NCBI RefSeq assembly: GCF_041261205.1
Contig: NZ_JBGCCH010000027.1
Location: 1-64,000, forward strand
DNA length: 64,000 nt
From: Catenulispora sp. MAP5-51
GTDB taxonomy: Bacteria > Actinomycetota > Actinomycetes > Streptomycetales > Catenulisporaceae
Reading direction: 5' to 3'
Shown here: piece after piece, positions 1 to 64,000 of the stretch
How positions within the stretch are numbered: position 1 is the stretch's first letter
Layout of the letters: every line of letters starts with the position of its first letter
Program-made: the position numbers and the translations under genes
The notes under the pieces: model-generated
The model's input: only the letters and a program-made list of their open reading frames with translations
Database searches by the model: none
Told to the model about the DNA's origin: nothing

Positions 1-145
1 GCTTTACTATGTTCGTCGCGGCGACGGTACGCCGAGCTGAACTCGGCGGTTCCGGGCGTTCCTACGCCAGACGGAATCCGGACGCGATGACCGCGTGAAA
101 CGGACACGGCGGTGATCAGCTGTCGCCGAGTAGTTATGGGCATGA

Positions 146-182
146 CCGGCGGATCGGGCAATCTACGTGTCCGATCCGCCGG
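146..182. repeat. Perfect 12-bp inverted repeat (hairpin)
   Basis: Positions 146-157 and 171-182 are exact reverse complements (CCGGCGGATCGG and its partner) with a 13-base loop. No T-run follows, so it is not a classic intrinsic terminator. The first 215 bases hold no gene I can support; this hairpin is the only structure seen before the IS5-like element begins. Confidence 0.5.
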
Positions 183-263
183 ATAAGAGATGACATAGTA
201 TTGTCAAACGCCCTCTGAGAGAGCTGAAAGCTAGTTGATGCCCGATTCGTCCTTGGGTTGTGG

Positions 264-695
264 TCAGGAGTGCTGGTCGGCGGTCGTATCGGGGGTGCGG
301 GATCGTGGCACGGCGAACAAGCCGGGTTCTTCTTCGTCAATGAGTCCCGTGCTGACCAGGCGCTTGAGTTTGTAGCGCAGGCTCTCGATGTTCGTGGGCT
401 CGGTGCCGAGGTCCAGGTCGCGGCACAGGTCTCGGGCGCGGCGTGGGGTGTCAGCACCGGCCAGGGCTGTGAGGATGTGCTGGTAGAGGGGGTTGTCGGG
501 CAGACCGGGGTGAGTGGCCGGAGGTTCATCCTCGCCGAGGGCGAGGATGAACTTGCGGGCGGTGGCCAGGTCTGCGGCTTCGGCGTCCAGGTCGCGCAGC
601 CGGTCGGTGAGGTTCTGGATCTGTGCGCGCAGGTCGTCGGCGGCTGTGGCGATCACCTGCTCGCGGACGGCGATCTTCTCCAGGGCGGTGGCCAT
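264..695 (-). CDS. Small coiled-coil and winged-helix-like protein carried by the IS
   Basis: A 143-residue protein. Residues 1-55 are heptad-rich (ALEKIAVREQVIATAADDLR and onward) and look like a coiled coil. Residues 70-130 (DNPLYQHILTALAGADTPRR, then LRYKLKRLVSTGLIDEEEPG) read like a winged-helix fold of the kind often seen beside actinobacterial transposases. It lies just downstream of the broken transposase on the same strand and inside the IS terminal repeats, so it probably belongs to the element. Its function in transposition is unknown to me. Unlike the transposase, its frame is intact. Confidence 0.6.
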   Translation of the reverse strand: MATALEKIAVREQVIATAADDLRAQIQNLTDRLRDLDAEAADLATARKFILALGEDEPPATHPGLPDNPLYQHILTALAGADTPRRARDLCRDLDLGTEPTNIESLRYKLKRLVSTGLIDEEEPGLFAVPRSRTPDTTADQHS

Positions 696-704
696 CGTTG
701 CCTT

Positions 705-1803
705 CTATGTGGTCAGCGCCGGCGGTGTGCGCCAGCTTGGGGTGATCGTGCCGGTCAGCCGGCGGACTATGCGGCGAGACGAGGCCCAGTACACGCGCGA
801 TTCGGAGGACTTCGGGTCGACGGTGTACTCGCGTACCAGGTACCGGTCGTAGACCAGGACGCCGTTGGTCTGTTCGACGACGAACCGCTTGGCCTGCGGG
901 ACGAACCCGGTCTGTTCGGGGTTGCGGACCACGATCTCCACCTCGATGCCCAGCGATGCGCCATGCTCGACGACCGACTACTTGAAGCCCTGGTCGACCC
1001 AGGCCTTGGCGACCGTGGGGGTATCGGCGGCGACCTTGTCCAGCAGCGCCTTGCCGATCGCGTTCTCGTGGACGCCGGCCGCCACGATCACCACCGCGAT
1101 GATCAGGCCTATGACGTCGACGGCGAGTCCGCGTGGCTAGGGCGGCTTCCCGCAGACCCACCAGGGCGCCTTGAGTCATTACCACTCGGACCTTTACGCG
1201 ACGGCTCCACGCGAGCCCGAATGACGCCCCGAATCGGGACCACTTTGGTCGGTCGGGCCACGTCGTTGGTGGGTCTGGTTCTGGCCGTCATGGCATTCTC
1301 GCAAGTCGCCGCAGCCGCATCGCAACGTCTTGGTGGACGCCGCTCAAGCCGCCTTAGTGGGTCTGCGGGAAGCCGTCCTAGCCACCGCGTTTGCGGCCCG
1401 GGACCTTCTTGTTCGCGTCCTTTCCCGTGGTGGTGGCCGGGACGTTCGATGCGGCGTGCAGGCTCGCCGAGTCCAGCACGACCGCGCTCGGGTCCTCTGC
1501 ACGTCCGGCCCGCTCCCGCACCTGCGCGCGCAGCAGATCATGGAGGATCTTGTCGAAGCCCTCGTTGCGCCAGGTGTAGAAGTAGTACTTCACCGCCGAT
1601 GCCGGTGGGAAGTCCGCAGGGAGCATGCTCCATGGGCAGCCGGCCCGGTTCTGGTAGAAGATCGCATCGACGATGTCGCGCATCTCGTACTGCCCGTCGT
1701 GCCCGCTGACCGACGGGTGCTGTGCTTTGCGAGCGGTGATCACCGGGCCGATCAGCTCTTATTGCCCGTCGGTCGTGTCGCTGGGATAGAGCCTGTCCCT
1801 CAT
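705..1803 (-). pseudogene. IS5-family transposase, disrupted
   Basis: Read on the minus strand, the pieces reconstruct an IS5-type DDE transposase. The N-terminal part (about 1803-1390) has MRDRLYPSDTTDGQ, a TAA stop near 1760, then ELIGPVITARKAQHPS, an IS5-like N-terminal domain (AIFYQNRAGCPWSMLPADF) and GKDANKKVPGRKRG. The C-terminal part (about 1128-705) continues LAVDVIGLIIAVVIVAA, has a TAG stop after WVDQGFK near 978, then EIVVRNPEQTGFVPQAKRFV and SSESRVYWA. The two halves are separated exactly by the MITE at 1134-1384; removing it and one target copy restores GRKRGLAVDV in frame. Two stops plus the insertion make it non-functional. Confidence 0.85.
1134..1384. mobile_element. 251-bp MITE with 5-bp target duplication
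   Basis: The element starts TGGCTAGG and ends CCTAGCCA. Its terminal inverted repeats run about 42 bp (1134-1175 and 1343-1384) with about four mismatches. The plus-strand flanks are CCGCG at 1129-1133 and CCGCG at 1385-1389, a perfect target duplication. No ORF inside looks genuine. It is a non-autonomous element and must have been mobilised by a transposase that recognises these ends. Confidence 0.85.
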
Positions 1804-2021
1804 CGCGCCAGTCCAGCAGCCGTCCGAGCCGCAGTTGGCTCGAACCGTTCGGCGTCACCGGAACGCGCGACGACAAAAACATGGCGAACCAGCATGAACA
1901 GGTACGTCACAATCCCGGACTCAACCCAAGAACGAATTGGGCATAAACTAACTTTCAGCTCTCTCAAGCTCGCGGCCTAACACATCACAACGGGCAACAG
2001 AGTCCCACAGGGCTACGACTA

Positions 2022-2219
2022 GTGAATGACCTGTTGGAGACGGCTGCGACGCTGAAACAAGGCCGGGATCCATTTCAAACCGCCGCGAACAGCTCTTCAG
2101 GAGCCGATCGAGATCCGCTCTTGATCAACTTGCGGCATGTAGCCCTTGCCCGCCTTGGCACGGCGTACATTTGGTCTAAGTCGCTCGGGGTGGGCGCCGT
2201 CACAGGAGCGCGGAGGTGA
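2022..2219 (+). CDS. Possible short ORF ahead of the caspase-like gene
   Basis: A 65-residue reading frame (MNDLLETAATLKQGRDPFQT and onward) whose TGA lies 4 bases before the GTG start of the caspase-like gene. The close spacing would allow translational coupling. It has no clear ribosome binding site, no domain I recognise, and its start is not well supported. It may be the leader region or a remnant of a lost upstream gene. Confidence 0.2.
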   Translation: MNDLLETAATLKQGRDPFQTAANSSSGADRDPLLINLRHVALARLGTAYIWSKSLGVGAVTGARR

Positions 2220-2223
2220 TGCG

Positions 2224-2778
2224 GTGCGGCTCCCCGACCCTCGCCGTTCTACAGTGCTGACAATCGGCATGGGCGAGTACTTTGATGACTCGCTGCCTGA
2301 TCTTCCGACCGTCTTGGCCGGCGCAGAAGCACTTGGTAAGGCCCTGACGAGGCCCTGTATCGGCGCTTTTCCGGCCGAATCGTCAACTCTTCTTCTCAAC
2401 CCCTCTCTGGCTAAGCTCGAACGTGAGCTCCGCGGTCTCGAAGACTTCGAGGACACCGTCGTACTCTTCTATTCGGGGCACGGGCTGATCGATCCCCGAG
2501 GCGAGCTCTACTTGGCCGTCCCCGACACCGATAGCAGCAGGGTGCAAACCACCGCGCTGCCCTACGACCTGGTCCGGCAGACGATGTCACGGTGCCGCGC
2601 CAAGAACCGCATCGTTATCCTCGACTGCTGTTTTAGCGGCCGCGCGATCCCTGGCATCATGGCGGCGGGTTCAGACGATGTGTTCGCTGCCCAGGCATCG
2701 TTGCGAGGCGTCTACGTCATCACAGCCACCAGTCCGACTGCAGCGGCTATGGCACCCGTTGATGCACGGTTCACCTGA
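2224..2778 (+). pseudogene. Caspase-like (C14-type) protease, 3' end removed by an IS
   Basis: The start is GTG 2224, with GGAGG at 2212-2216 at good spacing. The product is 184 residues and reads as the N-terminal part of a caspase-fold peptidase: GMGEYFDDSLPDLP near residue 15, the catalytic-His motif FYSGHG (His86) and the catalytic-Cys motif ILDCCFSG (Cys135/136). The frame ends in ARFT followed by TGA, where the TGA at 2776-2778 comes from the inverted repeat of the IS that starts at 2774. Relatives usually continue with further caspase-fold sequence and often a sensor or effector-associated domain, which is lost here. Such proteases are common effectors in bacterial conflict systems. 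Whether the truncated protein keeps activity cannot be told. Confidence 0.75.
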
Positions 2779-3889
2779 GCGTGCCGAAAACTACGCGACC
2801 TGCGTGTATTCGTGGATCACACCCCCCGGCGCGATCATGGCGTCGGACGCGAAAGTCGTCGAGATCGACCACGTTGTCCGGCAGCGGCCGCAGGGGTGCT
2901 GCCTGGTTGAGGGTGCGGTGCGGACGGTGCTCGTTGTAGTGGATCTCGTATTCTCGGAGCAGCCGGATCAGGTGCGGCAGATTCCAGATCAAGGTGCGGT
3001 CGGTCAGCTCCGCGCGCAGCGAGCGGAACCACCGCTCCATGATCGAGTTCTGGCGGGGTGACCGGATCCCGGTGCGGACCACCTCGACGGCGGCGGCGGT
3101 GAAGATGGCGTCGAACGCGGCGCCGAAGGAGGCGTCCCGGTCGTGGATCAGGAACGTCACCTGTGCTCCGGTGTCTTCCAGATCCATCAGCAAGTTGCGG
3201 GCCTGCTGCACCACCCAGTCCGACGTGGGGTGCAGGGTGGCTCCGAGGACACGCACACTGCGGGTGGCGTGCTCGATCACTGCCAGCACGTACGCTTTCG
3301 ATCCGTCGATCAGGTCGACCACCACGAAATCACACGCCAAGATCGCCTCGGCCTGGGAACGCAGAAACTCAGCCCAAGTCGGGCCGGTATCACGGGACGG
3401 AGCCGGATCGACGCCCGCGGCCCTGAGGATCTCCCACACCGTCGAGGGAGCCAGGCGGATACCGAGGCCAGCCAGCTCACCGTGGATCCGCCGATACCCC
3501 CACGACGGATTCTCCCTGGCCAGCCGCAGCACCAGAGCCTTGATGTCGCGGTGTGTGGCGGGGCGTCCCGGCCCTCGCCGCGAACGTCGCGCCCAGCGAC
3601 GCCGCAACAGGTCCCGATGCCAACCCAGGAGCGTGCCAGGGGTGACGATCAGCCGGATCCGCGACAGCCGAGTGGCCGGGAGCAACCCGGCCAGCAGCAC
3701 CAGCCACGCCCGATCAACCCACCTGAGCTTCCGCGCAAGCCGCGGATCCCGACGCTGCGCGACCGCAAGCTGATGACGCAACATCAGGATCTCAACGTCC
3801 TTGGCCGTCGAATCACTCACCGACAGACGCATCCACGCGAACAACCGGCTCGCGATCAAACCAACATCAACCCCACGAACCGACATCAT
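2771..3889 (-). CDS. Integrase-core (DDE) transposase with frameshifted tail
   Basis: A 372-residue rve-type transposase in the same group as the ones at 16320 and 20352. It has a helical N-terminus (EILMLRHQLAVAQRR), a middle region WGYRRIHGELAGLGI, a first catalytic Asp in ILACDFVVVD, a second in FLIHDRDASF, and a Glu in SIMERWFRSLR. Relatives end in DRxGGxIHEYxxxA. Here a run of six G near 2838-2843 shifts the frame so the last residues read GGCDPRIHAGRVVFGTLR. Removing one G restores GGVIHEYTQVA and a stop at the expected place. The core should still be made; the odd tail is either a real slip or a base-call error. Confidence 0.85.
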   Translation of the reverse strand: MMSVRGVDVGLIASRLFAWMRLSVSDSTAKDVEILMLRHQLAVAQRRDPRLARKLRWVDRAWLVLLAGLLPATRLSRIRLIVTPGTLLGWHRDLLRRRWARRSRRGPGRPATHRDIKALVLRLARENPSWGYRRIHGELAGLGIRLAPSTVWEILRAAGVDPAPSRDTGPTWAEFLRSQAEAILACDFVVVDLIDGSKAYVLAVIEHATRSVRVLGATLHPTSDWVVQQARNLLMDLEDTGAQVTFLIHDRDASFGAAFDAIFTAAAVEVVRTGIRSPRQNSIMERWFRSLRAELTDRTLIWNLPHLIRLLREYEIHYNEHRPHRTLNQAAPLRPLPDNVVDLDDFRVRRHDRAGGCDPRIHAGRVVFGTLR

Positions 3890-3921
3890 CCCAGCTCGCC
3901 CCGACTATCGGCACCCTCAGG
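2774..3921 (-). mobile_element. IS with integrase-core transposase, inserted in the caspase-like gene
   Basis: The terminal inverted repeats are CCTGAGCGTGCCGAAAACT at 2774 and, reversed, CCTGAGGGTGCCGATAGTC ending at 3921. The element holds one transposase gene on the minus strand. No target duplication is obvious and the sequence beyond 3921 does not continue the caspase frame, so a deletion may have accompanied or followed insertion. Confidence 0.7.
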
Positions 3922-4104
3922 TTAGCTGGTCACTTATGGCTTGGCTTACGTCGCGTCGCATGGCCGGCCTCGCGGGTCAAAGGCCGCGACATGTCTCATG
4001 ACGGGTCATCGGCTCGTGTCGAACAGTCAGAGGCTCCGATCCGTCGAGACCGCTGTCGGAGCGAACCGCTACTGTCTGCTCCGCGACGTTTCCTTGGGGG
4101 GCTC

Positions 4105-5211
4105 ATGAAATCACCGGGGCTACTCGGCCACCTGGCAACGAGGCTGACCAGCCAGTCAGAGAACTTGGCGACCGAGGCGCTGTGCTACGTGTTGCAAACC
4201 TCGGCTGCGGCGACGGCAGGCTTCACGGCGATGCTGCGCAAGGCCGCCGACATCCCTGAGGAATTGCGCTTTGACACGCAGGCGTCGTCCGACGCCGACG
4301 CAGGCATCCCAGACATCGTCGGCTACGACGCCGGCGGCGGAACTCGGGTGCTGCTTGAGGCTAAGTTTTGGGCCGGTCTGACGAAGAACCAACCAGTCAC
4401 ATATCTCGAGAGGCTTCCCGCCGTCGGCGATGGCGTGGAGGGACTTCTGCTGGTCGTCACGCCCAGCTTGCGAGTCGACCTTGTATGGGCGGAGCTGCAT
4501 GAGCGTTGCCTCGCCGCTGGCCTCCAGCTCGGTGGCGCCAGCGGATTCGGGGAGTTCCGATGGATCCATGTGGGCGGCCGCGTACTCGGGATCATCAGTT
4601 GGCGGGTCATGCTCGAACATCTCCAAGACGCCGCGACGGCCGGCGACGACTTGGTAGCGCGGGCGAACCTCGGGCAAATCGCTGGGCTGTGTGAACTCAT
4701 GGACGCTGAGGCGTTCATACCGCTTGGGCCGGAGGAACTGTCCGGTGCGCTACCGAGAAGGCTTGTCCAGTACGATGGCATCCTTTCCAAGGTCGTCGAC
4801 AGGCTGATATCCGACGGGACGGCGAAGTCGAAGGCGGCGAACGGCACTGGGCTCGGCCGCAGCGCCGGAACGATGTGGTGGGGCCGCTCCTTCGCCATTA
4901 GCGGAGTGACGTGCCTGCTGAGCATAGACGCGCAACTGTGGGGGTATCGGCGATACACCCCGTTTTGGCTCCGAATCGGGTATCTCCAGCCGTCTCGGAC
5001 AGACCGGGTCCTGGACCGTTTGAATGAACTCCAAACCGATGCGGAGCGCGTGGTGATTGTCGGCAAGGGCGATATCTTTGTCGCAATTGACACCCCGACC
5101 GGCGTCGAAGAGGCGACGGTGGTCAAGTCCATGGTTGCACAAATCGTAAGGATCAAAGACCTTCTGAAGCCGTTAGACGCCTCAGGTGGCCCTGTCATGG
5201 GCGCTGTGTGA
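4105..5211 (+). CDS. PD-(D/E)XK nuclease-like protein
   Basis: The start is taken at ATG 4105, after a G-rich ribosome-binding stretch (TTGGGGGGCTC); the frame stays open back to 3991. The product is 368 residues. N-terminal SQSENLATEALCYVL (about 16-30), then IPDIVGYD with Asp70 and VLLEAKFWAGLTKNQPVTYL with Glu85-x-Lys87, fit the E...D...ExK layout of restriction-endonuclease-like folds. The C-terminal half (SKVVDRLISDG, MWWGRSFAISG, FWLRIGYLQPS) has no domain I recognise and may sense a ligand. No methyltransferase partner is present. Placed between a caspase remnant and a STAND/TIR locus, a stand-alone defence nuclease is a reasonable inference. Confidence 0.6.
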   Translation: MKSPGLLGHLATRLTSQSENLATEALCYVLQTSAAATAGFTAMLRKAADIPEELRFDTQASSDADAGIPDIVGYDAGGGTRVLLEAKFWAGLTKNQPVTYLERLPAVGDGVEGLLLVVTPSLRVDLVWAELHERCLAAGLQLGGASGFGEFRWIHVGGRVLGIISWRVMLEHLQDAATAGDDLVARANLGQIAGLCELMDAEAFIPLGPEELSGALPRRLVQYDGILSKVVDRLISDGTAKSKAANGTGLGRSAGTMWWGRSFAISGVTCLLSIDAQLWGYRRYTPFWLRIGYLQPSRTDRVLDRLNELQTDAERVVIVGKGDIFVAIDTPTGVEEATVVKSMVAQIVRIKDLLKPLDASGGPVMGAV

Positions 5212-5479
5212 GCGCGATGTGAACAGATCTCGCGAAACTGCCGACAACAATCACCGGTCAGCGGTTGATTGAGGACGTTTGGGCCGAGTGGGGCCGGTCG
5301 CTGAGGAGATTGGCGCCCGGATCAGGCAAGTGCAACTTTGCGCTAATCATCATGCCTTATGAATCGTGTGATCTTTGCGAGATCCAGTGAAGGCTGCAGA
5401 TCATCCCGTATCCGGCGCCGCATTCGACCATATTCGCGCAGCAACGGCTCTATAGCAGGGTTCTTGACCCACACGGGCA
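5212..5479. other. Convergent intergenic region
   Basis: This separates the plus-strand nuclease-like gene from the minus-strand TPR gene. I see no ORF, tRNA or clear terminator in it. Confidence 0.4.
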
Positions 5480-6445
5480 TCATGGACCAGAGTTGCCCTC
5501 GATGGCGTCCGCCTCCTCGGCGCGGCCGAGGGCTCGAAGGTCTCGTATCAGCCGTCGGCGGGTCGATCCAGTCGCCGAATGCCGCTTGCCGACGAGGCGC
5601 TCGAATCGCGAGAGCAGTTCTTTGTCGATGGCGAGCGCCTCTTCATAATCGCCGAGCTTGTGCAGGACCTCGGCGACGTTCTTCGCCGTGTACATCGTCG
5701 TCAGGCTGTCAGCGCCGTCCTTCACCGTGCGCCGCTGCAGGACGTCCCGAAACACCGCGAGCGACAGTCGATGATCATCGAGCCCGTACAGGCTGCCGGC
5801 GAGATTCTCCGTCGCTAGCAATGTTGTTTCGTGGTCCTTGCTGAGTGCGAGGTCACACCGCCTGACCGTGCCCTCGTTCTGCCGTAGGGCGTCGTGGAAG
5901 TCGCCGGCGGCGTTGAGGCACGCCCCCAGGTTGGCGGCGGCGAGCAAGGTGGCGGGGTCCTCGGCGCCGCGAGCCTCTGTGCGCGCGCGGAGCACTGTTT
6001 CGAGCAAGGTTCTGGCCTGCTGCAACTCCGACAGTCCGTGGTGGCACGCAGCCAGGCGCTCGGTGACGTCGATGGTGGACGGATGGGATTTGCCGAGTTC
6101 GGCAGTCCAAGCCTGGAGAATCTCGGTTGCCAAGATCTTGCCGAGGCTCGCGTTCTCGGCTGCGTACAGGTAACAAAGGATTCGTATTAAGAGGGTGCGG
6201 AAGGCCGAAGGGGTGCTGATCGGTACGCCCGCCTCACGCAGGTAGCCGAGCAGGGTCTGCACATCCGAGGTGAGCAGCCGGTACGACTCCCACGTGGCAG
6301 GATCTTCGGGCTCGCCGGGGGCCAGCGCCGCGAGTCGGTCACGGGCAGCGCGACATGCCTGGGCCGGGTCGCCGCGATCAGCCCTGATGAGGGCGACCAC
6401 GTCGGCATGTGCCCTGCGTGTCGCCTTGATGCCGGACGTCGTCAT
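5480..6445 (-). CDS. Tetratricopeptide-repeat protein, third gene of the STAND operon
   Basis: The start is taken at ATG 6445, which overlaps the TGA of the STAND gene in the sequence ATGA, so the two are translationally coupled. The product is 321 residues. From about residue 90 to the end there are helical repeats of about 42 residues of the kinesin-light-chain TPR type (HPSTIDVTERLAACHHGLSE, then DPATLLAAANLGACLNAAGD, then HETTLLATENLAGSLYGLDD, then DSLTTMYTAKNVAEVLHKLG). There is no signal peptide, membrane segment or catalytic motif. It is probably a protein-binding scaffold or sensor accessory for the NTPase. Confidence 0.8.
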   Translation of the reverse strand: MTTSGIKATRRAHADVVALIRADRGDPAQACRAARDRLAALAPGEPEDPATWESYRLLTSDVQTLLGYLREAGVPISTPSAFRTLLIRILCYLYAAENASLGKILATEILQAWTAELGKSHPSTIDVTERLAACHHGLSELQQARTLLETVLRARTEARGAEDPATLLAAANLGACLNAAGDFHDALRQNEGTVRRCDLALSKDHETTLLATENLAGSLYGLDDHRLSLAVFRDVLQRRTVKDGADSLTTMYTAKNVAEVLHKLGDYEEALAIDKELLSRFERLVGKRHSATGSTRRRLIRDLRALGRAEEADAIEGNSGP

Positions 6446-9400
6446 GCGCGACCACCCGCCAATGCGGGAGCTGTTGCGATGAGCTGCGCGAGGTTGACCC
6501 CGCCGACCACATCGGGCGGCGCGCCCCCGAGCGATGTGCAGTCCCGGCCGCGGGAGATGGCCGAAGCCAGAGCTCCCGCGGCGTTGACGCCCAGCACATC
6601 TGTCAATGCTTCTGCGGCGTACTCCAGCATGGCTGTCGCACGCATCCATGCAGCTGAATAGAGTGCGCGCAGAGCCACATCAGGGTTCCGATAAAGAAGT
6701 AAGGGAAAGAGGCGACTTATGACGTCACTGGGGATTCTCGCCTCGTCCTTCGACGCGGCTTCACAACGTTCTGCCTCGTGAAGCAGCTCGACCGGATCCA
6801 CCACGCCACCGAGCAGAGGCGAGGTGGCCAGGATGACCAGGGTGTCCAGGCGACGTGCCGGGGTGATCTCCCGGGTCGCCGCGATGATCTCGGAGCACAG
6901 CTCGACGAGTTCGTGTTCGCACGCCGGCTTCACTTCCGCCGCAAAAGCAACGAGGCCGGCCGCCGCGGGCAATGGCCCTTTGCCGACCATGGCGCGTATC
7001 CGCCGCACGAAGGCGGGAGGCAGCGACGCCCCCGGCGTCGGACGAAGCAGGTCCACGGCAGCCGCGTAGACGGGCTCGCTCAGTTGGAGATTCCCCAGCG
7101 AGGAACGGTATCCAGGAATCTGCTGAGAGAGAAGGTATTCCTGATAAGCAGCTGCCGCTCGCGTGCATTCGGCCAGCAGTTCGGAACTGTCCGGATATCG
7201 TGAGAGGCTGAGGGCATGCAGGTGCATCTCCCTGAATCCCTGCTGGTGTGGACGGAGCACGGGAAGCTCACCACGTCGAATCGCGGCGTATGTCTCGGAT
7301 GACCAGAGCGTCACAGTCATCAGATGCGCGTGGGACAGGTACCTGAGCCCCTGAATCGCTTCCTTGTCTTGCGGCCGGCAACCCAGTGAAGAAACCGCGA
7401 GTTCAAACCTGACTCGGTGGTCTGGGCGCAGATAGGCCGTCACTCCGCGGTCCTCGATATCGCCGCCATGAACGTTCCAGCGATATTCCGGCACCTTCGG
7501 CAACTCGCGATCTATCTCCTGCGACAGGGTGTCGGTCTCGGGGCCGTGGCTGGCGTCGGAGCGGTGCGCAAGCCGGTGCAGCCTTGCCAGCCCTATGAGG
7601 CGCTCCGGCGGGTCCTCGATCGCTCGTACCACTGCCAGTGCCACGGAATCATCCTTTGCCCACAAGCGTTCGGCGAGCGCCCGCACCGCCGCGGCCAGCG
7701 AAGGAGGGCTGTTGGGCCTGGTGCGAATCATGTCGACCGGGTCGCGGAAGAAGTGCCGCTTCGCATTGATGAGCCACTCTTGGCTGAGATCCGAAAGTGC
7801 CGCGATCCTGAGTACGCCACTCGGCGTGGCCGGTTTCGAGTCAAGGACCGGTCCAGGTGACGATCGCTCAAGAAAGAAGTGGATATAGCCCTCATCGACA
7901 CCGCTTGCAGACATCGCCCCGGGGCGTGTCGCGTGGCCCAGTGCGTCCTCGAGGATGGCCGTCGCTTCGGCGGTCTCGCCGCGGTCCAGATGGAGATGAG
8001 CGATGTCGGCGAGGAATGAGTAACGGTCGTATTCGGAGAATTGTTGGGCACCGTCGGCCGTGGCCAAGTCAAGCTGTCTGAGCCTGATCGAGGTTTCGTG
8101 GTCCCGCCATCGGGTGTTGCGCAGTTCTCTGGCCACTTGCGCGGCCCTGGCAAGGTCGTAGTCGGCCAGCAACTTGGCCACGGACCCCAGACTGTGTCGC
8201 CGCCTCGAAACGTCCATGGATTCATCGCTGGCACGCGGAGCAGGTATCTCGTCGTATATCTGGCCTATGAGCTGGAGCGCCTTCTCATGGTTCAGCTCCC
8301 CCAGCGCCGACTCCACTCTCAACTGCCGCCAGGCATCGGTACTCTTGGGACGGTATCGATCGATGAGAGCCTGGGCCCGGCGCGGGGATCCGAATCTCCT
8401 CCAGAGTCGGGCACCGTCCAGACACGCGTCACCGGAACCGATTGAGCTCACGTCCATTCGCGCGAGCAGGAAGCGAGCGGTCGTCTGATCCACGTCGGCG
8501 AGTTCTGTAGCCGTCCTGGCCAGGCACCCGAGGAGATCCTCGAACATGCCGCCGTTCCAGCGCTCTTTGCGGACGTCCTCGTCGTCGACCTCGAACACCT
8601 CGGCCCGGACGGCTGCCAGAAGCCGCTGACTCATCACGGGGTCACGCTCCGACCACGCGACGGCCAAGCGCGCGTATCCGACCAGGCGAGCCGCCGCGCC
8701 AGCCGTCTGCAGGTCGGCCTCCGATTTGCGCAGCAACTCCGGCGCTTTGTCCGCTTCAGCACGTACCGCCAAATCTAGGTAGTCCTGCCAGCGCTCCCCG
8801 CAGATTCGGCCGATGAGCGCACAGGCCTTGTCTGTGTCGGATTCGACACGTGCGGCGGCCCGGTACAGCGCATCTGGTTCCCGCTGATCAAGTTCGTCGC
8901 TATGCGAACCTGTTAGGCCGTGCCGCCACAGACGCAGTGCGCGGTCCAGATCAAAGGGTGCAAGTACCATTGCGGCAGACTGGATCGCATAAAGGCGCAC
9001 ATTCGTTCGATGAAAGCGTGGGCTGAGATCTTCCGGAACCGTCAAAGCCGTCTCGACCAGCAGCTCACGCAGTTCTCCGCGCGAGCGTTCACCAGGGCCG
9101 GGATCCGCGTGCCGCCAGATCTCCGCCATCGCGACGAACTGATGCACCGACGGCCCGATCCCGGCCACGTGTTCGAGCGCCGCGCTGAGCCGGCCCATCC
9201 GGGCCATCAGCCCTACGACCTTGGGTGCCAGGGCACTACTGGACCGGCCGGCTTCTTCGCGTACTGTCCGGAGATACATCACTTTGGGCAGTCCGATTGT
9301 CGGCGACTCCGACTCGGCGACGTGGTCCGCGACACGATCGACGGCGTTGAGGAAGTTGCCGGCCGCACCGAACTCTCGCACGATCGCTCGCAACAGTCCC

Positions 9401-10950
9401 GGGCAGACGAGGTCGACAGCTTGGCTGGACACCTGCCGACGGGAGCTCAGGACGTGCTCGGGAAGATAGGTCAGGCCGTACCGGTCCATCGTCGACCATT
9501 CCGCCTCGGCCCAGGTGGCAGCCGACCCACGGTAGTGGCGCGCTATCCGCTCGTGCCACTCGAGCGGATCAAGCCAGCAATCGGGATGTTTGTCCCGGGC
9601 AAGCGCCCCGGTGAGGAACTCTCCGACAGAAGCATGGAAGAGAGCGACCCGCTCGCCGCGCCAGTAAAGCAGCCAGCGAAGGCGTGCAAGGACGTTGCGG
9701 ACGGAGCGCGGCCACACCCGCGCTTCGATCAGCCGCAAGAGCTGATCCTCCGTCAGCGGCTCCCGCGCTACTGTGAGGACGCCGAGGATCGGCTGCCCGA
9801 CCCCCTCCCACGCGGACGTGAACCGGTCAGCCGCGCCGATCGGGTCCTGGATATCGAGCAGCCCGAGCCGGTCGATCTCGACCCGGGCCAGTTCGACAAA
9901 GAACCCGTAGATGCCGGCCAGCGTCTGCGGCACATCCTCAAGGGTGAAAAGCTGGTCCACCAGACTGGCGTCGCCGGCCTGAATGGCTCCCCTCAAGGCA
10001 CGAACATAGCTGGCCAGGTACAGGAAGTTCCCATCGGCGCGGCGGGCCGCCTGGCGCAGGAACTGATCGGGGAACAGCCCCCGAGCGTGCGCTTCCCCGG
10101 CAACTTCGGCGGTGGTGAGAGTCTTCTCCGCGTACGAGATCAAGTCGTCAGTCACCTGGCGGTCACCGGTATCGACGAAGATCTCCTTGATCTGGTCCTC
10201 ACGCCCGGCCCGCAGGAGCCCGAGCGCCGACTGCGGCCTTGACGTCACCACCATCTTGACGTTCGGCGGCAACCGCGGCCCGGTCGCCAGCCATTCCAGG
10301 AGCCGGGTGTCGCGATCGGCTCTGGAAGCCTCGTCGAGCGCGTCCAGCAGAATGACGACCCCCGGGCCGTTCGGGTCCGCCTCGGTCAGGACAGCGGCCG
10401 GGCCGAACAGGGCGAGATGGGCCAGATTATCCGGCTCAAGCAAGCGGGGTTCAAGATGCGCGACGCCGATCTCGACACCAATGAGCTCCCCGGCGAGCTT
10501 CTCCACCTGCTGCTCGACCTCGACCGTCAACCGAGCGGTCCGGTAGAACGGCGAGACTGTCAGGTCCGCGATTCGGATCCCGGTGGCGCTTCCCTGTTCC
10601 TCGATATCGCCAAAGCGCTGTCGAACCGTCATCCCAAGAGCGGACGGCTCATAAAGCTGCGGTTGTTGACCGGCGAGCTGGTGTCCGATGGACAACAGGA
10701 ATGACGAGATGTCACCCGCCGCGTGAGCTCCTCTGTCCTCCGCACCGACGAAGTAGCGCAGCCAGTCCGAATGGGTCCTCGCCAAGCCCGCCATCAGGCT
10801 GGTCTTTCCCGTACCGGGCTCCCCCGTGACCAACACGATGCCGACGCCTGGCTGGTCCAGCGCGTGCTCGATGGCGGCCGTCAGCCAGACCCGCTCGACG
10901 AAATCTCCCCCGGTACGCTCAAGCACCAAGTCTTCGAAGGCTCTTTCCAT
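6442..10950 (-). CDS. Giant STAND/NACHT-type NTPase
   Basis: A 1502-residue protein. Walker A GEPGTGKT is at residues 43-50, Walker B VVILLDALDEA at 198-208, and VVTSRP at 234-239 fits a sensor position. This is the STAND/NACHT arrangement. An ARC/winged-helix-like region follows (about 300-480), then roughly 1000 residues of helical material without catalytic motifs (ALIDRYRPKSTDAWRQLRVE and similar), which looks like a superhelical repeat sensor. In this class, ligand binding by the repeat arm allows ATP-driven oligomerisation that activates an effector. No effector domain is fused here, so it would act through a partner in trans. It sits between the 180-residue protein gene (61-base gap) and the TPR gene (4-base overlap). 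Confidence 0.85.
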   Translation of the reverse strand: MERAFEDLVLERTGGDFVERVWLTAAIEHALDQPGVGIVLVTGEPGTGKTSLMAGLARTHSDWLRYFVGAEDRGAHAAGDISSFLLSIGHQLAGQQPQLYEPSALGMTVRQRFGDIEEQGSATGIRIADLTVSPFYRTARLTVEVEQQVEKLAGELIGVEIGVAHLEPRLLEPDNLAHLALFGPAAVLTEADPNGPGVVILLDALDEASRADRDTRLLEWLATGPRLPPNVKMVVTSRPQSALGLLRAGREDQIKEIFVDTGDRQVTDDLISYAEKTLTTAEVAGEAHARGLFPDQFLRQAARRADGNFLYLASYVRALRGAIQAGDASLVDQLFTLEDVPQTLAGIYGFFVELARVEIDRLGLLDIQDPIGAADRFTSAWEGVGQPILGVLTVAREPLTEDQLLRLIEARVWPRSVRNVLARLRWLLYWRGERVALFHASVGEFLTGALARDKHPDCWLDPLEWHERIARHYRGSAATWAEAEWSTMDRYGLTYLPEHVLSSRRQVSSQAVDLVCPGLLRAIVREFGAAGNFLNAVDRVADHVAESESPTIGLPKVMYLRTVREEAGRSSSALAPKVVGLMARMGRLSAALEHVAGIGPSVHQFVAMAEIWRHADPGPGERSRGELRELLVETALTVPEDLSPRFHRTNVRLYAIQSAAMVLAPFDLDRALRLWRHGLTGSHSDELDQREPDALYRAAARVESDTDKACALIGRICGERWQDYLDLAVRAEADKAPELLRKSEADLQTAGAAARLVGYARLAVAWSERDPVMSQRLLAAVRAEVFEVDDEDVRKERWNGGMFEDLLGCLARTATELADVDQTTARFLLARMDVSSIGSGDACLDGARLWRRFGSPRRAQALIDRYRPKSTDAWRQLRVESALGELNHEKALQLIGQIYDEIPAPRASDESMDVSRRRHSLGSVAKLLADYDLARAAQVARELRNTRWRDHETSIRLRQLDLATADGAQQFSEYDRYSFLADIAHLHLDRGETAEATAILEDALGHATRPGAMSASGVDEGYIHFFLERSSPGPVLDSKPATPSGVLRIAALSDLSQEWLINAKRHFFRDPVDMIRTRPNSPPSLAAAVRALAERLWAKDDSVALAVVRAIEDPPERLIGLARLHRLAHRSDASHGPETDTLSQEIDRELPKVPEYRWNVHGGDIEDRGVTAYLRPDHRVRFELAVSSLGCRPQDKEAIQGLRYLSHAHLMTVTLWSSETYAAIRRGELPVLRPHQQGFREMHLHALSLSRYPDSSELLAECTRAAAAYQEYLLSQQIPGYRSSLGNLQLSEPVYAAAVDLLRPTPGASLPPAFVRRIRAMVGKGPLPAAAGLVAFAAEVKPACEHELVELCSEIIAATREITPARRLDTLVILATSPLLGGVVDPVELLHEAERCEAASKDEARIPSDVISRLFPLLLYRNPDVALRALYSAAWMRATAMLEYAAEALTDVLGVNAAGALASAISRGRDCTSLGGAPPDVVGGVNLAQLIATAPALAGGRA

Positions 10951-11011
10951 GAGTCAGTCCCCGCTGCCAAGATCCACGCTGATGGGTCCCTATTTCTGCC
11001 AGAGCCGCTCC

Positions 11012-11554
11012 TCAGCCGAGGCTGTCCAAGCGGGCTGCCACGGCCTCGCCGCCGGAATGAACGGTTCCGATCTTCTGCTCGACAGTGCCGTCGGCTTCGC
11101 GGCCCACATGACCGGCCCACAGCGCTGTCACGCTGCCATAGACGTCGTCAGCCTCCTGCACGACGTGAAGCCCACCAGTCAGCCGGTCATCGAGGCCGGC
11201 CGTGAACCGTTGCCCGAAGACGGCTTCGAGCACGCTGATCAGCTCGGCCACCTCCGCACGCAGCCGCGGATCACCGGGGTCGAGTTCGTGCCCCCGGTGG
11301 TGCGCGAGGCGTTCGTTGAGTTCTTGCAGCTCGGAGAGCCGGTGCTGCACGACATCGGGGCGGACGATCAACGGGGTCGTGAGTGCGTCGAGGATCCCAG
11401 GCGCCTGGTCCGCCGGCACGGCGATGGGTTCTGAGAGCCTGCCGTCCCGATGCCGCTGGAGTATCTCGTCCAGCTGGCCGTAGAGGAAGCCGAAGCCCTG
11501 CGTTATGAACGCGGCCATCAAGCCGGAAGTGGCCAATGCATCGGCGTTGTCCAT
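11012..11554 (-). CDS. Small protein with repeat module, first gene of the STAND operon
   Basis: The start is ATG 11554 with GGAGGG upstream. The product is 180 residues. Residues 10-115 are helical (GLMAAFITQGFGFLYGQLDE; VQHRLSELQELNERLAHHRG; LRAEVAELISVLEAVFGQRF). The last 50 residues form two units of the pattern hydrophobic-x-Q-xxxx-hydrophobic-x-G/S (VVQEADDVYGSVTALWA and VEQKIGTVHSGGEAVAARLD). The same two-unit pattern closes the TIR protein at 13218-13895. It leads the operon with the STAND NTPase. No named family can be assigned with confidence; an adaptor linking the NTPase to an effector is my inference. Confidence 0.7.
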   Translation of the reverse strand: MDNADALATSGLMAAFITQGFGFLYGQLDEILQRHRDGRLSEPIAVPADQAPGILDALTTPLIVRPDVVQHRLSELQELNERLAHHRGHELDPGDPRLRAEVAELISVLEAVFGQRFTAGLDDRLTGGLHVVQEADDVYGSVTALWAGHVGREADGTVEQKIGTVHSGGEAVAARLDSLG

Positions 11555-11754
11555 CGTTTCCCTCCAAACTGCGTGAAACGACTTCGAGCCTGGATATGGT
11601 TCCCGGCTCCTCCAGCACGCCGATGCTAAAACCACGCGGAGCGCCCTCATAGGGTTGCCTGTTCCCACACGGGTGTTGCCTGTTTCATCCTGACCTCGGC
11701 TTCGGCTTGAACGGCTCCCACGCCGTTCGGCGCACCAGTACCTTAATAAGTGTG
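11555..11754. promoter_or_regulatory. Divergent promoter region with paired direct repeats
   Basis: About 200 bases separate the minus-strand STAND operon from the plus-strand XRE-TIR operon. GTTGCCTGTT occurs at 11654-11663 and again at 11675-11684, 21 bases apart, which is two helical turns on one DNA face. This is a plausible operator for the XRE protein encoded next door. TAATAA at 11744-11749 lies at -10 distance from GTG 11755, consistent with a leaderless XRE message. Confidence 0.4.
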
Positions 11755-13215
11755 GTGACGGGCGAAACGCTACGCGCGATTCGAGACGCTGCCGGCGTCA
11801 GCCTGGGGCAGTTGGTGAAGCTCAGCGACTACAGCAAGGGCCACCTAAGCAGGGTTGAGAACGGGCTACGACCCGCTTCGCCGCGCTTGGTGCGGCTGTA
11901 CGAATCGCTCTCGGCACGATCGGTCGAGTTTGTTGTCTGGGGACCTGCGCTGCCGTCCACGGCAGCCCATGCGGTTGCGGCCACTGTAGAGAGCTACGGC
12001 GGCGAGATCCGGCGAGCACGGATCAAACACGCACTGTCCTTGCGGAGGCTGGCCGAGCTATCCGGGATTTCCCACACCTACATCTGCAAGATCGAGACAG
12101 GCCAGATCCTGGGAAGCCCGTATGTCGCTTCAAGGCTCGACAACACTTTGCGCCAGCAGGGAAGCCTTTCCGACCTTTACCAGCGCGAGGCACGTCTGGC
12201 ACCTGACACGTTCCAGATCCCGGAGCCGTCGATCTTGTCCGCCGCGGTGTCTCAGCGCTCGCCGGACGATACCGAAGCCACTCTGGCATCCGCGCGGTTG
12301 GAGACTCTGCGAGCGTACCGCCACCTGCAAGGACCTCATTCCGTACTCCCCCAAGTCGTCTCACAGCTCGTCGGCTTGCACGCCGCGGCCGCGGTGGCTT
12401 CACCGAGCCGAGCCGCGTCGATCCGGAATGTCGAAGCCCGGCTAGCGGAATACCTCAGCTGGCTGGCCGAGGAGGTGTCCGACATGGACGCCATGCGCAG
12501 CTGGATGGCAGTGGCTGTGCAGCTCGGCCGCGAAGGTGGTGACAGACGGGTCGCCCAGTACGTAGCGATCCGTCGATCGGCAACCGCACTTCGCGTTGGC
12601 GCCTCGACTGATGCGGTCGCATGGACCCGACAGGTGCTGTCGGACTCTAGCTTGACGTTGAGGCTCCGAAGGATCGCGCTGCATCACGAAGCCAAGGCAC
12701 ACGCCAAGCGTGGTGACCACAAGGCTTTCCGCAGCACAATGGACGCCTATTACGCACTGCCCGATGAATCCGACGTCCCGCCGAGCGGTGATTGGGAGTG
12801 GGGTCCACCGCCAGATTCACAGGTAACGTCATCGGGTCTGGCCGAGGCCACCGGGCTGATGGAGTTGGGCGACTACCGTGCAGCGGCGCTGCTGTTCGCC
12901 ACGGCGCTGCCGTCCGCATCAGTCGCCGACCAAAGCCTCTCACCGCTCGCTCGTAACACGAATGTCCGGTTCGCAATCCGCGAAGCCATCACATACGCGC
13001 ATATCAACGAATGCGACCGCGCGGCTGATGTCATCGAGTCCCTCCTGCCCGCAATCGCACCGGCCTCATCAACCGTCGTCCGCCAGGATCTGCGGCGTCT
13101 GGCATCGATCATCGCCCGGCGGCGGACACCTCGCCTCCAGGCCCTCGCTCCGGACGTCGTTACGCTGGCAAGGTCGAGGCAGCCAAGAACCCGCGTCCGC
13201 CGAACAGGGGCTTAA
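11755..13215 (+). CDS. XRE-family regulator with two HTH domains
   Basis: About 486 residues if translation begins at GTG 11755. The frame stays open upstream to TTG 11707, and GTG 11752 is also possible; the first HTH begins at VTGETLRAIRDAAGVSLGQL, which favours the downstream starts. A second HTH follows at about residues 80-130 (IRRARIKHALSLRRLAELSG, then SHTYICKIETG). The C-terminal 300 residues are helical and TPR-like (LEAYLSWLAEEVSD-type and ARRGDHKAF-type segments are visible in the same register). The gene lies 2 bases before the TIR gene and divergent from the STAND operon, so it probably controls both. Confidence 0.8.
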   Translation: MTGETLRAIRDAAGVSLGQLVKLSDYSKGHLSRVENGLRPASPRLVRLYESLSARSVEFVVWGPALPSTAAHAVAATVESYGGEIRRARIKHALSLRRLAELSGISHTYICKIETGQILGSPYVASRLDNTLRQQGSLSDLYQREARLAPDTFQIPEPSILSAAVSQRSPDDTEATLASARLETLRAYRHLQGPHSVLPQVVSQLVGLHAAAAVASPSRAASIRNVEARLAEYLSWLAEEVSDMDAMRSWMAVAVQLGREGGDRRVAQYVAIRRSATALRVGASTDAVAWTRQVLSDSSLTLRLRRIALHHEAKAHAKRGDHKAFRSTMDAYYALPDESDVPPSGDWEWGPPPDSQVTSSGLAEATGLMELGDYRAAALLFATALPSASVADQSLSPLARNTNVRFAIREAITYAHINECDRAADVIESLLPAIAPASSTVVRQDLRRLASIIARRRTPRLQALAPDVVTLARSRQPRTRVRRTGA

Positions 13216-13217
13216 CC

Positions 13218-13895
13218 GTGTCTGACCACGCACCTGTCATCTTCATCAGTTACCGCGGCAGCGACGAGCCCTGGGCCCCGGATGTCCTATACCAAGGCCT
13301 AGCCGCGGCCTTCGGCCCCGAGGCTGTGTTCAAGGCCGGATACGACCTGCGCGCCGGCGATGACTATCCACCGGTCCTTGAGCGGATGGCGGCCTCCTGC
13401 CGCATCATGCTGGTGTGCATCGGCCCGCGCTGGCTGACTGCGGCCAACGCGGCTGGCACCCGACGCCTCCAGGAGAAGGACGACTGGGTACGCCGGGAGA
13501 TTGAGCTCGCGCTCCGCTCAGACAACCACGTCATCCCACTACTGATGGGCAACCGTGACGAAGTTGTCGTGCCGGCACCCGAGGAACTGCCCGCCGATAT
13601 CGCACCGCTGGTTCAGCGCCAAGCGTTCCGCCTGGAGCCGGGCGGACGACTGCGCGTGACGCTGCCGGACCTCGCCCAGAGGCTGTGCGAACTGGTGCCC
13701 GCGCTGGCGACACCGAAACCCGTCGCCGCGACCATGTCGGTGACGCAGCGAGTCGGGACGCTGGCAGGTAGGGCGACGTTGGTACGCGCGCCCGAGGAAT
13801 TCGTGAGCCAAGGCGACTTCGCTCAGGAAATCGACTCGGTAAGCGAGACCGGCGATGCGATCGCCCTGGATCTGCTTCGGACGGAAGGAAGCTGA
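13218..13895 (+). CDS. TIR-domain protein with C-terminal repeat module
   Basis: The start is GTG 13218, 2 bases after the XRE stop, so the genes form an operon. The product is 225 residues. Residues 6-160 are a TIR domain: VIFISYRGSD (strand A and the following loop), AVFKAGYDLRAGDDY, then MLVCIGPRWL, and WVRREIELAL with Glu94 at the position of the catalytic Glu of bacterial TIR NADases. Residues 174-225 (SVTQRVGTLAGRATLVRA and FAQEIDSVSETGDAIALDLL) repeat the two-unit pattern that ends the 180-residue protein of the STAND operon. It is the likely effector, perhaps cleaving NAD+ when assembled. No membrane segment or signal peptide is present. Confidence 0.8.
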   Translation: MSDHAPVIFISYRGSDEPWAPDVLYQGLAAAFGPEAVFKAGYDLRAGDDYPPVLERMAASCRIMLVCIGPRWLTAANAAGTRRLQEKDDWVRREIELALRSDNHVIPLLMGNRDEVVVPAPEELPADIAPLVQRQAFRLEPGGRLRVTLPDLAQRLCELVPALATPKPVAATMSVTQRVGTLAGRATLVRAPEEFVSQGDFAQEIDSVSETGDAIALDLLRTEGS

Positions 13896-14190
13896 CTGAC
13901 AGGTGGGCTTGTAGCGTTCACCTCCGATACCTGGATAGCGGGCGTTGGAGTTCCTGACCTCCATGAGCGTGCTCATCCGATGGATCGATGACTGCACAGT
14001 CGACGCCCTTCAGGCGGCTGCCCGATAATGGAAGGCGAGTTGGGGGACGGTTGGGGGACGGCAGTAGTGGTACCGTCCGGCCTCCGTGCGGCATGACCTG
14101 ACATTGCGCCGACTGGGGAATCGGGCTAGATTGGCCTAAACCAGCTTGAAGTGATCTGAAACTCTATACCAGAGCCTTTATATTCGTGGC
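13896..14190. other. Gene-free stretch with tandem repeat next to an att-like site
   Basis: No supported gene. GTTGGGGGACG occurs twice in tandem at about 14040-14061. Short tandem repeats of this kind are often found next to attachment sites of actinobacterial integrative elements, and a tRNA-like fragment follows at 14191. Confidence 0.35.
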
Positions 14191-14234
14191 CTACGGATCA
14201 GAAGGTTAGGGGTTCGAATCCCTTCGTGCGCACT
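14191..14234 (+). other. 3' fragment of tRNA-Arg(ACG)-like gene, putative att site
   Basis: CTACGGATCAGAAGG is the anticodon-loop and stem 3' side of an actinobacterial tRNA-Arg(ACG), followed by a canonical T-arm (GGGGTTCGAATCCC) and acceptor sequence CGTGCGC. The 5' half of a tRNA is absent upstream. Fragments like this mark integration of elements that use tRNA 3' ends. A second, more divergent copy lies at 17534-17575. Confidence 0.65.
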
Positions 14235-14246
14235 CGCTAAAGCGCT

Positions 14247-14276
14247 AACCCCAGGTCTATGACCTGGGGTTTTGTG
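14247..14276 (+). terminator. Rho-independent terminator behind the tRNA-Arg fragment
   Basis: AACCCCAGGTC (14247-14257), loop TAT, and GACCTGGGGTT (14261-14271) pair perfectly and are followed by T-rich sequence. This is the usual layout after a tRNA gene and supports the tRNA origin of the fragment. Confidence 0.75.
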
Positions 14277-14542
14277 TTTCCCGGGCTCGTCTACTCGACT
14301 CGAGTCGAGGCTTAAAGTCGTCGAAATCGGGCCGTGTGATGACGATGTGATGACGGCCGTACGGAGTCCGTGTGCTGACGGGCTGTTTCTCGCCGTGCCG
14401 ACGTATCACTTCCCGTTCAGAAGTCCGGGTGGTCATCACCGGTTCGAGTGCCGGATGTTCTGACTTTTCCGGTCCCAGGCGTAGCGTCCGTAGTGGGGTG
14501 GCACTATCCAAGGCGGGTCGAGTCGAACTGTTGGAGGCCACA

Positions 14543-15760
14543 TTGACCAGGTACGCAGTGGATACCGAACGCTCGACGCTGATCGGGTCGTATCCCACCG
14601 GCACTGGTGACGCGGCATTCACGGTGGCGGCGCTACCGCCAGGAACGGCGGTGGACGCGACCCTGTGGGTGGCGGCACGGCTGGATGGGCTGTCACGGGC
14701 GCTGTGGCGCAGCTATACGCATCCGGCTGCGGCAGCCGGCGACGACCTGAGCGACAACACCGAAGGCTGGCGTCGACAGAGCGAGCGTGAAGAGTTCGAC
14801 CAAGTGCTGACCGCGGTCGAAAAACCGAACCTGCCGGATAAGGACGGCTCGGTCATCGTGGAGTACAGCGCAGTTGCGGAGAGCGCGCACCGGCTGGGCC
14901 GGGCGCTACACGCGGTCGGCGACGAGAACTTTGCCGCAGCGGTGCGTAGGGAAGTCGCCACCGAAATCGGAGCGGTAACCCAGGCCGAGTTGGGGGATCT
15001 CTCCGGTAGGGCAGTGCAGGCGGTGGTGCTGTCACGGACTTCTGCCTCGCCGGTGCAGGTAACTGCCGCTGACGCACTGCTTCGCGAAGAGCCGCTGGGT
15101 AGGCCGGAGCTTTTTACCACGGTGGATCCGACATCGGCGGCAGTGGCCGCAGCCCATTGGCTGCACGCAGCGGCCACCGTGGCAGCCGCCGCCTCCGGCT
15201 TCGACGTGACGCAGGTGGTGGCAGCAGCCGACGACATCGAAGACATGCCGTTCGCCACCCCGACCATGGTCCTGGAGATGATGCACGCCGGAGCAAGCCC
15301 CCACGAGGCCGTCACCGCACTGATCGGCGAGGCCATGGACATTGCCGAGGGCAAGATCCCGAACCTGGCCGGGCTGATGCAAGCGCTCACCGAGGCGGCT
15401 GAAAATGCTGACGACGGCAACGGCGACGCACTGGAGATGCTGCTCGGCCAGATCCGCACCACACCGCTGGACACCTCCCGGCCCGCACCGGATCTGCTAG
15501 AGGACCTGCTGACCGGGATCTATGCCTGCGCGCTGCTGTATCGGGAATACGGGTCGGATACCGACGATGAGGAGAACGTCGAAGCGTTCAGTCTCGATGA
15601 GATCGACGACGTGGTCAGCGCCGTGCTGGGCGAAGATGGCTCCGACTCCGACGACGATGAATACGAAGACGAGGATTCTGACTGGCCCGAGCTGGCGTCG
15701 CCCAGGTTCCTGGCCGCAGTGCGCGCACAGGCTGCAGCCACGGCCGACCGCCTGGTGTGA
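14543..15760 (+). CDS. Acidic protein of unknown function
   Basis: The start is TTG 14543 with GGAGG at 14533-14537, a better fit than the longer upstream frame. The product is 405 residues with no domain I recognise. Residues 85-190 are helical (AVAESAHRLGRALHAVGDEN). The last 80 residues are strongly acidic (DEIDDVVSAVLGEDGSDSDDD and DEYEDEDSDW), then SPRFLAAVRAQAAATADRLV. There is no signal peptide or membrane segment. It sits in the short cassette between the two tRNA-Arg-like fragments, together with a nucleotidyltransferase remnant, so it may be cargo of a small integrative element. Confidence 0.6.
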   Translation: MTRYAVDTERSTLIGSYPTGTGDAAFTVAALPPGTAVDATLWVAARLDGLSRALWRSYTHPAAAAGDDLSDNTEGWRRQSEREEFDQVLTAVEKPNLPDKDGSVIVEYSAVAESAHRLGRALHAVGDENFAAAVRREVATEIGAVTQAELGDLSGRAVQAVVLSRTSASPVQVTAADALLREEPLGRPELFTTVDPTSAAVAAAHWLHAAATVAAAASGFDVTQVVAAADDIEDMPFATPTMVLEMMHAGASPHEAVTALIGEAMDIAEGKIPNLAGLMQALTEAAENADDGNGDALEMLLGQIRTTPLDTSRPAPDLLEDLLTGIYACALLYREYGSDTDDEENVEAFSLDEIDDVVSAVLGEDGSDSDDDEYEDEDSDWPELASPRFLAAVRAQAAATADRLV

Positions 15761-15814
15761 TACGCGTCAGGACTTATAGGGCCTGTGCAAGAACGATTAT
15801 TTGGACTGGAGCTA

Positions 15815-16251
15815 CTAGTCGTACGCCGGGAACATGTCACCGAACAGTTTATCCCAATACTCGAACGCGACCTCCAGGTCGTTTTCCTTCACCGCGTCGT
15901 ATGCTTTCTTTGCGCGCTTAACAGCGGTATCTAGCTTCGAGAGGGCGACGATCTTGTTAGCGCTAGATGAACACGGCTGGATGCGGCCGGTTGTTCCCGT
16001 TGGGTCGTTCATGGCTGCGAGACTGCCAACTTGAAGGTCGGCGAGCAGGAAATATATGTCCATCCAGTAGAAGACGGATGATTGTTCGCGCGTATACTCG
16101 GCTGCCCGCATCTCCAGATAGAATGACGAGATTGGCACCTCACGGTAGTACTTCCACGCCTTAAGCAGCCGCGCAAGAGCTTTGGCGTTCCCCTGACCGG
16201 GCTCCGTGTTCGACCGGTTCACGTAGTCGAGGTGAGCCTGTGGCGTCGATT
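15815..16251 (-). pseudogene. C-terminal remnant of a cGAS/DncV-like nucleotidyltransferase (CBASS relic)
   Basis: The minus-strand frame runs from the IS edge at 16251 (TPQAHLDYVNRSNTEPGQGN) through LARLLKAWKYYREVPISSFY and AAMNDPTGTTGRIQPCSSSA to FEYWDKLFGDMFPAYD. This matches, from memory, the helical C-terminal half of bacterial CD-NTases that make cyclic oligonucleotide signals. The N-terminal half with the GS and D-x-D catalytic motifs is missing. No effector or Cap2/Cap3 gene is nearby. An ATG-like start at 16222 (GTG) would give 135 residues, but they could not be catalytic. Base composition is visibly lower in GC than the neighbours. Confidence 0.7.
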
Positions 16252-17482
16252 CCTGTAGGGCTCGGAAATACGAATCTGGGGTTGACCTGTGGTTCTCTGG
16301 TGCGGAGAGCGAGGTACGGTCAGGCGGCGATCTTGTACTCGTGGGTGAGTCCGCCGAGGATGGCCTTCCTGCGAATCCGGTAGTCCGCGAGGTTGACCGG
16401 CGCTGGCGGCCCGGTCTCGGCCTGGGCCGGGGTCACCTGGCCGAGGGCGCGGTGCGGCCTGGCCTCGTTCCGGTGGGCCAGGTAGGTAGTCAACGTTCGG
16501 CGCAGGTGCTCTTCGTTGATGATCAGCATCCGGTCGAGCAGCTCGCGGCGCAGCTCCCCGATGAGCCTTTCGCAGATCGAGTTCGATCGAGGGGCACGCG
16601 GCGGACTCTTCAGGATGCGGATTCCCTCGTCGGCGAACACCGCGTCGAAGCCGTCAATGAACTTGGTGTCGCGATCCCGGATCAGGAACTTGAACTTCTT
16701 TCCCCGCTCGGCCAGTTCCATCAGGACGTTGCGGGCGGCCTGGGTCGTCCACTCCCCCGTCGGGTTCGCGGTCACCCCGGCCAGGTGCGCACGGCGGGTC
16801 CCGTGCTCGATGAGGACCAGGGCGTACAGGCGTTTCAATCCGATCGTGTCCACATGCACGAAGTCAATCGCGAGGATGCCGTGGGCTTGCGTTGTAAGGA
16901 ACTGCTTCCACGTCGGACCCGAACGCCGCGGCGCCGGATCGACCCCGGCCGCATGCAGGATCTCCCACACCGTCGAGGCGGCGATCCGGTGGCCGAGCTT
17001 GACCAACTCGCCCTGGATCCGGCGGTGACCCCACATCGGGTTGTCCTTCGCCATCGTCAGCACGAGTTTCTTGACCGCCGCAGCCGTCGGCGGCCTGCCG
17101 GGTCTCCGCCGGGCGCTGTAGTCCCACTTGCGGGCAACCAGCCGGCGGTGCCAGGCCAGCAGTGTCGCCGGACTGACCGGGAACACCTGAGCCCATCGCC
17201 CACGCGGGATCAACGATGACAGCGCCGCGAACCAAAACCGGTCGGCCGACTCATAGCGGGCCCTGGCGATCTGACGACGCAGGACCGCATTCTCGTGGCG
17301 TAACACCAGCAGCTCAGCGTCCTTGGATACGTCACGACGGAACAAGACCGCCACGGAACCCAGGACACGACGCGTTGCACGGTACGCGAGAGACAGGAGC
17401 ATCGAGCCAGGATCGCAGCCCGACAATCGGAAGCCGCAAGTGCCCAGATCACAGGCGGAATCGTATTTCCGAGCCCTACAGG
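16252..17482 (-). mobile_element. IS with perfect 22-bp inverted ends
   Basis: The left end at 16252-16273 (CCTGTAGGGCTCGGAAATAC and onward) is the exact reverse complement of 17461-17482. The 1231-bp element holds one intact integrase-core transposase on the minus strand. Its left end cuts the CD-NTase reading frame. The flanks (GTCGATT and GACGTGC) show no target duplication, and the DNA beyond the right end does not restore the nucleotidyltransferase, so a deletion is likely. Confidence 0.85.
16320..17402 (-). CDS. Integrase-core (DDE) transposase
   Basis: 360 residues from ATG 17402 (a TTG at 17426 is also possible). Features are ELLVLRHENAVLRRQIARAR, WGHRRIQGELVKLGH, a catalytic Asp in ILAIDFVHVD, another in FLIRDRDTKF, and a Glu in SICERLIGELRREL, ending LGGLTHEYKIAA. 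It is intact and, with perfect terminal repeats, this is the copy most likely to be mobile. It belongs to the same group as the transposases at 2771 and 20352 but is clearly diverged from both. Confidence 0.9.
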   Translation of the reverse strand: MLLSLAYRATRRVLGSVAVLFRRDVSKDAELLVLRHENAVLRRQIARARYESADRFWFAALSSLIPRGRWAQVFPVSPATLLAWHRRLVARKWDYSARRRPGRPPTAAAVKKLVLTMAKDNPMWGHRRIQGELVKLGHRIAASTVWEILHAAGVDPAPRRSGPTWKQFLTTQAHGILAIDFVHVDTIGLKRLYALVLIEHGTRRAHLAGVTANPTGEWTTQAARNVLMELAERGKKFKFLIRDRDTKFIDGFDAVFADEGIRILKSPPRAPRSNSICERLIGELRRELLDRMLIINEEHLRRTLTTYLAHRNEARPHRALGQVTPAQAETGPPAPVNLADYRIRRKAILGGLTHEYKIAA

Positions 17483-17533
17483 GACGTGCACGGATGTCAG
17501 TCGGCGATATTAAAGTCTTTGTAAATATCCTGA

Positions 17534-17575
17534 CTACGGATCAGAAGGTTCGGGGTTCACCTCTTCTTCTGCGCA
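17534..17575 (+). other. Second tRNA-Arg-like 3' fragment, putative att site
   Basis: CTGACTACGGATCAGAAGGTT begins at 17530 and continues CGGGGTTC, then decays before TGCGCAC. It matches the fragment at 14191-14234 over the anticodon and variable arms. The two fragments are in the same orientation about 3.3 kb apart, as expected for the left and right ends of an integrated segment. Confidence 0.55.
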
Positions 17576-17625
17576 CGCCCCAGCAACGCGGAGATGCCTC
17601 AAACCAAGCCGTCGCGCTCTTCAAT

Positions 17626-17779
17626 TCGCACGAGCCATCCGCGAACCGATCTTGACCACAGTCGGCTCGCCGAACACAAAACACCAGGCCACGGCACTGT
17701 TTTAAACCGAACGGTTAACGCCCCCTAAGCTCCACCCCATCCCCCGATCTGCGAAACCGCAGGTCGGGAGCTTGTTTTG
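17626..17779 (+). repeat. Direct repeat, copy A (partner at 36076-36228)
   Basis: It shares with copy B the blocks CGAGCCAT...CGCGAACCGATCTTG, GTTAACGCCCCCTAAGCTCC and the terminator hairpin GATCTGCG...CGCAGGTCGGGAGC followed by TTGTTTT. The terminator stem is at about 17744-17770. CCCCTAAGCTCCAC resembles the 3' end of tmRNA, a frequent integration site, but that identity is inferred. Confidence 0.65.
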
Positions 17780-18263
17780 GCTCGAATGGTTCGCACCTCT
17801 AAGACTCCACCTAGTTCACCTCGCCTGTCCGCCGCGGCTGCGCCAAACATGCTTCGACCCAGGCCAGGGCACCTGCGGTCGAACATGCTATCCATGCCGA
17901 GTGGGCCTGCGAACGCAACAGTCCGCCGAGGTTCGACCAAGATCGCGAGCTATACGCGAACCGGTTTCGCCTTAGCGAGGGTACTGATTCGGTCGGGCGA
18001 AATGCGGTAAGAACTTCCTAGATCCCGCGCTCGCATACTTGAGGTCGGACGGGATCGGCCTGGTCGCCTTGTGATCGCTCCAGCATCCGCGCCGCGGCAT
18101 TCACCAGGGCGCGCGGGACTTCCGCGACCTGGCTGCGGCAGTCCGCCCAAGCTATGCGTGAACGCGCAGCGCTAAATCAGGCGATGTCAGGGGGACAATC
18201 AGTCCGACAGCGCCTCGATGTGCTGGATGGCCACGGCTGTAGCCCAGGGGCTTCTGACATGGG

Positions 18264-19958
18264 ATGGTGAGGTTCATGGTGTTGGGTGTCGGGCCGCTTG
18301 CCTACCGCTCGGTGTTGAGAGCTCCGAGCGCGGACAGCGCGTTCCGGGACGTACGGCGTGTCACCGAGGCTTGGCTGGCGGGCAAGTTCGATTTGGCACC
18401 GCCGCCAGCGTCCGGGGTCCACCGACTCGATGCGGAGTCGATGCTGACAGTACAGGCGGCTTACGTTCACGGTGACGAGCAGGCAATACGTCTTCAGCTG
18501 CGCGAGGACCGGCTTCAGGCGACGTGGCGTACCACTATCACCGCGGTCACCCCTCCCGGGCCGGGAGCACTGATAGCAGTCAGCCTCGAGGTTTTCAGCA
18601 ACAGCGGCACCGTTCCTGCAGCACGCCCGAAGCTGATACGCGATTTGGTGCAGGCGCTCCGCCCAGTGGACGGCCCGGCGCCGCTAACGACGCACGCCCA
18701 GCCAGTCGCTCCCGAAGGAGTACACGAGCTGATCGATGTGCTTTGCGATCCCGGACGGCGGATGCCAGTGGTCCTGGTTGCCAGGCCACTGCAACCCTCG
18801 CTCGAATGGAATCGGCGTCTGCAAACGATCGAGCGCGAGTGCGCCGGGTCGGCGTCGCTATACATGTTGCCGGACATAAAGGCGGTCGATTCGTTCAGGG
18901 CGGCGATCGGCGAGCACCACCGAGTTGCCCCCGGCGCGGTACGTACCTACTTGACCGAAGTCGATCCGGCGTGGCGCGGGGACGCGCCGCGGCACCGGTT
19001 CCTGCCTGTCGCGCGACTCAGCGACCCGGCGGACCAGGCATGGCGGGGTGTGTACCGCACGGTGCAGCGGCTGTCGACTGGCGCTGTCATGCCGGAAGCG
19101 CTGCGTAACGTGATGTTCCCGGACGATGACGGTCGGCGGCGAAGCGCCGAACGGCAAGCCGCGCTAGCGGTTGAAGTCTCAAGCGCGGAGCTTGCGCAGC
19201 TAACGAGGGAAAACCAGGATTTGCGCGAACTGCTGGCCGGAGCCGACGAGGACCTGCAGGAGGCGGCACGCAACGAGGAGCTGTCGAAACAGACCATCGC
19301 AAGCCAGGAAGAGCAGCTGCTCGACGCCTGGGCAACCATGGAGGACGATGCGGATACCGCGCAGCGTGCTCTCGACGAGGCCGAGCGTGCACGAGCCGAA
19401 TCCGACATCCTCCGACGCCGGCTGCGCGAAGCGGGCCAGTACGAGGACGCGGTGGTCGCCGAGCCGCCAGCTGGCGTGCCGAACTCCTTCGAGGAGTTGT
19501 GGGAACGGTTGGAGTGGCTGGACGGAATCCTGGTTACCGCCGACAAGGAAACGGCCCTGAGTTTGGACGAATCGGAGCGGGCCCGGGTATGGGCGGCCAA
19601 GGCCTGGAACGGCCTGCGCGCGCTGGACTCCTACGCCCAGGCCGCAAAGGACGGCTTCAACGGCGGCTTCTACGAGCACTGCAAGCAGGGGCGCGCGGGC
19701 ACGGTAACGTGGCCGTTGAAGCAGGTGGCGATGGCCGAATCGGAGACAACGATGAACAAGTGGGGCTTCGAGCGTGTCTTCGCTGTACCACCGGAGGTGG
19801 ACGGGTCCGGCAGGAGCGAGATGCAGGCTCATTTGAAGTTGGAAGGCAAGGGTAGCGCCTGCCCGAGAATCCACTTCTTCGACGACGCCAAGGGCGCCAC
19901 GGGCCAGATAGTCGTCGGCTACATCGGTCCGCACTTGCACAACACCAAGACAAACTAG
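18264..19958 (+). CDS. Large protein with coiled coil and conserved C-terminal domain, function unknown
   Basis: 564 residues from ATG 18264; ATG 18276 is an alternative. Residues 1-280 are globular without motifs I recognise. Residues 295-395 form a long coiled coil (SSAELAQLTRENQDLRELLA; DTAQRALDEAERARAESDIL). Residues 400-490 are helical, and the end (SGRSEMQAHLKLEGKGSACP, then RIHFFDDAKG and VGYIGPHLHNTKTN) reads like a compact domain seen at the C-terminus of actinobacterial proteins of unknown role. It has no signal peptide or membrane helix. It stands alone between the repeat at 17.7 kb and an IS. A toxin-like tip is possible but unproven. Confidence 0.55.
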   Translation: MVRFMVLGVGPLAYRSVLRAPSADSAFRDVRRVTEAWLAGKFDLAPPPASGVHRLDAESMLTVQAAYVHGDEQAIRLQLREDRLQATWRTTITAVTPPGPGALIAVSLEVFSNSGTVPAARPKLIRDLVQALRPVDGPAPLTTHAQPVAPEGVHELIDVLCDPGRRMPVVLVARPLQPSLEWNRRLQTIERECAGSASLYMLPDIKAVDSFRAAIGEHHRVAPGAVRTYLTEVDPAWRGDAPRHRFLPVARLSDPADQAWRGVYRTVQRLSTGAVMPEALRNVMFPDDDGRRRSAERQAALAVEVSSAELAQLTRENQDLRELLAGADEDLQEAARNEELSKQTIASQEEQLLDAWATMEDDADTAQRALDEAERARAESDILRRRLREAGQYEDAVVAEPPAGVPNSFEELWERLEWLDGILVTADKETALSLDESERARVWAAKAWNGLRALDSYAQAAKDGFNGGFYEHCKQGRAGTVTWPLKQVAMAESETTMNKWGFERVFAVPPEVDGSGRSEMQAHLKLEGKGSACPRIHFFDDAKGATGQIVVGYIGPHLHNTKTN

Positions 19959-20351
19959 GACGCACTCGAGACGCTGTCTCGCTGACTGGGCCGGGTCGAT
20001 CGCCTAGCCCGAGTTCTCCGTGTTGCTGGCGGTCCGTTCCCGGCGGCGGCTCGGATGTCAGAGGCGTTCGCGGTCCGGATGCTCGACGCGTTCGAGACGA
20101 GCGGTCCCCAGGTCCGTAGCCACGACGGCGTCAACGTCCTGGAGCTGTAGACAGCCATTCGAGAGCGACGCGACGGGGGCTGTTAAGAGTTTCTCTACTG
20201 ATTCAAGGGCACGCCTGGCGGCGTGCCTGCGCCTGCTGAATACCTCGTCCGCGCAGGTCAAGAGCGTATACAGGTTTGGTGCGGAGGCGATCGACCCAGC
20301 ATCGAACCTCGTGCTGTGGTCTTGGTCAAATCTCGGGCATGATGGCGGGTT
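19959..20351. other. Intergenic region before an IS
   Basis: I see no gene, RNA or clear repeat in this 390-base stretch. It should contain the left end of the IS whose transposase starts at 20352, but I could not match inverted ends. Confidence 0.4.
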
Positions 20352-21448
20352 GTGCTGTCGCGTCTGGCCTATCTCGCCGTCACCAACGCCTTCGCCGTGT
20401 TGCGGTTGCTGCCGTTGAGCGACCGGGACAAGGATGCGGAAATCTTGGCCCTGCGCCATCAGCTCGCGGTCCTGCAGCGGCAGCTAAGCTCGAACAGTGC
20501 CAGGTTCGCACCGAGGACCGAGCCTTCCTCGCTGCACTTCTCAAGCCCCTGCCCCGTGATTCACTACGCCGGCTGCATCTGATCGTCAGCCCGGACACGG
20601 TCCTGCGATGGCACCGCGATCTGATGCGCAGACGCCATGTGAACACCTGCCGGCCCCAGCGACCAGGACGCCCGCGAACGGTCGCCTCGATCCGGCGGCT
20701 GGTGCGGCGCCTGGTCCGGGAAAATCCGAATTGGGGCTATCGCCGCGTGCACGGCGAACTGGCCACGCTGGGCATCAAAGTCGCGGCCTCGACCGTCTGG
20801 GAGATCCTCAAGGACGAGGGCATCAACCCGGCACCCGAGCGCACCGCCACCACCTGGGCCGCGTTTCTGCGCAGCCACGCTGACGCGCTGCTGGCGTGCG
20901 ACTTCATCGAGACCATCACACGGACCGGACAGCGCCAGTACATCCTGGCCGTCATCGAGCACGCCACCCGGCGAGTCCGCGTGCTAGGCACCACCGCCCA
21001 CCCCACCGCCGCCTGGGTCGCTCAAGCGGCGCGGAACCTGGGCATGGACCTGGAAGAAGCCGGAGCCACAGTCAAGTACCTGGTCCGGGACCGGGACGCG
21101 AAGTTCCCGCCGCTGTTCGACGAGATCCTCGCACGGGCCGGCATCCAGGTCGTACTCAGCGGCATCCGCGTACCACGGATGAACTCGATCACGGAGCGGT
21201 GGGTGCAAACCTGCCGCCGCGAACTGCTGGACCGCACCTTGATCTGGAACCAGCGTCACCTGCTGCACGCCCCGCACGAGTACGAGACGCACCACAACAG
21301 ACACCGCGCTCACCAAGCAATACAGCAGGCCGCGCCGCTACGGGCAGTGCCCGCACCGATCACCGACCCACAGCACATCACCGACCTCGACATCCGTCGA
21401 CACGACCGACTCGGCGGCATCATCCACGAGTACCAACACGCGGCCTGA
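20352..21448 (+). pseudogene. Integrase-core transposase with a frameshift
   Basis: The N-terminus is read from GTG 20352 (LSRLAYLAVTNAFAVLRLLP, then AEILALRHQLAVLQRQL), and the rest lies in the -1 frame (QCQVRTEDRAFLAALLKPLP, then WGYRRVHGELATLGI, ACDFIET, LVRDRDAKF, SITERWVQTCRREL, ending IIHEYQHAA). The switch falls near 20480-20495. No A-rich slippery heptamer is visible there, so a mutation is more likely than programmed frameshifting. The catalytic D, D and E are all present in the second frame. Confidence 0.75.
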
Positions 21449-21529
21449 CCTGCCTGGACGACTTTATCGGCAGGCGCAGTGTTCCGAGTCCCGTCGGGAG
21501 CGAGCACGACAGTCAGCGAATATTTGCGC

Positions 21530-22255
21530 TCAAACGACGTGTTCAGACATCTTAAAGACTAATCCGCAGTTCCCGCACTCCACACTTCCAAAAAAGTTCT
21601 TGAGTTGCAACTGCACATCTACCCGTCTGTCAGAACGCGTACGCAAAAGAAGATGCGCCGCCATCCCGCTTAATGATGTCTCATGCGCGGCGATCAGCGG
21701 GGTTCGCCGTACATCAGAGTTTTCGAGATAGCCATAATCCAACGTTGAGAAATATCCAGAATCACCGAGGGAAACATAATTATATTGTCCGCAACGAGGG
21801 CACGTGGAGCGAAGTTCACTCCCACCAAGGTTTTCAACTCCATCAGTGTCAATGGCGAAACCTTGCAAGTATGTTAGGGCTACAAGGATTCCCACATACG
21901 ACGCTCTGTCGACCTCGGGGGACCTCAACGACAGATCTGCCAGATCACGCATTTCGGCGATCTCAGCCGCGTAATCCGCGAATGGATCGACGCCTCCGGG
22001 GCGATCCGGCCATGAAACAATGGATCCGGCGAGCGAGAGCGGCATGTACCGGTCAGCTGCAGGCCACGACCTCGCTATAGCAGCCAACGAAGGCAAGGCC
22101 GCATAGCTCGCCGAGTAGACCCCCCGTGCATCGCTAAGTCGCGCCCACAGATACGTCCAGGCACGACTTTCGGGGTTAGTCCCGGCTTCAATGAGGAGCT
22201 GAGGAATCTTATCGGCGGCCCCACTTGAATCCTTCAATTCCGACCATTCCACCAT
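21530..22255 (-). CDS. Zinc-ribbon protein, candidate immunity protein for the RHS toxin
   Basis: The start is taken at ATG 22255, behind GGAAGGG; ATG 22264 and 22273 are in frame upstream. The product is 241 residues. The N-terminal half is helical (YSASYAALPSLAAIARSWPA; DRYMPLSLAGSIV), like HEAT-type actinobacterial proteins near toxins. The C-terminal half carries CPRCG and CGNCG, a likely zinc ribbon. It starts about 30 bases after the RHS stop on the same strand, the classic place of the immunity gene. Its DNA is visibly more AT-rich than the RHS core, as is the toxin tip, suggesting that they moved together. Confidence 0.6.
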   Translation of the reverse strand: MVEWSELKDSSGAADKIPQLLIEAGTNPESRAWTYLWARLSDARGVYSASYAALPSLAAIARSWPAADRYMPLSLAGSIVSWPDRPGGVDPFADYAAEIAEMRDLADLSLRSPEVDRASYVGILVALTYLQGFAIDTDGVENLGGSELRSTCPRCGQYNYVSLGDSGYFSTLDYGYLENSDVRRTPLIAAHETSLSGMAAHLLLRTRSDRRVDVQLQLKNFFGSVECGNCGLVFKMSEHVV

Positions 22256-22285
22256 GTGCCGCATCCCTTCCATATGTGGTCCCGA

Positions 22286-25200
22286 TTAAGGCCCAAACCC
22301 GGCAAGATTGTTCTGAGCGATGGTTCCGAGCTGATAAATGTTCCGATAGTTGTGAACACCATCGCTGCCAGGGCCCACCCAGGCCATGTCACCGTATTGA
22401 TTGATGATAACCCTGAACCGATCTTCGTGACCAGGGAAGTCGTATACCCAAGCACCAGCCCACTTCCGCACCTGCGATGGGCCCATCCCGGAGCGCACGC
22501 CAATGCAGTCCAACGTCGGATCGTCCTCGCAGGGGGTTCCATAATTACCCACGGCACGGCGAGCCAGCGTTTTATTACGAATAGCGGCTTTTATCACGTT
22601 CGGAACTTGCGGAGTTCTCGATGACGTGCTGAACATCGTACCCAGATCGTTTGCCAAGCCGTTCGCGCCGCTGGACACCGTTGAGATCCCATAGCCGGTC
22701 GCAATGGCCCCACCGGCCATCACCGGAATACCCACTGGGGCTCCGGCTCCGGTATCGGTCACTCCGAAACCAGTGGCCATGAGTAGCGCTCCCCCCGTCG
22801 TGGCGCCTGCTCCACCCAACATCTGGAGTGCATCTCCCAGTGCGTCAAAAGCTGCACTGGGATCGAAGTTGAACGAATCGATACCGTCGACCTGAGCCTG
22901 CGATACTGGGCAATAACCTCCACGTGCCCCGCAACTTCTATGAATGGTTTTTGCATAGTACGCCTTCAGCAGGTCGGCGTATTCCTGAGAAATCTGCTTC
23001 GCGTCGTCAGGCGTCAAGGGCGCTGAATCATCCGACTGAGAGTCGCCGCCGGTATCCGAGGAATCATCCTGGCCCGATACGCACTCCTTCTTCGCGTAAC
23101 CGGACAGGCCAGCACACGGCCCTGATCCCCCCGAGGGTGCCGGCGTCTGCGATGTTGTCGGGGGAAGTCCATGGCAGGTGCCGGTATCAGCGTCGCAGAT
23201 CAGCCCGGTGGGGTCGCTGTTGTCAACAGGGTCGTTGCCGGCGTAGCTGTAGCCGCCGATCGCCTGGGGGCTGTTCGGCTGGAAAACGGGGTCGGCGGAG
23301 ATGAAACGTCCAGTGAGCGCATCGTATTTGCGGGCGCCGATGTCGACGAGGCCGGTGGAGGCGTCGGTGGTCTTGCCGAGGAAGGTGTGGTCGTCGGGCC
23401 ACGCGGGTGTGGTGGTTGGGGTGACCGGGGTGCCGCGACTGTCTCCGAAGGGCTTGTTGTACCGCCGCGCCTGGACCTGACCGGTGGCCGCGGAGATCGT
23501 GGTGGTGGCAGTGCTTTGGGGGTTGCTGACCTCGTAGGTGAGGGTGCCGGTCTGATCCGCGACGATGGTCGGCGCGCCGGGTGCGGCGTAATAGCGCTGG
23601 GCCGTGACCCTGCCCGAGGTGGTGCTGAGATGGATTTCGGTGCCGCCGAGGTACAGAGTGATGGTGCCGTTGGTGGAGCCCGTCGTGTAGTCCCGGCGGA
23701 TGAGCTGGTTGCCGTCCGCGTCGTAGACGTATGACGCCGTCGTGTTCGTCGTGGTGTTCGCGTCGGATGCCAGTCGGCCTTCGGGGTCCCACTTCAGGGT
23801 CTCGTTGGCGTTGCCCGCGCTGCCCTGCGTCGTGATCGTGCGGCCCGTGGTGTTGCCGGCGCCGTCGTAGGTGAAGGTGTCGGGTGTGCTGACGCCGGTC
23901 GCGGTCACGGAACTCAACAGGTGCGGACCGGTGCCGCCGGTGGTGGCCGATCCCGCCGTGTTGGTGCTGCCGGCTGCCGGGAAGCTGCTGGTGCGGGTGA
24001 CGTCCTTCGCGACGGTGCCGGTGATGTCGTGGTCGGTGACCGTCGAGCGGTTGCCGGTCACGGCGCCGTTGCCGAGGCCCACCGCGTTGGTGGCGTCGAA
24101 GCCGTACGACTGCCAATACGGTGCCGGGCTGGTCATGGCGCCGGTGGCGGTGCTCCCGCTGATCTGTCCCGAGGCCGCACTGGCGGCCGTGGGCGGGTTG
24201 TTGGTGGTGGAACTGGCGCAGGAGCCGATACCACCGGGCTTGGGACCGTTGTTGGGGATCGCCGGGTTGCCGGCGTTGACGCCGGTCGCCGCGGAGGGCG
24301 TCTGGTCTCCGGTGTCAGTCCAGCTGTTGGTGAGGCGGCCGGCGTAGTCATAGGTGAAGCACTGGTTGTCGCGCGCGTAGATCGGCTGGTAGGTGCCCAG
24401 CGCGTTGTAGTTCTGCAGGTCGGCGACGGAGGTGACCTGGCCTGCCGCGTCGTAGGTGTAGGTGGAGTAGTCGACGCCGTAGGTGTTCAGAGCGTTGGTG
24501 TTGCCGTTCTGGCCGGCGGAGGCGTCAACGAAGCTGTTGGTGAGCCGACCGGTGCCCGCGTCGTACAGGTTCTGCTGTACCACCTGATAGGGATAGTCGC
24601 CCAGGGTGCGGGAAGCGATGCGGCCGAGTTGGTCGTAGGTAGTGGCGAAGACATAGTCGGCGTTGCCGCCGGTGGCCAGGAGCAGGCCGTTGTCGTTGTA
24701 CGAGTTGTACACGGTCTCCAGCGGCATGCCGGAGTTCGGTACGGCGGGCAGGTCGGTGTGGTCCAGCCGCCCGGTGACCGACGTGTAGTAGTTGTTGGTC
24801 TGGTACGTGGTGGCCAGGGCGCCGTTGTTGTCGGCGGGCGGGATGGTCGCCGAGGCACCGAGGGCACGGCCGCCGGCGTCGTAGCCGGTAACGGCGCTGG
24901 TGTATTGGGTGGTGCCGTTGTCCATGTACCGGATGGAGGAGGCCGGAAGGCCGTAGTCGGTCTTTCCGTCGGAGCCTGGCACGGAGTCGTAGGACCAGGA
25001 CGCCATCAGTGCCGAGGCGGCGGGGGTGCCCGCGGAGGTGTAGGGCGCGTTGTATTCGGCCGTTTTGCGGTTCAAGACGTCGTAGTAGTACGACAGGGTC
25101 TGGCCGCGGCCGTCTTGAGTCTGCACCAGCAGGCCGGCGTTGTCTTCGATGGTGGTGCTGGTCCCGGTGTCCGGGTCCTTCTGGGTCACGCTGTGCCCGA

Positions 25201-28200
25201 GCAGGTCGTTCGTGGTTGAGGTCCACACGTTTGACTTGGTGCCGTCGGTCACCGTGGAGACGGTGCCGTTGTTCACGTATTGGAAGTCGTATTTGGTGAT
25301 GTCGGCGTCGCCCACGTTGCCGGTCGGCGCCGGCGGGTTGTTGTGGTATGTCCACAGCGCTGAAGTGCGGCCGCGGGCGTCGGTGAACGTCGACGTGGCG
25401 CCCGCGGAGGCGGTGCCGTTACCGGACGGGGATGTGACGTCGGTGCGGTCCACACCTGGGTAGGCGGTGGTGGTCACGGCACCGGGTATCACCGCCGAGG
25501 TCGGGGAGCCGCCGCCGACAGGGGCGGCGTTCGTGTACTGCGTCACCGTAAGCGTCCGGGAAAGTCCGTCGTAGGTGGTGACCTGCTGCGAGGGAAGTGC
25601 GTCGCCGTAGCTCCGGAAAGTGCCCGAGGGAGCGTCGACGTTGTCCCAGTGCGCGGCAGCGGTGCGCCACGGCTTGCCCAGGCTGTTGAACTCGGCCTGG
25701 GTGGAGATCAGGCCGGAGGAATCGTCCGCCGGAGTGGCCTGGGTCTCGATCTGCTCGCCGAACGCGTCCAGGATTACGTCGGACTCGGCGTAGGTGTCGT
25801 TCTCCCGCAGTGTCCGCGTCTGCACGTAAGGGTTGGTGGCCGCGACGCTCGGCGACAGGGTCGTCCCGAACACCCCGTAGGTGTAGGTGGTGTCCGGCGT
25901 GGAGGCGTTGGCCGCCTTCGGATGGTCGGGGTTCCACACCTGCGTGGCCCGGCCCAACCCGTCGTAGACGGCGTCGGCCTGGCGACCGTTGATGTCCACG
26001 GCGGTCTCGGTCACCTGGCGACCCAGGTCCACAATGGCGGTCGAGGTCCACCCCTTGGCGTTGGTCGTGGTGATCGACGTCGGCAATAGCCCAGGCTTGG
26101 AGACGAACCCAGTTCGGGTGGTGTGCTGGTCCGCGTCCTTGGTCGACGTCAGTCTGCCGTAGCCGTCGTAACCCATGGTCGCGGTGGTGACCAAGGAGCC
26201 GCCGGCGGTCGGGTAGGCCAGGGTGGACGTCACCGACCCGGCCGTGACCCCCGGGAACGTCTGGCCGTCATACACCGTCTCGGTGTCCGAAGTCGTGGTG
26301 GCGTTGGTTTCCGATGTGGTAGTGCAACTACCCCCGGCCGGAACGGTGGAGGTGATGACCTCGTCCGAGTAGGCGCTCCACTCGTAGCCGTCGACACCTG
26401 CGGCAGTATTGATCGCGTACCGGTTGAACGTACACAGCTCCTGCACGTTGCCCAGCGCTTTGCCGTTGGCGTCCGTGTCGCCCTTGTCGTCGGTGGTCAG
26501 CAGTCTGCCGTTGCCCCCGGTACCGCCGGCACTGGTGAACACCGGCAGGGAGTTGTCGTAGGTGTAATCGACCTCGGTACGGCGCAGACCACCTGTGGAT
26601 AGCGGGGCGTAACTGATCTTCTTGGCGATGTGCGAGAAGTGCGCGCGTTGCAGCGGTAAGGGTGAGACCCGGGCGTGTGTCGCGGTCACCATGCCCGGAT
26701 CATTCGGGTCTTCAGGAACGCTGATGCTGTCGCTGACGACAGTGCTGGAGTTCTCCGATGCGAAGACCTGTGTCTCCAACGCCTGCCCGGCCAAAGCGTT
26801 GTCGTCGCGGTAACCGAACCCGTTGGTGTTGGTGCAGGCGGCGTTCGCCGGCCCCTGCTTCTGCGAGTCGTTCAAACACACCGGCTTGGTCGGGTCCTGG
26901 TCCATACCTTGGAAGTACGTGGTGGTGCTGGAGGAGTTGGCGCCGGTGGACTCGCCGGACGTCGTAGTTGTGACCTGGCGGAAGCCCCGGTACTGGTCGG
27001 CAATGCGGGGGGCGGATGGGTCAACCTGCTCGGAGTCGTTGGTGTGCCACGCTGGCGTGCCCACGTAGGTGTAGGCAGTGGAGTGCGTCTTGGAGTACCC
27101 GTAGTTGGTGTTGATGGTCGTGCCGTCCACCACCGATACCGAGGTCACCACGTACTTGAAGAACCAGTCGGTGTGCTTGTTCCCGTTGGAGTCCGTGTAG
27201 TTCTCGGGGTAGCACAGGGTGGCATTAGCGATTGTGGTCGGCGGCGCAGTCGAACCGCAGCTCAACGTCCCGGGCATATCGTAATTCACGGTGGTGATGG
27301 CGCCGAGCTCATCAGTGATCTGATCCAACCGGAAACGGTCGAACTGTGATGTGGTCCACGGCGTGAGCGCCGTATCGCGGTTCGGCTTTGTGTTGTCGTA
27401 TCCGAGATTGACCGCCGGCGCTGTCGTGGAAGCCACCGTACCGTCGGAATTGGTCAGGTACCCAGTGTGGACGATGGAGTCCAACCGCAGCTGCGCCGAG
27501 TTACCGGAAGTCCCAGGGTCCAGCGGGATCGGGAATGACTGGTTGAACGTATATGTATCCACCGCCCGGAAGTTCACCGGGGTGCCAGACGGCTGAGAAC
27601 CCGTCGACGCACCGCTATTGACGGCAGTGGTGATTCCGGCCAAGCGAACGGTGGAGAAGAAGGCTGGCGAACCCACCGCGCACGTGGTGCTCCCGCTCTT
27701 ACAGTGCTGATCCCATGGCACATCCGTGAACGCACCGGAGTTGGTATCCGTGATCCCGGTGGTCGCAGTACCGACGGAGACCGTCGGCGGCGTCGTGGGG
27801 CAGGCGTTGTCTGTTGAGGAATACACGCAGCGTGGCATGTAGTCGAACAGCACCGTCGAAGCGGGCGCCGGCCCGGTGTTGGTGCCGTCGGCCAACGCGC
27901 CGGCCGCCTTGTCGACGTTGCCGGTCTGCCAGCCGTAGTCGATCTCCCGCAAGAAGCCCCCACCGGTGTATTCGGTGGTGGAGCCGTTGTGCATGTAGTA
28001 GTCCTCTTCCCGCGCATACGTGTAACGAGTCACGTTGTTGTGCGGGTCGATGACGAAGTCCAGGTTCCAGCGCCAGCCCTGGCGGCACGACGAGGCCTGC
28101 TCGCTGCCTGTCGGATCATTGCAGCTGGTGCCGACGCCGGTCCCGAACACCGGCGTTGACCAGGTCGAGTACGTGGGGGCGTCCGACATGCCGTCGCCGC

Positions 28201-29659
28201 CGTAGTTCTGCGGCAGCCGGTTGGCACCGTACAAGTAGACGGTGCCGTCGGTCGCCGTGAGCTTCCAGTACCCGTTGTTGACGGTGTTGTTCCCGCCAAG
28301 CGCGCCGGTCATGAACTGCACGCGCGTCCCGTCGTCCACCGCGAGGCGCCACTTGGAGTTGTCGCTGTCGTCGCGGACCAGGCCGCCCGCGTGCGCGCCG
28401 CCGGAGATCGCGGCGTTCGCCGTTCCCTGACACAGGTCGCCGACGGTCGCCCAGGCCGAATTGACCGTCGCGCACGGCATGTACGTCGTCTCGATGTACG
28501 AGGAGGCGCCGCCGCCCAGGTCGAACCCTTCGCCGACCACCGAGGTCTGGCCGTTCGACACGGTGGTCCGGCCGTCGACCGACCCCGAGTCGTACGCCAG
28601 CGACACCCCGGGGGCGCCGTTGCCCAGCGACGGCGGAGTAGACACCGGATAGGACCATTCGAAAGACCCGGAGTTCCCCGAGGTGGTCCAGGAGTCGCTG
28701 GACTTCAACGAGGACGCCGTGAAAGTACCGCCAGCGGGACCAGTCGCTGTGGACGTCGCCGCGAGCACCATCGTGCTGGCGGCGGCCTTGGACGTCGCCG
28801 CGTCGGCCGACGATTGCGAGATGCCGGTCGAGGAGGCGCCGTGCTGTCCCGGGATCGTCACCGTGGCGACCAGTCGCTGGTGGTCGTGGTCGTTGACGGT
28901 GGTCACCGGTGTCTGCACCCGGCATTTCGGAACCGTCGGCGTGGTCAGCGCACAAGCCGGCAGCTGCACCAAGTGCAGACGGTCGCTGAAGTCCGCCCCG
29001 AACGCACCGGCCCACGCGCCGTAGGACACCGCGACATCGGCCGTGCCGGGCGTCTTGACGGTGTCGGGCTGGGCGACGGTCACGATGACGCCGGACACCC
29101 CAGCCGCGACCGCCTGTGCGTGCGAGGCGACGGTCGCCTGCACCGACGACGGAACCGGCGTGGCTGCTTTGGTGCTGGTGCTGGTCAGGGCAGAGCGATC
29201 GGCCGGAGCAGCGGCGGCGACCAGCGTCCCGGCCGGAGCCACGGTCACCGGCGAAGACGTTTCCGGCGCGGCCGCGAGCATCGCCCGGTTCTTCACGGCG
29301 GAGGAGGCGGAGGCGTTCACGTCTGCGGCGAACTGCTCGGCTGCCGGCCAGGTCGGCAGGTGGACCGCTGGGGACGCGGAAGTGTGAGTTTGACCCGCGG
29401 TGTGCGCTACAGCCGGAGAAGCCGCGGTGGGATCCAAACCTTTGACCTCACGAGGCGTCCACACTTTTCCAGGATGCGGACGGCCCCCATGCTTCTGTGC
29501 CGAAGAAGCCAATGCAACAGTCGCCGTCGCGGGGCTCACCGCCGCCGCACCGAGCGTCAAAGAAAGAAGAATCGCAGCCCAGCGGGCACCGCGATACCGG
29601 GAAGTCCCAGTCCGCGAATTCCGCCCACGTCCCGCACCCGGAGCACGCCGAATTACCAT
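22286..29659 (-). CDS. Secreted RHS-repeat polymorphic toxin
   Basis: The start is ATG 29659 with GAGGG upstream; the open frame extends further to 29791. About 2457 residues. A basic region and signal peptide (RWAAILLSLTLGAAAVSPAT) are followed by a long secreted N-terminus, then many YD/RHS repeats (for example YDGYGRLTSTKDADQHTTRT and YDAAGQVTSVADLQNYNALG) and the core end YDALTGRFISADPVFQPNSP, then YSYAGNDPVDNSDPTGL. The last about 304 residues are the variable tip: a hydrophobic Gly/Ala-rich stretch (MLGGAGATTGGALLMATGFG), then a final domain of about 105 residues (IKAAIRNKTLARRAVGNYGT; WVYDFPGHEDRFRVIINQYG; VHNYRNIYQL). The tip resembles RNase-type toxins only loosely. The next gene is a candidate immunity gene. 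Confidence 0.9.
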   Translation of the reverse strand: MVIRRAPGAGRGRNSRTGTSRYRGARWAAILLSLTLGAAAVSPATATVALASSAQKHGGRPHPGKVWTPREVKGLDPTAASPAVAHTAGQTHTSASPAVHLPTWPAAEQFAADVNASASSAVKNRAMLAAAPETSSPVTVAPAGTLVAAAAPADRSALTSTSTKAATPVPSSVQATVASHAQAVAAGVSGVIVTVAQPDTVKTPGTADVAVSYGAWAGAFGADFSDRLHLVQLPACALTTPTVPKCRVQTPVTTVNDHDHQRLVATVTIPGQHGASSTGISQSSADAATSKAAASTMVLAATSTATGPAGGTFTASSLKSSDSWTTSGNSGSFEWSYPVSTPPSLGNGAPGVSLAYDSGSVDGRTTVSNGQTSVVGEGFDLGGGASSYIETTYMPCATVNSAWATVGDLCQGTANAAISGGAHAGGLVRDDSDNSKWRLAVDDGTRVQFMTGALGGNNTVNNGYWKLTATDGTVYLYGANRLPQNYGGDGMSDAPTYSTWSTPVFGTGVGTSCNDPTGSEQASSCRQGWRWNLDFVIDPHNNVTRYTYAREEDYYMHNGSTTEYTGGGFLREIDYGWQTGNVDKAAGALADGTNTGPAPASTVLFDYMPRCVYSSTDNACPTTPPTVSVGTATTGITDTNSGAFTDVPWDQHCKSGSTTCAVGSPAFFSTVRLAGITTAVNSGASTGSQPSGTPVNFRAVDTYTFNQSFPIPLDPGTSGNSAQLRLDSIVHTGYLTNSDGTVASTTAPAVNLGYDNTKPNRDTALTPWTTSQFDRFRLDQITDELGAITTVNYDMPGTLSCGSTAPPTTIANATLCYPENYTDSNGNKHTDWFFKYVVTSVSVVDGTTINTNYGYSKTHSTAYTYVGTPAWHTNDSEQVDPSAPRIADQYRGFRQVTTTTSGESTGANSSSTTTYFQGMDQDPTKPVCLNDSQKQGPANAACTNTNGFGYRDDNALAGQALETQVFASENSSTVVSDSISVPEDPNDPGMVTATHARVSPLPLQRAHFSHIAKKISYAPLSTGGLRRTEVDYTYDNSLPVFTSAGGTGGNGRLLTTDDKGDTDANGKALGNVQELCTFNRYAINTAAGVDGYEWSAYSDEVITSTVPAGGSCTTTSETNATTTSDTETVYDGQTFPGVTAGSVTSTLAYPTAGGSLVTTATMGYDGYGRLTSTKDADQHTTRTGFVSKPGLLPTSITTTNAKGWTSTAIVDLGRQVTETAVDINGRQADAVYDGLGRATQVWNPDHPKAANASTPDTTYTYGVFGTTLSPSVAATNPYVQTRTLRENDTYAESDVILDAFGEQIETQATPADDSSGLISTQAEFNSLGKPWRTAAAHWDNVDAPSGTFRSYGDALPSQQVTTYDGLSRTLTVTQYTNAAPVGGGSPTSAVIPGAVTTTAYPGVDRTDVTSPSGNGTASAGATSTFTDARGRTSALWTYHNNPPAPTGNVGDADITKYDFQYVNNGTVSTVTDGTKSNVWTSTTNDLLGHSVTQKDPDTGTSTTIEDNAGLLVQTQDGRGQTLSYYYDVLNRKTAEYNAPYTSAGTPAASALMASWSYDSVPGSDGKTDYGLPASSIRYMDNGTTQYTSAVTGYDAGGRALGASATIPPADNNGALATTYQTNNYYTSVTGRLDHTDLPAVPNSGMPLETVYNSYNDNGLLLATGGNADYVFATTYDQLGRIASRTLGDYPYQVVQQNLYDAGTGRLTNSFVDASAGQNGNTNALNTYGVDYSTYTYDAAGQVTSVADLQNYNALGTYQPIYARDNQCFTYDYAGRLTNSWTDTGDQTPSAATGVNAGNPAIPNNGPKPGGIGSCASSTTNNPPTAASAASGQISGSTATGAMTSPAPYWQSYGFDATNAVGLGNGAVTGNRSTVTDHDITGTVAKDVTRTSSFPAAGSTNTAGSATTGGTGPHLLSSVTATGVSTPDTFTYDGAGNTTGRTITTQGSAGNANETLKWDPEGRLASDANTTTNTTASYVYDADGNQLIRRDYTTGSTNGTITLYLGGTEIHLSTTSGRVTAQRYYAAPGAPTIVADQTGTLTYEVSNPQSTATTTISAATGQVQARRYNKPFGDSRGTPVTPTTTPAWPDDHTFLGKTTDASTGLVDIGARKYDALTGRFISADPVFQPNSPQAIGGYSYAGNDPVDNSDPTGLICDADTGTCHGLPPTTSQTPAPSGGSGPCAGLSGYAKKECVSGQDDSSDTGGDSQSDDSAPLTPDDAKQISQEYADLLKAYYAKTIHRSCGARGGYCPVSQAQVDGIDSFNFDPSAAFDALGDALQMLGGAGATTGGALLMATGFGVTDTGAGAPVGIPVMAGGAIATGYGISTVSSGANGLANDLGTMFSTSSRTPQVPNVIKAAIRNKTLARRAVGNYGTPCEDDPTLDCIGVRSGMGPSQVRKWAGAWVYDFPGHEDRFRVIINQYGDMAWVGPGSDGVHNYRNIYQLGTIAQNNLAGFGP

Positions 29660-29936
29660 GCCACCCTCAACGAAGCAAACGAGAAGAGAACACACCGACA
29701 AGACGCCGATGCGGCACAGCCCCACCACGAGGCGCAGAAACCAGAACCCCCCGGCTCCAGAACCCCGGTCGCTTAATCGGTTGTTGATCACTCGACCGAT
29801 CCGTCAGCATGCCGCAGAACCTTGACCGACGCAAGTGTTCGATCGAGTACTGATCCGAGCATTGCCGAGGTCTTGTGGTTCCGTTATGTTCACCGGGCTG
29901 ATCATCAACGCACTGTGGAACAAACTGGAGGACCCA
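29660..29936. promoter_or_regulatory. Divergent promoter region between the RHS toxin and the lectin protein
   Basis: About 277 bases separate the starts of two giant secreted proteins. It should hold promoters for both. I see no clear palindromic operator. GGAGG at about 29926-29930 is the ribosome binding site for GTG 29937. Confidence 0.45.
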
Positions 29937-32900
29937 GTGGGGGGCAAACCACGTGGTCGCCTATGGCGACTGGCGTCTATAGGGATGGCGGCCAGCCTTT
30001 GCCTGGCCGTGTCATCCGGCACCTTCGCCGTTGCCGGGACCGCAGCCGCGCCCGGCGCCGGCGGTCTCGTGCAGACCCACGACCCGAAGGACCCGAATAA
30101 GCCTTCGGGACCGGCAGACACCTCCAAGCCAGGCGCCAAGACGACGGCGCCCGCGTTGAGCTCGATGAGCTCTCAGACGACACCGGACCCTGCGAAACTG
30201 GCCATCGCCGACGCCATCGCGACCGCGAAGAAGACTCACAAGTCGGTCCCGATCCCCGCGGCGACGACCGCCTACGCCACCATGGTCGCCAACCCCGACG
30301 GCACGGTCAGCGCCAACAGCCACGTCAACCCGCAGCGTGCGAAGGTCGGCGGGCAGTGGGAGCCGATCGACACCACGCTGGCGGTGGGGTCCGACGGCCA
30401 GCTACACAGCAAGGCCACCGTCACCGCGATCACCCTGTCCGACGGCGGCAGCGCGCCGCTGGCGGTCACCGACGACGGAGCCGGCCACGTCCTCACCCTG
30501 ACCTGGCCCGGCACCCTCCCGAAACCGACGGTGTCCGGCGCCGTCGCCACCTACCACGCTGTGTACCCCGGCGTAGACCTCCAAGTCACCGCATCCGCCA
30601 CCGGCATCACCCACCTGCTGGTCGTCCACGACGCCGCCGCAGCCGCCAACCCGGCGCTGTCCAGCGTCCAGATCGGCGAGACCGGCACCGGAGTGCAGAT
30701 CTCGGCGACCCCCGCCGGCGGCGTCCAGGCCGTCGCCGCAGACGGGACCAAGGTCTTCACCGGCCAGGAACCGCACATGTGGGACTCGGCCGGCAAGGCG
30801 AGCCCGCCGTCCGGCTCCTCGAAGGCCGCCGCGCCCGCGATCGCGGACAGCGGGCCGCACACCGCCGCGCTCCCCGCGCACGTGGCCAACGGCAAGATCA
30901 CCCTGCAGCCGGACCCGAACCTGCTGCGCGGCGCCTCCACCATCTACCCGGTCTACATCGACCCGGCGTGGGTGGAGAACCCGCAGAACTGGGTCGAGAT
31001 GGACTCCGCGAACCAGAAGGTCTGGGACGGCCAGGCGCCCTATCCGTGGGGGACGCAGAGCCAGCCCTACGACAACAGCATCGTCCGAGTCGGCAACAGC
31101 GGCGGCACCGTGTTCCGCTCCCTGCTGCAGTTCAATGCCGACATCCTCGCGCCCAACAACTACACCAACTTCCTGATAGTCAGTGACGCCTGGCTATACC
31201 TGACCTTCCAGGGCAGCTGCGTCACGACCGACGTGTGGGCCACCGACCGTTTCGACTCCGGCATCAACTGGGGCAACCAAGACTCCGGAGGCGCCACGGG
31301 GTACAGCGTGTGGAGCGGCGGCCACGTCATCGGGACCAACAACTGCTCGGCCAACCCGTGGAACCCCATCACCATCAACGACGCGAGCCAGGTCCAGCAG
31401 GTCTTCGCCAACCACGGGCACACCTTCAGCGTCGGCCTGCGGGCCCACAACGAGGCCGCCGGCGGCGGCTACGGCGGCATCCAGGTCCTCAACAATGGCC
31501 TTATCTACGACGCCAACATCACCGTCAAGTTCGTCGCAGAGCCCTGGTTCGAGAATGTGGGCACCACCGGCGTGGCCGCTCCCGTCGGAAACCACGGTGC
31601 GACCCAGCAGATCTGCGGCAACGACATGACCACCGCCGGCTATCTGCCGATGGTCTCGGGCCCCGCCACCTTCACCGCCGGCCTGGCCGACTGGGACGCC
31701 GAAAAGATCGACTACCACTTCTGGCTCAACGATTTCACCAGTCAGAGCGGGACCCAGGACGGAGGATCAGGGAGCGTCACAGCCATACCGTATTCACAAT
31801 CACAAACACCCGGCAGCCCCGGCACCGGCGGTGCGACGACCCCGCTGACTGGCTCCTTCCCCACCACAACCTCGACAGTCACCTGGTTCGGCGGCATGAC
31901 GGGCACCAGGCAAAGCGTGACCGGTATCCGAGACGGCGACCTGTATCAGATGTTCGTGCAGGCCCAGGATGATGATCCCACCGTCGACACGGCCTTCAAC
32001 AACGCCAGAGGAGCCAGCGGCAACAACCTGGAATACCCGTACATCCAGTGCTACTTCCACGCCGCGTTGTCCGCCCCGCTTCAGCCGGACTTCCCGACCA
32101 ATGCCGGGACCACGTTCGTCAGCAGCGGAACCCACCTCACCGGCAACTACCCGGTCGTCGGCGACGGCGGCAACATCATCGTCCACTCCAGCGCCCCGCA
32201 CACGCCCATCGCCCGGTTCGACTGGGCCCTGAATACCTCCTCCACCAACGCCGGCGCCTACAACTGCGGCGGCGTCATCAACGCCGCGTGCGGCTCGGTG
32301 GCAGCCAACAACGCCCTGGACAGCACCTCCACCATCACCATCGGCAACGGCCCCAACACCCAGACCCTGGGAACCGGTGAGCACTGGGGCAACAACTACG
32401 TGTACGTCTCAGCGGTCGATGTCGCCGGCAACGTCTCGGCGGCAGCGCGCTTCGACTTCTTCCTGGGCGAGCCATTCCAGCCGGTCTCCTTCGGAAACGT
32501 CACCGGCGACGGCACCCCCAACCTGATGAAGGCCGACACCTCCGGGAACCTGGACATCTATCCGGCGAACCAGGACATGGACCCCAACGCCGCCGACGCC
32601 GTCGAGGTGGCGCCCGCCGCTGCCGCGCCCAACGGCACGTCGTGGAAGAACGCGCTGTACACCCACCGCGGCGCCGAACGCGTCCAGCCCACCGACGACC
32701 TGTTCGCGTGGGACATCGGCTCGGACAACATCGGCCATCTCTACTACTACTTCAACGCCCAGACGGCCTCGGCCAGCACTCAGCCCGGCTACGTACCACC
32801 GGCCCGCCTGGACACATTCACACAAACCCAGCGGAGCCTGATCACCAGACCGACCTGCACCCCGTCGGCGACCAACGGGTGGTGCGTCGGCTACAACCAG

Positions 32901-35900
32901 AGCAACTGGAACGACGTCAAGAAGATCCTGGCCGTCGGACCGGTCCTGGGCGGCTGCAACATCAAGGCGCCCACGACCGCCTGCAAGACCAACCTGATCA
33001 CGATCGAGACCGACGGGCACAGCCCGGCACGGATGTGGATGTTCTCCCCCGCCGGCATCGGCCAGCTGCGCAACCCCGTCCTGCTCTCCACCTCCACCCC
33101 CGCCTCGGCCGCCGGCCCAGGCTGGGACTGGGCGACCGTGCGCTTCCTGATGGCCCCCGGCAACGCCGCCGGACACCCGGCCCCGACCGGTGCACCCGCT
33201 GCTGGCGGCATGCCGGACCTGTGGGCCGTCGACTCGACCGGCACCCTCTACCAGTTCACCAACCACTCAGACACCGCCCTGGCCGGCGCCGGCCTCGGCG
33301 ACCTGAACGCCAAGACGCAGTTGGGCACTACCGGGCAGTTCAACAACTACGACTGGGTCAGCACCGCCGGGGACCTGAACGGCGACGGCAACCCCGACCT
33401 GTGGGTCGTTAACGGCGGCCGAATGGACGTCCTGTTCGGCCCCATCGGCGCCAACATCACCGACCAGAACACCAAACCGATGAGCGGCACCGGCACCAAG
33501 CCCACCCAAGCCCAGAGCACCGCCACCACCGCCGACTGGACCTCCAACGCCGCCACCCTCCAGGGTGATGTCGTCGGCGGCGGTCTGGCCGGACAGGTGC
33601 GTCTGCCCGGCGTCGTCGGCAGCACCGCCCCCGGTCAGAAGTGCCTCGACGACCTCAACGGCAGCCTGGCCGACAGCACTACCGTCATCGACATCTACGA
33701 CTGCAACGGCACCATGGCACAACAATGGACCTTCGCCCCCGACGGCACGATCCGCTATCTGGGCTCCGACCCGACCGACCCGAAGTGCCTAGACACCAAT
33801 AACGGCCTCATCCAAGGGCAACTGGTCACCTTGTTCAGCTGCCAGCCGAAAAGGAACCAGATCTGGCGGACCATCCCGTCGCCATCCACCCCCGGGACGT
33901 ACTGGATCTACAACCCCACCTCCGGAATGTGCCTGGACGACAGCAACGGGAATAGCAGCAACCACAACCCCTTCTGGCTCTGGCCCTGCATCGACAGCAT
34001 CGCCCAGCGCTACCAGCTGCCCAAGGCCGCCGGGGCGATGCAACAGGTCGAGGCGGAGTCCCTGTGGGGCAGCCAGAGCGGTGCCACCCCCACCCCGCAA
34101 GCAAACTGCTGCGGCATCAGCCTGTCTAACGGCTACCAGAGCTACTTCCCCGCCACCGCGGCCGGCGCTTCCATCACCTACAACTGGTATGTGCCCGTGA
34201 CCGGCACCTACATCGTCGAGCCCTCGCTGACCAAGACCAACGACCGAGGCCAGTACACACTGACAGTCGACAGCACCAAGCTGCCCACGACCTTCGACGG
34301 GTATCAGGCGTCGGGTGTCTCCCTGGCCACCGTCCCGTTCGGGAAGATCTCCCTTTCTGCGGGCATGCACAACTTCATCTTCACCGCGGCAGGCACGAAC
34401 GCCGCCAGCATCGGTAACCGCTACGTGCTCGGCGTCGATACCCTGGCACTCGCGCCCACCACGACAACCGGCCCCACTGCCGCGCTGAAGGTCTCCAGCC
34501 CGGGAATCGTCAACCAGCCGGTGACCGCCGACGCCTCGGCATCGTTCCCTGGCACGGCGGGGATCACCGGCTACACCTTCGACTTCGGTGACGGCACGGT
34601 GGTCGGCCCGCAAGCCGGCCCGACTGCGCAACACGCCTACACCGCCGCCGGCACCTTCCAGGTGAAGGTCAGCGCCACCGACGTCAACAACGCAAGCTCC
34701 ACTTCTTCCACGACCGCGGTCGTCATCCTCAGCGGCCCGCCGGTCATCAACGGGGACTTCGAGTCCGGGAGCCTGGCCGGCTGGCCCGCGTCCTACAACT
34801 CTGGCGTCACCACTACGAACCCGCACAGCGGCACCTACGCCGGGCAGATCAACGCACCAACCGGCGGCAACGGATCCATCGAACAAGTCGTGAGTGGGCT
34901 GACACCCAATACCGGCTACACGCTCACAGGCTGGGTCCGCACCGACGGCGGCACCACCATCTTGGGCACCAAGTTCTACGACGCCGACCCCAACGACGAC
35001 ACCGGCGACACCACCACCGCCACCACCTGGACCCAACTCAGCAGCCAATTCACCACCGGACCCACCAACACCACCGTCGACATCTACTGCTACCGACCCA
35101 CCGCAGGCACCTCAGCCTGCGACGACTTCACCCTGCTGGCCAACCCCGCAGCGGGCGCCGTAGGCAACCCCGACTTCGAAACCGGGAACCTCGCCGGCTG
35201 GAACGCCGCCAACAACGCAGGCATCACCACCACCAACCCCCACTCCGGCACCTACGCCGGACAAATCAACGCACCCACCGGCGGCAACGGGACCATCGAA
35301 CAAGTCGTCACCGGACTAATCCCCAACACCGCCTACACACTCACCGGCTGGATCCGCACCGACGGCGGCACCACCACATTGGGCGCCAAACAATTCGATC
35401 CCGCAGGCGACAAGCAAGAAGCCACCACCACCAACACCGGCTGGACCCAGCTCACCGACCAGTTCACCACCGGAGTGAACAACACCACCGTCGACATCTA
35501 CTGCAACCGAGCCACAGCAGGCACCTCCGCCTGCGACGACTTCACACTGACCCCCACCCCGGCAACCGTGCCCAACCACGACTTCGAATCCGGGAACCTG
35601 GCCGGCTGGACCGCCTCCTACAACGCAGGCGTCACCACCACCAACACCCACACCGGCACCTACGCCGGACAAATCAACGCACCCACCGGCGGCAACGGAT
35701 CCATCGAGCAAGTTGTCACCGGCCTGACACCCAACACCACCTACACCCTCACCGGCTGGGTCCGCACCGACGGCGGCGCCACCATCTTGGGCACCAAGTT
35801 CTTCGACGCCGATCCCGACGACGACACCGGCAACTCCACCACCGCCACCGGCTGGACCCAACTCACCAGCCAATTCACCACCGGACCCACCAACACCACC

Positions 35901-35972
35901 GTCGACATCTACTGCTACCGATCCACAGCAGGCACCTCAGCCTGCGACGACTTCACACTGACCGCCAACTAG
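29937..35972 (+). CDS. Giant secreted multidomain protein (DNRLRE, FG-GAP, ricin-type lectin, PKD, CBM-like repeats)
   Basis: The start is GTG 29937 after GGAGG. About 2011 residues. A signal peptide (LASIGMAASLCLAVSSGTFA) leads into a region with YPVYIDPAWVENPQNW and VGNSGGTVFRSLLQFN, typical of DNRLRE domains found with RHS proteins. FG-GAP-like units follow (GNVTGDGTPNLMKADTSGNL; GDLNGDGNPDLWVVNGG), then a ricin-B-like lectin with CLDD...QQW and CLDT...QIW repeats, a CBM6-like segment, a PKD domain (YTFDFGDGTVV, HAYTAAGTFQVKVSATD) and three repeats of about 133 residues. No peptidase or hydrolase motif is visible. It is divergent from the RHS toxin and probably acts at the cell surface, perhaps in attachment. 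Confidence 0.8.
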   Translation: MGGKPRGRLWRLASIGMAASLCLAVSSGTFAVAGTAAAPGAGGLVQTHDPKDPNKPSGPADTSKPGAKTTAPALSSMSSQTTPDPAKLAIADAIATAKKTHKSVPIPAATTAYATMVANPDGTVSANSHVNPQRAKVGGQWEPIDTTLAVGSDGQLHSKATVTAITLSDGGSAPLAVTDDGAGHVLTLTWPGTLPKPTVSGAVATYHAVYPGVDLQVTASATGITHLLVVHDAAAAANPALSSVQIGETGTGVQISATPAGGVQAVAADGTKVFTGQEPHMWDSAGKASPPSGSSKAAAPAIADSGPHTAALPAHVANGKITLQPDPNLLRGASTIYPVYIDPAWVENPQNWVEMDSANQKVWDGQAPYPWGTQSQPYDNSIVRVGNSGGTVFRSLLQFNADILAPNNYTNFLIVSDAWLYLTFQGSCVTTDVWATDRFDSGINWGNQDSGGATGYSVWSGGHVIGTNNCSANPWNPITINDASQVQQVFANHGHTFSVGLRAHNEAAGGGYGGIQVLNNGLIYDANITVKFVAEPWFENVGTTGVAAPVGNHGATQQICGNDMTTAGYLPMVSGPATFTAGLADWDAEKIDYHFWLNDFTSQSGTQDGGSGSVTAIPYSQSQTPGSPGTGGATTPLTGSFPTTTSTVTWFGGMTGTRQSVTGIRDGDLYQMFVQAQDDDPTVDTAFNNARGASGNNLEYPYIQCYFHAALSAPLQPDFPTNAGTTFVSSGTHLTGNYPVVGDGGNIIVHSSAPHTPIARFDWALNTSSTNAGAYNCGGVINAACGSVAANNALDSTSTITIGNGPNTQTLGTGEHWGNNYVYVSAVDVAGNVSAAARFDFFLGEPFQPVSFGNVTGDGTPNLMKADTSGNLDIYPANQDMDPNAADAVEVAPAAAAPNGTSWKNALYTHRGAERVQPTDDLFAWDIGSDNIGHLYYYFNAQTASASTQPGYVPPARLDTFTQTQRSLITRPTCTPSATNGWCVGYNQSNWNDVKKILAVGPVLGGCNIKAPTTACKTNLITIETDGHSPARMWMFSPAGIGQLRNPVLLSTSTPASAAGPGWDWATVRFLMAPGNAAGHPAPTGAPAAGGMPDLWAVDSTGTLYQFTNHSDTALAGAGLGDLNAKTQLGTTGQFNNYDWVSTAGDLNGDGNPDLWVVNGGRMDVLFGPIGANITDQNTKPMSGTGTKPTQAQSTATTADWTSNAATLQGDVVGGGLAGQVRLPGVVGSTAPGQKCLDDLNGSLADSTTVIDIYDCNGTMAQQWTFAPDGTIRYLGSDPTDPKCLDTNNGLIQGQLVTLFSCQPKRNQIWRTIPSPSTPGTYWIYNPTSGMCLDDSNGNSSNHNPFWLWPCIDSIAQRYQLPKAAGAMQQVEAESLWGSQSGATPTPQANCCGISLSNGYQSYFPATAAGASITYNWYVPVTGTYIVEPSLTKTNDRGQYTLTVDSTKLPTTFDGYQASGVSLATVPFGKISLSAGMHNFIFTAAGTNAASIGNRYVLGVDTLALAPTTTTGPTAALKVSSPGIVNQPVTADASASFPGTAGITGYTFDFGDGTVVGPQAGPTAQHAYTAAGTFQVKVSATDVNNASSTSSTTAVVILSGPPVINGDFESGSLAGWPASYNSGVTTTNPHSGTYAGQINAPTGGNGSIEQVVSGLTPNTGYTLTGWVRTDGGTTILGTKFYDADPNDDTGDTTTATTWTQLSSQFTTGPTNTTVDIYCYRPTAGTSACDDFTLLANPAAGAVGNPDFETGNLAGWNAANNAGITTTNPHSGTYAGQINAPTGGNGTIEQVVTGLIPNTAYTLTGWIRTDGGTTTLGAKQFDPAGDKQEATTTNTGWTQLTDQFTTGVNNTTVDIYCNRATAGTSACDDFTLTPTPATVPNHDFESGNLAGWTASYNAGVTTTNTHTGTYAGQINAPTGGNGSIEQVVTGLTPNTTYTLTGWVRTDGGATILGTKFFDADPDDDTGNSTTATGWTQLTSQFTTGPTNTTVDIYCYRSTAGTSACDDFTLTAN
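34743..35969 (+). repeat. Three tandem coding repeats of about 400 bp
   Basis: Units begin near 34743, 35160 and 35569, each encoding NGDFESG-type starts, then TYAGQINAPTGGNG, YTLTGW(V/I)RTDGG and TVDIYC...GTSACDDFTL. Units 1 and 3 are almost identical over long DNA stretches; unit 2 has a shorter middle. This indicates recent duplication or gene conversion. Confidence 0.85.
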
Positions 35973-36003
35973 CTCAGGAGCCATAAGAAGCGGCCAACCA
36001 ACC

Positions 36004-36035
36004 GAAGGGCGCTGCCAACCCAGACAGCGCCCTTC
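36004..36035 (+). terminator. Terminator hairpin after the secreted lectin protein
   Basis: GAAGGGCGCTG at 36004-36014 pairs with CAGCGCCCTTC at 36025-36035. It lies about 30 bases after the stop of the 2011-residue protein. Confidence 0.65.
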
Positions 36036-36075
36036 ACCGCAGCGGCGAAGACAACAGCCCGTGGCAGGCCACTAA

Positions 36076-36228
36076 TTGCGAGCCATTCGCGAACCGATCT
36101 TGGCCTTAAACGACTCACCAGAAACAGAACACCTGGATGTTGGCCCTATTTTCGCTCATTGGTTAACGCCCCCTAAGCTCCACACCTAGCTCCCGATCTG
36201 CGAAATCGCAGGTCGGGAGCTTGTTTTG
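36076..36228 (+). repeat. Direct repeat, copy B (partner at 17626-17779)
   Basis: It matches copy A in the blocks CGAGCCAT, CGCGAACCGATCTTG, GTTAACGCCCCCTAAGCTCC and the terminator. The two copies have the same orientation and bracket 18.4 kb, including the whole RHS locus. Confidence 0.65.
36190..36227 (+). terminator. Terminator within repeat copy B
   Basis: CTCCCGATCTGCGA (36190-36203) pairs with TCGCAGGTCGGGAG (36206-36219) with one G-T pair, followed by CTTGTTTT. Copy A carries the same structure. Confidence 0.7.
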
Positions 36229-36657
36229 AACGAGACGGTTGGAGCCAGCGGCGCTCCACAAGGAGCATCGAGAGCGATGTTCGAACAAGCAGGCAACGGC
36301 CCCGACCCCCAGGCTGGGGCCGCTTTTGCGCAGGGCATGTTCGAACGCCGAGCCTCGTCCAGAGCCGTTTTGGATCATGGCTTACCGCCGTCCGTGGTGA
36401 ATTGGTGGTGGCGTTTCACGCTCTGCGGCGCGGCAATGCCGGCGTTGAGCCAGGTGGGCATGCACGCACGCTGCAAGTCATAGGAGCGTTCAGCCAGGGC
36501 GATTCGGATTGAGCCGGGCTTCGGTACGACGTCCGTACACGGAAAGTCCCAGCATCGCCCGCCCATAGTTCCGGCGAGTCGGCGGGAGTCGCGCCGCTTG
36601 TCCCCAAAAGGCCCCAATGGCGGCGGTGTCCACTACGCCGCGGCATAGGTTGAAGCA

Positions 36658-36978
36658 ATGACGATCTCGAAACCCGATCAGGACCTGGTCGCGGCTTGGT
36701 GTGAGCAACGGGTCCCCGGCCACGCGCGCGATCAGGTTGCCGTCGGTTACACCACGCGTGGGGCGTCCATCACGCTCGTCGAGCGCCGGGCCCCCTGGGA
36801 CGGTGTCGGCGAATGGACGGCTCGGCCGTTCGCGCAACTGCGCCGGACCGGCTCGGTTTGGCGTCTTTACTGGCCTGACCGGAATATCCGCTGGCACCTC
36901 CGCGACGAATTCCCCGCGACCGACGATCTCCAAGCCCTTCTCGACATCATTGGCGACCCGCGGAGCGCGTTCGAGTGA
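36658..36978 (+). CDS. DUF3024-like protein
   Basis: 106 residues. WCEQRVPGHARDQVAVGYTT, ITLVERRAPWDGVGEWTARP, LRRTGSVWRLYWPDRNIRWH and a final LLDIIGDPRSAFE match the DUF3024 pattern that I know from actinobacteria. The function of the family is unknown. It is a stand-alone gene with no partner in the same direction. No membrane segment or signal peptide is present. Confidence 0.65.
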   Translation: MTISKPDQDLVAAWCEQRVPGHARDQVAVGYTTRGASITLVERRAPWDGVGEWTARPFAQLRRTGSVWRLYWPDRNIRWHLRDEFPATDDLQALLDIIGDPRSAFE

Positions 36979-37119
36979 TGCGTGAGAGCCGGCGTGTTGC
37001 GACTCGGCTTGCGATTCGTGTTCGACGTGTTGGCGTTTCGCTGGAGACGCGTCGGCGTTTGGGTTCAGGGTGCCGCAGGCTCCAGTCGGCACCTGGTTTG
37101 AGCGGCACCTGTTGGGTTC

Positions 37120-38535
37120 CTACTCCCGAATCCGGGCTGGCAGGTCCGCAGCGTGCTCAGTCAGGTCGGCACCTGACCGTGCTGCTCGTTCGGAGCAGGC
37201 CCGAACCCGGTCCGCGGCGTCGGCTGAGAGGGCAGCGCGATCTGCCAGCCAGGCCGCCAGATCTGGAAGTAGACGACGGAGGACGTCGGCCGTATCGGTG
37301 TCATAGAGGTCGCCGATGCTGCGGGAGACCAAGGCGATCCGATGTGGCGAGCAAGCATGGGCGAGCTGCGGGAGTTCATCGCTGAGCCAGATGAAGGAGA
37401 GCTCACGATATGCCTCGTCATCGGTGAACGGCTCGCCGTCTTGCGGGAAGTCGCCGGGCACTGCTTTCTGGCCAGGACGATACTTGGCCCGCCAGTTCGC
37501 GAACTCGGCGGTCCAGGAATCGTCTGCTACTTCGCGCCCCGGCTGCTTCGGTTCAGCGCCAGTGATGTCGCGCCGAAGTTCTGCCGTGCGAAGTTCCTGC
37601 GCCAGCCGACGGCACCGGTGGAATTCGGCATATTGCGACTCGGATTCGCCACCGAGGGGAAGTTCGCCAGCCAACGGGAGAATCCGGTCTGCCAGGTCAG
37701 CGTCGGACACCGGGCAGAGTCGGGCCTGTGCCGCCGCGTCCGGTCCGACCACTTCCTGCCAGGCGGTAAACGCATGCGCCGAGGTAGGGAAATAGCCGGC
37801 ACCCACGGTGTGAGGCTCACCGCTGCACGTATCGATGTCCCACAGGTACCACCGATCTGGGCCCTCTGGGGCACTGAACGGCGCGGTTATGCCGAAGCGC
37901 GTACCGTACACATCCTGGCACCACATAGCGGGCCCATTGGGCGTCGTGACCATTGAGGCGTCAGGGAACCCCACTACTGACCCCCGTACGTCCTCGACGG
38001 CGCCGATCGGGATCCCGGCGTCCGGGTACGGGACGATCCTGGCCACTGCCACCAGCAAGCGCCACCGACTCTGTTGTTCATCCGGATCGTCGACCCCTGA
38101 AACGGCTCTGACGGCCTCCAGTGCGATGTTCTCGGAGAAGGCGCCGAGGAGCAGGTCCGGGCTGTACGTGCCCTGGTCGAAGGCCAGCGTCTGGCCTGAT
38201 GCCCACCGTGTAGCCTGCAGGGCGTCTTGGGCTGTGAGCGCCCGGCCCAACCGACGACACAACTCGTCCTCGAGCCAGGCCACCGGCATGCCCGCAGCGA
38301 CCAACTCCGCGATGACCGGCTCAGCATCGACCTTCGCACGCTCCATCGCTTCCTGGTCGATCTCCTCCTCCGGAAACCCCGTGAAGGGGTCCGCGCCCCA
38401 TGACCACTCGGATCTGGCAAGATCCTGCGCTCGCGAAGCCTCCTCCTTAGCGCGCCGAACGGCCGGGTTTCCCGAGCGACTTCCCTTGTGGTGGGGGCGA
38501 GAGTTCTTCTTCTTACGAGGCTTCGAGTTGGGCAC
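37120..38535 (-). CDS. Conserved actinobacterial protein of unknown function with a basic N-terminus
   Basis: 471 residues from GTG 38535. Residues 1-25 are very basic (PNSKPRKKKNSRPHHKGSRS), which suggests nucleic-acid contact. The rest is soluble and mostly helical, with segments such as EPVIAELVAAGMPVAWLEDE, WRLLVAVARIVPYPDAGIPI and WYLWDIDTCSGEPHTVGAGY. I recognise no catalytic motif or named domain. It is divergent from the LAL side of the island edge and does not form an operon. Confidence 0.6.
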   Translation of the reverse strand: MPNSKPRKKKNSRPHHKGSRSGNPAVRRAKEEASRAQDLARSEWSWGADPFTGFPEEEIDQEAMERAKVDAEPVIAELVAAGMPVAWLEDELCRRLGRALTAQDALQATRWASGQTLAFDQGTYSPDLLLGAFSENIALEAVRAVSGVDDPDEQQSRWRLLVAVARIVPYPDAGIPIGAVEDVRGSVVGFPDASMVTTPNGPAMWCQDVYGTRFGITAPFSAPEGPDRWYLWDIDTCSGEPHTVGAGYFPTSAHAFTAWQEVVGPDAAAQARLCPVSDADLADRILPLAGELPLGGESESQYAEFHRCRRLAQELRTAELRRDITGAEPKQPGREVADDSWTAEFANWRAKYRPGQKAVPGDFPQDGEPFTDDEAYRELSFIWLSDELPQLAHACSPHRIALVSRSIGDLYDTDTADVLRRLLPDLAAWLADRAALSADAADRVRACSERAARSGADLTEHAADLPARIRE

Positions 38536-38928
38536 AGTCCAACTCTATGGACGCGTTGCGACCGGGTCCGCGAAACCCACCAAGAAGGAGGCGCTACATC
38601 GGAGCCTTTGCCGGTGACCTTCCCAACCGAGTAAGGCCGCGGCGGGACCAGGTGCGGACCTTCGGCGGCCGCAGCGACTGCCGGACTTGTCGATGAAGCA
38701 GACCACTCTCCGGCGTCGCTTTCACATCGGCGAGCCCTCTGTAGCTGGTTTCAGGACTTTCGCTTCCTCGCAGCCAGCAGGGTAACCGTCCCCGCTGGCC
38801 AGACTTTCGGTGCTAACTGTTTCAACCCGTCTCGTAGCCGGTGGCGTATGAGTGGTGGGATTCGAATGATCGACGCCGCCAGATGGGTTCATCCCAGGTC
38901 AGCGGCAAAATATATCAGCATCTTGCCA
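38536..38928. other. Intergenic region before the island edge
   Basis: I see no supported gene. Short frames overlap the 5' end of the neighbouring gene but have no ribosome binding site or family resemblance. Confidence 0.4.
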
Positions 38929-38943
38929 GGCCCCTAAGCTCCA
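38929..38943 (+). other. Third copy of the attachment-like core
   Basis: GCCCCTAAGCTCCAC at about 38929-38943 repeats the core found inside the repeats at 17.7 and 36.2 kb. It sits beside a terminator and a tyrosine-recombinase remnant, the usual order at an att site. A tmRNA 3' end as the origin is an inference from the AGCTCCAC ending. Confidence 0.5.
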
Positions 38944-38957
38944 CAGCAGTACCAGCG

Positions 38958-38990
38958 GAAACGCCCCCGAGAGTCTCTCGGGGGCGTTTC
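38958..38990. terminator. Strong intrinsic terminator
   Basis: GAAACGCCCCCGAGA (38958-38972), loop GTC, and TCTCGGGGGCGTTTC (38976-38990) pair perfectly over 15 bp. T-rich sequence overlaps the right arm. Confidence 0.75.
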
Positions 38991-39024
38991 TGGTCTCACT
39001 TCTGGTCTCACTTCTGGTCTCATT
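38989..39024 (-). repeat. Three 12-bp tandem repeats
   Basis: TCTGGTCTCACT occurs at 38989-39000 and 39001-39012, and TCTGGTCTCATT at 39013-39024. On the minus strand they read TGAGACCAGA and create the stop region of the recombinase remnant. Such TGAGACC repeats commonly accompany actinobacterial integrase-att junctions and may be recombinase arm sites. Confidence 0.7.
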
Positions 39025-39246
39025 CGCCGTCCGCTGGACCGGCATTCCCCTCTGTCGTTGCGCCGAAGTAGAACGCGTCTTGGCGCCCCGCGGTCTCTCG
39101 CCACATCGTGTCGGTGACGTGCCCGTACCGCAGCAGCATCGCGGGGTCCTAGCGTCCCATGATGTCCATCGGGGTCCGGGGCGCAACCTCCAGCAGCGCC
39201 AGCACGGTCGCGGCCGCGTGCCCGGCATCGTGCAGCCGCTTCATGC
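39020..39246 (-). pseudogene. Tyrosine recombinase (integrase) C-terminal remnant
   Basis: The minus strand reads KRLHDAGHAAATVLALLEVA, then PRTPMDIMGR, a TAG stop, then DPAMLLRYGHVTDTMWRETA and ending before the TGAGACC repeats. This is the RLHDLRH...LGH...RYxHV signature of phage-type integrases with the catalytic Arg of HxxR changed (DAGH) and a stop in place of LGH. The N-terminal two thirds are missing. It marks a former integrative element next to the att-like core at 38929. Confidence 0.75.
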
Positions 39247-39324
39247 CCACTGAGTTTCACCCACTGTCGAGCCCCGCCGCTCCGACCGGCAGAATGTGCC
39301 ACCCAAGCCGGATCGGAGGCGGAG

Positions 39325-42246
39325 ATGAGGGCAGGGAAGAGGGCTGGCGCGTCGGCATCCTGGCCGGGGCTCTCCGTGCCGCGTTTGGTTGACAGGGAGC
39401 GCGATCTTGCGGTGCTTGAACAGGCGCTTGATGATGACCTGCCGGGTCTGGTCGTGATCGCGGGGGAGGCGGGGGTCGGGAAGACGCGGTTGCTGCATGA
39501 ACTTCTGCGGCGGCGTCGGGAGAGGGCGCTGGTCGCGGTTTGCCCGGCGTTTCGGGAGCCCTACACGCTCGGGCCGATCGTGGAGGCTGTGCGGCGGTTG
39601 GTCGAGGATGTCGCGGGTCTGCGACTCAGTGGGCTGGCGGGGGCGTTGCGGCCGGTCTTTCCCGAGTGGGCCGATCGGTTGCCGGCGGCGCCCGAGGCGC
39701 TGCCCGACGTCGCGGCCGCCCGGCACCGTTTGCTGCGGGCGCTCGTCGAGCTCATCGATGCCGCCGGTGTGGAGTTGCTCGTCGTGGAGGACGCGCACTG
39801 GGCTGACGAGACCACGCTCGAACTTCTCCTTCTTCTGCGAGCCCGGCCGCAGCGGGGCCCGCGCCTGGTTGTCACCTACCGGCCGGAGGACGTGCGCGCG
39901 GAGTCGCTGCTGCGCCGGCTCGTCGCGCAGGGTGGTGTCAGCCGTCTGGAGCCCGAGCTGCTGGACACTGCGGGGACGGCGGATCTGGTGTCCTCGATGC
40001 TCGGCGGAGAGCCGGTCTCGGCGGAGTTCGCAGAGTTCCTCCGCCGCCACACCGACGGGCTGCCGATCGCGGTCGAGGAGTGCGTCCGCCTGCTCTACGA
40101 CCGGGCGGACCTGGTCTGTGAAGACGGCGCCTGGCTGCGGCGCGAGGTCTCGGAGATCGACGTGCCGCCCAGCATCCGTGATGCCGTGCTGGAGCGGACT
40201 TCCCGTCTCGGGACGGCTGCCGGGGCGGTGCTGGCCGCGCTCGCAGTGCTCGAGGGGGACCGGGCGCCGGTGTTGGTCGCCGAGGTTGTGGACCTGGCCC
40301 CGCATGAGGTCGAGAGCGGTCTGGGCGAGGCCGTGGCCGCCGGGTTGTTGCAGGAGGACCGCGGCGCCCGGGTCGGGTTCCGTCACGTGCTGGCCGCGCG
40401 CAGCGTCTATCACGCGCTCGGCGCCCTGGAGCGCGGTCGCCTCCACCGCCGCGCGGGAGCAGCACTGGAGCGGGAACCGGTTCGTCGCGCCGATGAGCTG
40501 GCCCGCCATTTCCGCGAGGCCGGCGAACCGCATCGTTGGGCGATGTACGCCGAGCAGGCGGCCGACCACGCGATCTCCTCCGGCGATCCGCGCACCGCGT
40601 TCAGGCTGCTCCTCGACCTTCTTGTCGGCGGTGCCGTCCGAGGCGCGGCGGTATCCCGTGTGGTGCAGCGGATGCCGCTGTACGCCGCGGGCGGCAACGA
40701 GCCCCTGCGCGAGCTCGTCGCCGTGCTGCGCGAGTCCGCCGCCCGCGAGCTCACGGAGCCGGAACGGACCGAGGTCACCTGGCAACTGGCCCGGCTGATG
40801 TTCCACGTCGGCGACATGGAGGCGGCCTCGGTCGAGATGGAGCGGGCCGTGCCGGGGCTGGTGCGGGATCGGCCGGTCGCCGCCGTCCACGCGATGATGA
40901 TGCTCGCCCGCCACTTGGGCACCGCGCGCCAGGCGGCGTATCACCGCACGTGGCTGGAGCGGGCCGGGCGCCTGGTCGAGACCTCGCTCGACCCGTCGCC
41001 GGCGGAGCGCCTCTCCTTCCTCGTGGACCGCGCCGCCACGCTCCTGGTCCTCGGCGATGCCGACGGGTGGGCGGCGGCGCGCGACCTGCCGCCCGCCGGC
41101 CGGACGCCGGGCGAGGTGCTGCAACGCGCCCGGGGCCTGGCCAATCTCGGTGAGTCGGCGATGCTGTGGGGCCGTTACGCCGACGCCCGGCGCTGGCTCG
41201 ACACCGCCGTCGCGCTGGCCGAGGAGCACCGACACCTGCGCCTGCGCGACCTGCTCGGGGCGACCCTGGCCCACCTGGACTGGCTCACCGGCGACTGGAC
41301 GAGCGCGGATCGCTGGACGGCCGCGGCCCTCGACGCCGACGAACCCGCCTTGCGCGCCGACGCACTGCTGCTGGCAGGGCTCTTCGATGATGCCCGCGGC
41401 GAACACGAACAGGGCTTGGAACGGGTTCGCGCCGCCATCGCGATCGGGCGCCCGCGCGGCGCCGCGGACGGCTCACGTGACCCGTCCGCGGTGCTGGCCC
41501 GGCTGGCGATCGCCGCCGGCCGGCCCGGGCAGGCACTGGTCGCGACCGACGCCGCGTGGCAGCTCACTGAGACCAAGGGACTGTGGCTCTGGGCCGCCGA
41601 GATCGCCCCGCTCCGGGTTCGTGCGCTGCTGGAAGACGGGCGCCAGGAGGAGGCATTTCGCGCCGTCGAGCACTTCCAGGCGGGTACCCGCGACCTGGAC
41701 GCGCCGCTGGCCGCGGCAGCCCGCAAACTCACCACCGCCCTGCTCGTCCGCGCGGGCGGCGACCCCGGCGGTGCCGCAGGTCTCTTCGAGGAGGCGGCCA
41801 CCGTCTGGGCCGCCCTTCCGAGACCGTACGACATATTGCAGGCCCGCGAGGCCGCGGCCAGTTGCCACCTCGCCGCCGGCGACCGGGACCTGGCGGTCGG
41901 GGTGTTCCGCGAGGTTTTCGACGGCTTCCTCGCCCTCGGCGCGACCGGGGACGCCGATCGGGTGCGGCGTGTTCTCGCGGACGAGGGCGTCCGGGCCGGA
42001 CGGCAGGTCGGACGGCCCTCCTACGGCGACCAGCTCTCGCCGCGCGAACTCGATGTGGTGCGGCTGCTCGTCGAAGGCCGGACCAGCGCACAGATCGCGC
42101 GCGTGCTCGGGCTTTCCCCGCGCACCGTCGAGAAGCACGTTCATTCCGCGATGCGCAAACGGGAAGCGCCTTCGCGCACCGCGCTGGCCGTCGCCGCGGT
42201 GAAGTCCGGCGACGTTCTGCCGCCGCGGGGAGCTTTTCCCGGGTAG
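39325..42246 (+). CDS. LAL-type LuxR-family transcriptional regulator
   Basis: 973 residues from ATG 39325, with GGAGG at 39315-39319. An N-terminal AAA ATPase has Walker A GEAGVGKT at 47-54 and Walker B LLVVEDAHWAD at 151-161. A long helical, TPR-like middle region follows, and the C-terminal LuxR HTH (about 905-965) reads LSPRELDVVRLLVEGRTSAQ, then RVLGLSPRTVEKHVHSAMRK. This is the standard large ATP-binding LuxR architecture at normal length. The target is unknown; the secreted protease gene starts 310 bases downstream in the same direction and is the obvious candidate. Confidence 0.92.
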   Translation: MRAGKRAGASASWPGLSVPRLVDRERDLAVLEQALDDDLPGLVVIAGEAGVGKTRLLHELLRRRRERALVAVCPAFREPYTLGPIVEAVRRLVEDVAGLRLSGLAGALRPVFPEWADRLPAAPEALPDVAAARHRLLRALVELIDAAGVELLVVEDAHWADETTLELLLLLRARPQRGPRLVVTYRPEDVRAESLLRRLVAQGGVSRLEPELLDTAGTADLVSSMLGGEPVSAEFAEFLRRHTDGLPIAVEECVRLLYDRADLVCEDGAWLRREVSEIDVPPSIRDAVLERTSRLGTAAGAVLAALAVLEGDRAPVLVAEVVDLAPHEVESGLGEAVAAGLLQEDRGARVGFRHVLAARSVYHALGALERGRLHRRAGAALEREPVRRADELARHFREAGEPHRWAMYAEQAADHAISSGDPRTAFRLLLDLLVGGAVRGAAVSRVVQRMPLYAAGGNEPLRELVAVLRESAARELTEPERTEVTWQLARLMFHVGDMEAASVEMERAVPGLVRDRPVAAVHAMMMLARHLGTARQAAYHRTWLERAGRLVETSLDPSPAERLSFLVDRAATLLVLGDADGWAAARDLPPAGRTPGEVLQRARGLANLGESAMLWGRYADARRWLDTAVALAEEHRHLRLRDLLGATLAHLDWLTGDWTSADRWTAAALDADEPALRADALLLAGLFDDARGEHEQGLERVRAAIAIGRPRGAADGSRDPSAVLARLAIAAGRPGQALVATDAAWQLTETKGLWLWAAEIAPLRVRALLEDGRQEEAFRAVEHFQAGTRDLDAPLAAAARKLTTALLVRAGGDPGGAAGLFEEAATVWAALPRPYDILQAREAAASCHLAAGDRDLAVGVFREVFDGFLALGATGDADRVRRVLADEGVRAGRQVGRPSYGDQLSPRELDVVRLLVEGRTSAQIARVLGLSPRTVEKHVHSAMRKREAPSRTALAVAAVKSGDVLPPRGAFPG

Positions 42247-42314
42247 TTCTGCGCATTGATGGTCCCCCGGCGCTCGACGTTCACTTCTTGGTGGACAGAA
42301 ACGGAGCGCCCGCA

Positions 42315-42506
42315 ATGACTTCTGGCAACGGTGTCGAGGAATCCGGCGAGGAATCGTCGGTCTGCGACGCGGAACCTTCCCCGGAGGTTGCCACCGACGA
42401 CTCCTGTGACGGTCCGGCCACCACCGTCGATTCGGCCCCGGCGGCGATCACGGATCGGCCGCCCGCCGGCCGGCGGAAGCCCGGCGTGGAGTACCGGCCG
42501 ATCTGA
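42315..42506 (+). CDS. Small acidic peptide gene upstream of the protease
   Basis: A 63-residue frame from ATG 42315 (GTG 42291 is possible) with an acidic N-terminal part (NGVEESGEESSVCDAEPSPE) and a C-terminus GRRKPGVEYRPI. It lies between the LAL regulator and the S53 protease in the same direction. The ribosome binding site is weak (GGAG at 42303). The charge split is reminiscent of precursor peptides, but no modification enzyme is adjacent, so this remains a hypothetical small protein. Confidence 0.35.
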   Translation: MTSGNGVEESGEESSVCDAEPSPEVATDDSCDGPATTVDSAPAAITDRPPAGRRKPGVEYRPI

Positions 42507-42556
42507 ACCGCCCCCCACCAGCGTCGGCCCGACCGGCGCACCCCCCGAGGAGAACG

Positions 42557-45500
42557 ATGTATATACGACCACGCATGTCGATCGCCGGGTTGGCGGTCGC
42601 CTGCGCGATGGCGCTCGGGTTGGCGTCCGTCGCCCAGGCGACGACGACGCCGGCCGGCGGTGGCGGCACACCGTCCAGCGCTTCGGCCCACAAGGGCACC
42701 GGATGCGCCGTCCCCGTACCGGCGTCCGAGCGAAAGAGCTCCGCTCCTTACGCCCAATGCGACCTCGTGACCGCGACCGACAGCCTGGGCAACCAGGACA
42801 CCGGCTCGTCGACTCCGGTCGCCGACGCCTTGACCCCCAGCGACATCAGGGCCGCGTACAACCTTCCGAGAGGCGGTTCCGGCGAGACGGTCGCCGTCGT
42901 CGACTCCGGCGGATATGCCAGCGCGGAGGCCGACCTGGCCGTCTACCGCCATACCTACGGCCTTCCCGACTGCACGACCGCGAATGGCTGCTTCACCAAG
43001 CTCGACCAGAACGGCGGCCACAACTACCCGCCGGATGACCTCGACTGGTCCGTGGAGACGGCGCTCGACCTCGACGCGATCTCCGCGGCTTGTCCGCAGT
43101 GCCACATCCTGCTGGTCGAGGGCGACTCCCCCGGCCTGGACGACCTCGGCCAGGCTGAGAACACCGCCGCCGCCCGCCACCCGGCGGCCATCTCCAACTC
43201 CTATGGCGTGCCTGGCGAGGGCGGGAGTGGGGCCGACACCGTGGCGGCCTACGGCCACTACTACGACCATCCCGGTATCGCGGTCACCGCATCGACCGGC
43301 GACCACGGCAACGTCGTCAACTGGCCGGCGTCGAACGGGAACGTCGTCGCCGTCGGCGGAACCACGCTGACCCGCGCCGCCGCCACCACCCGCGGCTGGA
43401 CCGAGGCCGCTTGGGCCGCCGGCGGCTCGGGCTGCTCGATCATCGAGCCCAAGCCGGAGTATCAGCAGGGCATGACCACCGGCTGCGCCAACCGCGCCAT
43501 CAGCGACATCTCCGCGGACGCCGACCCCGACACGGGTCTGGGCATCTACAACTCGACCCCGGCCGTCGACGGCTGGCTCCGGGTCGGCGGCACCTCGCTG
43601 TCCTCGCCGCTCGTCGCCGCGATGTACGCGCTCGCCGGAACCCCGACTCCCGGCACCTACCCGGTGACCTACCCGTACGCCGACACGAACGCCGGTGACA
43701 TCACCGACGTCACCACCGGCTCCGACGGCGATTGCGGCACCTTGCTCTGCACCTCCGGCCCCGGCTGGGACGGCCCGACCGGGCTCGGCACCCCCTTCGG
43801 CGTCGGCGCGCTTCGCCAGGGCCCGCACGGTCTGGTGACCGGCACCGTCCGGAGCCTCGGCTCACGCACGACCACCGGTCCGGTCTCGGGCGCCGCCGTC
43901 ACCGCCTCCGACGCGGCCGGCCGCACCTACAGCGCCACGACCGACGCCTCCGGCGGCTTCACCCTCGGTCTGGCACCGGGCACATACACCCTGACCGTCG
44001 TGGAGTTCGGCTTCGCGAAGGCGACCGAGACGGTTCAGGTCGCGCAGGGGAAGGTGGCGAAGGAAGCGTTCGTCCTGCACGCGCTGCCCACCCACGTCGT
44101 CTCCGGCACCGTCACCGACGCCTCGGGCCACGGCTGGCCGCTCGCCGCGACGATCACCGTCGCCGGCTACCCCGGCGGCGCGATCGCCACCGACCCGGTG
44201 ACCGGCCGGTACGCGGTCAGGCTGCCGGACAACGGCACCTACACGCTGCACATCTCGGCGACCCTGCCGGGATATCAGACCACTGACGACTCCGTCGCCG
44301 TCGGCACCGGCGATGTCCGCCATGACGTCCCGCTCCCCGTGGACGCCAACGGCTGCACCACCGGCTATCACTTCGGGTATAAGGGCACCACGACCGACTT
44401 CGAGGGCTGGGCCGGCGCCACGCCGCAAAACGGCTGGACCGTCACCGACGACAGCGGCTCCGGGATCACCTGGCGCTTCGACGACCCGGGCCAGAACGGC
44501 AACAACACCGGCGGCACCGGCCAGTTCGCCGAGGTCGATTCCCACGACGGCGGCATCTCCACCCATGAGACGACCAGCCTGGTCTCGCCGGTGCTCGATC
44601 TGAGCGGCGACGCCAACCCGATCATCACCTTCGACAACGCCTTCGACTCACCCCGCTACAACTCCAACGCCAACGTCGAGGTCTCCATCGACGGCGGCCA
44701 GACCTGGACGTCGGTCTGGCACATGGCCGCGACGGTCGCGTACGGCCCGGAGGTCGTGGCGATCCCGCAGGCCGCCGGCAAGAACAACGTGCGGATCCGC
44801 TTCGCCTACGACGCGGTCCACTCCTACTACTGGCAGGTCGACAACGTCTTCATCGGCAACCGCTCCTGCGACCCCACCCCCGGCGGCCTCGTGGCGGGAA
44901 CCGTTGCCGACGCGAACACCGGCGCGGCGCTGTCCAACGCCACGGTCAGCCTGGCCGGCGTGCCGGTGACCACGACGGCCGCCGACGGCGCCTACGAGCT
45001 GTTCGCGCCCGCTTCGGCGGCCGACGCTTCCGGCCGGACCACGCTGGATGTCACGGACGGGGCGTACACCGGCGCGACCGCCGGCCTGTCCGTCGCCCGC
45101 GACCACGTCACGCGGCACGACTGGCGCCTGGGCGCCGGCCGGATCAGCGTCTCCGGCGGTCCGGTTCGCGCGGCCGGGCCACTGGGCAAGTCCACGGTCC
45201 GGATGGTGACCTTCCGCAACACCGGCACCGCTCCCGTCAACGTGGTCCTCACGCCGCAGGACGGCACCTACACGCCCGACTCGCACCCGGGTCAGCCGGC
45301 GAAGGCCGGTGCCAACGCGCCGGTCCGGCACCTGAGCGGCACGTACACCGCCGGGCCGCTGCTCGCCGGTGAGACGGCCACGGCGGCATCCTCGGCCGCC
45401 GCCACCACCGCCGCGGGCACCGCTTGGGCACCAGGCGACGCCCTGCCGACGTCGGTGATGGACTCCGCCTCGGTGACGCTCGACGGCAAGGTCTACACCT

Positions 45501-46474
45501 TCGGCGGCGTCGGCCAGGCGGGCTCGCAGTACCAGGCCTACGTTCACGACCCCGTCGCCGGAGGCTGGAAGCGGCTGGCCAACATGCCCCAAGCCCTGGA
45601 GAAGCCGGGTGCCGGGGCGATCGACGGCAAGATCTACGTCGTCGGCGGCTGGGACGTCAACGGTGACGCCTCGGCCGCGACCTATCGCTACGACCCGGCG
45701 AGCGACTCGTGGACCTCGGTGGCCTCCCTTCCGGCGCCCGCCGTCGCCGGCGGCACGGCAGTCCTCGGCGGCCGGCTCTACGTGATCGCGGGCTGCGCCG
45801 GCAACTGTGCCCCGGCATCGCAGGCCACGTACGTCTACGACCCCACCACCGACGCCTGGAGCCAGGCGGCGGACTACCCGATCACCGACGCGTGGTTCTC
45901 CTGCGCCGGCATCGACGCAGAGGTCGTCTGCACCGGCGGGACGGATCCGCAGACCGCCCTGGAGACGGCGGCGACGTACGCCTTCGACCCGACCACCGGC
46001 GTGTGGACGGCCAAGGCCGCCATGCCCTACACGAACTGGGGCATGGCCTCCGCCTCCGCCGACGGCCGACTCCAGGTCCTCGGCGGCGTCACCGCCGGCC
46101 AGTTGACCAACCAGACCGAGGAGTACGACCCCGCCACGGACACCTGGTCGTCCCTGCCCGCGATGAACACACTGGCCTACCGCGCCAGCGGCGCCTGCGG
46201 CCTGTACGTCGTCGGCGGCGCGACGGACAACAAGAACGTGCTCCCCACCGTCGAGCAACTGCCCGGCTACGAGGACTGCGGCACTTCGGGTGCGGCCACC
46301 TGGCTGTCGGCACCGCACACCGTCACCGTCGCCCCCGGCGCCACGGTCACGGTCCCGGTCACCCTGAACGCGGGCGCGGTCGCCAAGACCGGCACCTACA
46401 CGAGCGGGCTGACCATCGGCACCGACACGCCGTACTCCCTGCCCGCACTCACCGCCACCATGAAGGTGAGGTGA
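42557..46474 (+). CDS. Secreted S53-family (sedolisin-like) protease with Kelch repeats
   Basis: 1305 residues from ATG 42557 with GAGGAG upstream. The signal peptide is about residues 1-29. The catalytic domain is about 95-400: DWSVETALDLDA gives Glu167 and Asp171, TASTGD an oxyanion Asp249, and GGTSLSSP the Ser347, as in sedolisins. The usual propeptide of near 180 residues is absent; only about 65 residues precede the domain. Carboxypeptidase-regulatory-like beta units follow (about 415-600), then a MAM/jelly-roll-like region, another beta unit, and Kelch repeats from about 965 (VYTFGGVGQAGSQYQAYVHD; IYVVGGWDVNGDASAATYRY). It probably acts outside the cell. Confidence 0.9.
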   Translation: MYIRPRMSIAGLAVACAMALGLASVAQATTTPAGGGGTPSSASAHKGTGCAVPVPASERKSSAPYAQCDLVTATDSLGNQDTGSSTPVADALTPSDIRAAYNLPRGGSGETVAVVDSGGYASAEADLAVYRHTYGLPDCTTANGCFTKLDQNGGHNYPPDDLDWSVETALDLDAISAACPQCHILLVEGDSPGLDDLGQAENTAAARHPAAISNSYGVPGEGGSGADTVAAYGHYYDHPGIAVTASTGDHGNVVNWPASNGNVVAVGGTTLTRAAATTRGWTEAAWAAGGSGCSIIEPKPEYQQGMTTGCANRAISDISADADPDTGLGIYNSTPAVDGWLRVGGTSLSSPLVAAMYALAGTPTPGTYPVTYPYADTNAGDITDVTTGSDGDCGTLLCTSGPGWDGPTGLGTPFGVGALRQGPHGLVTGTVRSLGSRTTTGPVSGAAVTASDAAGRTYSATTDASGGFTLGLAPGTYTLTVVEFGFAKATETVQVAQGKVAKEAFVLHALPTHVVSGTVTDASGHGWPLAATITVAGYPGGAIATDPVTGRYAVRLPDNGTYTLHISATLPGYQTTDDSVAVGTGDVRHDVPLPVDANGCTTGYHFGYKGTTTDFEGWAGATPQNGWTVTDDSGSGITWRFDDPGQNGNNTGGTGQFAEVDSHDGGISTHETTSLVSPVLDLSGDANPIITFDNAFDSPRYNSNANVEVSIDGGQTWTSVWHMAATVAYGPEVVAIPQAAGKNNVRIRFAYDAVHSYYWQVDNVFIGNRSCDPTPGGLVAGTVADANTGAALSNATVSLAGVPVTTTAADGAYELFAPASAADASGRTTLDVTDGAYTGATAGLSVARDHVTRHDWRLGAGRISVSGGPVRAAGPLGKSTVRMVTFRNTGTAPVNVVLTPQDGTYTPDSHPGQPAKAGANAPVRHLSGTYTAGPLLAGETATAASSAAATTAAGTAWAPGDALPTSVMDSASVTLDGKVYTFGGVGQAGSQYQAYVHDPVAGGWKRLANMPQALEKPGAGAIDGKIYVVGGWDVNGDASAATYRYDPASDSWTSVASLPAPAVAGGTAVLGGRLYVIAGCAGNCAPASQATYVYDPTTDAWSQAADYPITDAWFSCAGIDAEVVCTGGTDPQTALETAATYAFDPTTGVWTAKAAMPYTNWGMASASADGRLQVLGGVTAGQLTNQTEEYDPATDTWSSLPAMNTLAYRASGACGLYVVGGATDNKNVLPTVEQLPGYEDCGTSGAATWLSAPHTVTVAPGATVTVPVTLNAGAVAKTGTYTSGLTIGTDTPYSLPALTATMKVR

Positions 46475-46512
46475 CCGGCACGCGCGATTGAACAACGGCC
46501 CGGCAACCGCGT

Positions 46513-46546
46513 CCCAGCTCTGGCGGAATGACCTGCCAGGGCTGGG
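46513..46546 (+). terminator. Hairpin terminator after the S53 protease
   Basis: CCCAGCTCTGGC (46513-46524) pairs with GCCAGGGCTGGG (46535-46546) with one G-T pair. It lies 39 bases after the protease stop. No T-run is present. Confidence 0.5.
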
Positions 46547-46692
46547 CCGGGGTCCGGGCCGGTGCACGATATCCCAGAACACACTAAAATTGGTCAGACT
46601 GCCAATCCTGCGCCGCCAAAGAAGATGACTCAGAAGATGGCGCAATAGACGGTGCAGAAGACGGCGCAGGGCGGCGTCGGAGGTGCATTCGG

Positions 46693-48114
46693 ATGTCCGA
46701 GTCGAGAAAAGGCGTCGTCACCGGGCGCCCGTATCTGAACCCCGAAGAACGCGTGAAGCGCGGACGATCCGCTCGGCACCACGCGCCCAGGTCGAGTCAC
46801 GGCGACTGGGCACCCGCCGCCGACCGCCGACCGGTGGTCGACCAGGTGGAGGCCCAGGCCTCGGCGTCGGTCGCGGACCTCGTGCCCATCCGCTACGGGC
46901 GGATGATCGAGTCCCCGTTCCGCTTCTACCGCGGGGCCGCTGCGATCATGGCTGCGGACCTGGCCGCGACCCCCAGATCCGAGATGCGGGCGCAGCTGTG
47001 CGGGGACGCGCACCTGCTCAACTTCCGCCTTCTGGGATCACCGGAGCGCCAGCTGGTCTTCGACATCAACGACTTCGACGAAACGCTCCGCGGCCCGTGG
47101 GAGTGGGACGTCAAGCGGCTCGCCGCCAGCCTCGCCATCGCCGGACGGGAGAACGACTTCGACGACCACCAGCGCGAGACCGTGGTGAGATCCATGGTCC
47201 GCAGCTATCGCGAGGCGATGCGCACGTATGCCGGGATGACCAACCTCGACGTCTGGTACGCGCACGGGAACGCCGAGCTCATCCGCAAGCTCTACACGGA
47301 TCAGCTCGACGCCCAGCGTCGTAGGAACTTCCGGCGCATGATGGCCAAGGCCAAAGGCCGCGACAGCCTGCAGGCGGCCGAGAAACTGACCACGATCGTC
47401 GACGGGCGTCCGCGCATCGTCGCCGATCCACCCCTCGTCGTGCCGATCGCCGACCTGCTCCCGGAACTGGAGCGCGGGCAGCTCGAGACCTGGATCCGGG
47501 ACCTGGTCCGGCGCTACAGCCGCAGCCTGGGTTCCGACCTGCGCATGCTGCTCGACCAGTACCGCGTCGTCGACATGGCCCGCAAGGTCGTCGGCGTCGG
47601 CAGCGTCGGCACCCGCTGCTGGATCGTCCTGCTGGCCGGATCCGACGAGCGGGACCCGCTGTTCCTCCAGATCAAGGAGGCCAACCGCTCCGTACTGGCG
47701 GACCACGCCGGCGAGAGCCCCTACCCGCACCAGGGCCACCGCGTCGTGGCCGGACAGCGGCTGATGCAGGCGGTCGGGGACATCATGCTCGGTTGGAAGC
47801 GCGGCGAGGACGCCCACGGCGGGTCGCACGACTTCTATGTCAGGCAGTTGCGTGACTGGAAGGGCATCCTCGAGTCCAGGACCATGGTGCCCCACTCGAT
47901 GCGCATCTTCGGGGAGCTGTGCGGAGCCACGTTGGCGCGGGCCCACGCACGCTCCTCCGACAGGATCGCCATCGCCTCGTACCTCGGGAAGAGCGATGTG
48001 TTCGATCGCGCCGTCGCCCGGTTCGCCGAGACCTATGCCGATCAGAACGAGAAGGACCACCAGGCACTCGTCGACGCGGTCGACCGCGGCCGGATTCGTG
48101 CACAGGCCGCGTGA
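46693..48114 (+). CDS. DUF2252 family protein
   Basis: 473 residues from ATG 46693 with GGAGG 9 bases upstream. RMIESPFRFYRGAAAIMAAD, QLCGDAHLLNF (104-111), VFDINDFDETLRGPWEWDVK and RLAASLAIAGREN are family hallmarks. GDAH and DIND resemble the catalytic HGD loop and metal-binding Asp of kinase-like phosphotransferases, so the fold may be kinase-like, but no substrate is known. It is cytosolic. A perfect hairpin separates it from the convergent hydrolase gene. Confidence 0.9.
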   Translation: MSESRKGVVTGRPYLNPEERVKRGRSARHHAPRSSHGDWAPAADRRPVVDQVEAQASASVADLVPIRYGRMIESPFRFYRGAAAIMAADLAATPRSEMRAQLCGDAHLLNFRLLGSPERQLVFDINDFDETLRGPWEWDVKRLAASLAIAGRENDFDDHQRETVVRSMVRSYREAMRTYAGMTNLDVWYAHGNAELIRKLYTDQLDAQRRRNFRRMMAKAKGRDSLQAAEKLTTIVDGRPRIVADPPLVVPIADLLPELERGQLETWIRDLVRRYSRSLGSDLRMLLDQYRVVDMARKVVGVGSVGTRCWIVLLAGSDERDPLFLQIKEANRSVLADHAGESPYPHQGHRVVAGQRLMQAVGDIMLGWKRGEDAHGGSHDFYVRQLRDWKGILESRTMVPHSMRIFGELCGATLARAHARSSDRIAIASYLGKSDVFDRAVARFAETYADQNEKDHQALVDAVDRGRIRAQAA

Positions 48115-48130
48115 GGTGCTCGAGCGGAGC

Positions 48131-48177
48131 GCTGCCGGTTGGCGGTTGCCGGCTACCGGTAACCGCCAACCGGCAGC
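48131..48177. terminator. Bidirectional terminator, 22-bp stem
   Basis: 48131-48152 and 48156-48177 are reverse complements over 22 bp with one mismatch and a 3-base loop. It sits in the 66-base gap between two convergent genes and should serve both. Confidence 0.8.
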
Positions 48178-48180
48178 GGC

Positions 48181-49104
48181 TCAGGAGGCACTCATGCTCT
48201 CGGTGAAGTACGCCGTGAGCTTGTCGACAGCAGGGCCGATGTACTCCTGCTTGTCGTACAGGTCCACATGGCTGGCGCCCTCGATCCAGTGCACTTCGGC
48301 GGGACCGGTGGCACGACGGTGCGCCTCGAGGCCCATCCAGGCGGTCACGGCGCGCTCGCCCAGGATCTGCAGCATGGGGCGGGGGCCGATCAGCGGGACC
48401 GCGTAGAAGACGTCGCTGACCGCCATCTTGTCGATGCTCTCCCACGCCAGGAACTTCGCAGAACGCTCGTGGTATCCGCGGGCGCCGCAGTAGTACTCCC
48501 AACCCTCCACGCCGTGAGCGCCACCGAGGGCGCCGGCTTCCTCCGCCGTGGCGGGGAACATCGTCATCACCCCGGGGTCGTCCCCGCGGGCGGCCGCGGA
48601 GCGGGCCTGCGCCGCAGCGTCCAACAGGGACTGGAAGACCGCCGGCGACTGCGTGCCGTCGGCGCCGTAGCGGAACTGGCGGGCCGGCTCGGCGGTGGAA
48701 ACCGTCGCCACGGCGCGGACCCGGTGGTCCGCAGCTGTCGCAGCCAACGAATAGCCACCCGACGCGCACACGCCCAGCAGTCCGATACGGCCGGCGTCGA
48801 CCTCCCCACGGGTGGTCAGGTAGGAGACCGCCGCCTTGAAATCCTCGATGCGCTGCGCCGGGTCCTCCAGGCCGCGCGGGGTTCCGCCGGACTCGCCTTG
48901 ATAGGCCGCGTCGAAGGCCAATGCCACGAAGCCGCGTTCGGCCAACTGTCCCGCGTACAGTCCGGAGGTCTGTTCCTTGACCCCTGTTCCCGGGTGGCCC
49001 ACCACCAGCGCCGGCCACGGGCCGGCCGCCGGGCCGTCCGGCAGATAGAGGTGGGCGGCCAGCGTGATGCCGGCGCTGTCAAAGGTGACCGAAGTCCTGC
49101 TCAT
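48181..49104 (-). CDS. Alpha/beta hydrolase, dienelactone-hydrolase-like
   Basis: 307 residues from ATG 49104, with AAGGAG about 10 bases upstream. LVVGHPGTGVKEQ is the oxyanion region, LLGVCASGGYS carries the nucleophile Ser115 in a G-x-C-x-S-G-G elbow, and GASHVDLYDK near the end supplies the His. LAFDAAYQGESGG is typical of X-Pro/dienelactone-like hydrolases that often work on small esters. It has no signal peptide. It is divergent from the DUF2255 gene. The substrate cannot be told. Confidence 0.85.
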   Translation of the reverse strand: MSRTSVTFDSAGITLAAHLYLPDGPAAGPWPALVVGHPGTGVKEQTSGLYAGQLAERGFVALAFDAAYQGESGGTPRGLEDPAQRIEDFKAAVSYLTTRGEVDAGRIGLLGVCASGGYSLAATAADHRVRAVATVSTAEPARQFRYGADGTQSPAVFQSLLDAAAQARSAAARGDDPGVMTMFPATAEEAGALGGAHGVEGWEYYCGARGYHERSAKFLAWESIDKMAVSDVFYAVPLIGPRPMLQILGERAVTAWMGLEAHRRATGPAEVHWIEGASHVDLYDKQEYIGPAVDKLTAYFTESMSAS

Positions 49105-49280
49105 GTGAATGCACTCCTTCTTCCTTGTCTGAGCTTCATCTTTCGCCCGGCGCAGTCGATGCGCCGCAGTCAAACGACGGCTCAGTTTCGGAGTGCATGG
49201 GACGGGATCAATGCTTAAGCAATGCTGGGCGAGCTTCCCGATTCACCGGAATGCGGTCCGCATGGTGCCGGGTGACACTG

Positions 49281-49658
49281 ATGGACATGACATCTGCTGC
49301 GATCAACTGGACCCCGGACGAGCTGGCTTTGCTCGCAGGTCGGCAGTCGCTCGTCCTGATCGTCGGCGACGATGCCTCGGACGAAGTCGAGATCGGGATG
49401 GTCGTCGTCGACGACCAGCTGTATGTCCGCGCCTATAGGGGACCCCATTCGCGCTGGTACCAGGCATCGCGCAAGCACGGCCGCGGCCGGATCCGCATCG
49501 ACGAAGTCGTCCGCGACGTCACCCTGCACACCGACGACCCCGGACCGCTCGACCAGATCGACCAGGCGTTCATCGCGAAGTACGGGACCGCCGCCGCGGG
49601 GCTGGTCACGTCCACCGCCGCGCGGGAGGCAACGATACGGATCGCATCAGCCCACTGA
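49281..49658 (+). CDS. DUF2255 family protein
   Basis: 125 residues from ATG 49281 (ATG 49287 is also possible). WTPDELALLAGRQSLVLIVG, then VVVDDQLYVRAYRGPHSRWY and GRIRIDEVVRDVTLHTDDPG match the DUF2255 pattern, which resembles split-barrel flavin-binding proteins. The function of the family is unknown. It starts divergently from the alpha/beta hydrolase with 176 bases between starts. Confidence 0.75.
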   Translation: MDMTSAAINWTPDELALLAGRQSLVLIVGDDASDEVEIGMVVVDDQLYVRAYRGPHSRWYQASRKHGRGRIRIDEVVRDVTLHTDDPGPLDQIDQAFIAKYGTAAAGLVTSTAAREATIRIASAH

Positions 49659-49759
49659 TGATGTTGCAACCTCTGGCCGGGTAAGCCGGTTCGGCCCGAC
49701 AACCTGACACGGGTCCCGCCCCGTATTAGCTGTCGAGTGCTTACGAACTGGAGGAATCA

Positions 49760-51778
49760 GTGCCAGAGAACAGCATCAACGGTCGCTCGGTCCGTCGGAG
49801 TGCCGTAGCCCTCGGGCTCGCGGTGGTCACCGCCACCGCCACCGCCACCGCGGCGACAGCCACGGCGAGCGCCTCGGCGGCGGCCGGTACGGCGACGACC
49901 CCAGCCGTGCCTGCGCGCTCCGTCGTGCATGTCAGTACCCTGCCGAACGGCGATCGGGTCACTGTGCGGGGTTCCGGGGCGCATACGACGACGATGGTGG
50001 CCACGCCGGACGGGCGCTCGGCGCCCGCTGTCCAGATGGTCGTGGGCGGGCACGCCTATGTGGTCCCGGTGTCGGTCATCGCTTCGAGTCAGGCCTATGA
50101 CCCGGCCGCGTACGACACCGCGGCCCCGGCTGCCATCCGTCCTGCGGGCGTCACGCCGCACTACCCGCTGAGCATCCTGGAGATCGATGGTATCGGTCTC
50201 GACGGCGGCGCCACGGCCCAGGCGACGACCTTCCTGTTCAACACCGACGACATGAAGCGGTTCGCGGCCCCGATTCCGCTGTCCAACGGCGTCGCCCGGA
50301 TCGCGGTTCCCAGCGGGAACTACTGCGCGGTCACGGTCTTCGCCACTCTCGGCCCCGCGAAGGGCCAGGTCACCGAGCATGTCGTGACCCGGACCGACCT
50401 GGCGGTGACCGCCGCGGGCGCCACCACCCTGACCGCCGACGAGCGCACCGCGACGGCGCGGGTCGGCGTTGTCACGCCCCGGCCGTCCACCGCCGACAGT
50501 GACATGGAGGTCATCGACCGGACCGACGCCGCCGGCACCACGGGCCAGGTCACGGCCTCGGGCACGGGTTCCACCTGGGTGACACCGCAGCCCGCCGCGC
50601 AGATAGGCGCCCTCGCCTTCCGCGTCCTGGGCTTCGGCGCCGCTGGACCCGACGGCCCCGACCCGTACCGGTACGACCTCAGCTTCGCACCGTCCGATCA
50701 CATCGACGCGAACCAGACCTACCGGCCGGACCCGTCCCGGATCCAGACCTCCCACAACGTCTTCGACACCGACGCGGTCAACCCCGCACACCAGGCCGGC
50801 TGGGACATCGGGGCATCCGGCCCGGACGGCGGCTTCGGAATCATGCACTTCGTCCCCGTCCCGGGACGTCTGACCGACTACGTCGGCGTGTCGACCGACG
50901 ACGTCTCGTGGTCCGCCGAGTACATGCCGGTGGAGAACGCCCCGAACCAGGACTCAGAGCTCGAATTCGATGATCTCGACTTCTACCGGGGCCCGGGTCA
51001 GACCTGGCGCACCTGGGGCCACGGCCCCCTGACCCCCCAGGTCGGCCAGTACGCGAACGGCATGGCCTGCAACGTTTGCGTGGACCCGGACACCGACCTC
51101 ATGGACTTCGGCATCACCCAGTTCACCGACAGCGACCCGAACAGCGCCGCCCACGACCTCGGTCCCGGCTACACCTCGACGTTCAGCGTCTACCGCGACG
51201 GCGTCCAGGTCGCCACCCAGTCCGGCTGGCCCCTGACCGAGGTCTCCGGCACCACCGCCCAGCCCGGCACCTACCGCATGGTCTACGACGCCGACACCAC
51301 CGGCAGCGGCCTGCCGATGTCACAGTCCACGAAGACCCACACCGACATCGCCTTCCAGTACACGCCGGGGTCCGCCCAGCAGCCCACCCTCCCGGCCGAC
51401 GACATCTGCTACGCGGCGAACTTCGAACCCCTGAAGTGCGAAATCCTGCCGGCGCTGTCCCTGGACTACCAGCTCTCCACCGACGGCTCCGACACCAGCC
51501 GCCTGCCGGTCCAGCTGCTCGACCTCGGCGTCGGCCACCAGTCCTACCAGGGCCAGGGCTCGCACGCGGCGATCACCGGCGCCACCGTCGCAGTGTCCTA
51601 TGACACGGGTAAGACCTGGGTCCCGGCCGCCGTAGCCCCGACCGGCAACGGTCACTACCTGGCTGCGTGGCCCAACAACGCGCCGAAGGGCAGCACGCCG
51701 TGGCTGAAGGTGACCGCCACCGACGCGATCGGCGGCTCGATCAGCCAGACCGTCGCCGACGCCTACACCATCGGCTGA
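49760..51778 (+). CDS. Secreted protein of unknown function
   Basis: 672 residues from GTG 49760 with GGAGG at about 49752. The signal region is Ala/Thr rich (SAVALGLAVVTATATATAAT). VVHVSTLPNGDRVTVRGSGA resembles the N-terminal part of Streptomyces S8 proteases, but no Asp-His-Ser triad follows. The rest looks like beta-sandwich sequence (DYVGVSTDDVSWSAEYMPVE; YTSTFSVYRDGVQVATQSGW; CNVCVDPDTDLMDFGI). It is probably an extracellular or surface protein; no catalytic role is supported. Confidence 0.7.
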   Translation: MPENSINGRSVRRSAVALGLAVVTATATATAATATASASAAAGTATTPAVPARSVVHVSTLPNGDRVTVRGSGAHTTTMVATPDGRSAPAVQMVVGGHAYVVPVSVIASSQAYDPAAYDTAAPAAIRPAGVTPHYPLSILEIDGIGLDGGATAQATTFLFNTDDMKRFAAPIPLSNGVARIAVPSGNYCAVTVFATLGPAKGQVTEHVVTRTDLAVTAAGATTLTADERTATARVGVVTPRPSTADSDMEVIDRTDAAGTTGQVTASGTGSTWVTPQPAAQIGALAFRVLGFGAAGPDGPDPYRYDLSFAPSDHIDANQTYRPDPSRIQTSHNVFDTDAVNPAHQAGWDIGASGPDGGFGIMHFVPVPGRLTDYVGVSTDDVSWSAEYMPVENAPNQDSELEFDDLDFYRGPGQTWRTWGHGPLTPQVGQYANGMACNVCVDPDTDLMDFGITQFTDSDPNSAAHDLGPGYTSTFSVYRDGVQVATQSGWPLTEVSGTTAQPGTYRMVYDADTTGSGLPMSQSTKTHTDIAFQYTPGSAQQPTLPADDICYAANFEPLKCEILPALSLDYQLSTDGSDTSRLPVQLLDLGVGHQSYQGQGSHAAITGATVAVSYDTGKTWVPAAVAPTGNGHYLAAWPNNAPKGSTPWLKVTATDAIGGSISQTVADAYTIG

Positions 51779-51792
51779 GACCGGCGGAGCCC

Positions 51793-51824
51793 GAGTGGCG
51801 CCCTCGGAAACGGGGGCGCCACTC
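51793..51824. terminator. Terminator between convergent genes
   Basis: GAGTGGCGCCC (51793-51803) pairs with GGGCGCCACTC (51814-51824). It lies in the 65-base gap between the secreted protein and the GH16 gene. Confidence 0.75.
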
Positions 51825-51843
51825 CGCGATTGTGCGCCGTCGA

Positions 51844-53346
51844 TCAGTGCCCGAAGTCGAACCAGTGCACGTTCACATAGTCCGCCGGCTGCCCGCTGGT
51901 GAACGTCACATAGAGGGTGTGGACGCCTGTGACGCCCGATATGTTCGCCGGAACCGTCTCCCAATTCTGCCAACCGCCGGTGTTGGCGATCGCGAAGCTC
52001 CCGACCACCGGGTTCGTGGGGCTGTCCAGCCGCACCTCCACCAAACCGCTGATCCCGGATCCGGCGCCCGAGGCCACCCGGCCGTAGAACTGCCTCGCCG
52101 GCGTCGAGCCGAAGTCCACGTTGTCGAAACGCAGCCACGATCCGTTGTGGATCGAGTCCACATCCTGCGTGCCGCCGGGCGGCCCGTCGGTGGTGGTCTC
52201 CGTCTGGGTCGAGTTTTGCGCGGTGTACGACGTCGCGGGAATCGCCGAGTAGGCGTCGACCGTGGAGCCGGACGGGGAACTCGGCGGTGTCGAAGGCGTT
52301 GTCGTCGGCGTGGTCGGAGGCGTGGTCGGTGTGGTTGGCGGCGTGGTCGGCGTCGTCGGAGGCGTTGTCGGAGGCGTCGTCGAGCCCGAGGCCTCGGTCT
52401 CGACCGTCACGTAGTCCACCAGCATCGGCACGCCCGAAGCGGTCGCGGCCGTCGGGCCGCCGCCGAACGCCGCCGGAAACGCGCCGCCCATCGCCACGTC
52501 CAAGATCATGAAGTAGCCGTGGTTCGTGGCGTTGGCCCAGGTGGCCGCGTCCACCTGATCGGAGTTCACGTGGAAGAACTCCACGCCGTCCAGATACCAG
52601 CGCAACTGCTGCGGCGACGTGCTGGTGTCCCACTCCAGGGCATAGGTGTGGAAGCCGGACTGGCAGGTACCACCGGTGACGCACGGGGTGTTGCCGCCGA
52701 GCCCGGTCGTCTCGTTGCACGGGCCACCAGGGTCCACTCCGCAGTGGAACGTACCGTACTCAGTGTTCTGACCCTGGACGTTCTCCATCACGTCCATCTC
52801 GCCGATGCTCGGCCAGTTCGTCGCCCCCACCGCGCGGGCCGGGGCCCCCATGGACCAGAACGCGGGCCAATAGCCGGCAGCGGCGGCACCCGTCACGTCC
52901 GGCATCTGGATCCGCGCCTCCATACGCAGCACGCCGCCGGTCGGGGGCTGAAAGTCGGTGCGGGTCGTCTCGATACGGCCGGACGTCCAGTTGCCCCCTG
53001 CATCGCGGATCGGCTTGACGGCCAGGTCGCCGTTGCCGTCCAGGTACACGTTGGCCGTGCTGTTCGTGTCGGTCTCGACCTCGCCGGTGCCCCAGTTCCC
53101 CGCCCCGCCGGGGTAGCTGGTACCGAGGTCGTACTGCCAGTTCGCGGAGGACGGGGCCGATCCGGCCGAGCCGTCGAAGTCGTCGTGGAACACGGTGGTC
53201 CAGCCGGCCGGGGGCGGCGGGGCGCTGGCGCTGGCGCCGTGTACGACGACCACCAGTGCGGCGGGGAGCACGGCCGCGAGCACCGCGGCCATCAGCCCTC
53301 GGCGCTTGGCGCCGGGACCAGGTCTCTTCGACCCGTTCAGGGGCAT
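51844..53346 (-). CDS. Secreted GH16 family glycosidase with CBM6-like domain
   Basis: 500 residues from ATG 53346 (GAGAGG upstream, somewhat long spacing). A signal peptide (LMAAVLAAVLPAALVVVVHG) is followed by a GH16 domain (about 48-310) with the catalytic motif GEMDVMENV at 182-190 (Glu183 nucleophile, Asp185, Glu188 acid/base) and WPAFWSMG. A Thr-Pro linker (repeats of TTPPTTPT) joins it to a CBM6-like C-terminal module (about 365-500: DVDSIHNGSWLRFDNVDFGS; HTLYVTFTSGQPADYVNVHW). The family cleaves beta-glucans such as laminarin or lichenan. Two identical operator-like repeats lie upstream, suggesting sugar-controlled expression. Confidence 0.92.
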   Translation of the reverse strand: MPLNGSKRPGPGAKRRGLMAAVLAAVLPAALVVVVHGASASAPPPPAGWTTVFHDDFDGSAGSAPSSANWQYDLGTSYPGGAGNWGTGEVETDTNSTANVYLDGNGDLAVKPIRDAGGNWTSGRIETTRTDFQPPTGGVLRMEARIQMPDVTGAAAAGYWPAFWSMGAPARAVGATNWPSIGEMDVMENVQGQNTEYGTFHCGVDPGGPCNETTGLGGNTPCVTGGTCQSGFHTYALEWDTSTSPQQLRWYLDGVEFFHVNSDQVDAATWANATNHGYFMILDVAMGGAFPAAFGGGPTAATASGVPMLVDYVTVETEASGSTTPPTTPPTTPTTPPTTPTTPPTTPTTTPSTPPSSPSGSTVDAYSAIPATSYTAQNSTQTETTTDGPPGGTQDVDSIHNGSWLRFDNVDFGSTPARQFYGRVASGAGSGISGLVEVRLDSPTNPVVGSFAIANTGGWQNWETVPANISGVTGVHTLYVTFTSGQPADYVNVHWFDFGH

Positions 53347-53382
53347 GGCGGATGTACCTCTCTGGAGGGGTGGTTGGCGAGC

Positions 53383-53450
53383 TCCGTAAACGTTTCCGGA
53401 GCCGTCGGCGAGGTGAGCACTCCCCCGTTCCGTAAACGTTTCCGGAGCCG
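53383..53450 (-). promoter_or_regulatory. Two LacI-type operator-like direct repeats upstream of the GH16 gene
   Basis: TCCGTAAACGTTTCCGGAGC occurs at 53383-53402 and again at 53429-53448, and both extend by CG to a 22-bp identity. The core GTAAACGTTTCC is a near palindrome like the operators of LacI-family sugar regulators. The sites are about 40 and 85 bases upstream of the start, 46 bases apart. Confidence 0.65.
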
Positions 53451-53594
53451 TAGGGAGGATGTTCTCTGTAACCCGGGGTTCACGCGGATAGTGCTCCCCA
53501 TTGCCACCGCTGTCAATGCCCTGCAAGAGGTGATCAAGGTCAAAGTGCCGTCCGGCGTCCCACTGGACCTCGTGGGCAACACCGGACGGCGGGA

Positions 53595-53966
53595 TCAGTC
53601 GAGCTTCGACACCTGGTAGTGGCCGATCTCCCAGCCGTCGGCCCCCTGCTTGAGCAGCACGCCGAGCTTGACGTGCAGGGTGGGGCGGTCGGTGAAGGAG
53701 AAGTCGACGTGCAGATAGCTCAGGACCAGGTTCTCGGCGAGCCGTCGCGTCTCAAGGATCTGATAGTCGGCGGTCAGTCCCAGCGGCTGGGTGGCGTAGT
53801 ACTCGGCCACGCCTGCTCGGCCGACGCTGTAGGGGTGGAGTCCCTGGAAGACGGCGTCCTCGGTGAAGTAGGAGGCGACGCGTTCGGGCTCGTGTCGGCC
53901 GACCGCGTCCCGCCATCGGTCGAGGACTGTTCGGACGACGGCTTCGTCCCGGGTCGTGGTGGTCAT
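53595..53966 (-). CDS. SnoaL-like / NTF2-fold protein
   Basis: 123 residues. VVRTVLDRWRDAVGRHEPER, VASYFTEDAVFQGLHPYSVG and LVLSYLHVDFSFTDRPTLHV fit the SgcJ/EcaC type of NTF2-like fold. These are small cone-shaped proteins, some with isomerase or hydrolase activity, many without known function. It starts 11 bases after the SDR stop and is co-transcribed with it. Confidence 0.8.
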   Translation of the reverse strand: MTTTTRDEAVVRTVLDRWRDAVGRHEPERVASYFTEDAVFQGLHPYSVGRAGVAEYYATQPLGLTADYQILETRRLAENLVLSYLHVDFSFTDRPTLHVKLGVLLKQGADGWEIGHYQVSKLD

Positions 53967-53977
53967 CGCCGCGCTCC

Positions 53978-54691
53978 TCAGTGCCCGGCGCTCGTGCCGC
54001 CGTCGACGTGCAGGATCTCGCCGGTGACGAAGGGTGCGGTCTCCAGGAAGAGCACGGCGTCGACGATGTCGGCGATCTCCCCTATCCGGCCCACCGGCTG
54101 CAGGCCGGCCAGGAAGTCGTGGGTCGCGGGGTCGTGCATGGGGGTCTTGATGATGCCCGGCGAGACCGCGTTGGCCCGGATGCCGCGGCTGGCGTACTCG
54201 ATCGCGAGGGACTTGGTGGCGGACTGCAAGCCGCCCTTGGTCAGGGAGGCCAGGACGGAGGGGACGCGGGAGTCGGCGTTGTCCACCAGGCTCGTGGTGA
54301 TGGTGACGATGTGGCCGCCGGAGTCGGCCGGCATCGCGCGGACCGCCGCCTGCGTGATGTGGAAGAAGCCGGTCAGGTTCACCCCGGCGATGTGGGCGTA
54401 GTCCTCGGCGGTGTAGTCGGTGAACGGCTTGGCGACGAACACGCCCGCGTTGTTGACGAGGGTGTCGATCCGGCCGAAGCGCTCGACGGCGGCGGCCGCG
54501 ACCCGCTCGGCGGTCGCCGGGTCGGCGATGTCGCCGGCCACGGCCAGCACGCCGGGGTCGCCGGACTCCTCGATGGTGCGGGCGGTGGCGACGACGGCGT
54601 ACCCGAGCTTGCGGTAGGCCTCGACGAGGCCGGTGCCGATGCCGCGGGACGCGCCGGTGATGACGGCGACCTTCTGCTGCTGGACGCTCAT
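53978..54691 (-). CDS. Short-chain dehydrogenase/reductase lacking the catalytic Tyr
   Basis: 237 residues. ITGASRGIGTGLVEAYRKLG is the dinucleotide-binding TGxxxGIG, and NNAGVFV, GDIAD and VSPGIIKTPM are SDR landmarks. The usual YxxxK is replaced: VPSVLASLTKGGLQ keeps the Lys but has Ala where Tyr should be. The protein may be catalytically altered or inactive. A TetR-like palindrome lies 30 bases upstream and the SnoaL-like gene follows, so this is probably a TetR-regulated operon. Confidence 0.85.
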   Translation of the reverse strand: MSVQQQKVAVITGASRGIGTGLVEAYRKLGYAVVATARTIEESGDPGVLAVAGDIADPATAERVAAAAVERFGRIDTLVNNAGVFVAKPFTDYTAEDYAHIAGVNLTGFFHITQAAVRAMPADSGGHIVTITTSLVDNADSRVPSVLASLTKGGLQSATKSLAIEYASRGIRANAVSPGIIKTPMHDPATHDFLAGLQPVGRIGEIADIVDAVLFLETAPFVTGEILHVDGGTSAGH

Positions 54692-54720
54692 GGGACGACC
54701 TTCCTGCTGATGACCGGCAC

Positions 54721-54738
54721 TAGACGACCGGTCGACTA
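54721..54738. promoter_or_regulatory. TetR-like palindromic operator upstream of the SDR gene
   Basis: TAGACGACCGGTCGACTA is a nearly perfect palindrome about 30 bases before the SDR start. A shorter variant, TAGACCGGTCGGCTA, lies upstream of the tetR gene at 56590-56604, pointing to the TetR protein as the common regulator. Confidence 0.65.
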
Positions 54739-54927
54739 AAAAGAACCGTAGGTCGCGGCCGGGCCGGCGGACAAGCTGAAACAGGCCTGCGAGCAGGACC
54801 GAAATCCTCCTGGGTGGGAGGCTCAGCCTCCTAGCCGAGGAAGCGGGTCGTGCCAGGGGCGTGAGTGAGGATCCGGCGATGCGTCAGCAGGGTCGTGACG
54901 CCACGGCTACGCGTCAGGCGTCAGGCG

Positions 54928-55887
54928 TCAGGCGTCGTGCTGCGGGCGTGGGGCCTCGGGCGTCAGGCGCCGGTGCGGATCGCTCGCCGGCAACCAGGCG
55001 TCCGCGGCGTTGATCCCGAGCTCGCCGACGCCGTCGCAGAGCGCGTCGACGACGGCCGGAACCGCCGAACGCACCTCGTCCGCACGCCACACCAGGGACC
55101 ACGTCCAGTACACCCGCGGCGCCACGATGGGCCGGCGGACGAGCCCGGCCGGCAACGTCTCCGTCTGCCCCTTGGGCGAGTTGACGATCGGCCTGGCGCT
55201 GCGGCGGACGTGGTCGTGGAACGCCGGGCCGGTGATACCGCCGTCCGAGATGCGGGCCACACGGGCACCGGTGTCACGCACCAGTTCCTCGGCGTACGCG
55301 TTCCACTGCGTCCAGGACGTGGCGTCGTCGTCGACGAGCACGACGGTGTCCGCGGCCGCGACCTCGCCGACGGCGTCGTCCCGGCTGACGGCGTGCAGCC
55401 GATCGGCCCCCAGGAGCCGGGCCCGCAGCCCCAGCCGCTCGAGGTCTTCGGTGCGGATCCAGCACACCGCGAGGTCCAGCCCGCCGTCGGCGACGCGTGC
55501 GGCCTGCGCGTGCGAGGGCGCGACCCAGGGGTCGACGTGCACCTGCGCCACGCCGGAGGTCCGGGCCGCCAGATCGGCGGGCAGCCAGCTCACGTACCCG
55601 AGCCGCACCGGCTCGGACCCGGCGAGCCGCCCGGCGCGGCCGCGCAACTCATCCGCCTGCGCCAACAACGCGCGAGTGGCCGGGAGCAACGCCGCCCCGG
55701 CCGCGGTGAGGGCCACCGAGCGGCGGTCGCGCTCGAACAGCACCACCCCGAGGTCCCGCTCCAGCGCCTTGATCTGCTGGGACAGCGACGGCCCGGCGAT
55801 CAGCAGCCGGGAGGCGGCACGGCCGAAGTTCAGCTCCTCGGCCACCGCGACGAAGTACCGCAGTTGGCGCAGCTCCACGCTGATCAT
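54928..55887 (-). CDS. LysR-family transcriptional regulator
   Basis: 319 residues. The N-terminal HTH reads LRQLRYFVAVAEELNFGRAA, then LLIAGPSLSQQIKALERDLG and LFERDRRSVALTAAGAALLP, the standard LysR signature. The effector-binding domain follows to about residue 290, at normal family length. It lies 39 bases after tetR on the same strand and 236 bases before the SDR operon. The inducer is unknown. Confidence 0.9.
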   Translation of the reverse strand: MISVELRQLRYFVAVAEELNFGRAASRLLIAGPSLSQQIKALERDLGVVLFERDRRSVALTAAGAALLPATRALLAQADELRGRAGRLAGSEPVRLGYVSWLPADLAARTSGVAQVHVDPWVAPSHAQAARVADGGLDLAVCWIRTEDLERLGLRARLLGADRLHAVSRDDAVGEVAAADTVVLVDDDATSWTQWNAYAEELVRDTGARVARISDGGITGPAFHDHVRRSARPIVNSPKGQTETLPAGLVRRPIVAPRVYWTWSLVWRADEVRSAVPAVVDALCDGVGELGINAADAWLPASDPHRRLTPEAPRPQHDA

Positions 55888-55926
55888 GCTACGTGGCGTA
55901 GGAGGCTGCGCCGGGATCCGCCTTCC

Positions 55927-56556
55927 TCAGACCGTTTCGGCGACATCGTCTTCCTCCGCCGGTACGCGAGCGCCGAGCAACGCCAGGCAGTTCTCCCACA
56001 GCGCACCGAGGCGCGCGGTGTCGTTGTAGAGCTTGGCGAACATGACCTGACCCTCCAGCTGTGCGAGCACGCCGCGCGCCGCAGCCGGCACGTCGGCGAC
56101 TGCGACCTCCCCCCGCTCCACCGCTTCGCCGATCACCGCCGCCACCATCGCCGCCTGCTCCTCGAAGACCCCCTGCAGCCGGCCCCGAATCGCCTCGGTC
56201 TGGTTGCTCAGCTCAAGCGTGAGGTTCCCGAACAGGCACCCCGCGACGGCCCCGCAGTTCAGCTGCCCGGCACGCTGAGCGGCCTCGGTCGCCTCGAACC
56301 ACCGGCGCATCCGCAGCAACGGCGAAGCATCGCCGCCGAGGACGCCGGTCCACATCGTCTTCTGCTCGGCCCACTGCTCGTCGATGACGGCCAGAGCCAT
56401 GGCCTCTTTGGACGCGAAGAAGTAGTAGAAGCTGCCCTTCGGGACCCCGGCCGCGGAACAGATCTCCGCGATGCCGAGAGCGGAGTAGCCGCGGGTCTCG
56501 ATAAGCCCCGATCCGGCACTGAGGATCCGCTCTCTGGCATCGCTGGTACGTCCCAT
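55927..56556 (-). CDS. TetR-family transcriptional regulator
   Basis: 209 residues. The HTH is ERILSAGSGLIETRGYSALG, then IAEICSAAGVPKGSFYYFFA and SKEAMALAVIDEQW. The C-terminal ligand domain resembles the TetR_C group common near SDR genes (CLFGNLTLELSNQTEAIRGR). It probably represses its own promoter and the SDR operon through the paired palindromes at 56590 and 54721. Confidence 0.9.
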   Translation of the reverse strand: MGRTSDARERILSAGSGLIETRGYSALGIAEICSAAGVPKGSFYYFFASKEAMALAVIDEQWAEQKTMWTGVLGGDASPLLRMRRWFEATEAAQRAGQLNCGAVAGCLFGNLTLELSNQTEAIRGRLQGVFEEQAAMVAAVIGEAVERGEVAVADVPAAARGVLAQLEGQVMFAKLYNDTARLGALWENCLALLGARVPAEEDDVAETV

Positions 56557-56589
56557 GCCTCCAGAATAGGCCGGGTTGGCACCGGATAC

Positions 56590-56604
56590 TAGACCGGTCG
56601 GCTA
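56590..56604. promoter_or_regulatory. TetR-like operator upstream of tetR
   Basis: TAGACCGGTCGGCTA shares the ACCGGTCG core and the CTA end with the site at 54721-54738. It lies about 35 bases before the tetR start, a typical autoregulatory position. Confidence 0.55.
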
Positions 56605-56628
56605 TGCCGCTTCGACGCGTCCGAATGA

Positions 56629-57315
56629 TCACTCGTACCAGCGACCGGGCAGCGGCCCGCGTCTGGTCTCGGCGTGGACGCCGGCGGGGATCGCTGCGGA
56701 CTCCATGTCGCCCCGGATGTGGAGATACAGATCCGGGGTGGGAAGGCCGGCCGTCTGAAGCCATCCCCGGCCTTGAACGTGGCCTGCGGCGATCACCGCG
56801 GCGTATTGGCCGCTTGGCGCTCGGTCCGCGCTGTAAGACTGAGCGAGGGTTTCGGAAGTGTCGGCGAAGGCGTAGCGCGCCGCGTAGGCGTAGCCGTCGT
56901 GCAGCCAGACGTAGAGCACCACCGGTCGGGCCAGTACCGCTTCGAACCACTCGGCGGTGCGCTCCGCAAGCGCGTCCACGCTGCCTGTCGCGGTCAGGGA
57001 CAAGCTGGGTGTTTGGTCGGACAGGGAATAGAGCTGGTTGTGAAGGCGGCCGCCGTTGATTCGGCCGCTGCGATAGTGGACACCGAAATCCACGAGGCCG
57101 AGACGGGGCTCGGCTGCCAGGTCTGTGAAACTCAGTCCCGCGACCAGCGTGTCATCGCCGTGGTCACCGTACTCGGCGGGTATCAGGAAGTCGCCGACCC
57201 CCGGGCAGACGAGCCGCGCGGTCGATCCCGACAGTGCCGCAGCGAAGGCGTGCTCCTGGACGGTCATGTCGTTGGGGTCGTCAAGGTCGGGGACGAACCA
57301 TCTGGGCTCGATCAT
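56629..57315 (-). CDS. Conserved protein of unknown function
   Basis: 228 residues if translation begins at ATG 57315; no ribosome binding site supports it strongly and the frame is open to 57450. The content is soluble: VCPGVGDFLIPAEYGDHGDD, LVAGLSFTDLAAEPRLGLVD, FEAVLARPVVLYVWLHDGYA, and a C-terminal DLYLHIRGDMESAAIPAGV. I recognise no domain. It is convergent with nothing and divergent from the helicase-associated-domain gene at 57443. Confidence 0.55.
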   Translation of the reverse strand: MIEPRWFVPDLDDPNDMTVQEHAFAAALSGSTARLVCPGVGDFLIPAEYGDHGDDTLVAGLSFTDLAAEPRLGLVDFGVHYRSGRINGGRLHNQLYSLSDQTPSLSLTATGSVDALAERTAEWFEAVLARPVVLYVWLHDGYAYAARYAFADTSETLAQSYSADRAPSGQYAAVIAAGHVQGRGWLQTAGLPTPDLYLHIRGDMESAAIPAGVHAETRRGPLPGRWYE

Positions 57316-57442
57316 GGGCAGGAGTGTAGATCGGGAGGACGGCATGCGAGGAGCGGATATTCGCCGCGACGGATGACCCGATAGAGCAGGATATCCACAG
57401 AAAAGGGCCGGGCAGGCCTTCCGGGGCTGGAAGAATGGGCCT

Positions 57443-59302
57443 GTGCACAACCTTTTCAGTTCTTTGGCACAGTATGTGGCATCGCTTCCGCAAGATCGGT
57501 TCGACGCGTTGATGAGCGCCCGGCCCGACGTTGCCGAGGCGGTGTTCCGCTACTTACCCGACGGGCTGCAGACGGAGACCGATGTCGAAGCCGTCATCGA
57601 GTTGCTGATGGATCCCGACGGCGTCGCCGAGGCGGTGCTGCGGCTTTCGCGGCCCGAGGTCCAGGTGCTGATGGCGTTGACCGGTGCGGCGGAGAAGGTG
57701 CACGGCGGGCTTGACGACCGGTTCGGCGGGCCGGGATTCGCCGACCTGGTCCGCGGGGGAGGCGGCCGGATCGGGCCCGTGGAGGTCTTCAGCGTGCTGT
57801 CGATGGCCGGCGGCGCGGTCGTGGTGGATCCGCACTCGGCGCGAGCTGCGCTGTGTGAGTCGCTGACGGGGACCGCCCGGTCGGCCGCGGCGGAGGAGTT
57901 CGACCGGATTCTCGGTCGCCTCACGGACTCCTGTCTGGTGTGGCCGGAGCCTGGGGGCCGGGCTTTCCGGGTCAACTACGCCGTGCTGGATCTGCCCGAA
58001 CCAGGTCCGGGGTGGGATGGTTTCGATCTGGTTCAGCCGCCGCCGGGGGTAGGGCGTCGGGTGGCGGCTGCGGACGTCGATGGCGAGGCGCAGGCCGCGG
58101 TCACGGCGGCCCTGGAGTGTGCCGAGCGGCTGCTCAGGTGTGTCGCGACCGATGCGGTGCCGCTGCTCAAGGCCGGCGGGGTCGGCAGCCGCGAGGTCAA
58201 GCGGCTCGTGCGGGCCAGCGGGCTGGCCGAGGAGGCGATCAGGTTCTGGCTGTACGTCGTGGAAAACGCCGGGCTGGTGGTGTGCCAGAACGGCAGGCTG
58301 TTGGCGACGCCGGAATACGATCAATGGATCACGGACGAGCCGAGCCGCCGCTACGCCGTGCTACTCGGGGCATGGCTGGCGCTGCCGACATCGGTGCTCG
58401 GTCCCTTCGCCTTGACTGATGCCGCGGGGAAGCCGCCTGCGGTGTTGTCCGACTCTGCGTTCGACGGTGTGGGGCACTACGTTCGGACCGTTGTCCTGGA
58501 ACTGATGGCCGCCTATGGCGCCGAGGCGGTCGCGGATGCCGCATCCGTGGCCGACGCCTTGATGTGGCGGATGCCTTTGCTCATGGCGGGACAGGAAGTG
58601 GCCGTCGCTGCCGTGGCCACCGTGCTCGCCGAGGGCAGCCTCCTCGGCGCTGTGGCGTTCGGCGCGCTCGCCCCGGTCGTTCGCACACTGGTCACCAAGT
58701 CCCAGGATGACGTCTCGGCAGTGGCAGCCGACTTCGCCGCCGCGTTGTCCGCGACGGTGCCGGCACCTGTTGACCAAGTCCGGCTGCAAGGCGACATGAC
58801 CGTGGTGGCCGCCGGGTTGCCGTCGGCCAGGCTGGCGGCGTTCTTCGACGGCGCCGCCGACCGCGAAGCCGCGAGCGCCGCGACGGTCTGGCGGATCACC
58901 GACGGCTCGGTCCGCAGGTGGCTGGACTCAGGCCGCTCGGCCGAGGAGTTCCGCTCGGGCCTGGCCGAATTCTGTGCGGACAAGCCGTCTCAGGCCCTGG
59001 ACTACCTCATCGAGGACGCCGACCGCCGCCACGGCCTGGTCGACGTGATCGCCGCCCGAGCCGTGATCGTCGCCCTCGACGAGCAGCTCGGCGCCGAACT
59101 GGCGACGGCGCCCTCTCTGATCCGTCTCGGCGTGCGCCGCATCGCCGAAACCGTCTTGGTCCTGGACGCGCCCCAACAAGAGGTTCTCAGCCTGCTGCGG
59201 TTCGCCGGATATCTGCCCACCGCGCACGAAGCGGACGGCAAGTTGACCGTGGCGATGGTTGCCGCGCCCAGGGCTTCGTCCGAGGCTTTGCCGCGGTTCT
59301 GA
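57443..59302 (+). CDS. Helicase-associated (XPB/Ssl2-like) domain protein
   Basis: 619 residues from GTG 57443. The N-terminal half is helical (LPQDRFDALMSARPDVAEAV; LSRPEVQVLMALTGAAEKV). The C-terminal part (DQVRLQGDMTVVAAGLPSAR, VWRITDGSVRRWLDSGRSAE, ALDYLIEDADRRHGLV) matches the Helicase_C_3 type found in actinobacterial proteins that accompany an XPB-like helicase. No Walker motifs are present, so it is not a helicase itself. No helicase gene is in the window. Confidence 0.8.
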   Translation: MHNLFSSLAQYVASLPQDRFDALMSARPDVAEAVFRYLPDGLQTETDVEAVIELLMDPDGVAEAVLRLSRPEVQVLMALTGAAEKVHGGLDDRFGGPGFADLVRGGGGRIGPVEVFSVLSMAGGAVVVDPHSARAALCESLTGTARSAAAEEFDRILGRLTDSCLVWPEPGGRAFRVNYAVLDLPEPGPGWDGFDLVQPPPGVGRRVAAADVDGEAQAAVTAALECAERLLRCVATDAVPLLKAGGVGSREVKRLVRASGLAEEAIRFWLYVVENAGLVVCQNGRLLATPEYDQWITDEPSRRYAVLLGAWLALPTSVLGPFALTDAAGKPPAVLSDSAFDGVGHYVRTVVLELMAAYGAEAVADAASVADALMWRMPLLMAGQEVAVAAVATVLAEGSLLGAVAFGALAPVVRTLVTKSQDDVSAVAADFAAALSATVPAPVDQVRLQGDMTVVAAGLPSARLAAFFDGAADREAASAATVWRITDGSVRRWLDSGRSAEEFRSGLAEFCADKPSQALDYLIEDADRRHGLVDVIAARAVIVALDEQLGAELATAPSLIRLGVRRIAETVLVLDAPQQEVLSLLRFAGYLPTAHEADGKLTVAMVAAPRASSEALPRF

Positions 59303-59354
59303 CCTGGGCGGCGGCGATCATCTGGCTCTGGCTGGTCGTCAAAAGCCGGTCGTC

Positions 59355-60626
<1,272 letters not shown>

Positions 60627-60628
60627 GG

Positions 60629-61003
60629 TCAGACTCCCTCGATGAGCGCGGCGTAGGCGGTAGCGTCCAGCAGGTCGACGGCCTTGGTGATCCGCATCCG
60701 GTAGAGCCAGCCCTCCCCGAACGGGTCGCGGTTGACCACGGCCGGATCGGCGATCGCGGCCTCGTTGACCTCGAGGACCTCGCCGTCCGCGGGGGCGAAC
60801 AGGTCGCTCACGGACTTGGTCGACTCGATCTCGCCGCACGGCTCGCCGGCGGCGATCGTCGAGCCGACGGCCGGCAGGCTGAGGAACACGACGTCGCCGA
60901 GCGCCTCGGCGGCGTGGGCGGTGATACCGACGGTCGAGACGTCGCCGTCGGCCGCGATCCACTCGTGGTCGCTGGTGTAGGACAGGTCTGAGGGCAGGCT
61001 CAT
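60629..61003 (-). CDS. gcvH: Glycine cleavage system H protein
   Basis: 124 residues from ATG 61003. It carries the aminomethyl group on a lipoyl arm between the P and T proteins. [31 protein letters not shown] and [20 protein letters not shown] are diagnostic; Lys63 in ESTKS is the lipoylation site. It sits between gcvT and glyA with short gaps. gcvP is not in the window. Confidence 0.97.
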
Positions 61004-61031
61004 GCTCTGGATCTCTCTGAGTGTGTCTGAT

Positions 61032-62168
61032 TCAGCGGTGGTAGAAGGGCAGCGGGACGACGGTCGCGTCCACTCGGCTGCCTCGGATGTCGACGAGCAC
61101 CTTCGTCCCGGGCTCCTGGCGATCGGCCGCCAGGTAGGCCATCGCGATCGGGTAGCCGAGGGCCGGCGACAGAGCACCGGAGGTGACCTCGCCGACGGTC
61201 TCGCCGGTGTCCGGATCGAGGACGGCGTAGCCGTGACGCGGGGCCCGCTGGCCGGTGGTCGTCAGACCGACCAGGACCCGGGCCGGACCCGCGGCGCGAT
61301 GCGCGAGAAGCGCCTGTTCGCCGACGAACCCGCCAGGCTTGCCGAACACCACGACCCGGCCCTGGCCCGCGTCGAACGGGGTCGTCCGGATCGTGATCTC
61401 CTGGCCGTACAACGGCATTCCGGCTTCGAGGCGGAGGGTGTCGCGGCAGGCCAGTCCGCACGGCAGCAGTCCGTGCGAAGCACCGATGGAGCTGATGGCC
61501 TGCCAAATACTCGGCGCCGCCTCCGCCCGGCAGTAGATCTCGAAGCCGTCCTCGCCGGTATAGCCGGTCCGAGCCAGCAGCACATCCTGATCCGCCAAGC
61601 GCATCGGAGTGATCCCGTAGTACTTCAGGAGCGCCAGATCCGCCTCGGTCGCTGCGCCGACGATCGCGGCGGAGCGCGGGCCCTGCACGGCGATCAGCGC
61701 CCAATCGCTGGACGCGTCCCGGATCGTGGCGGCGTAGCCGTCGATCCGGTCGCGCAGGGTGGAGCACACGATCTGCGCGTTGCCGGCGTTGGCGACGATG
61801 AGGTACTCGGTCTCGGCAAGCCGGTAGACGACCAGGTCGTCGAGCACGCCGCCGGTCTCGTGGACCAGCATGGAGTAGCGAGCCCGGCCGACGGCTGTCT
61901 TCGAGGGCTCATTCACCAGGGCGTGGTCGAGCGCACGGGCCGCCTCCGGGCCGGACACCTCGATCTCGCCCATGTGGCTGAGGTCGAAAATGCCCGCGGC
62001 GGTCCGCACGGCGCGGTGCTCCGCCAGCTCGGACGTGTACCGCACGGGCATGGACCAGCCGGCGAAATCAGTGAAGCGCGCGCCGAGTCCGGCGTGGACG
62101 GCGTGCAACGGCGTCTTCTTCGCGGCGGCGGTGAGCGCGCCCGAAGAAGGGGGCCCGGATGAGGTCAT
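61032..62168 (-). CDS. gcvT: Glycine cleavage system T protein (aminomethyltransferase)
   Basis: 378 residues from ATG 62168. It releases ammonia and moves the methylene group from the lipoyl arm to tetrahydrofolate. TPLHAVHAGLGARFTDFAGW, FDLSHMGEIEVSG, LLARTGYTGEDGFEIYC, GLACRDTLRLEAGMPLYGQE and KVLVDIRGSRVDA are family blocks; length is normal. It is the first gene of the operon, and the tandem glycine riboswitch lies in its leader at 62238-62412. Confidence 0.97.
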   Translation of the reverse strand: MTSSGPPSSGALTAAAKKTPLHAVHAGLGARFTDFAGWSMPVRYTSELAEHRAVRTAAGIFDLSHMGEIEVSGPEAARALDHALVNEPSKTAVGRARYSMLVHETGGVLDDLVVYRLAETEYLIVANAGNAQIVCSTLRDRIDGYAATIRDASSDWALIAVQGPRSAAIVGAATEADLALLKYYGITPMRLADQDVLLARTGYTGEDGFEIYCRAEAAPSIWQAISSIGASHGLLPCGLACRDTLRLEAGMPLYGQEITIRTTPFDAGQGRVVVFGKPGGFVGEQALLAHRAAGPARVLVGLTTTGQRAPRHGYAVLDPDTGETVGEVTSGALSPALGYPIAMAYLAADRQEPGTKVLVDIRGSRVDATVVPLPFYHR

Positions 62169-62237
62169 GACGGGAGGCTCCCTGGGGAGGCACCGTGATT
62201 TCCGGTGCCGTGGACGGGTGACCTCCCCGCTCTGTCA

Positions 62238-62412
62238 TCGATGCCTGAGAGCTTCGCCACCGAGTCGGGTGGCTTGCACCGTGGGCGCGGGACGCGAGGT
62301 CCCGACTTTCCAGAGTCGCCTGGCTGAAGCGGTAGGTGGGCCTGAGAGATTCTGGGGAGTGTTGCTCCTTCGGCGCCTCGCAGACACAGAAATCCTGCGA
62401 GGACTCTCCCGC
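62238..62412 (-). ncRNA. Tandem glycine riboswitch
   Basis: On the minus strand the first aptamer begins GCGGGAGAGTCC, has GGCGCCGAAGGAGCAA and ends AATCTCTCAGGC (about 62412-62331). The second has ACTCTGGAAAGTC, CGGTGCAAGCC, GGTGGCGAAGCTCTCAGGC and ends near 62238. This is the canonical two-aptamer glycine riboswitch. It lies about 70 bases before the gcvT start and should switch the operon on when glycine is high. Confidence 0.93.
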
Positions 62413-62627
62413 TTCAGTTCGAACGGCATGTGTTCAGTTGTCGTCTCGGCCGACGAGCTCGATTCGAGATGAGCTCGATCGGTCGATGCTGCGGATCGTA
62501 AAAGCACGGCGGCGCGGCCGTCAAGGTATGTCCGAAAGGTCCCCGGTGAGACCTCCGGGTCGCCGGCACCCGTCTTAGTAGGCGAGGGGGACACCGGTCC
62601 GCGGCAGGCGTCCCCGAGGGTTCGACC

Positions 62628-63155
62628 ATGGGGGAGACGAGCTTGAGCATCGAAGCAGAGTTCACCGCTTACGCGGCTGCTCGGGCCCAGCGCCTTCGCG
62701 ACACGGCGTTTCTGCTGTGTGGGGACTGGCACACCGCGCAGGACCTGACGCAGACGACGCTCGCGAAGCTCTACACGGCCTGGAAACGGGTCGAGCGCAG
62801 CGAGAGCGTCGACGCCTACGCACGCCAGGTCATGCTGCGCACGTTCCTGGACTCGCGCCGGCTGAAGCGCTCCTCGGAGCGGCCGACGACCCAGGTTCCC
62901 GACATCGCCGCACCGGCGGACAGCGATCCCGCGTTGCGGCTGACCCTGCTGTCGGCCCTGGCGCAGCTGCCGCTGAACCGGCGGGCCGTGTTGGTCCTGC
63001 GCTTCTGGGAGGACCAGACGGTCGAGGCGACCGGGGCGGCGATGGGCCTGTCCGCCAGCGCGGTCAAGTCGCTGACCCAGCGGGCGCTGGCCGATCTGCG
63101 GTCCGCGCTCCGCGACGACGACGCGATGGCAGAGCTCGACTTCCTCCTGGTCTGA
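62628..63155 (+). CDS. ECF-type RNA polymerase sigma factor (SigE-family)
   Basis: 175 residues from ATG 62628; TTG 62643 is also well placed behind GGGGGAG. Sigma-70 region 2 reads AARAQRLRDTAFLLCGDWHT, then AQDLTQTTLAKLYTAWKRVE, and region 4 reads LPLNRRAVLVLRFWEDQTVE, then AMGLSASAVKSLTQRALADL. It belongs to the small SigE-like ECF group common in actinomycetes. The next gene encodes a membrane protein in the same direction, a likely regulator. Confidence 0.92.
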   Translation: MGETSLSIEAEFTAYAAARAQRLRDTAFLLCGDWHTAQDLTQTTLAKLYTAWKRVERSESVDAYARQVMLRTFLDSRRLKRSSERPTTQVPDIAAPADSDPALRLTLLSALAQLPLNRRAVLVLRFWEDQTVEATGAAMGLSASAVKSLTQRALADLRSALRDDDAMAELDFLLV

Positions 63156-63195
63156 ACCACACGGAACTGAAGCCTCCTCACGGAACGAGAGAATC

Positions 63196-64000
63196 TTGAC
63201 TCCGGAAGACTCGATGCGCGACCGCATCTCCGCGGAACTGGAAGCCGGCCGCCCGCCCCTGGGCGACCTCGTCGGCCTGGCCGTCGCCGAGGGGCGGCGC
63301 AAGAAGCGGCGCACCCGCCTGGGCGCCGGCGCCCTGAGCGCGGTCGGCGTACTGGCCGTCGCGGGCGCCGTGGCGCAGCTCGGATCGGCCTCCCCGGCGA
63401 CGACGCAGAACGCCGCCGCCCACCCGGCCGCCACGACGCCGACGCGCTCCCCGTCGCCGGCGGCGCCGCACTCGTCGGCCCCGACCACTCCCCCGACGAC
63501 GTCCCCGACCACGCCCACCGCGCCGGCCACCACTCCCCTGCCGGTCGCCGCGATCGTGAAGAACGTCAACCCCGGCACCTTCTCCCTGGAGAAGGGCATC
63601 TACCTCAACTACACCACCAGCGCCATGTCCTACTGGGAGTACGAGGGCGGGCTGACGGTGCAGTACAACGGCAGCAACACCTGGGGCTCCGACTTCGTCA
63701 CCATGGGCGCGACCGACCGCCTGTTCACCGGCTTCTACGTCGGCGACAAGGACGTCGCGGCGGCGTCCATGACCATCGACGGCAAGCAGATCGCGGCCAC
63801 CGTGGTGAAGGTGAACGGCGCGCAGGGCTGGTGCGGCATCTACTACCTGCGGCCGAAGGGGGCGACGTCGTACGAGCGGTTCCAGATCGACGTCTACGAC
63901 GCCAGCGGCAAGATCATCGCCACGTCCTACACCGGGCTGAGCGACGGCCCGCCGCCCACCCACTCTTCCGGTGAGCCCGAGAACCGGACCCTGCCGGTCA
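63196..64000 (+). CDS. Putative membrane anti-sigma-like protein, truncated by the window end
   Basis: A frame from TTG 63196 (or ATG 63214) runs open to the last base. It encodes MRDRISAELEAGRPPLGDLV, a basic stretch KKRRTR, one transmembrane helix (GALSAVGVLAVAGAVAQLGS), a Thr/Pro-rich linker, and an extracytoplasmic beta-rich domain (WEYEGGLTVQYNGSNTWGSD; IDVYDASGKIIATSYTGLS). One short cytosolic N-terminus plus one membrane helix directly behind an ECF sigma gene fits an anti-sigma role, but I see no zinc-binding anti-sigma motif. Confidence 0.65.
   Translation, partial: MTPEDSMRDRISAELEAGRPPLGDLVGLAVAEGRRKKRRTRLGAGALSAVGVLAVAGAVAQLGSASPATTQNAAAHPAATTPTRSPSPAAPHSSAPTTPPTTSPTTPTAPATTPLPVAAIVKNVNPGTFSLEKGIYLNYTTSAMSYWEYEGGLTVQYNGSNTWGSDFVTMGATDRLFTGFYVGDKDVAAASMTIDGKQIAATVVKVNGAQGWCGIYYLRPKGATSYERFQIDVYDASGKIIATSYTGLSDGPPPTHSSGEPENRTLPV

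Follow-up and report, generated by a model that had tools for sequence, protein, structure and literature searches.

The WapA-type Rhs toxins of Gram-positive bacteria are secreted proteins that end in a variable C-terminal toxin and are encoded adjacent to an immunity gene. The locus studied here, part of a 64,000-nucleotide stretch of Catenulispora sp. MAP5-51 DNA (the window, to which all positions refer), resembles them in layout, a likeness drawn from their general description and not from sequence comparison. Further parallels come from polymorphic toxins. In a survey of these (Zhang et al. 2012, PMC3482391), Tox-Barnase/Imm-Barstar systems combine an RHS carrier, a tip of the BECR fold and an immunity gene directly downstream, the arrangement that we propose for the window. 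The same survey describes Imm-HEAT, for which Actinobacteria are listed, as an immunity protein made of all-helical HEAT repeats (PMC3482391). Two immunity proteins of the nuclease toxin Tde5 are also relevant: Tdi5a is HEAT-like, and the family of Tdi5b occurs mostly outside toxin loci and is thought to have been co-opted (PMC13392607).

The replaced end of an RHS protein

The carrier and the first part of its variable end are:

22286-29791 (-): RHS polymorphic-toxin gene, 2,501 codons from the listed GTG, with a TIGR03696 (Rhs_assc_core) match
22616-23200 (-): start of the variable end, a polar linker followed by a Gly/Ala-rich hydrophobic stretch (about 22640-22864), read from the translation; GC3 0.62 against 0.86 in the core

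The RHS core (55.8 bits against a cut-off of 32.5, residues 2127-2197) precedes the variable end in this protein, for which an alternative start at an ATG near codon 45 is possible. A preliminary description of this DNA had placed a switch after DPTGL, about 304 residues from the end. Exactly 304 remain (22289-23200, reverse strand), and both the peptides quoted from this end and the Gly/Ala-rich hydrophobic stretch are present in the translation. The composition switch itself lies at 23200, 20 bases beyond the upper bound of 23180 given there. The same description held tip and neighbouring gene to be more AT-rich than the RHS core, which the GC and codon analysis it had proposed bears out: GC and GC3 are 0.664 and 0.858 in the core, 0.586 and 0.610 in the 304-residue tip, 0.555 and 0.591 in its last 109 residues, and 0.544 and 0.556 in the neighbouring gene. 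Pieces of the core 912 bases long, taken about every 150 bases, never fall below a GC3 of 0.743, so that the drop in the tip is beyond the range of the core.

A survey of the genus points the same way. RHS-core matches numbered 38 in eight of ten genomes, host included, and 36 regions were compared. At E below 0.1, tblastn matched the window toxin domain to none of these regions; the linker had one short match, at L088 (46 residues, E 0.009). When the genus tips (32 of the 36 were long enough) and the window's were compared by blastp, none paired with the window tip at 1e-3. Composition and survey both speak against a normal divergent core, a reading that we reject: the RHS tip has been replaced. 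Of the exchangeable toxin-immunity pair originally suggested, exchangeability is supported by the lack of a like tip in the 36 regions, and immunity is the best reading of the neighbour. The host, a soil actinobacterium, has a large, secreted-looking RHS protein whose end can be swapped.

The Gly/Ala stretch before the toxin domain is possibly a membrane-crossing or pre-toxin segment. A match to NCBIfam NheB (18.6 bits, cut-off 500) was ascribed to composition. This first part of the variable end is weakly similar (37% identity across 62 aa, E about 0.4) to the stretch ahead of the L032 tip.

A rare toxin tip with a predicted RNase-like fold

The final domain, which the preliminary description could not assign, now has a place in a rare family of toxin tips, with a predicted RNase-like fold. 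Its main features are:

22289-22615 (-): the 109-residue toxin domain, predicted to be an RNase Sa-like enzyme with the BECR fold (AlphaFold model, profile comparison, barstar beside three relatives)
22412-22414 (-): R70, a conserved Arg that could bind phosphate; unchanged across 8 of 8 tips, Lys in P0005
22352-22354 (-): H90 in the numbering of the 111-aa model sequence, a conserved His that could act as general acid; unchanged across 8 of 8 tips and also in P0005

Prediction for the last ~110 residues, suggested earlier as a check, gave a confident AlphaFold model (pLDDT 85.7, 111-aa model sequence) with helices at 8-16 and 48-54 followed by strands at 58-61, 70-73, 79-84 and 90-97. In a structure comparison with 870 aligned chains, the top eight rows, each a separate entry, were all RNase Sa or Sa2, at low Z values of 4.0-4.4; Foldseek returned nothing better than E 1.3. 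The tip profile aligned collinearly with 15 secreted Streptomyces RNases of PF00545 over 71 columns, with a score of 21.7 that none of 200 column shuffles reached (mean 10.0, maximum 19.7); hhalign's own probability for this pair was only 8.8%. Pfam searches with eight tips at E up to 10 matched no family, PF00545 included, and PDB searches by sequence gave chance-level rows or none. The domain looks like a divergent RNase, a distant cousin of RNases Sa and barnase.

The residues of RNase Sa have known catalytic roles, and the His and one Arg of the window tip stand at places matching the RNase site, H90 aligning with the invariant DHY His of the Streptomyces RNases. The conserved tip set R22, W54, R70, G77, H90 and Y92 is intact in the window copy. 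When tips and RNases are aligned, the window tip shows no Glu where the RNase Sa motif has its catalytic one; given this and the absence of a Pfam match, we do not file the domain under PF00545.

The family comprises seven clear relatives and a distant one, P0005, all ending large proteins, several of which carry RHS or HINT-like parts (HINT and transposase labels were given by eye, except where the record annotation supplies them). Under the tip profile, P0005, from the host genome, comes second only to the window tip and ranks above 2,000 shuffled versions of itself. Three of eight tips are slightly acidic. The gene next to the tip bears barstar in three of the eight relatives and belongs to the A8 family in the other five. 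Barstar (PF01337) was recognized in the gene that follows the tip at L045 (2.7e-15) and at L052 (1e-5), and beside P0005 (44.2 bits). Plasmid searches with three tips found no relatives, and a scan of genome contigs with A3 (200 stretches) found only the already known locus, in Streptomyces netropsis. Weak matches at L024-L028 (E 0.0045-0.0084) and L048 (3.1e-4) were left out of the family: the L024 match lies inside a frame overlapping another long ORF, L025 and L048 are unlike toxin ends, and L026 and L027, read only on the wrong strand, were excluded together with L028. Two further matches to tip queries, L037 (55 residues, 0.006) and L039 (32 residues, 0.002), lie in frames that are unlikely or unrelated.

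The domain could share the RNase-like fold and still be another BECR nuclease, for instance a tRNase with other residues, or be catalytically dead. The missing Glu would fit this, as would a lower structural row, 1tfk (Z 2.8), which we take to be the tRNase colicin D; its title reads only 'Ribonuclease from Escherichia coli complexed with its inhibtor protein'. The published BECR clades each have active-site residues of their own, and barstar is listed also beside Ntox21, a BECR tRNase, in the same survey (PMC3482391); YxiD is reported to be a metal-dependent BECR tRNase (PMC12700104). The intact conserved set argues against a dead domain, and the first eight structural rows, all RNases Sa and Sa2, also speak against this alternative. 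We consider this alternative rather unlikely.

The neighbouring gene

The gene downstream of the tip and the elements around it are:

21530-22255, within ORF 21530-22273 (-): neighbouring gene, helical solenoid and probable zinc ribbon, proposed immunity protein (from model, invariant Cys and position)
21791-21802 (-): first CxxC (C158, C161; 247-aa numbering), invariant in 21 of 21 aligned proteins, the window's included
21566-21577 (-): second CxxC (C233, C236; 247-aa numbering), likewise invariant in 21 of 21, the window's included
20227-21479 (+): insertion sequence with transposase-like ORF 20276-21448, element type judged by eye

The gene lies on the same strand as the RHS gene, 30 bases past its stop codon. 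Translating the 247-codon ORF from its codon 7 (22255), which GGAAGGG precedes and where most relatives begin, gives the 241 residues first reported for this protein, here called P0002. It carries the double CxxC noticed earlier, and a zinc ribbon is probable. The model (pLDDT 91.0) retrieved a designed binder at Z 8.5 and then solenoids such as CAND1, Uso1, COPI and MMS19 at 8.4-8.2, a level common for helical repeats; Foldseek gave no confident match (best E 1.1), and Pfam found no HEAT match and only weak zinc-ribbon rows. As modeled, P0002 is a helical solenoid with a probable zinc ribbon. Another structural row was 5t87_B, a CDI complex chain (Z 6.2, a level at which helical matches are common). 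Larger proteins such as L184 begin with a segment that matches the first ~110 residues of P0002.

A DNA-binding role suggested by the zinc ribbon alone was rejected, the zinc-ribbon rows being weak and the bulk of the protein a solenoid. P0002 is neither a barstar (absent from Pfam hits at E 1; hhalign against two barstar-bearing genes, 0.6% over 16 columns) nor an A8 relative (probability 0.4% over 16 columns). Its acidity (pI 4.8, net -9) is no argument for immunity, because it is the least acidic of 21 aligned members (others -11 to -25) and three of eight tips are slightly acidic as well. PADLOC found nothing.

Streptomyces has many relatives of P0002, most of them free-standing and several next to transposases. 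By our count, 66 places spanning at least 200 of 238 positions occur in 57 of 246 Streptomyces genomes (11 candidates scored per genome; one place holds a stop codon); rows covering only about the first 110 positions stem from larger frames and were not counted. Of the ten genomes from the genus, two with a completeness below 85%, only the host yielded a full-length copy, and its terminal branch measures 1.11 against 0.02-0.58 for 20 others. A scan of genome contigs with P0002 gave 60 stretches, none of which was confirmed. Contexts of relatives were read from ORF lists (one set filtered by codon composition), from annotation on a small number of plasmid stretches, and from tblastn searches in which tips, the RHS core and immunity genes were the queries, so that another toxin type beside one of them could have been missed. 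One of 54 loci (44 distinct places), L137, holds an RHS core piece; as this is truncated and on the opposite strand, it is not a second case of the gene order. At L143, a free-standing relative adjoins a free-standing barstar gene (6.9e-17), a real Barstar gene that was matched there by a barstar-bearing query at 0.008; this lends weak support to a link of the family with RNase immunity.

The solenoid/zinc-ribbon partner was not seen beside the other tips found here: none of the eight relatives has a P0002-type neighbour, and one 29-residue match (E 0.04) was taken as chance. The insertion sequence, with 34-nt imperfect inverted repeats (20227-20260 and 21446-21479, 79% complementary), stops 50 bases beyond the stop codon of the neighbouring gene and marks the end of the cassette.

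One could imagine that the tip is an RNase but P0002 is not its immunity protein, being a mobile gene of a free-standing Streptomyces family that sits here by chance, the true immunity gene having been lost (for example, at the insertion sequence) or lying elsewhere in the genome. The free-standing habit of the family, its occasional transposase neighbours, its absence beside the eight relatives, the proximity of the insertion sequence and the two barstar genes elsewhere in the host genome all fit this account. It sits poorly, however, with the shared strand, 30-base spacing and ribosome-binding site, which point to co-expression, and with a composition like that of the tip and unlike the RHS core. 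Moreover, one of these barstars is already paired with another RHS toxin (L199), no A8-type gene appears in the genome at E 1 (a search run without positive control), and the genus yielded no full-length copy but the one exactly behind the window tip. A chance neighbour seems unlikely to us. The best reading of the sequences is that P0002 is a borrowed, specialised immunity protein, as suggested by its position, composition, strain-specific presence and long branch.

Proposed mechanism and relation to known systems

Starting from the tip replacement, tip family, predicted fold, gene order and sequence features found by computation, we propose that the RHS protein would be secreted and delivered as a polymorphic toxin. 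Its shell stops at DPTGL, followed by the replaced cassette of linker, hydrophobic Gly/Ala stretch and C-terminal toxin domain, the last a putative divergent BECR-fold RNase with a predicted fold nearest RNase Sa and Sa2. Once released, this domain may enter a neighbouring cell and cut RNA by means of the conserved His and Arg. The neighbouring gene would have come along with the cassette, and the solenoid/zinc-ribbon protein would most likely bind the toxin domain, block its active site and protect the producer and its kin. We regard this whole reading, an RNase tip cassette with a co-arrived immunity gene, as reasonably likely. That the tip is no RNase and its helices and four-stranded sheet are alike by chance, as the low Z (4.4) and the lack of a Foldseek match under E 1 or any Pfam match might suggest, is improbable, since three independent lines agree: the structure rank, a profile score that none of the 200 shuffles attained, and the barstar genes next to three relatives.

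If the proposal is true, the tip, which bears no family name, can be tested as an RNase, and a single small family of tips is accompanied by neighbour genes of three unrelated kinds: barstar, an unnamed family, and the solenoid/zinc-ribbon type. Nature would then offer a clear example of a toxin fold that persists as its immunity proteins are exchanged. It would also suggest a first function for a family found nearly full-length in so many Streptomyces genomes. More tentatively, one could envision this Streptomyces family as a source of RNase inhibitors, the window member having been captured as a third, structurally unrelated immunity type besides barstar and A8 for this rare family of barnase-like tips, and many free-standing relatives as orphan immunity genes against the RNase tips of rivals.

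Like RNases Sa and Sa2 and barnase (PF00545), the window tip is predicted to have a helix followed by a four-stranded sheet, with His and Arg at corresponding places, and RNases of this kind fill the first structural rows; it differs in having no Pfam match and no catalytic Glu counterpart, in being the tip of an RHS protein and in its non-barstar neighbour. Three of its relatives adjoin barstar, as do Tox-Barnase toxins (PMC3482391), whereas the window neighbour is a solenoid/zinc-ribbon protein without profile similarity to two barstar-bearing genes. Imm-HEAT, compared by description and not by profile, is listed with Tox-REase-7, and its description there mentions no zinc ribbon (PMC3482391). 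Tde5 differs from the proposed window toxin in being a DNase that Pseudomonas delivers through type VI secretion; the common point would be a nuclease toxin faced by unrelated immunity proteins, here Tdi5a and Tdi5b, in different hosts (PMC13392607).

The RHS cassette and the exchange of its tip

The cassette comprises two genes:

22286-29791, minus strand: RHS gene, with a recognisable RHS-associated core and DPTGL ahead of the variable end
21530-22273, minus strand: open reading frame (ORF) of the neighbour gene, whose product, P0002, most likely has 241 amino acids (start at codon 7, position 22255)

In translation the variable end, or tip, comprises 304 residues past DPTGL. The neighbour starts 30 bases past the RHS stop codon (12 if the longer ORF is used), and GGAAGGG precedes its start. 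The preliminary description had judged tip and neighbour more AT-rich than the core and had proposed a GC and codon analysis, which bears this out: GC3 falls from 0.86 in the core to 0.61 (tip) and 0.56 (neighbour), both of the latter lying below every 912-base core piece sampled (never under 0.74), and the codon use of both is sharply unlike that of the core. The neighbour's stop codon is followed, 50 bases on, by the end of an insertion sequence whose 34-nt inverted repeats are imperfect. A second ORF, transposase-like by eye (16320-17426, minus strand), is adjoined by a short one (15815-16222, minus strand), which suggests repeated insertions left of the cassette. A 2,045-residue, secreted-looking ORF with repeated C-terminal segments (29835-35972, plus strand) diverges from the RHS gene, with 43 bases between the two listed starts.

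The RHS core region has 38 matches in eight of ten genus genomes, five of them in the host (10.9 Mb in 87 contigs, window included). We compared 36 of them, leaving aside the window itself and a fragment adjoining one of the 36; 32 tips were long enough for blastp and four regions had no usable tip. A middle segment, HINT-like by eye, is common to many of the regions; the ends differ. In none of the 36 does tblastn match the window's toxin domain (the last ~110 residues) under E 0.1, in keeping with the tip replacement proposed earlier, and the linker has a single short match (L088, 46 residues, E 0.009). An exception to the differing ends is formed by three orthologous RHS genes, L112-L114, from as many genus genomes including the host; their tips are 82-92% identical, and these proteins seem not to be polymorphic. 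Judged by ORF lists, no clear immunity gene lies behind them.

The toxin domain as a predicted ribonuclease

In-frame searches with the last ~110 residues as query found, among 394 class genomes, one convincing genome besides the host (L023/L032, 1.6e-7) and five weak matches. That relative, used as query on 295 Streptomyces genomes, gave five more convincing loci (L043-L047), and a profile of seven tips run on the 394 genomes gave L052 (4.2e-15), from another family. A further host RHS gene (L199, G000:C2:563000-571500; RHS ORF 54-3827) ends in a distant relative, P0005, which matches the tip profile at E 0.0084 (the best of 2,000 shuffles of P0005 reached 1.5) and scores 31.1 in hhalign (maximum 21.8 in 100 shuffles). 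The relatives thus number eight, seven clear and one distant, all ends of large proteins. An alignment of the window tip with the seven clear ones, eight tips in all, shows R22, W54, R70, G77, H90 and Y92 as invariant.

The tip had been described as unassignable. As regards Pfam this stands, a search at E up to 10 having matched no family to any of the eight aligned tips; it no longer holds once structure, profiles and neighbours are considered. Structure prediction of the last ~110 residues, the course suggested at the time, gave a confident AlphaFold model (pLDDT 85.7, pTM 0.79) of helices followed by a four-stranded sheet. Foldseek returned nothing better than E 1.3, its first row being an RNase Sa2 chain. 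In a second comparison, with 870 chains, RNases Sa and Sa2 filled the first eight rows (Z 4.4-4.0, 71-78 residues, rmsd 3.1-3.6); below them came unrelated chains (Z 3.4-3.1), RNase T1 (at most 2.9) and 1tfk, presumably colicin D (2.8). Such Z values would not by themselves suffice for an RNase reading. The tip profile is also collinear over 71 columns with one of 15 Streptomyces RNases of PF00545, the microbial RNase family (score 21.7, probability 8.8%); 200 column shuffles gave a mean of 10.0 and a maximum of 19.7, and the reversed profile 10.5.

Independently of this comparison, the genes beside related tips would point the same way. Barstar (PF01337) is found next to the tip at L045 (2.7e-15) and L052 (1e-5), and behind P0005 at L199 (44.2 bits, match at 4379-4627). 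According to one survey, barstar is specific to barnase-like toxins, but a table in it also places barstar beside Ntox21, another tip of the BECR fold class (PMC3482391). The window tip has no Glu matching that of the RNase motif HEYT, which speaks against plain membership of PF00545, and for this reason we keep the tip out of that family. We call it a predicted divergent BECR-fold RNase, probably working like RNase Sa. With its RNase-like tip and barstar gene, L199 lends itself to comparison with the window pair inside one genome.

P0002 and the question of immunity

P0002 is 41% identical to a plasmid-encoded Streptomyces goshikiensis protein and 42% to L133. The double CxxC noticed earlier is upheld: four Cys are invariant in 21 of 21 aligned sequences, and the model (pLDDT 91.0) shows a helical solenoid, the Cys pairs being set among strands that we read as a zinc ribbon. 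Structurally P0002 comes closest to a designed binder (Z 8.5), followed by the solenoids CAND1, Uso1, COPI and MMS19 (Z 8.4-8.2, scores that helical repeats commonly reach); Foldseek gave no confident match (best E 1.1). Larger proteins, mostly of about 700 residues, begin with a stretch similar to the first ~110 residues of P0002; one of them is in the host (L184, 1454-3727, plus strand; 758 residues, no Pfam match). Partial matches of this kind turn up repeatedly in the genus as well as in Streptomyces.

That P0002 is the immunity protein is argued by its position, spacing, strand and composition shared with the tip, by its being the sole full-length copy found in ten genus genomes, and by the length of its terminal branch, 1.11 where the 20 other members have 0.02-0.58. 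Acidity does not help, P0002 being the least acidic of the 21. Against immunity counts the fact that the eight tip relatives are followed by other genes, barstar in three cases and in five (L043, L032, L044, L046, L047) an unnamed acidic family, A8, of 189-201 residues with the motifs WDIMG and RPEFxMxSLDG. None of the five A8 members has a Pfam match above cut-off, and the family is likely to be a new immunity family for RNase tips. P0002 shows no similarity to A8 or to two barstar-bearing genes. In favour of P0002, a host search at E 1, run without a positive control, found no A8-type gene. It counts further against immunity that most members of the P0002 family are free-standing genes; by our own count, 57 of 246 Streptomyces genomes hold between them 66 places with a nearly full-length copy. 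No convincing tip of the window's family occurs at 54 loci that carry members of the P0002 family (44 distinct places); at one of them, L137, part of an RHS core lies truncated on the opposite strand. At L143 a free-standing relative (636-1412, plus strand) converges on a barstar gene (1501-2190, minus strand; PF01337, 6.9e-17) about 90 bases away, a single case which hints that P0002 relatives may occur in immunity neighbourhoods.

An RHS toxin with an exchangeable tip and an immunity gene is a known system; new, as far as the open-licence literature can tell, are the assignment proposed for the tip family and the presence of a solenoid/zinc-ribbon protein beside one of its members. The model we adopt is that P0002 would be a co-opted immunity protein on the pattern of Tde5. 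This toxin and its two inhibitors form a close parallel to the tip and P0002: two proteins block Tde5, namely Tdi5a, which is HEAT-like, and Tdi5b; the latter, believed by the authors to have been co-opted, has relatives that seldom lie near toxins (PMC13392607).
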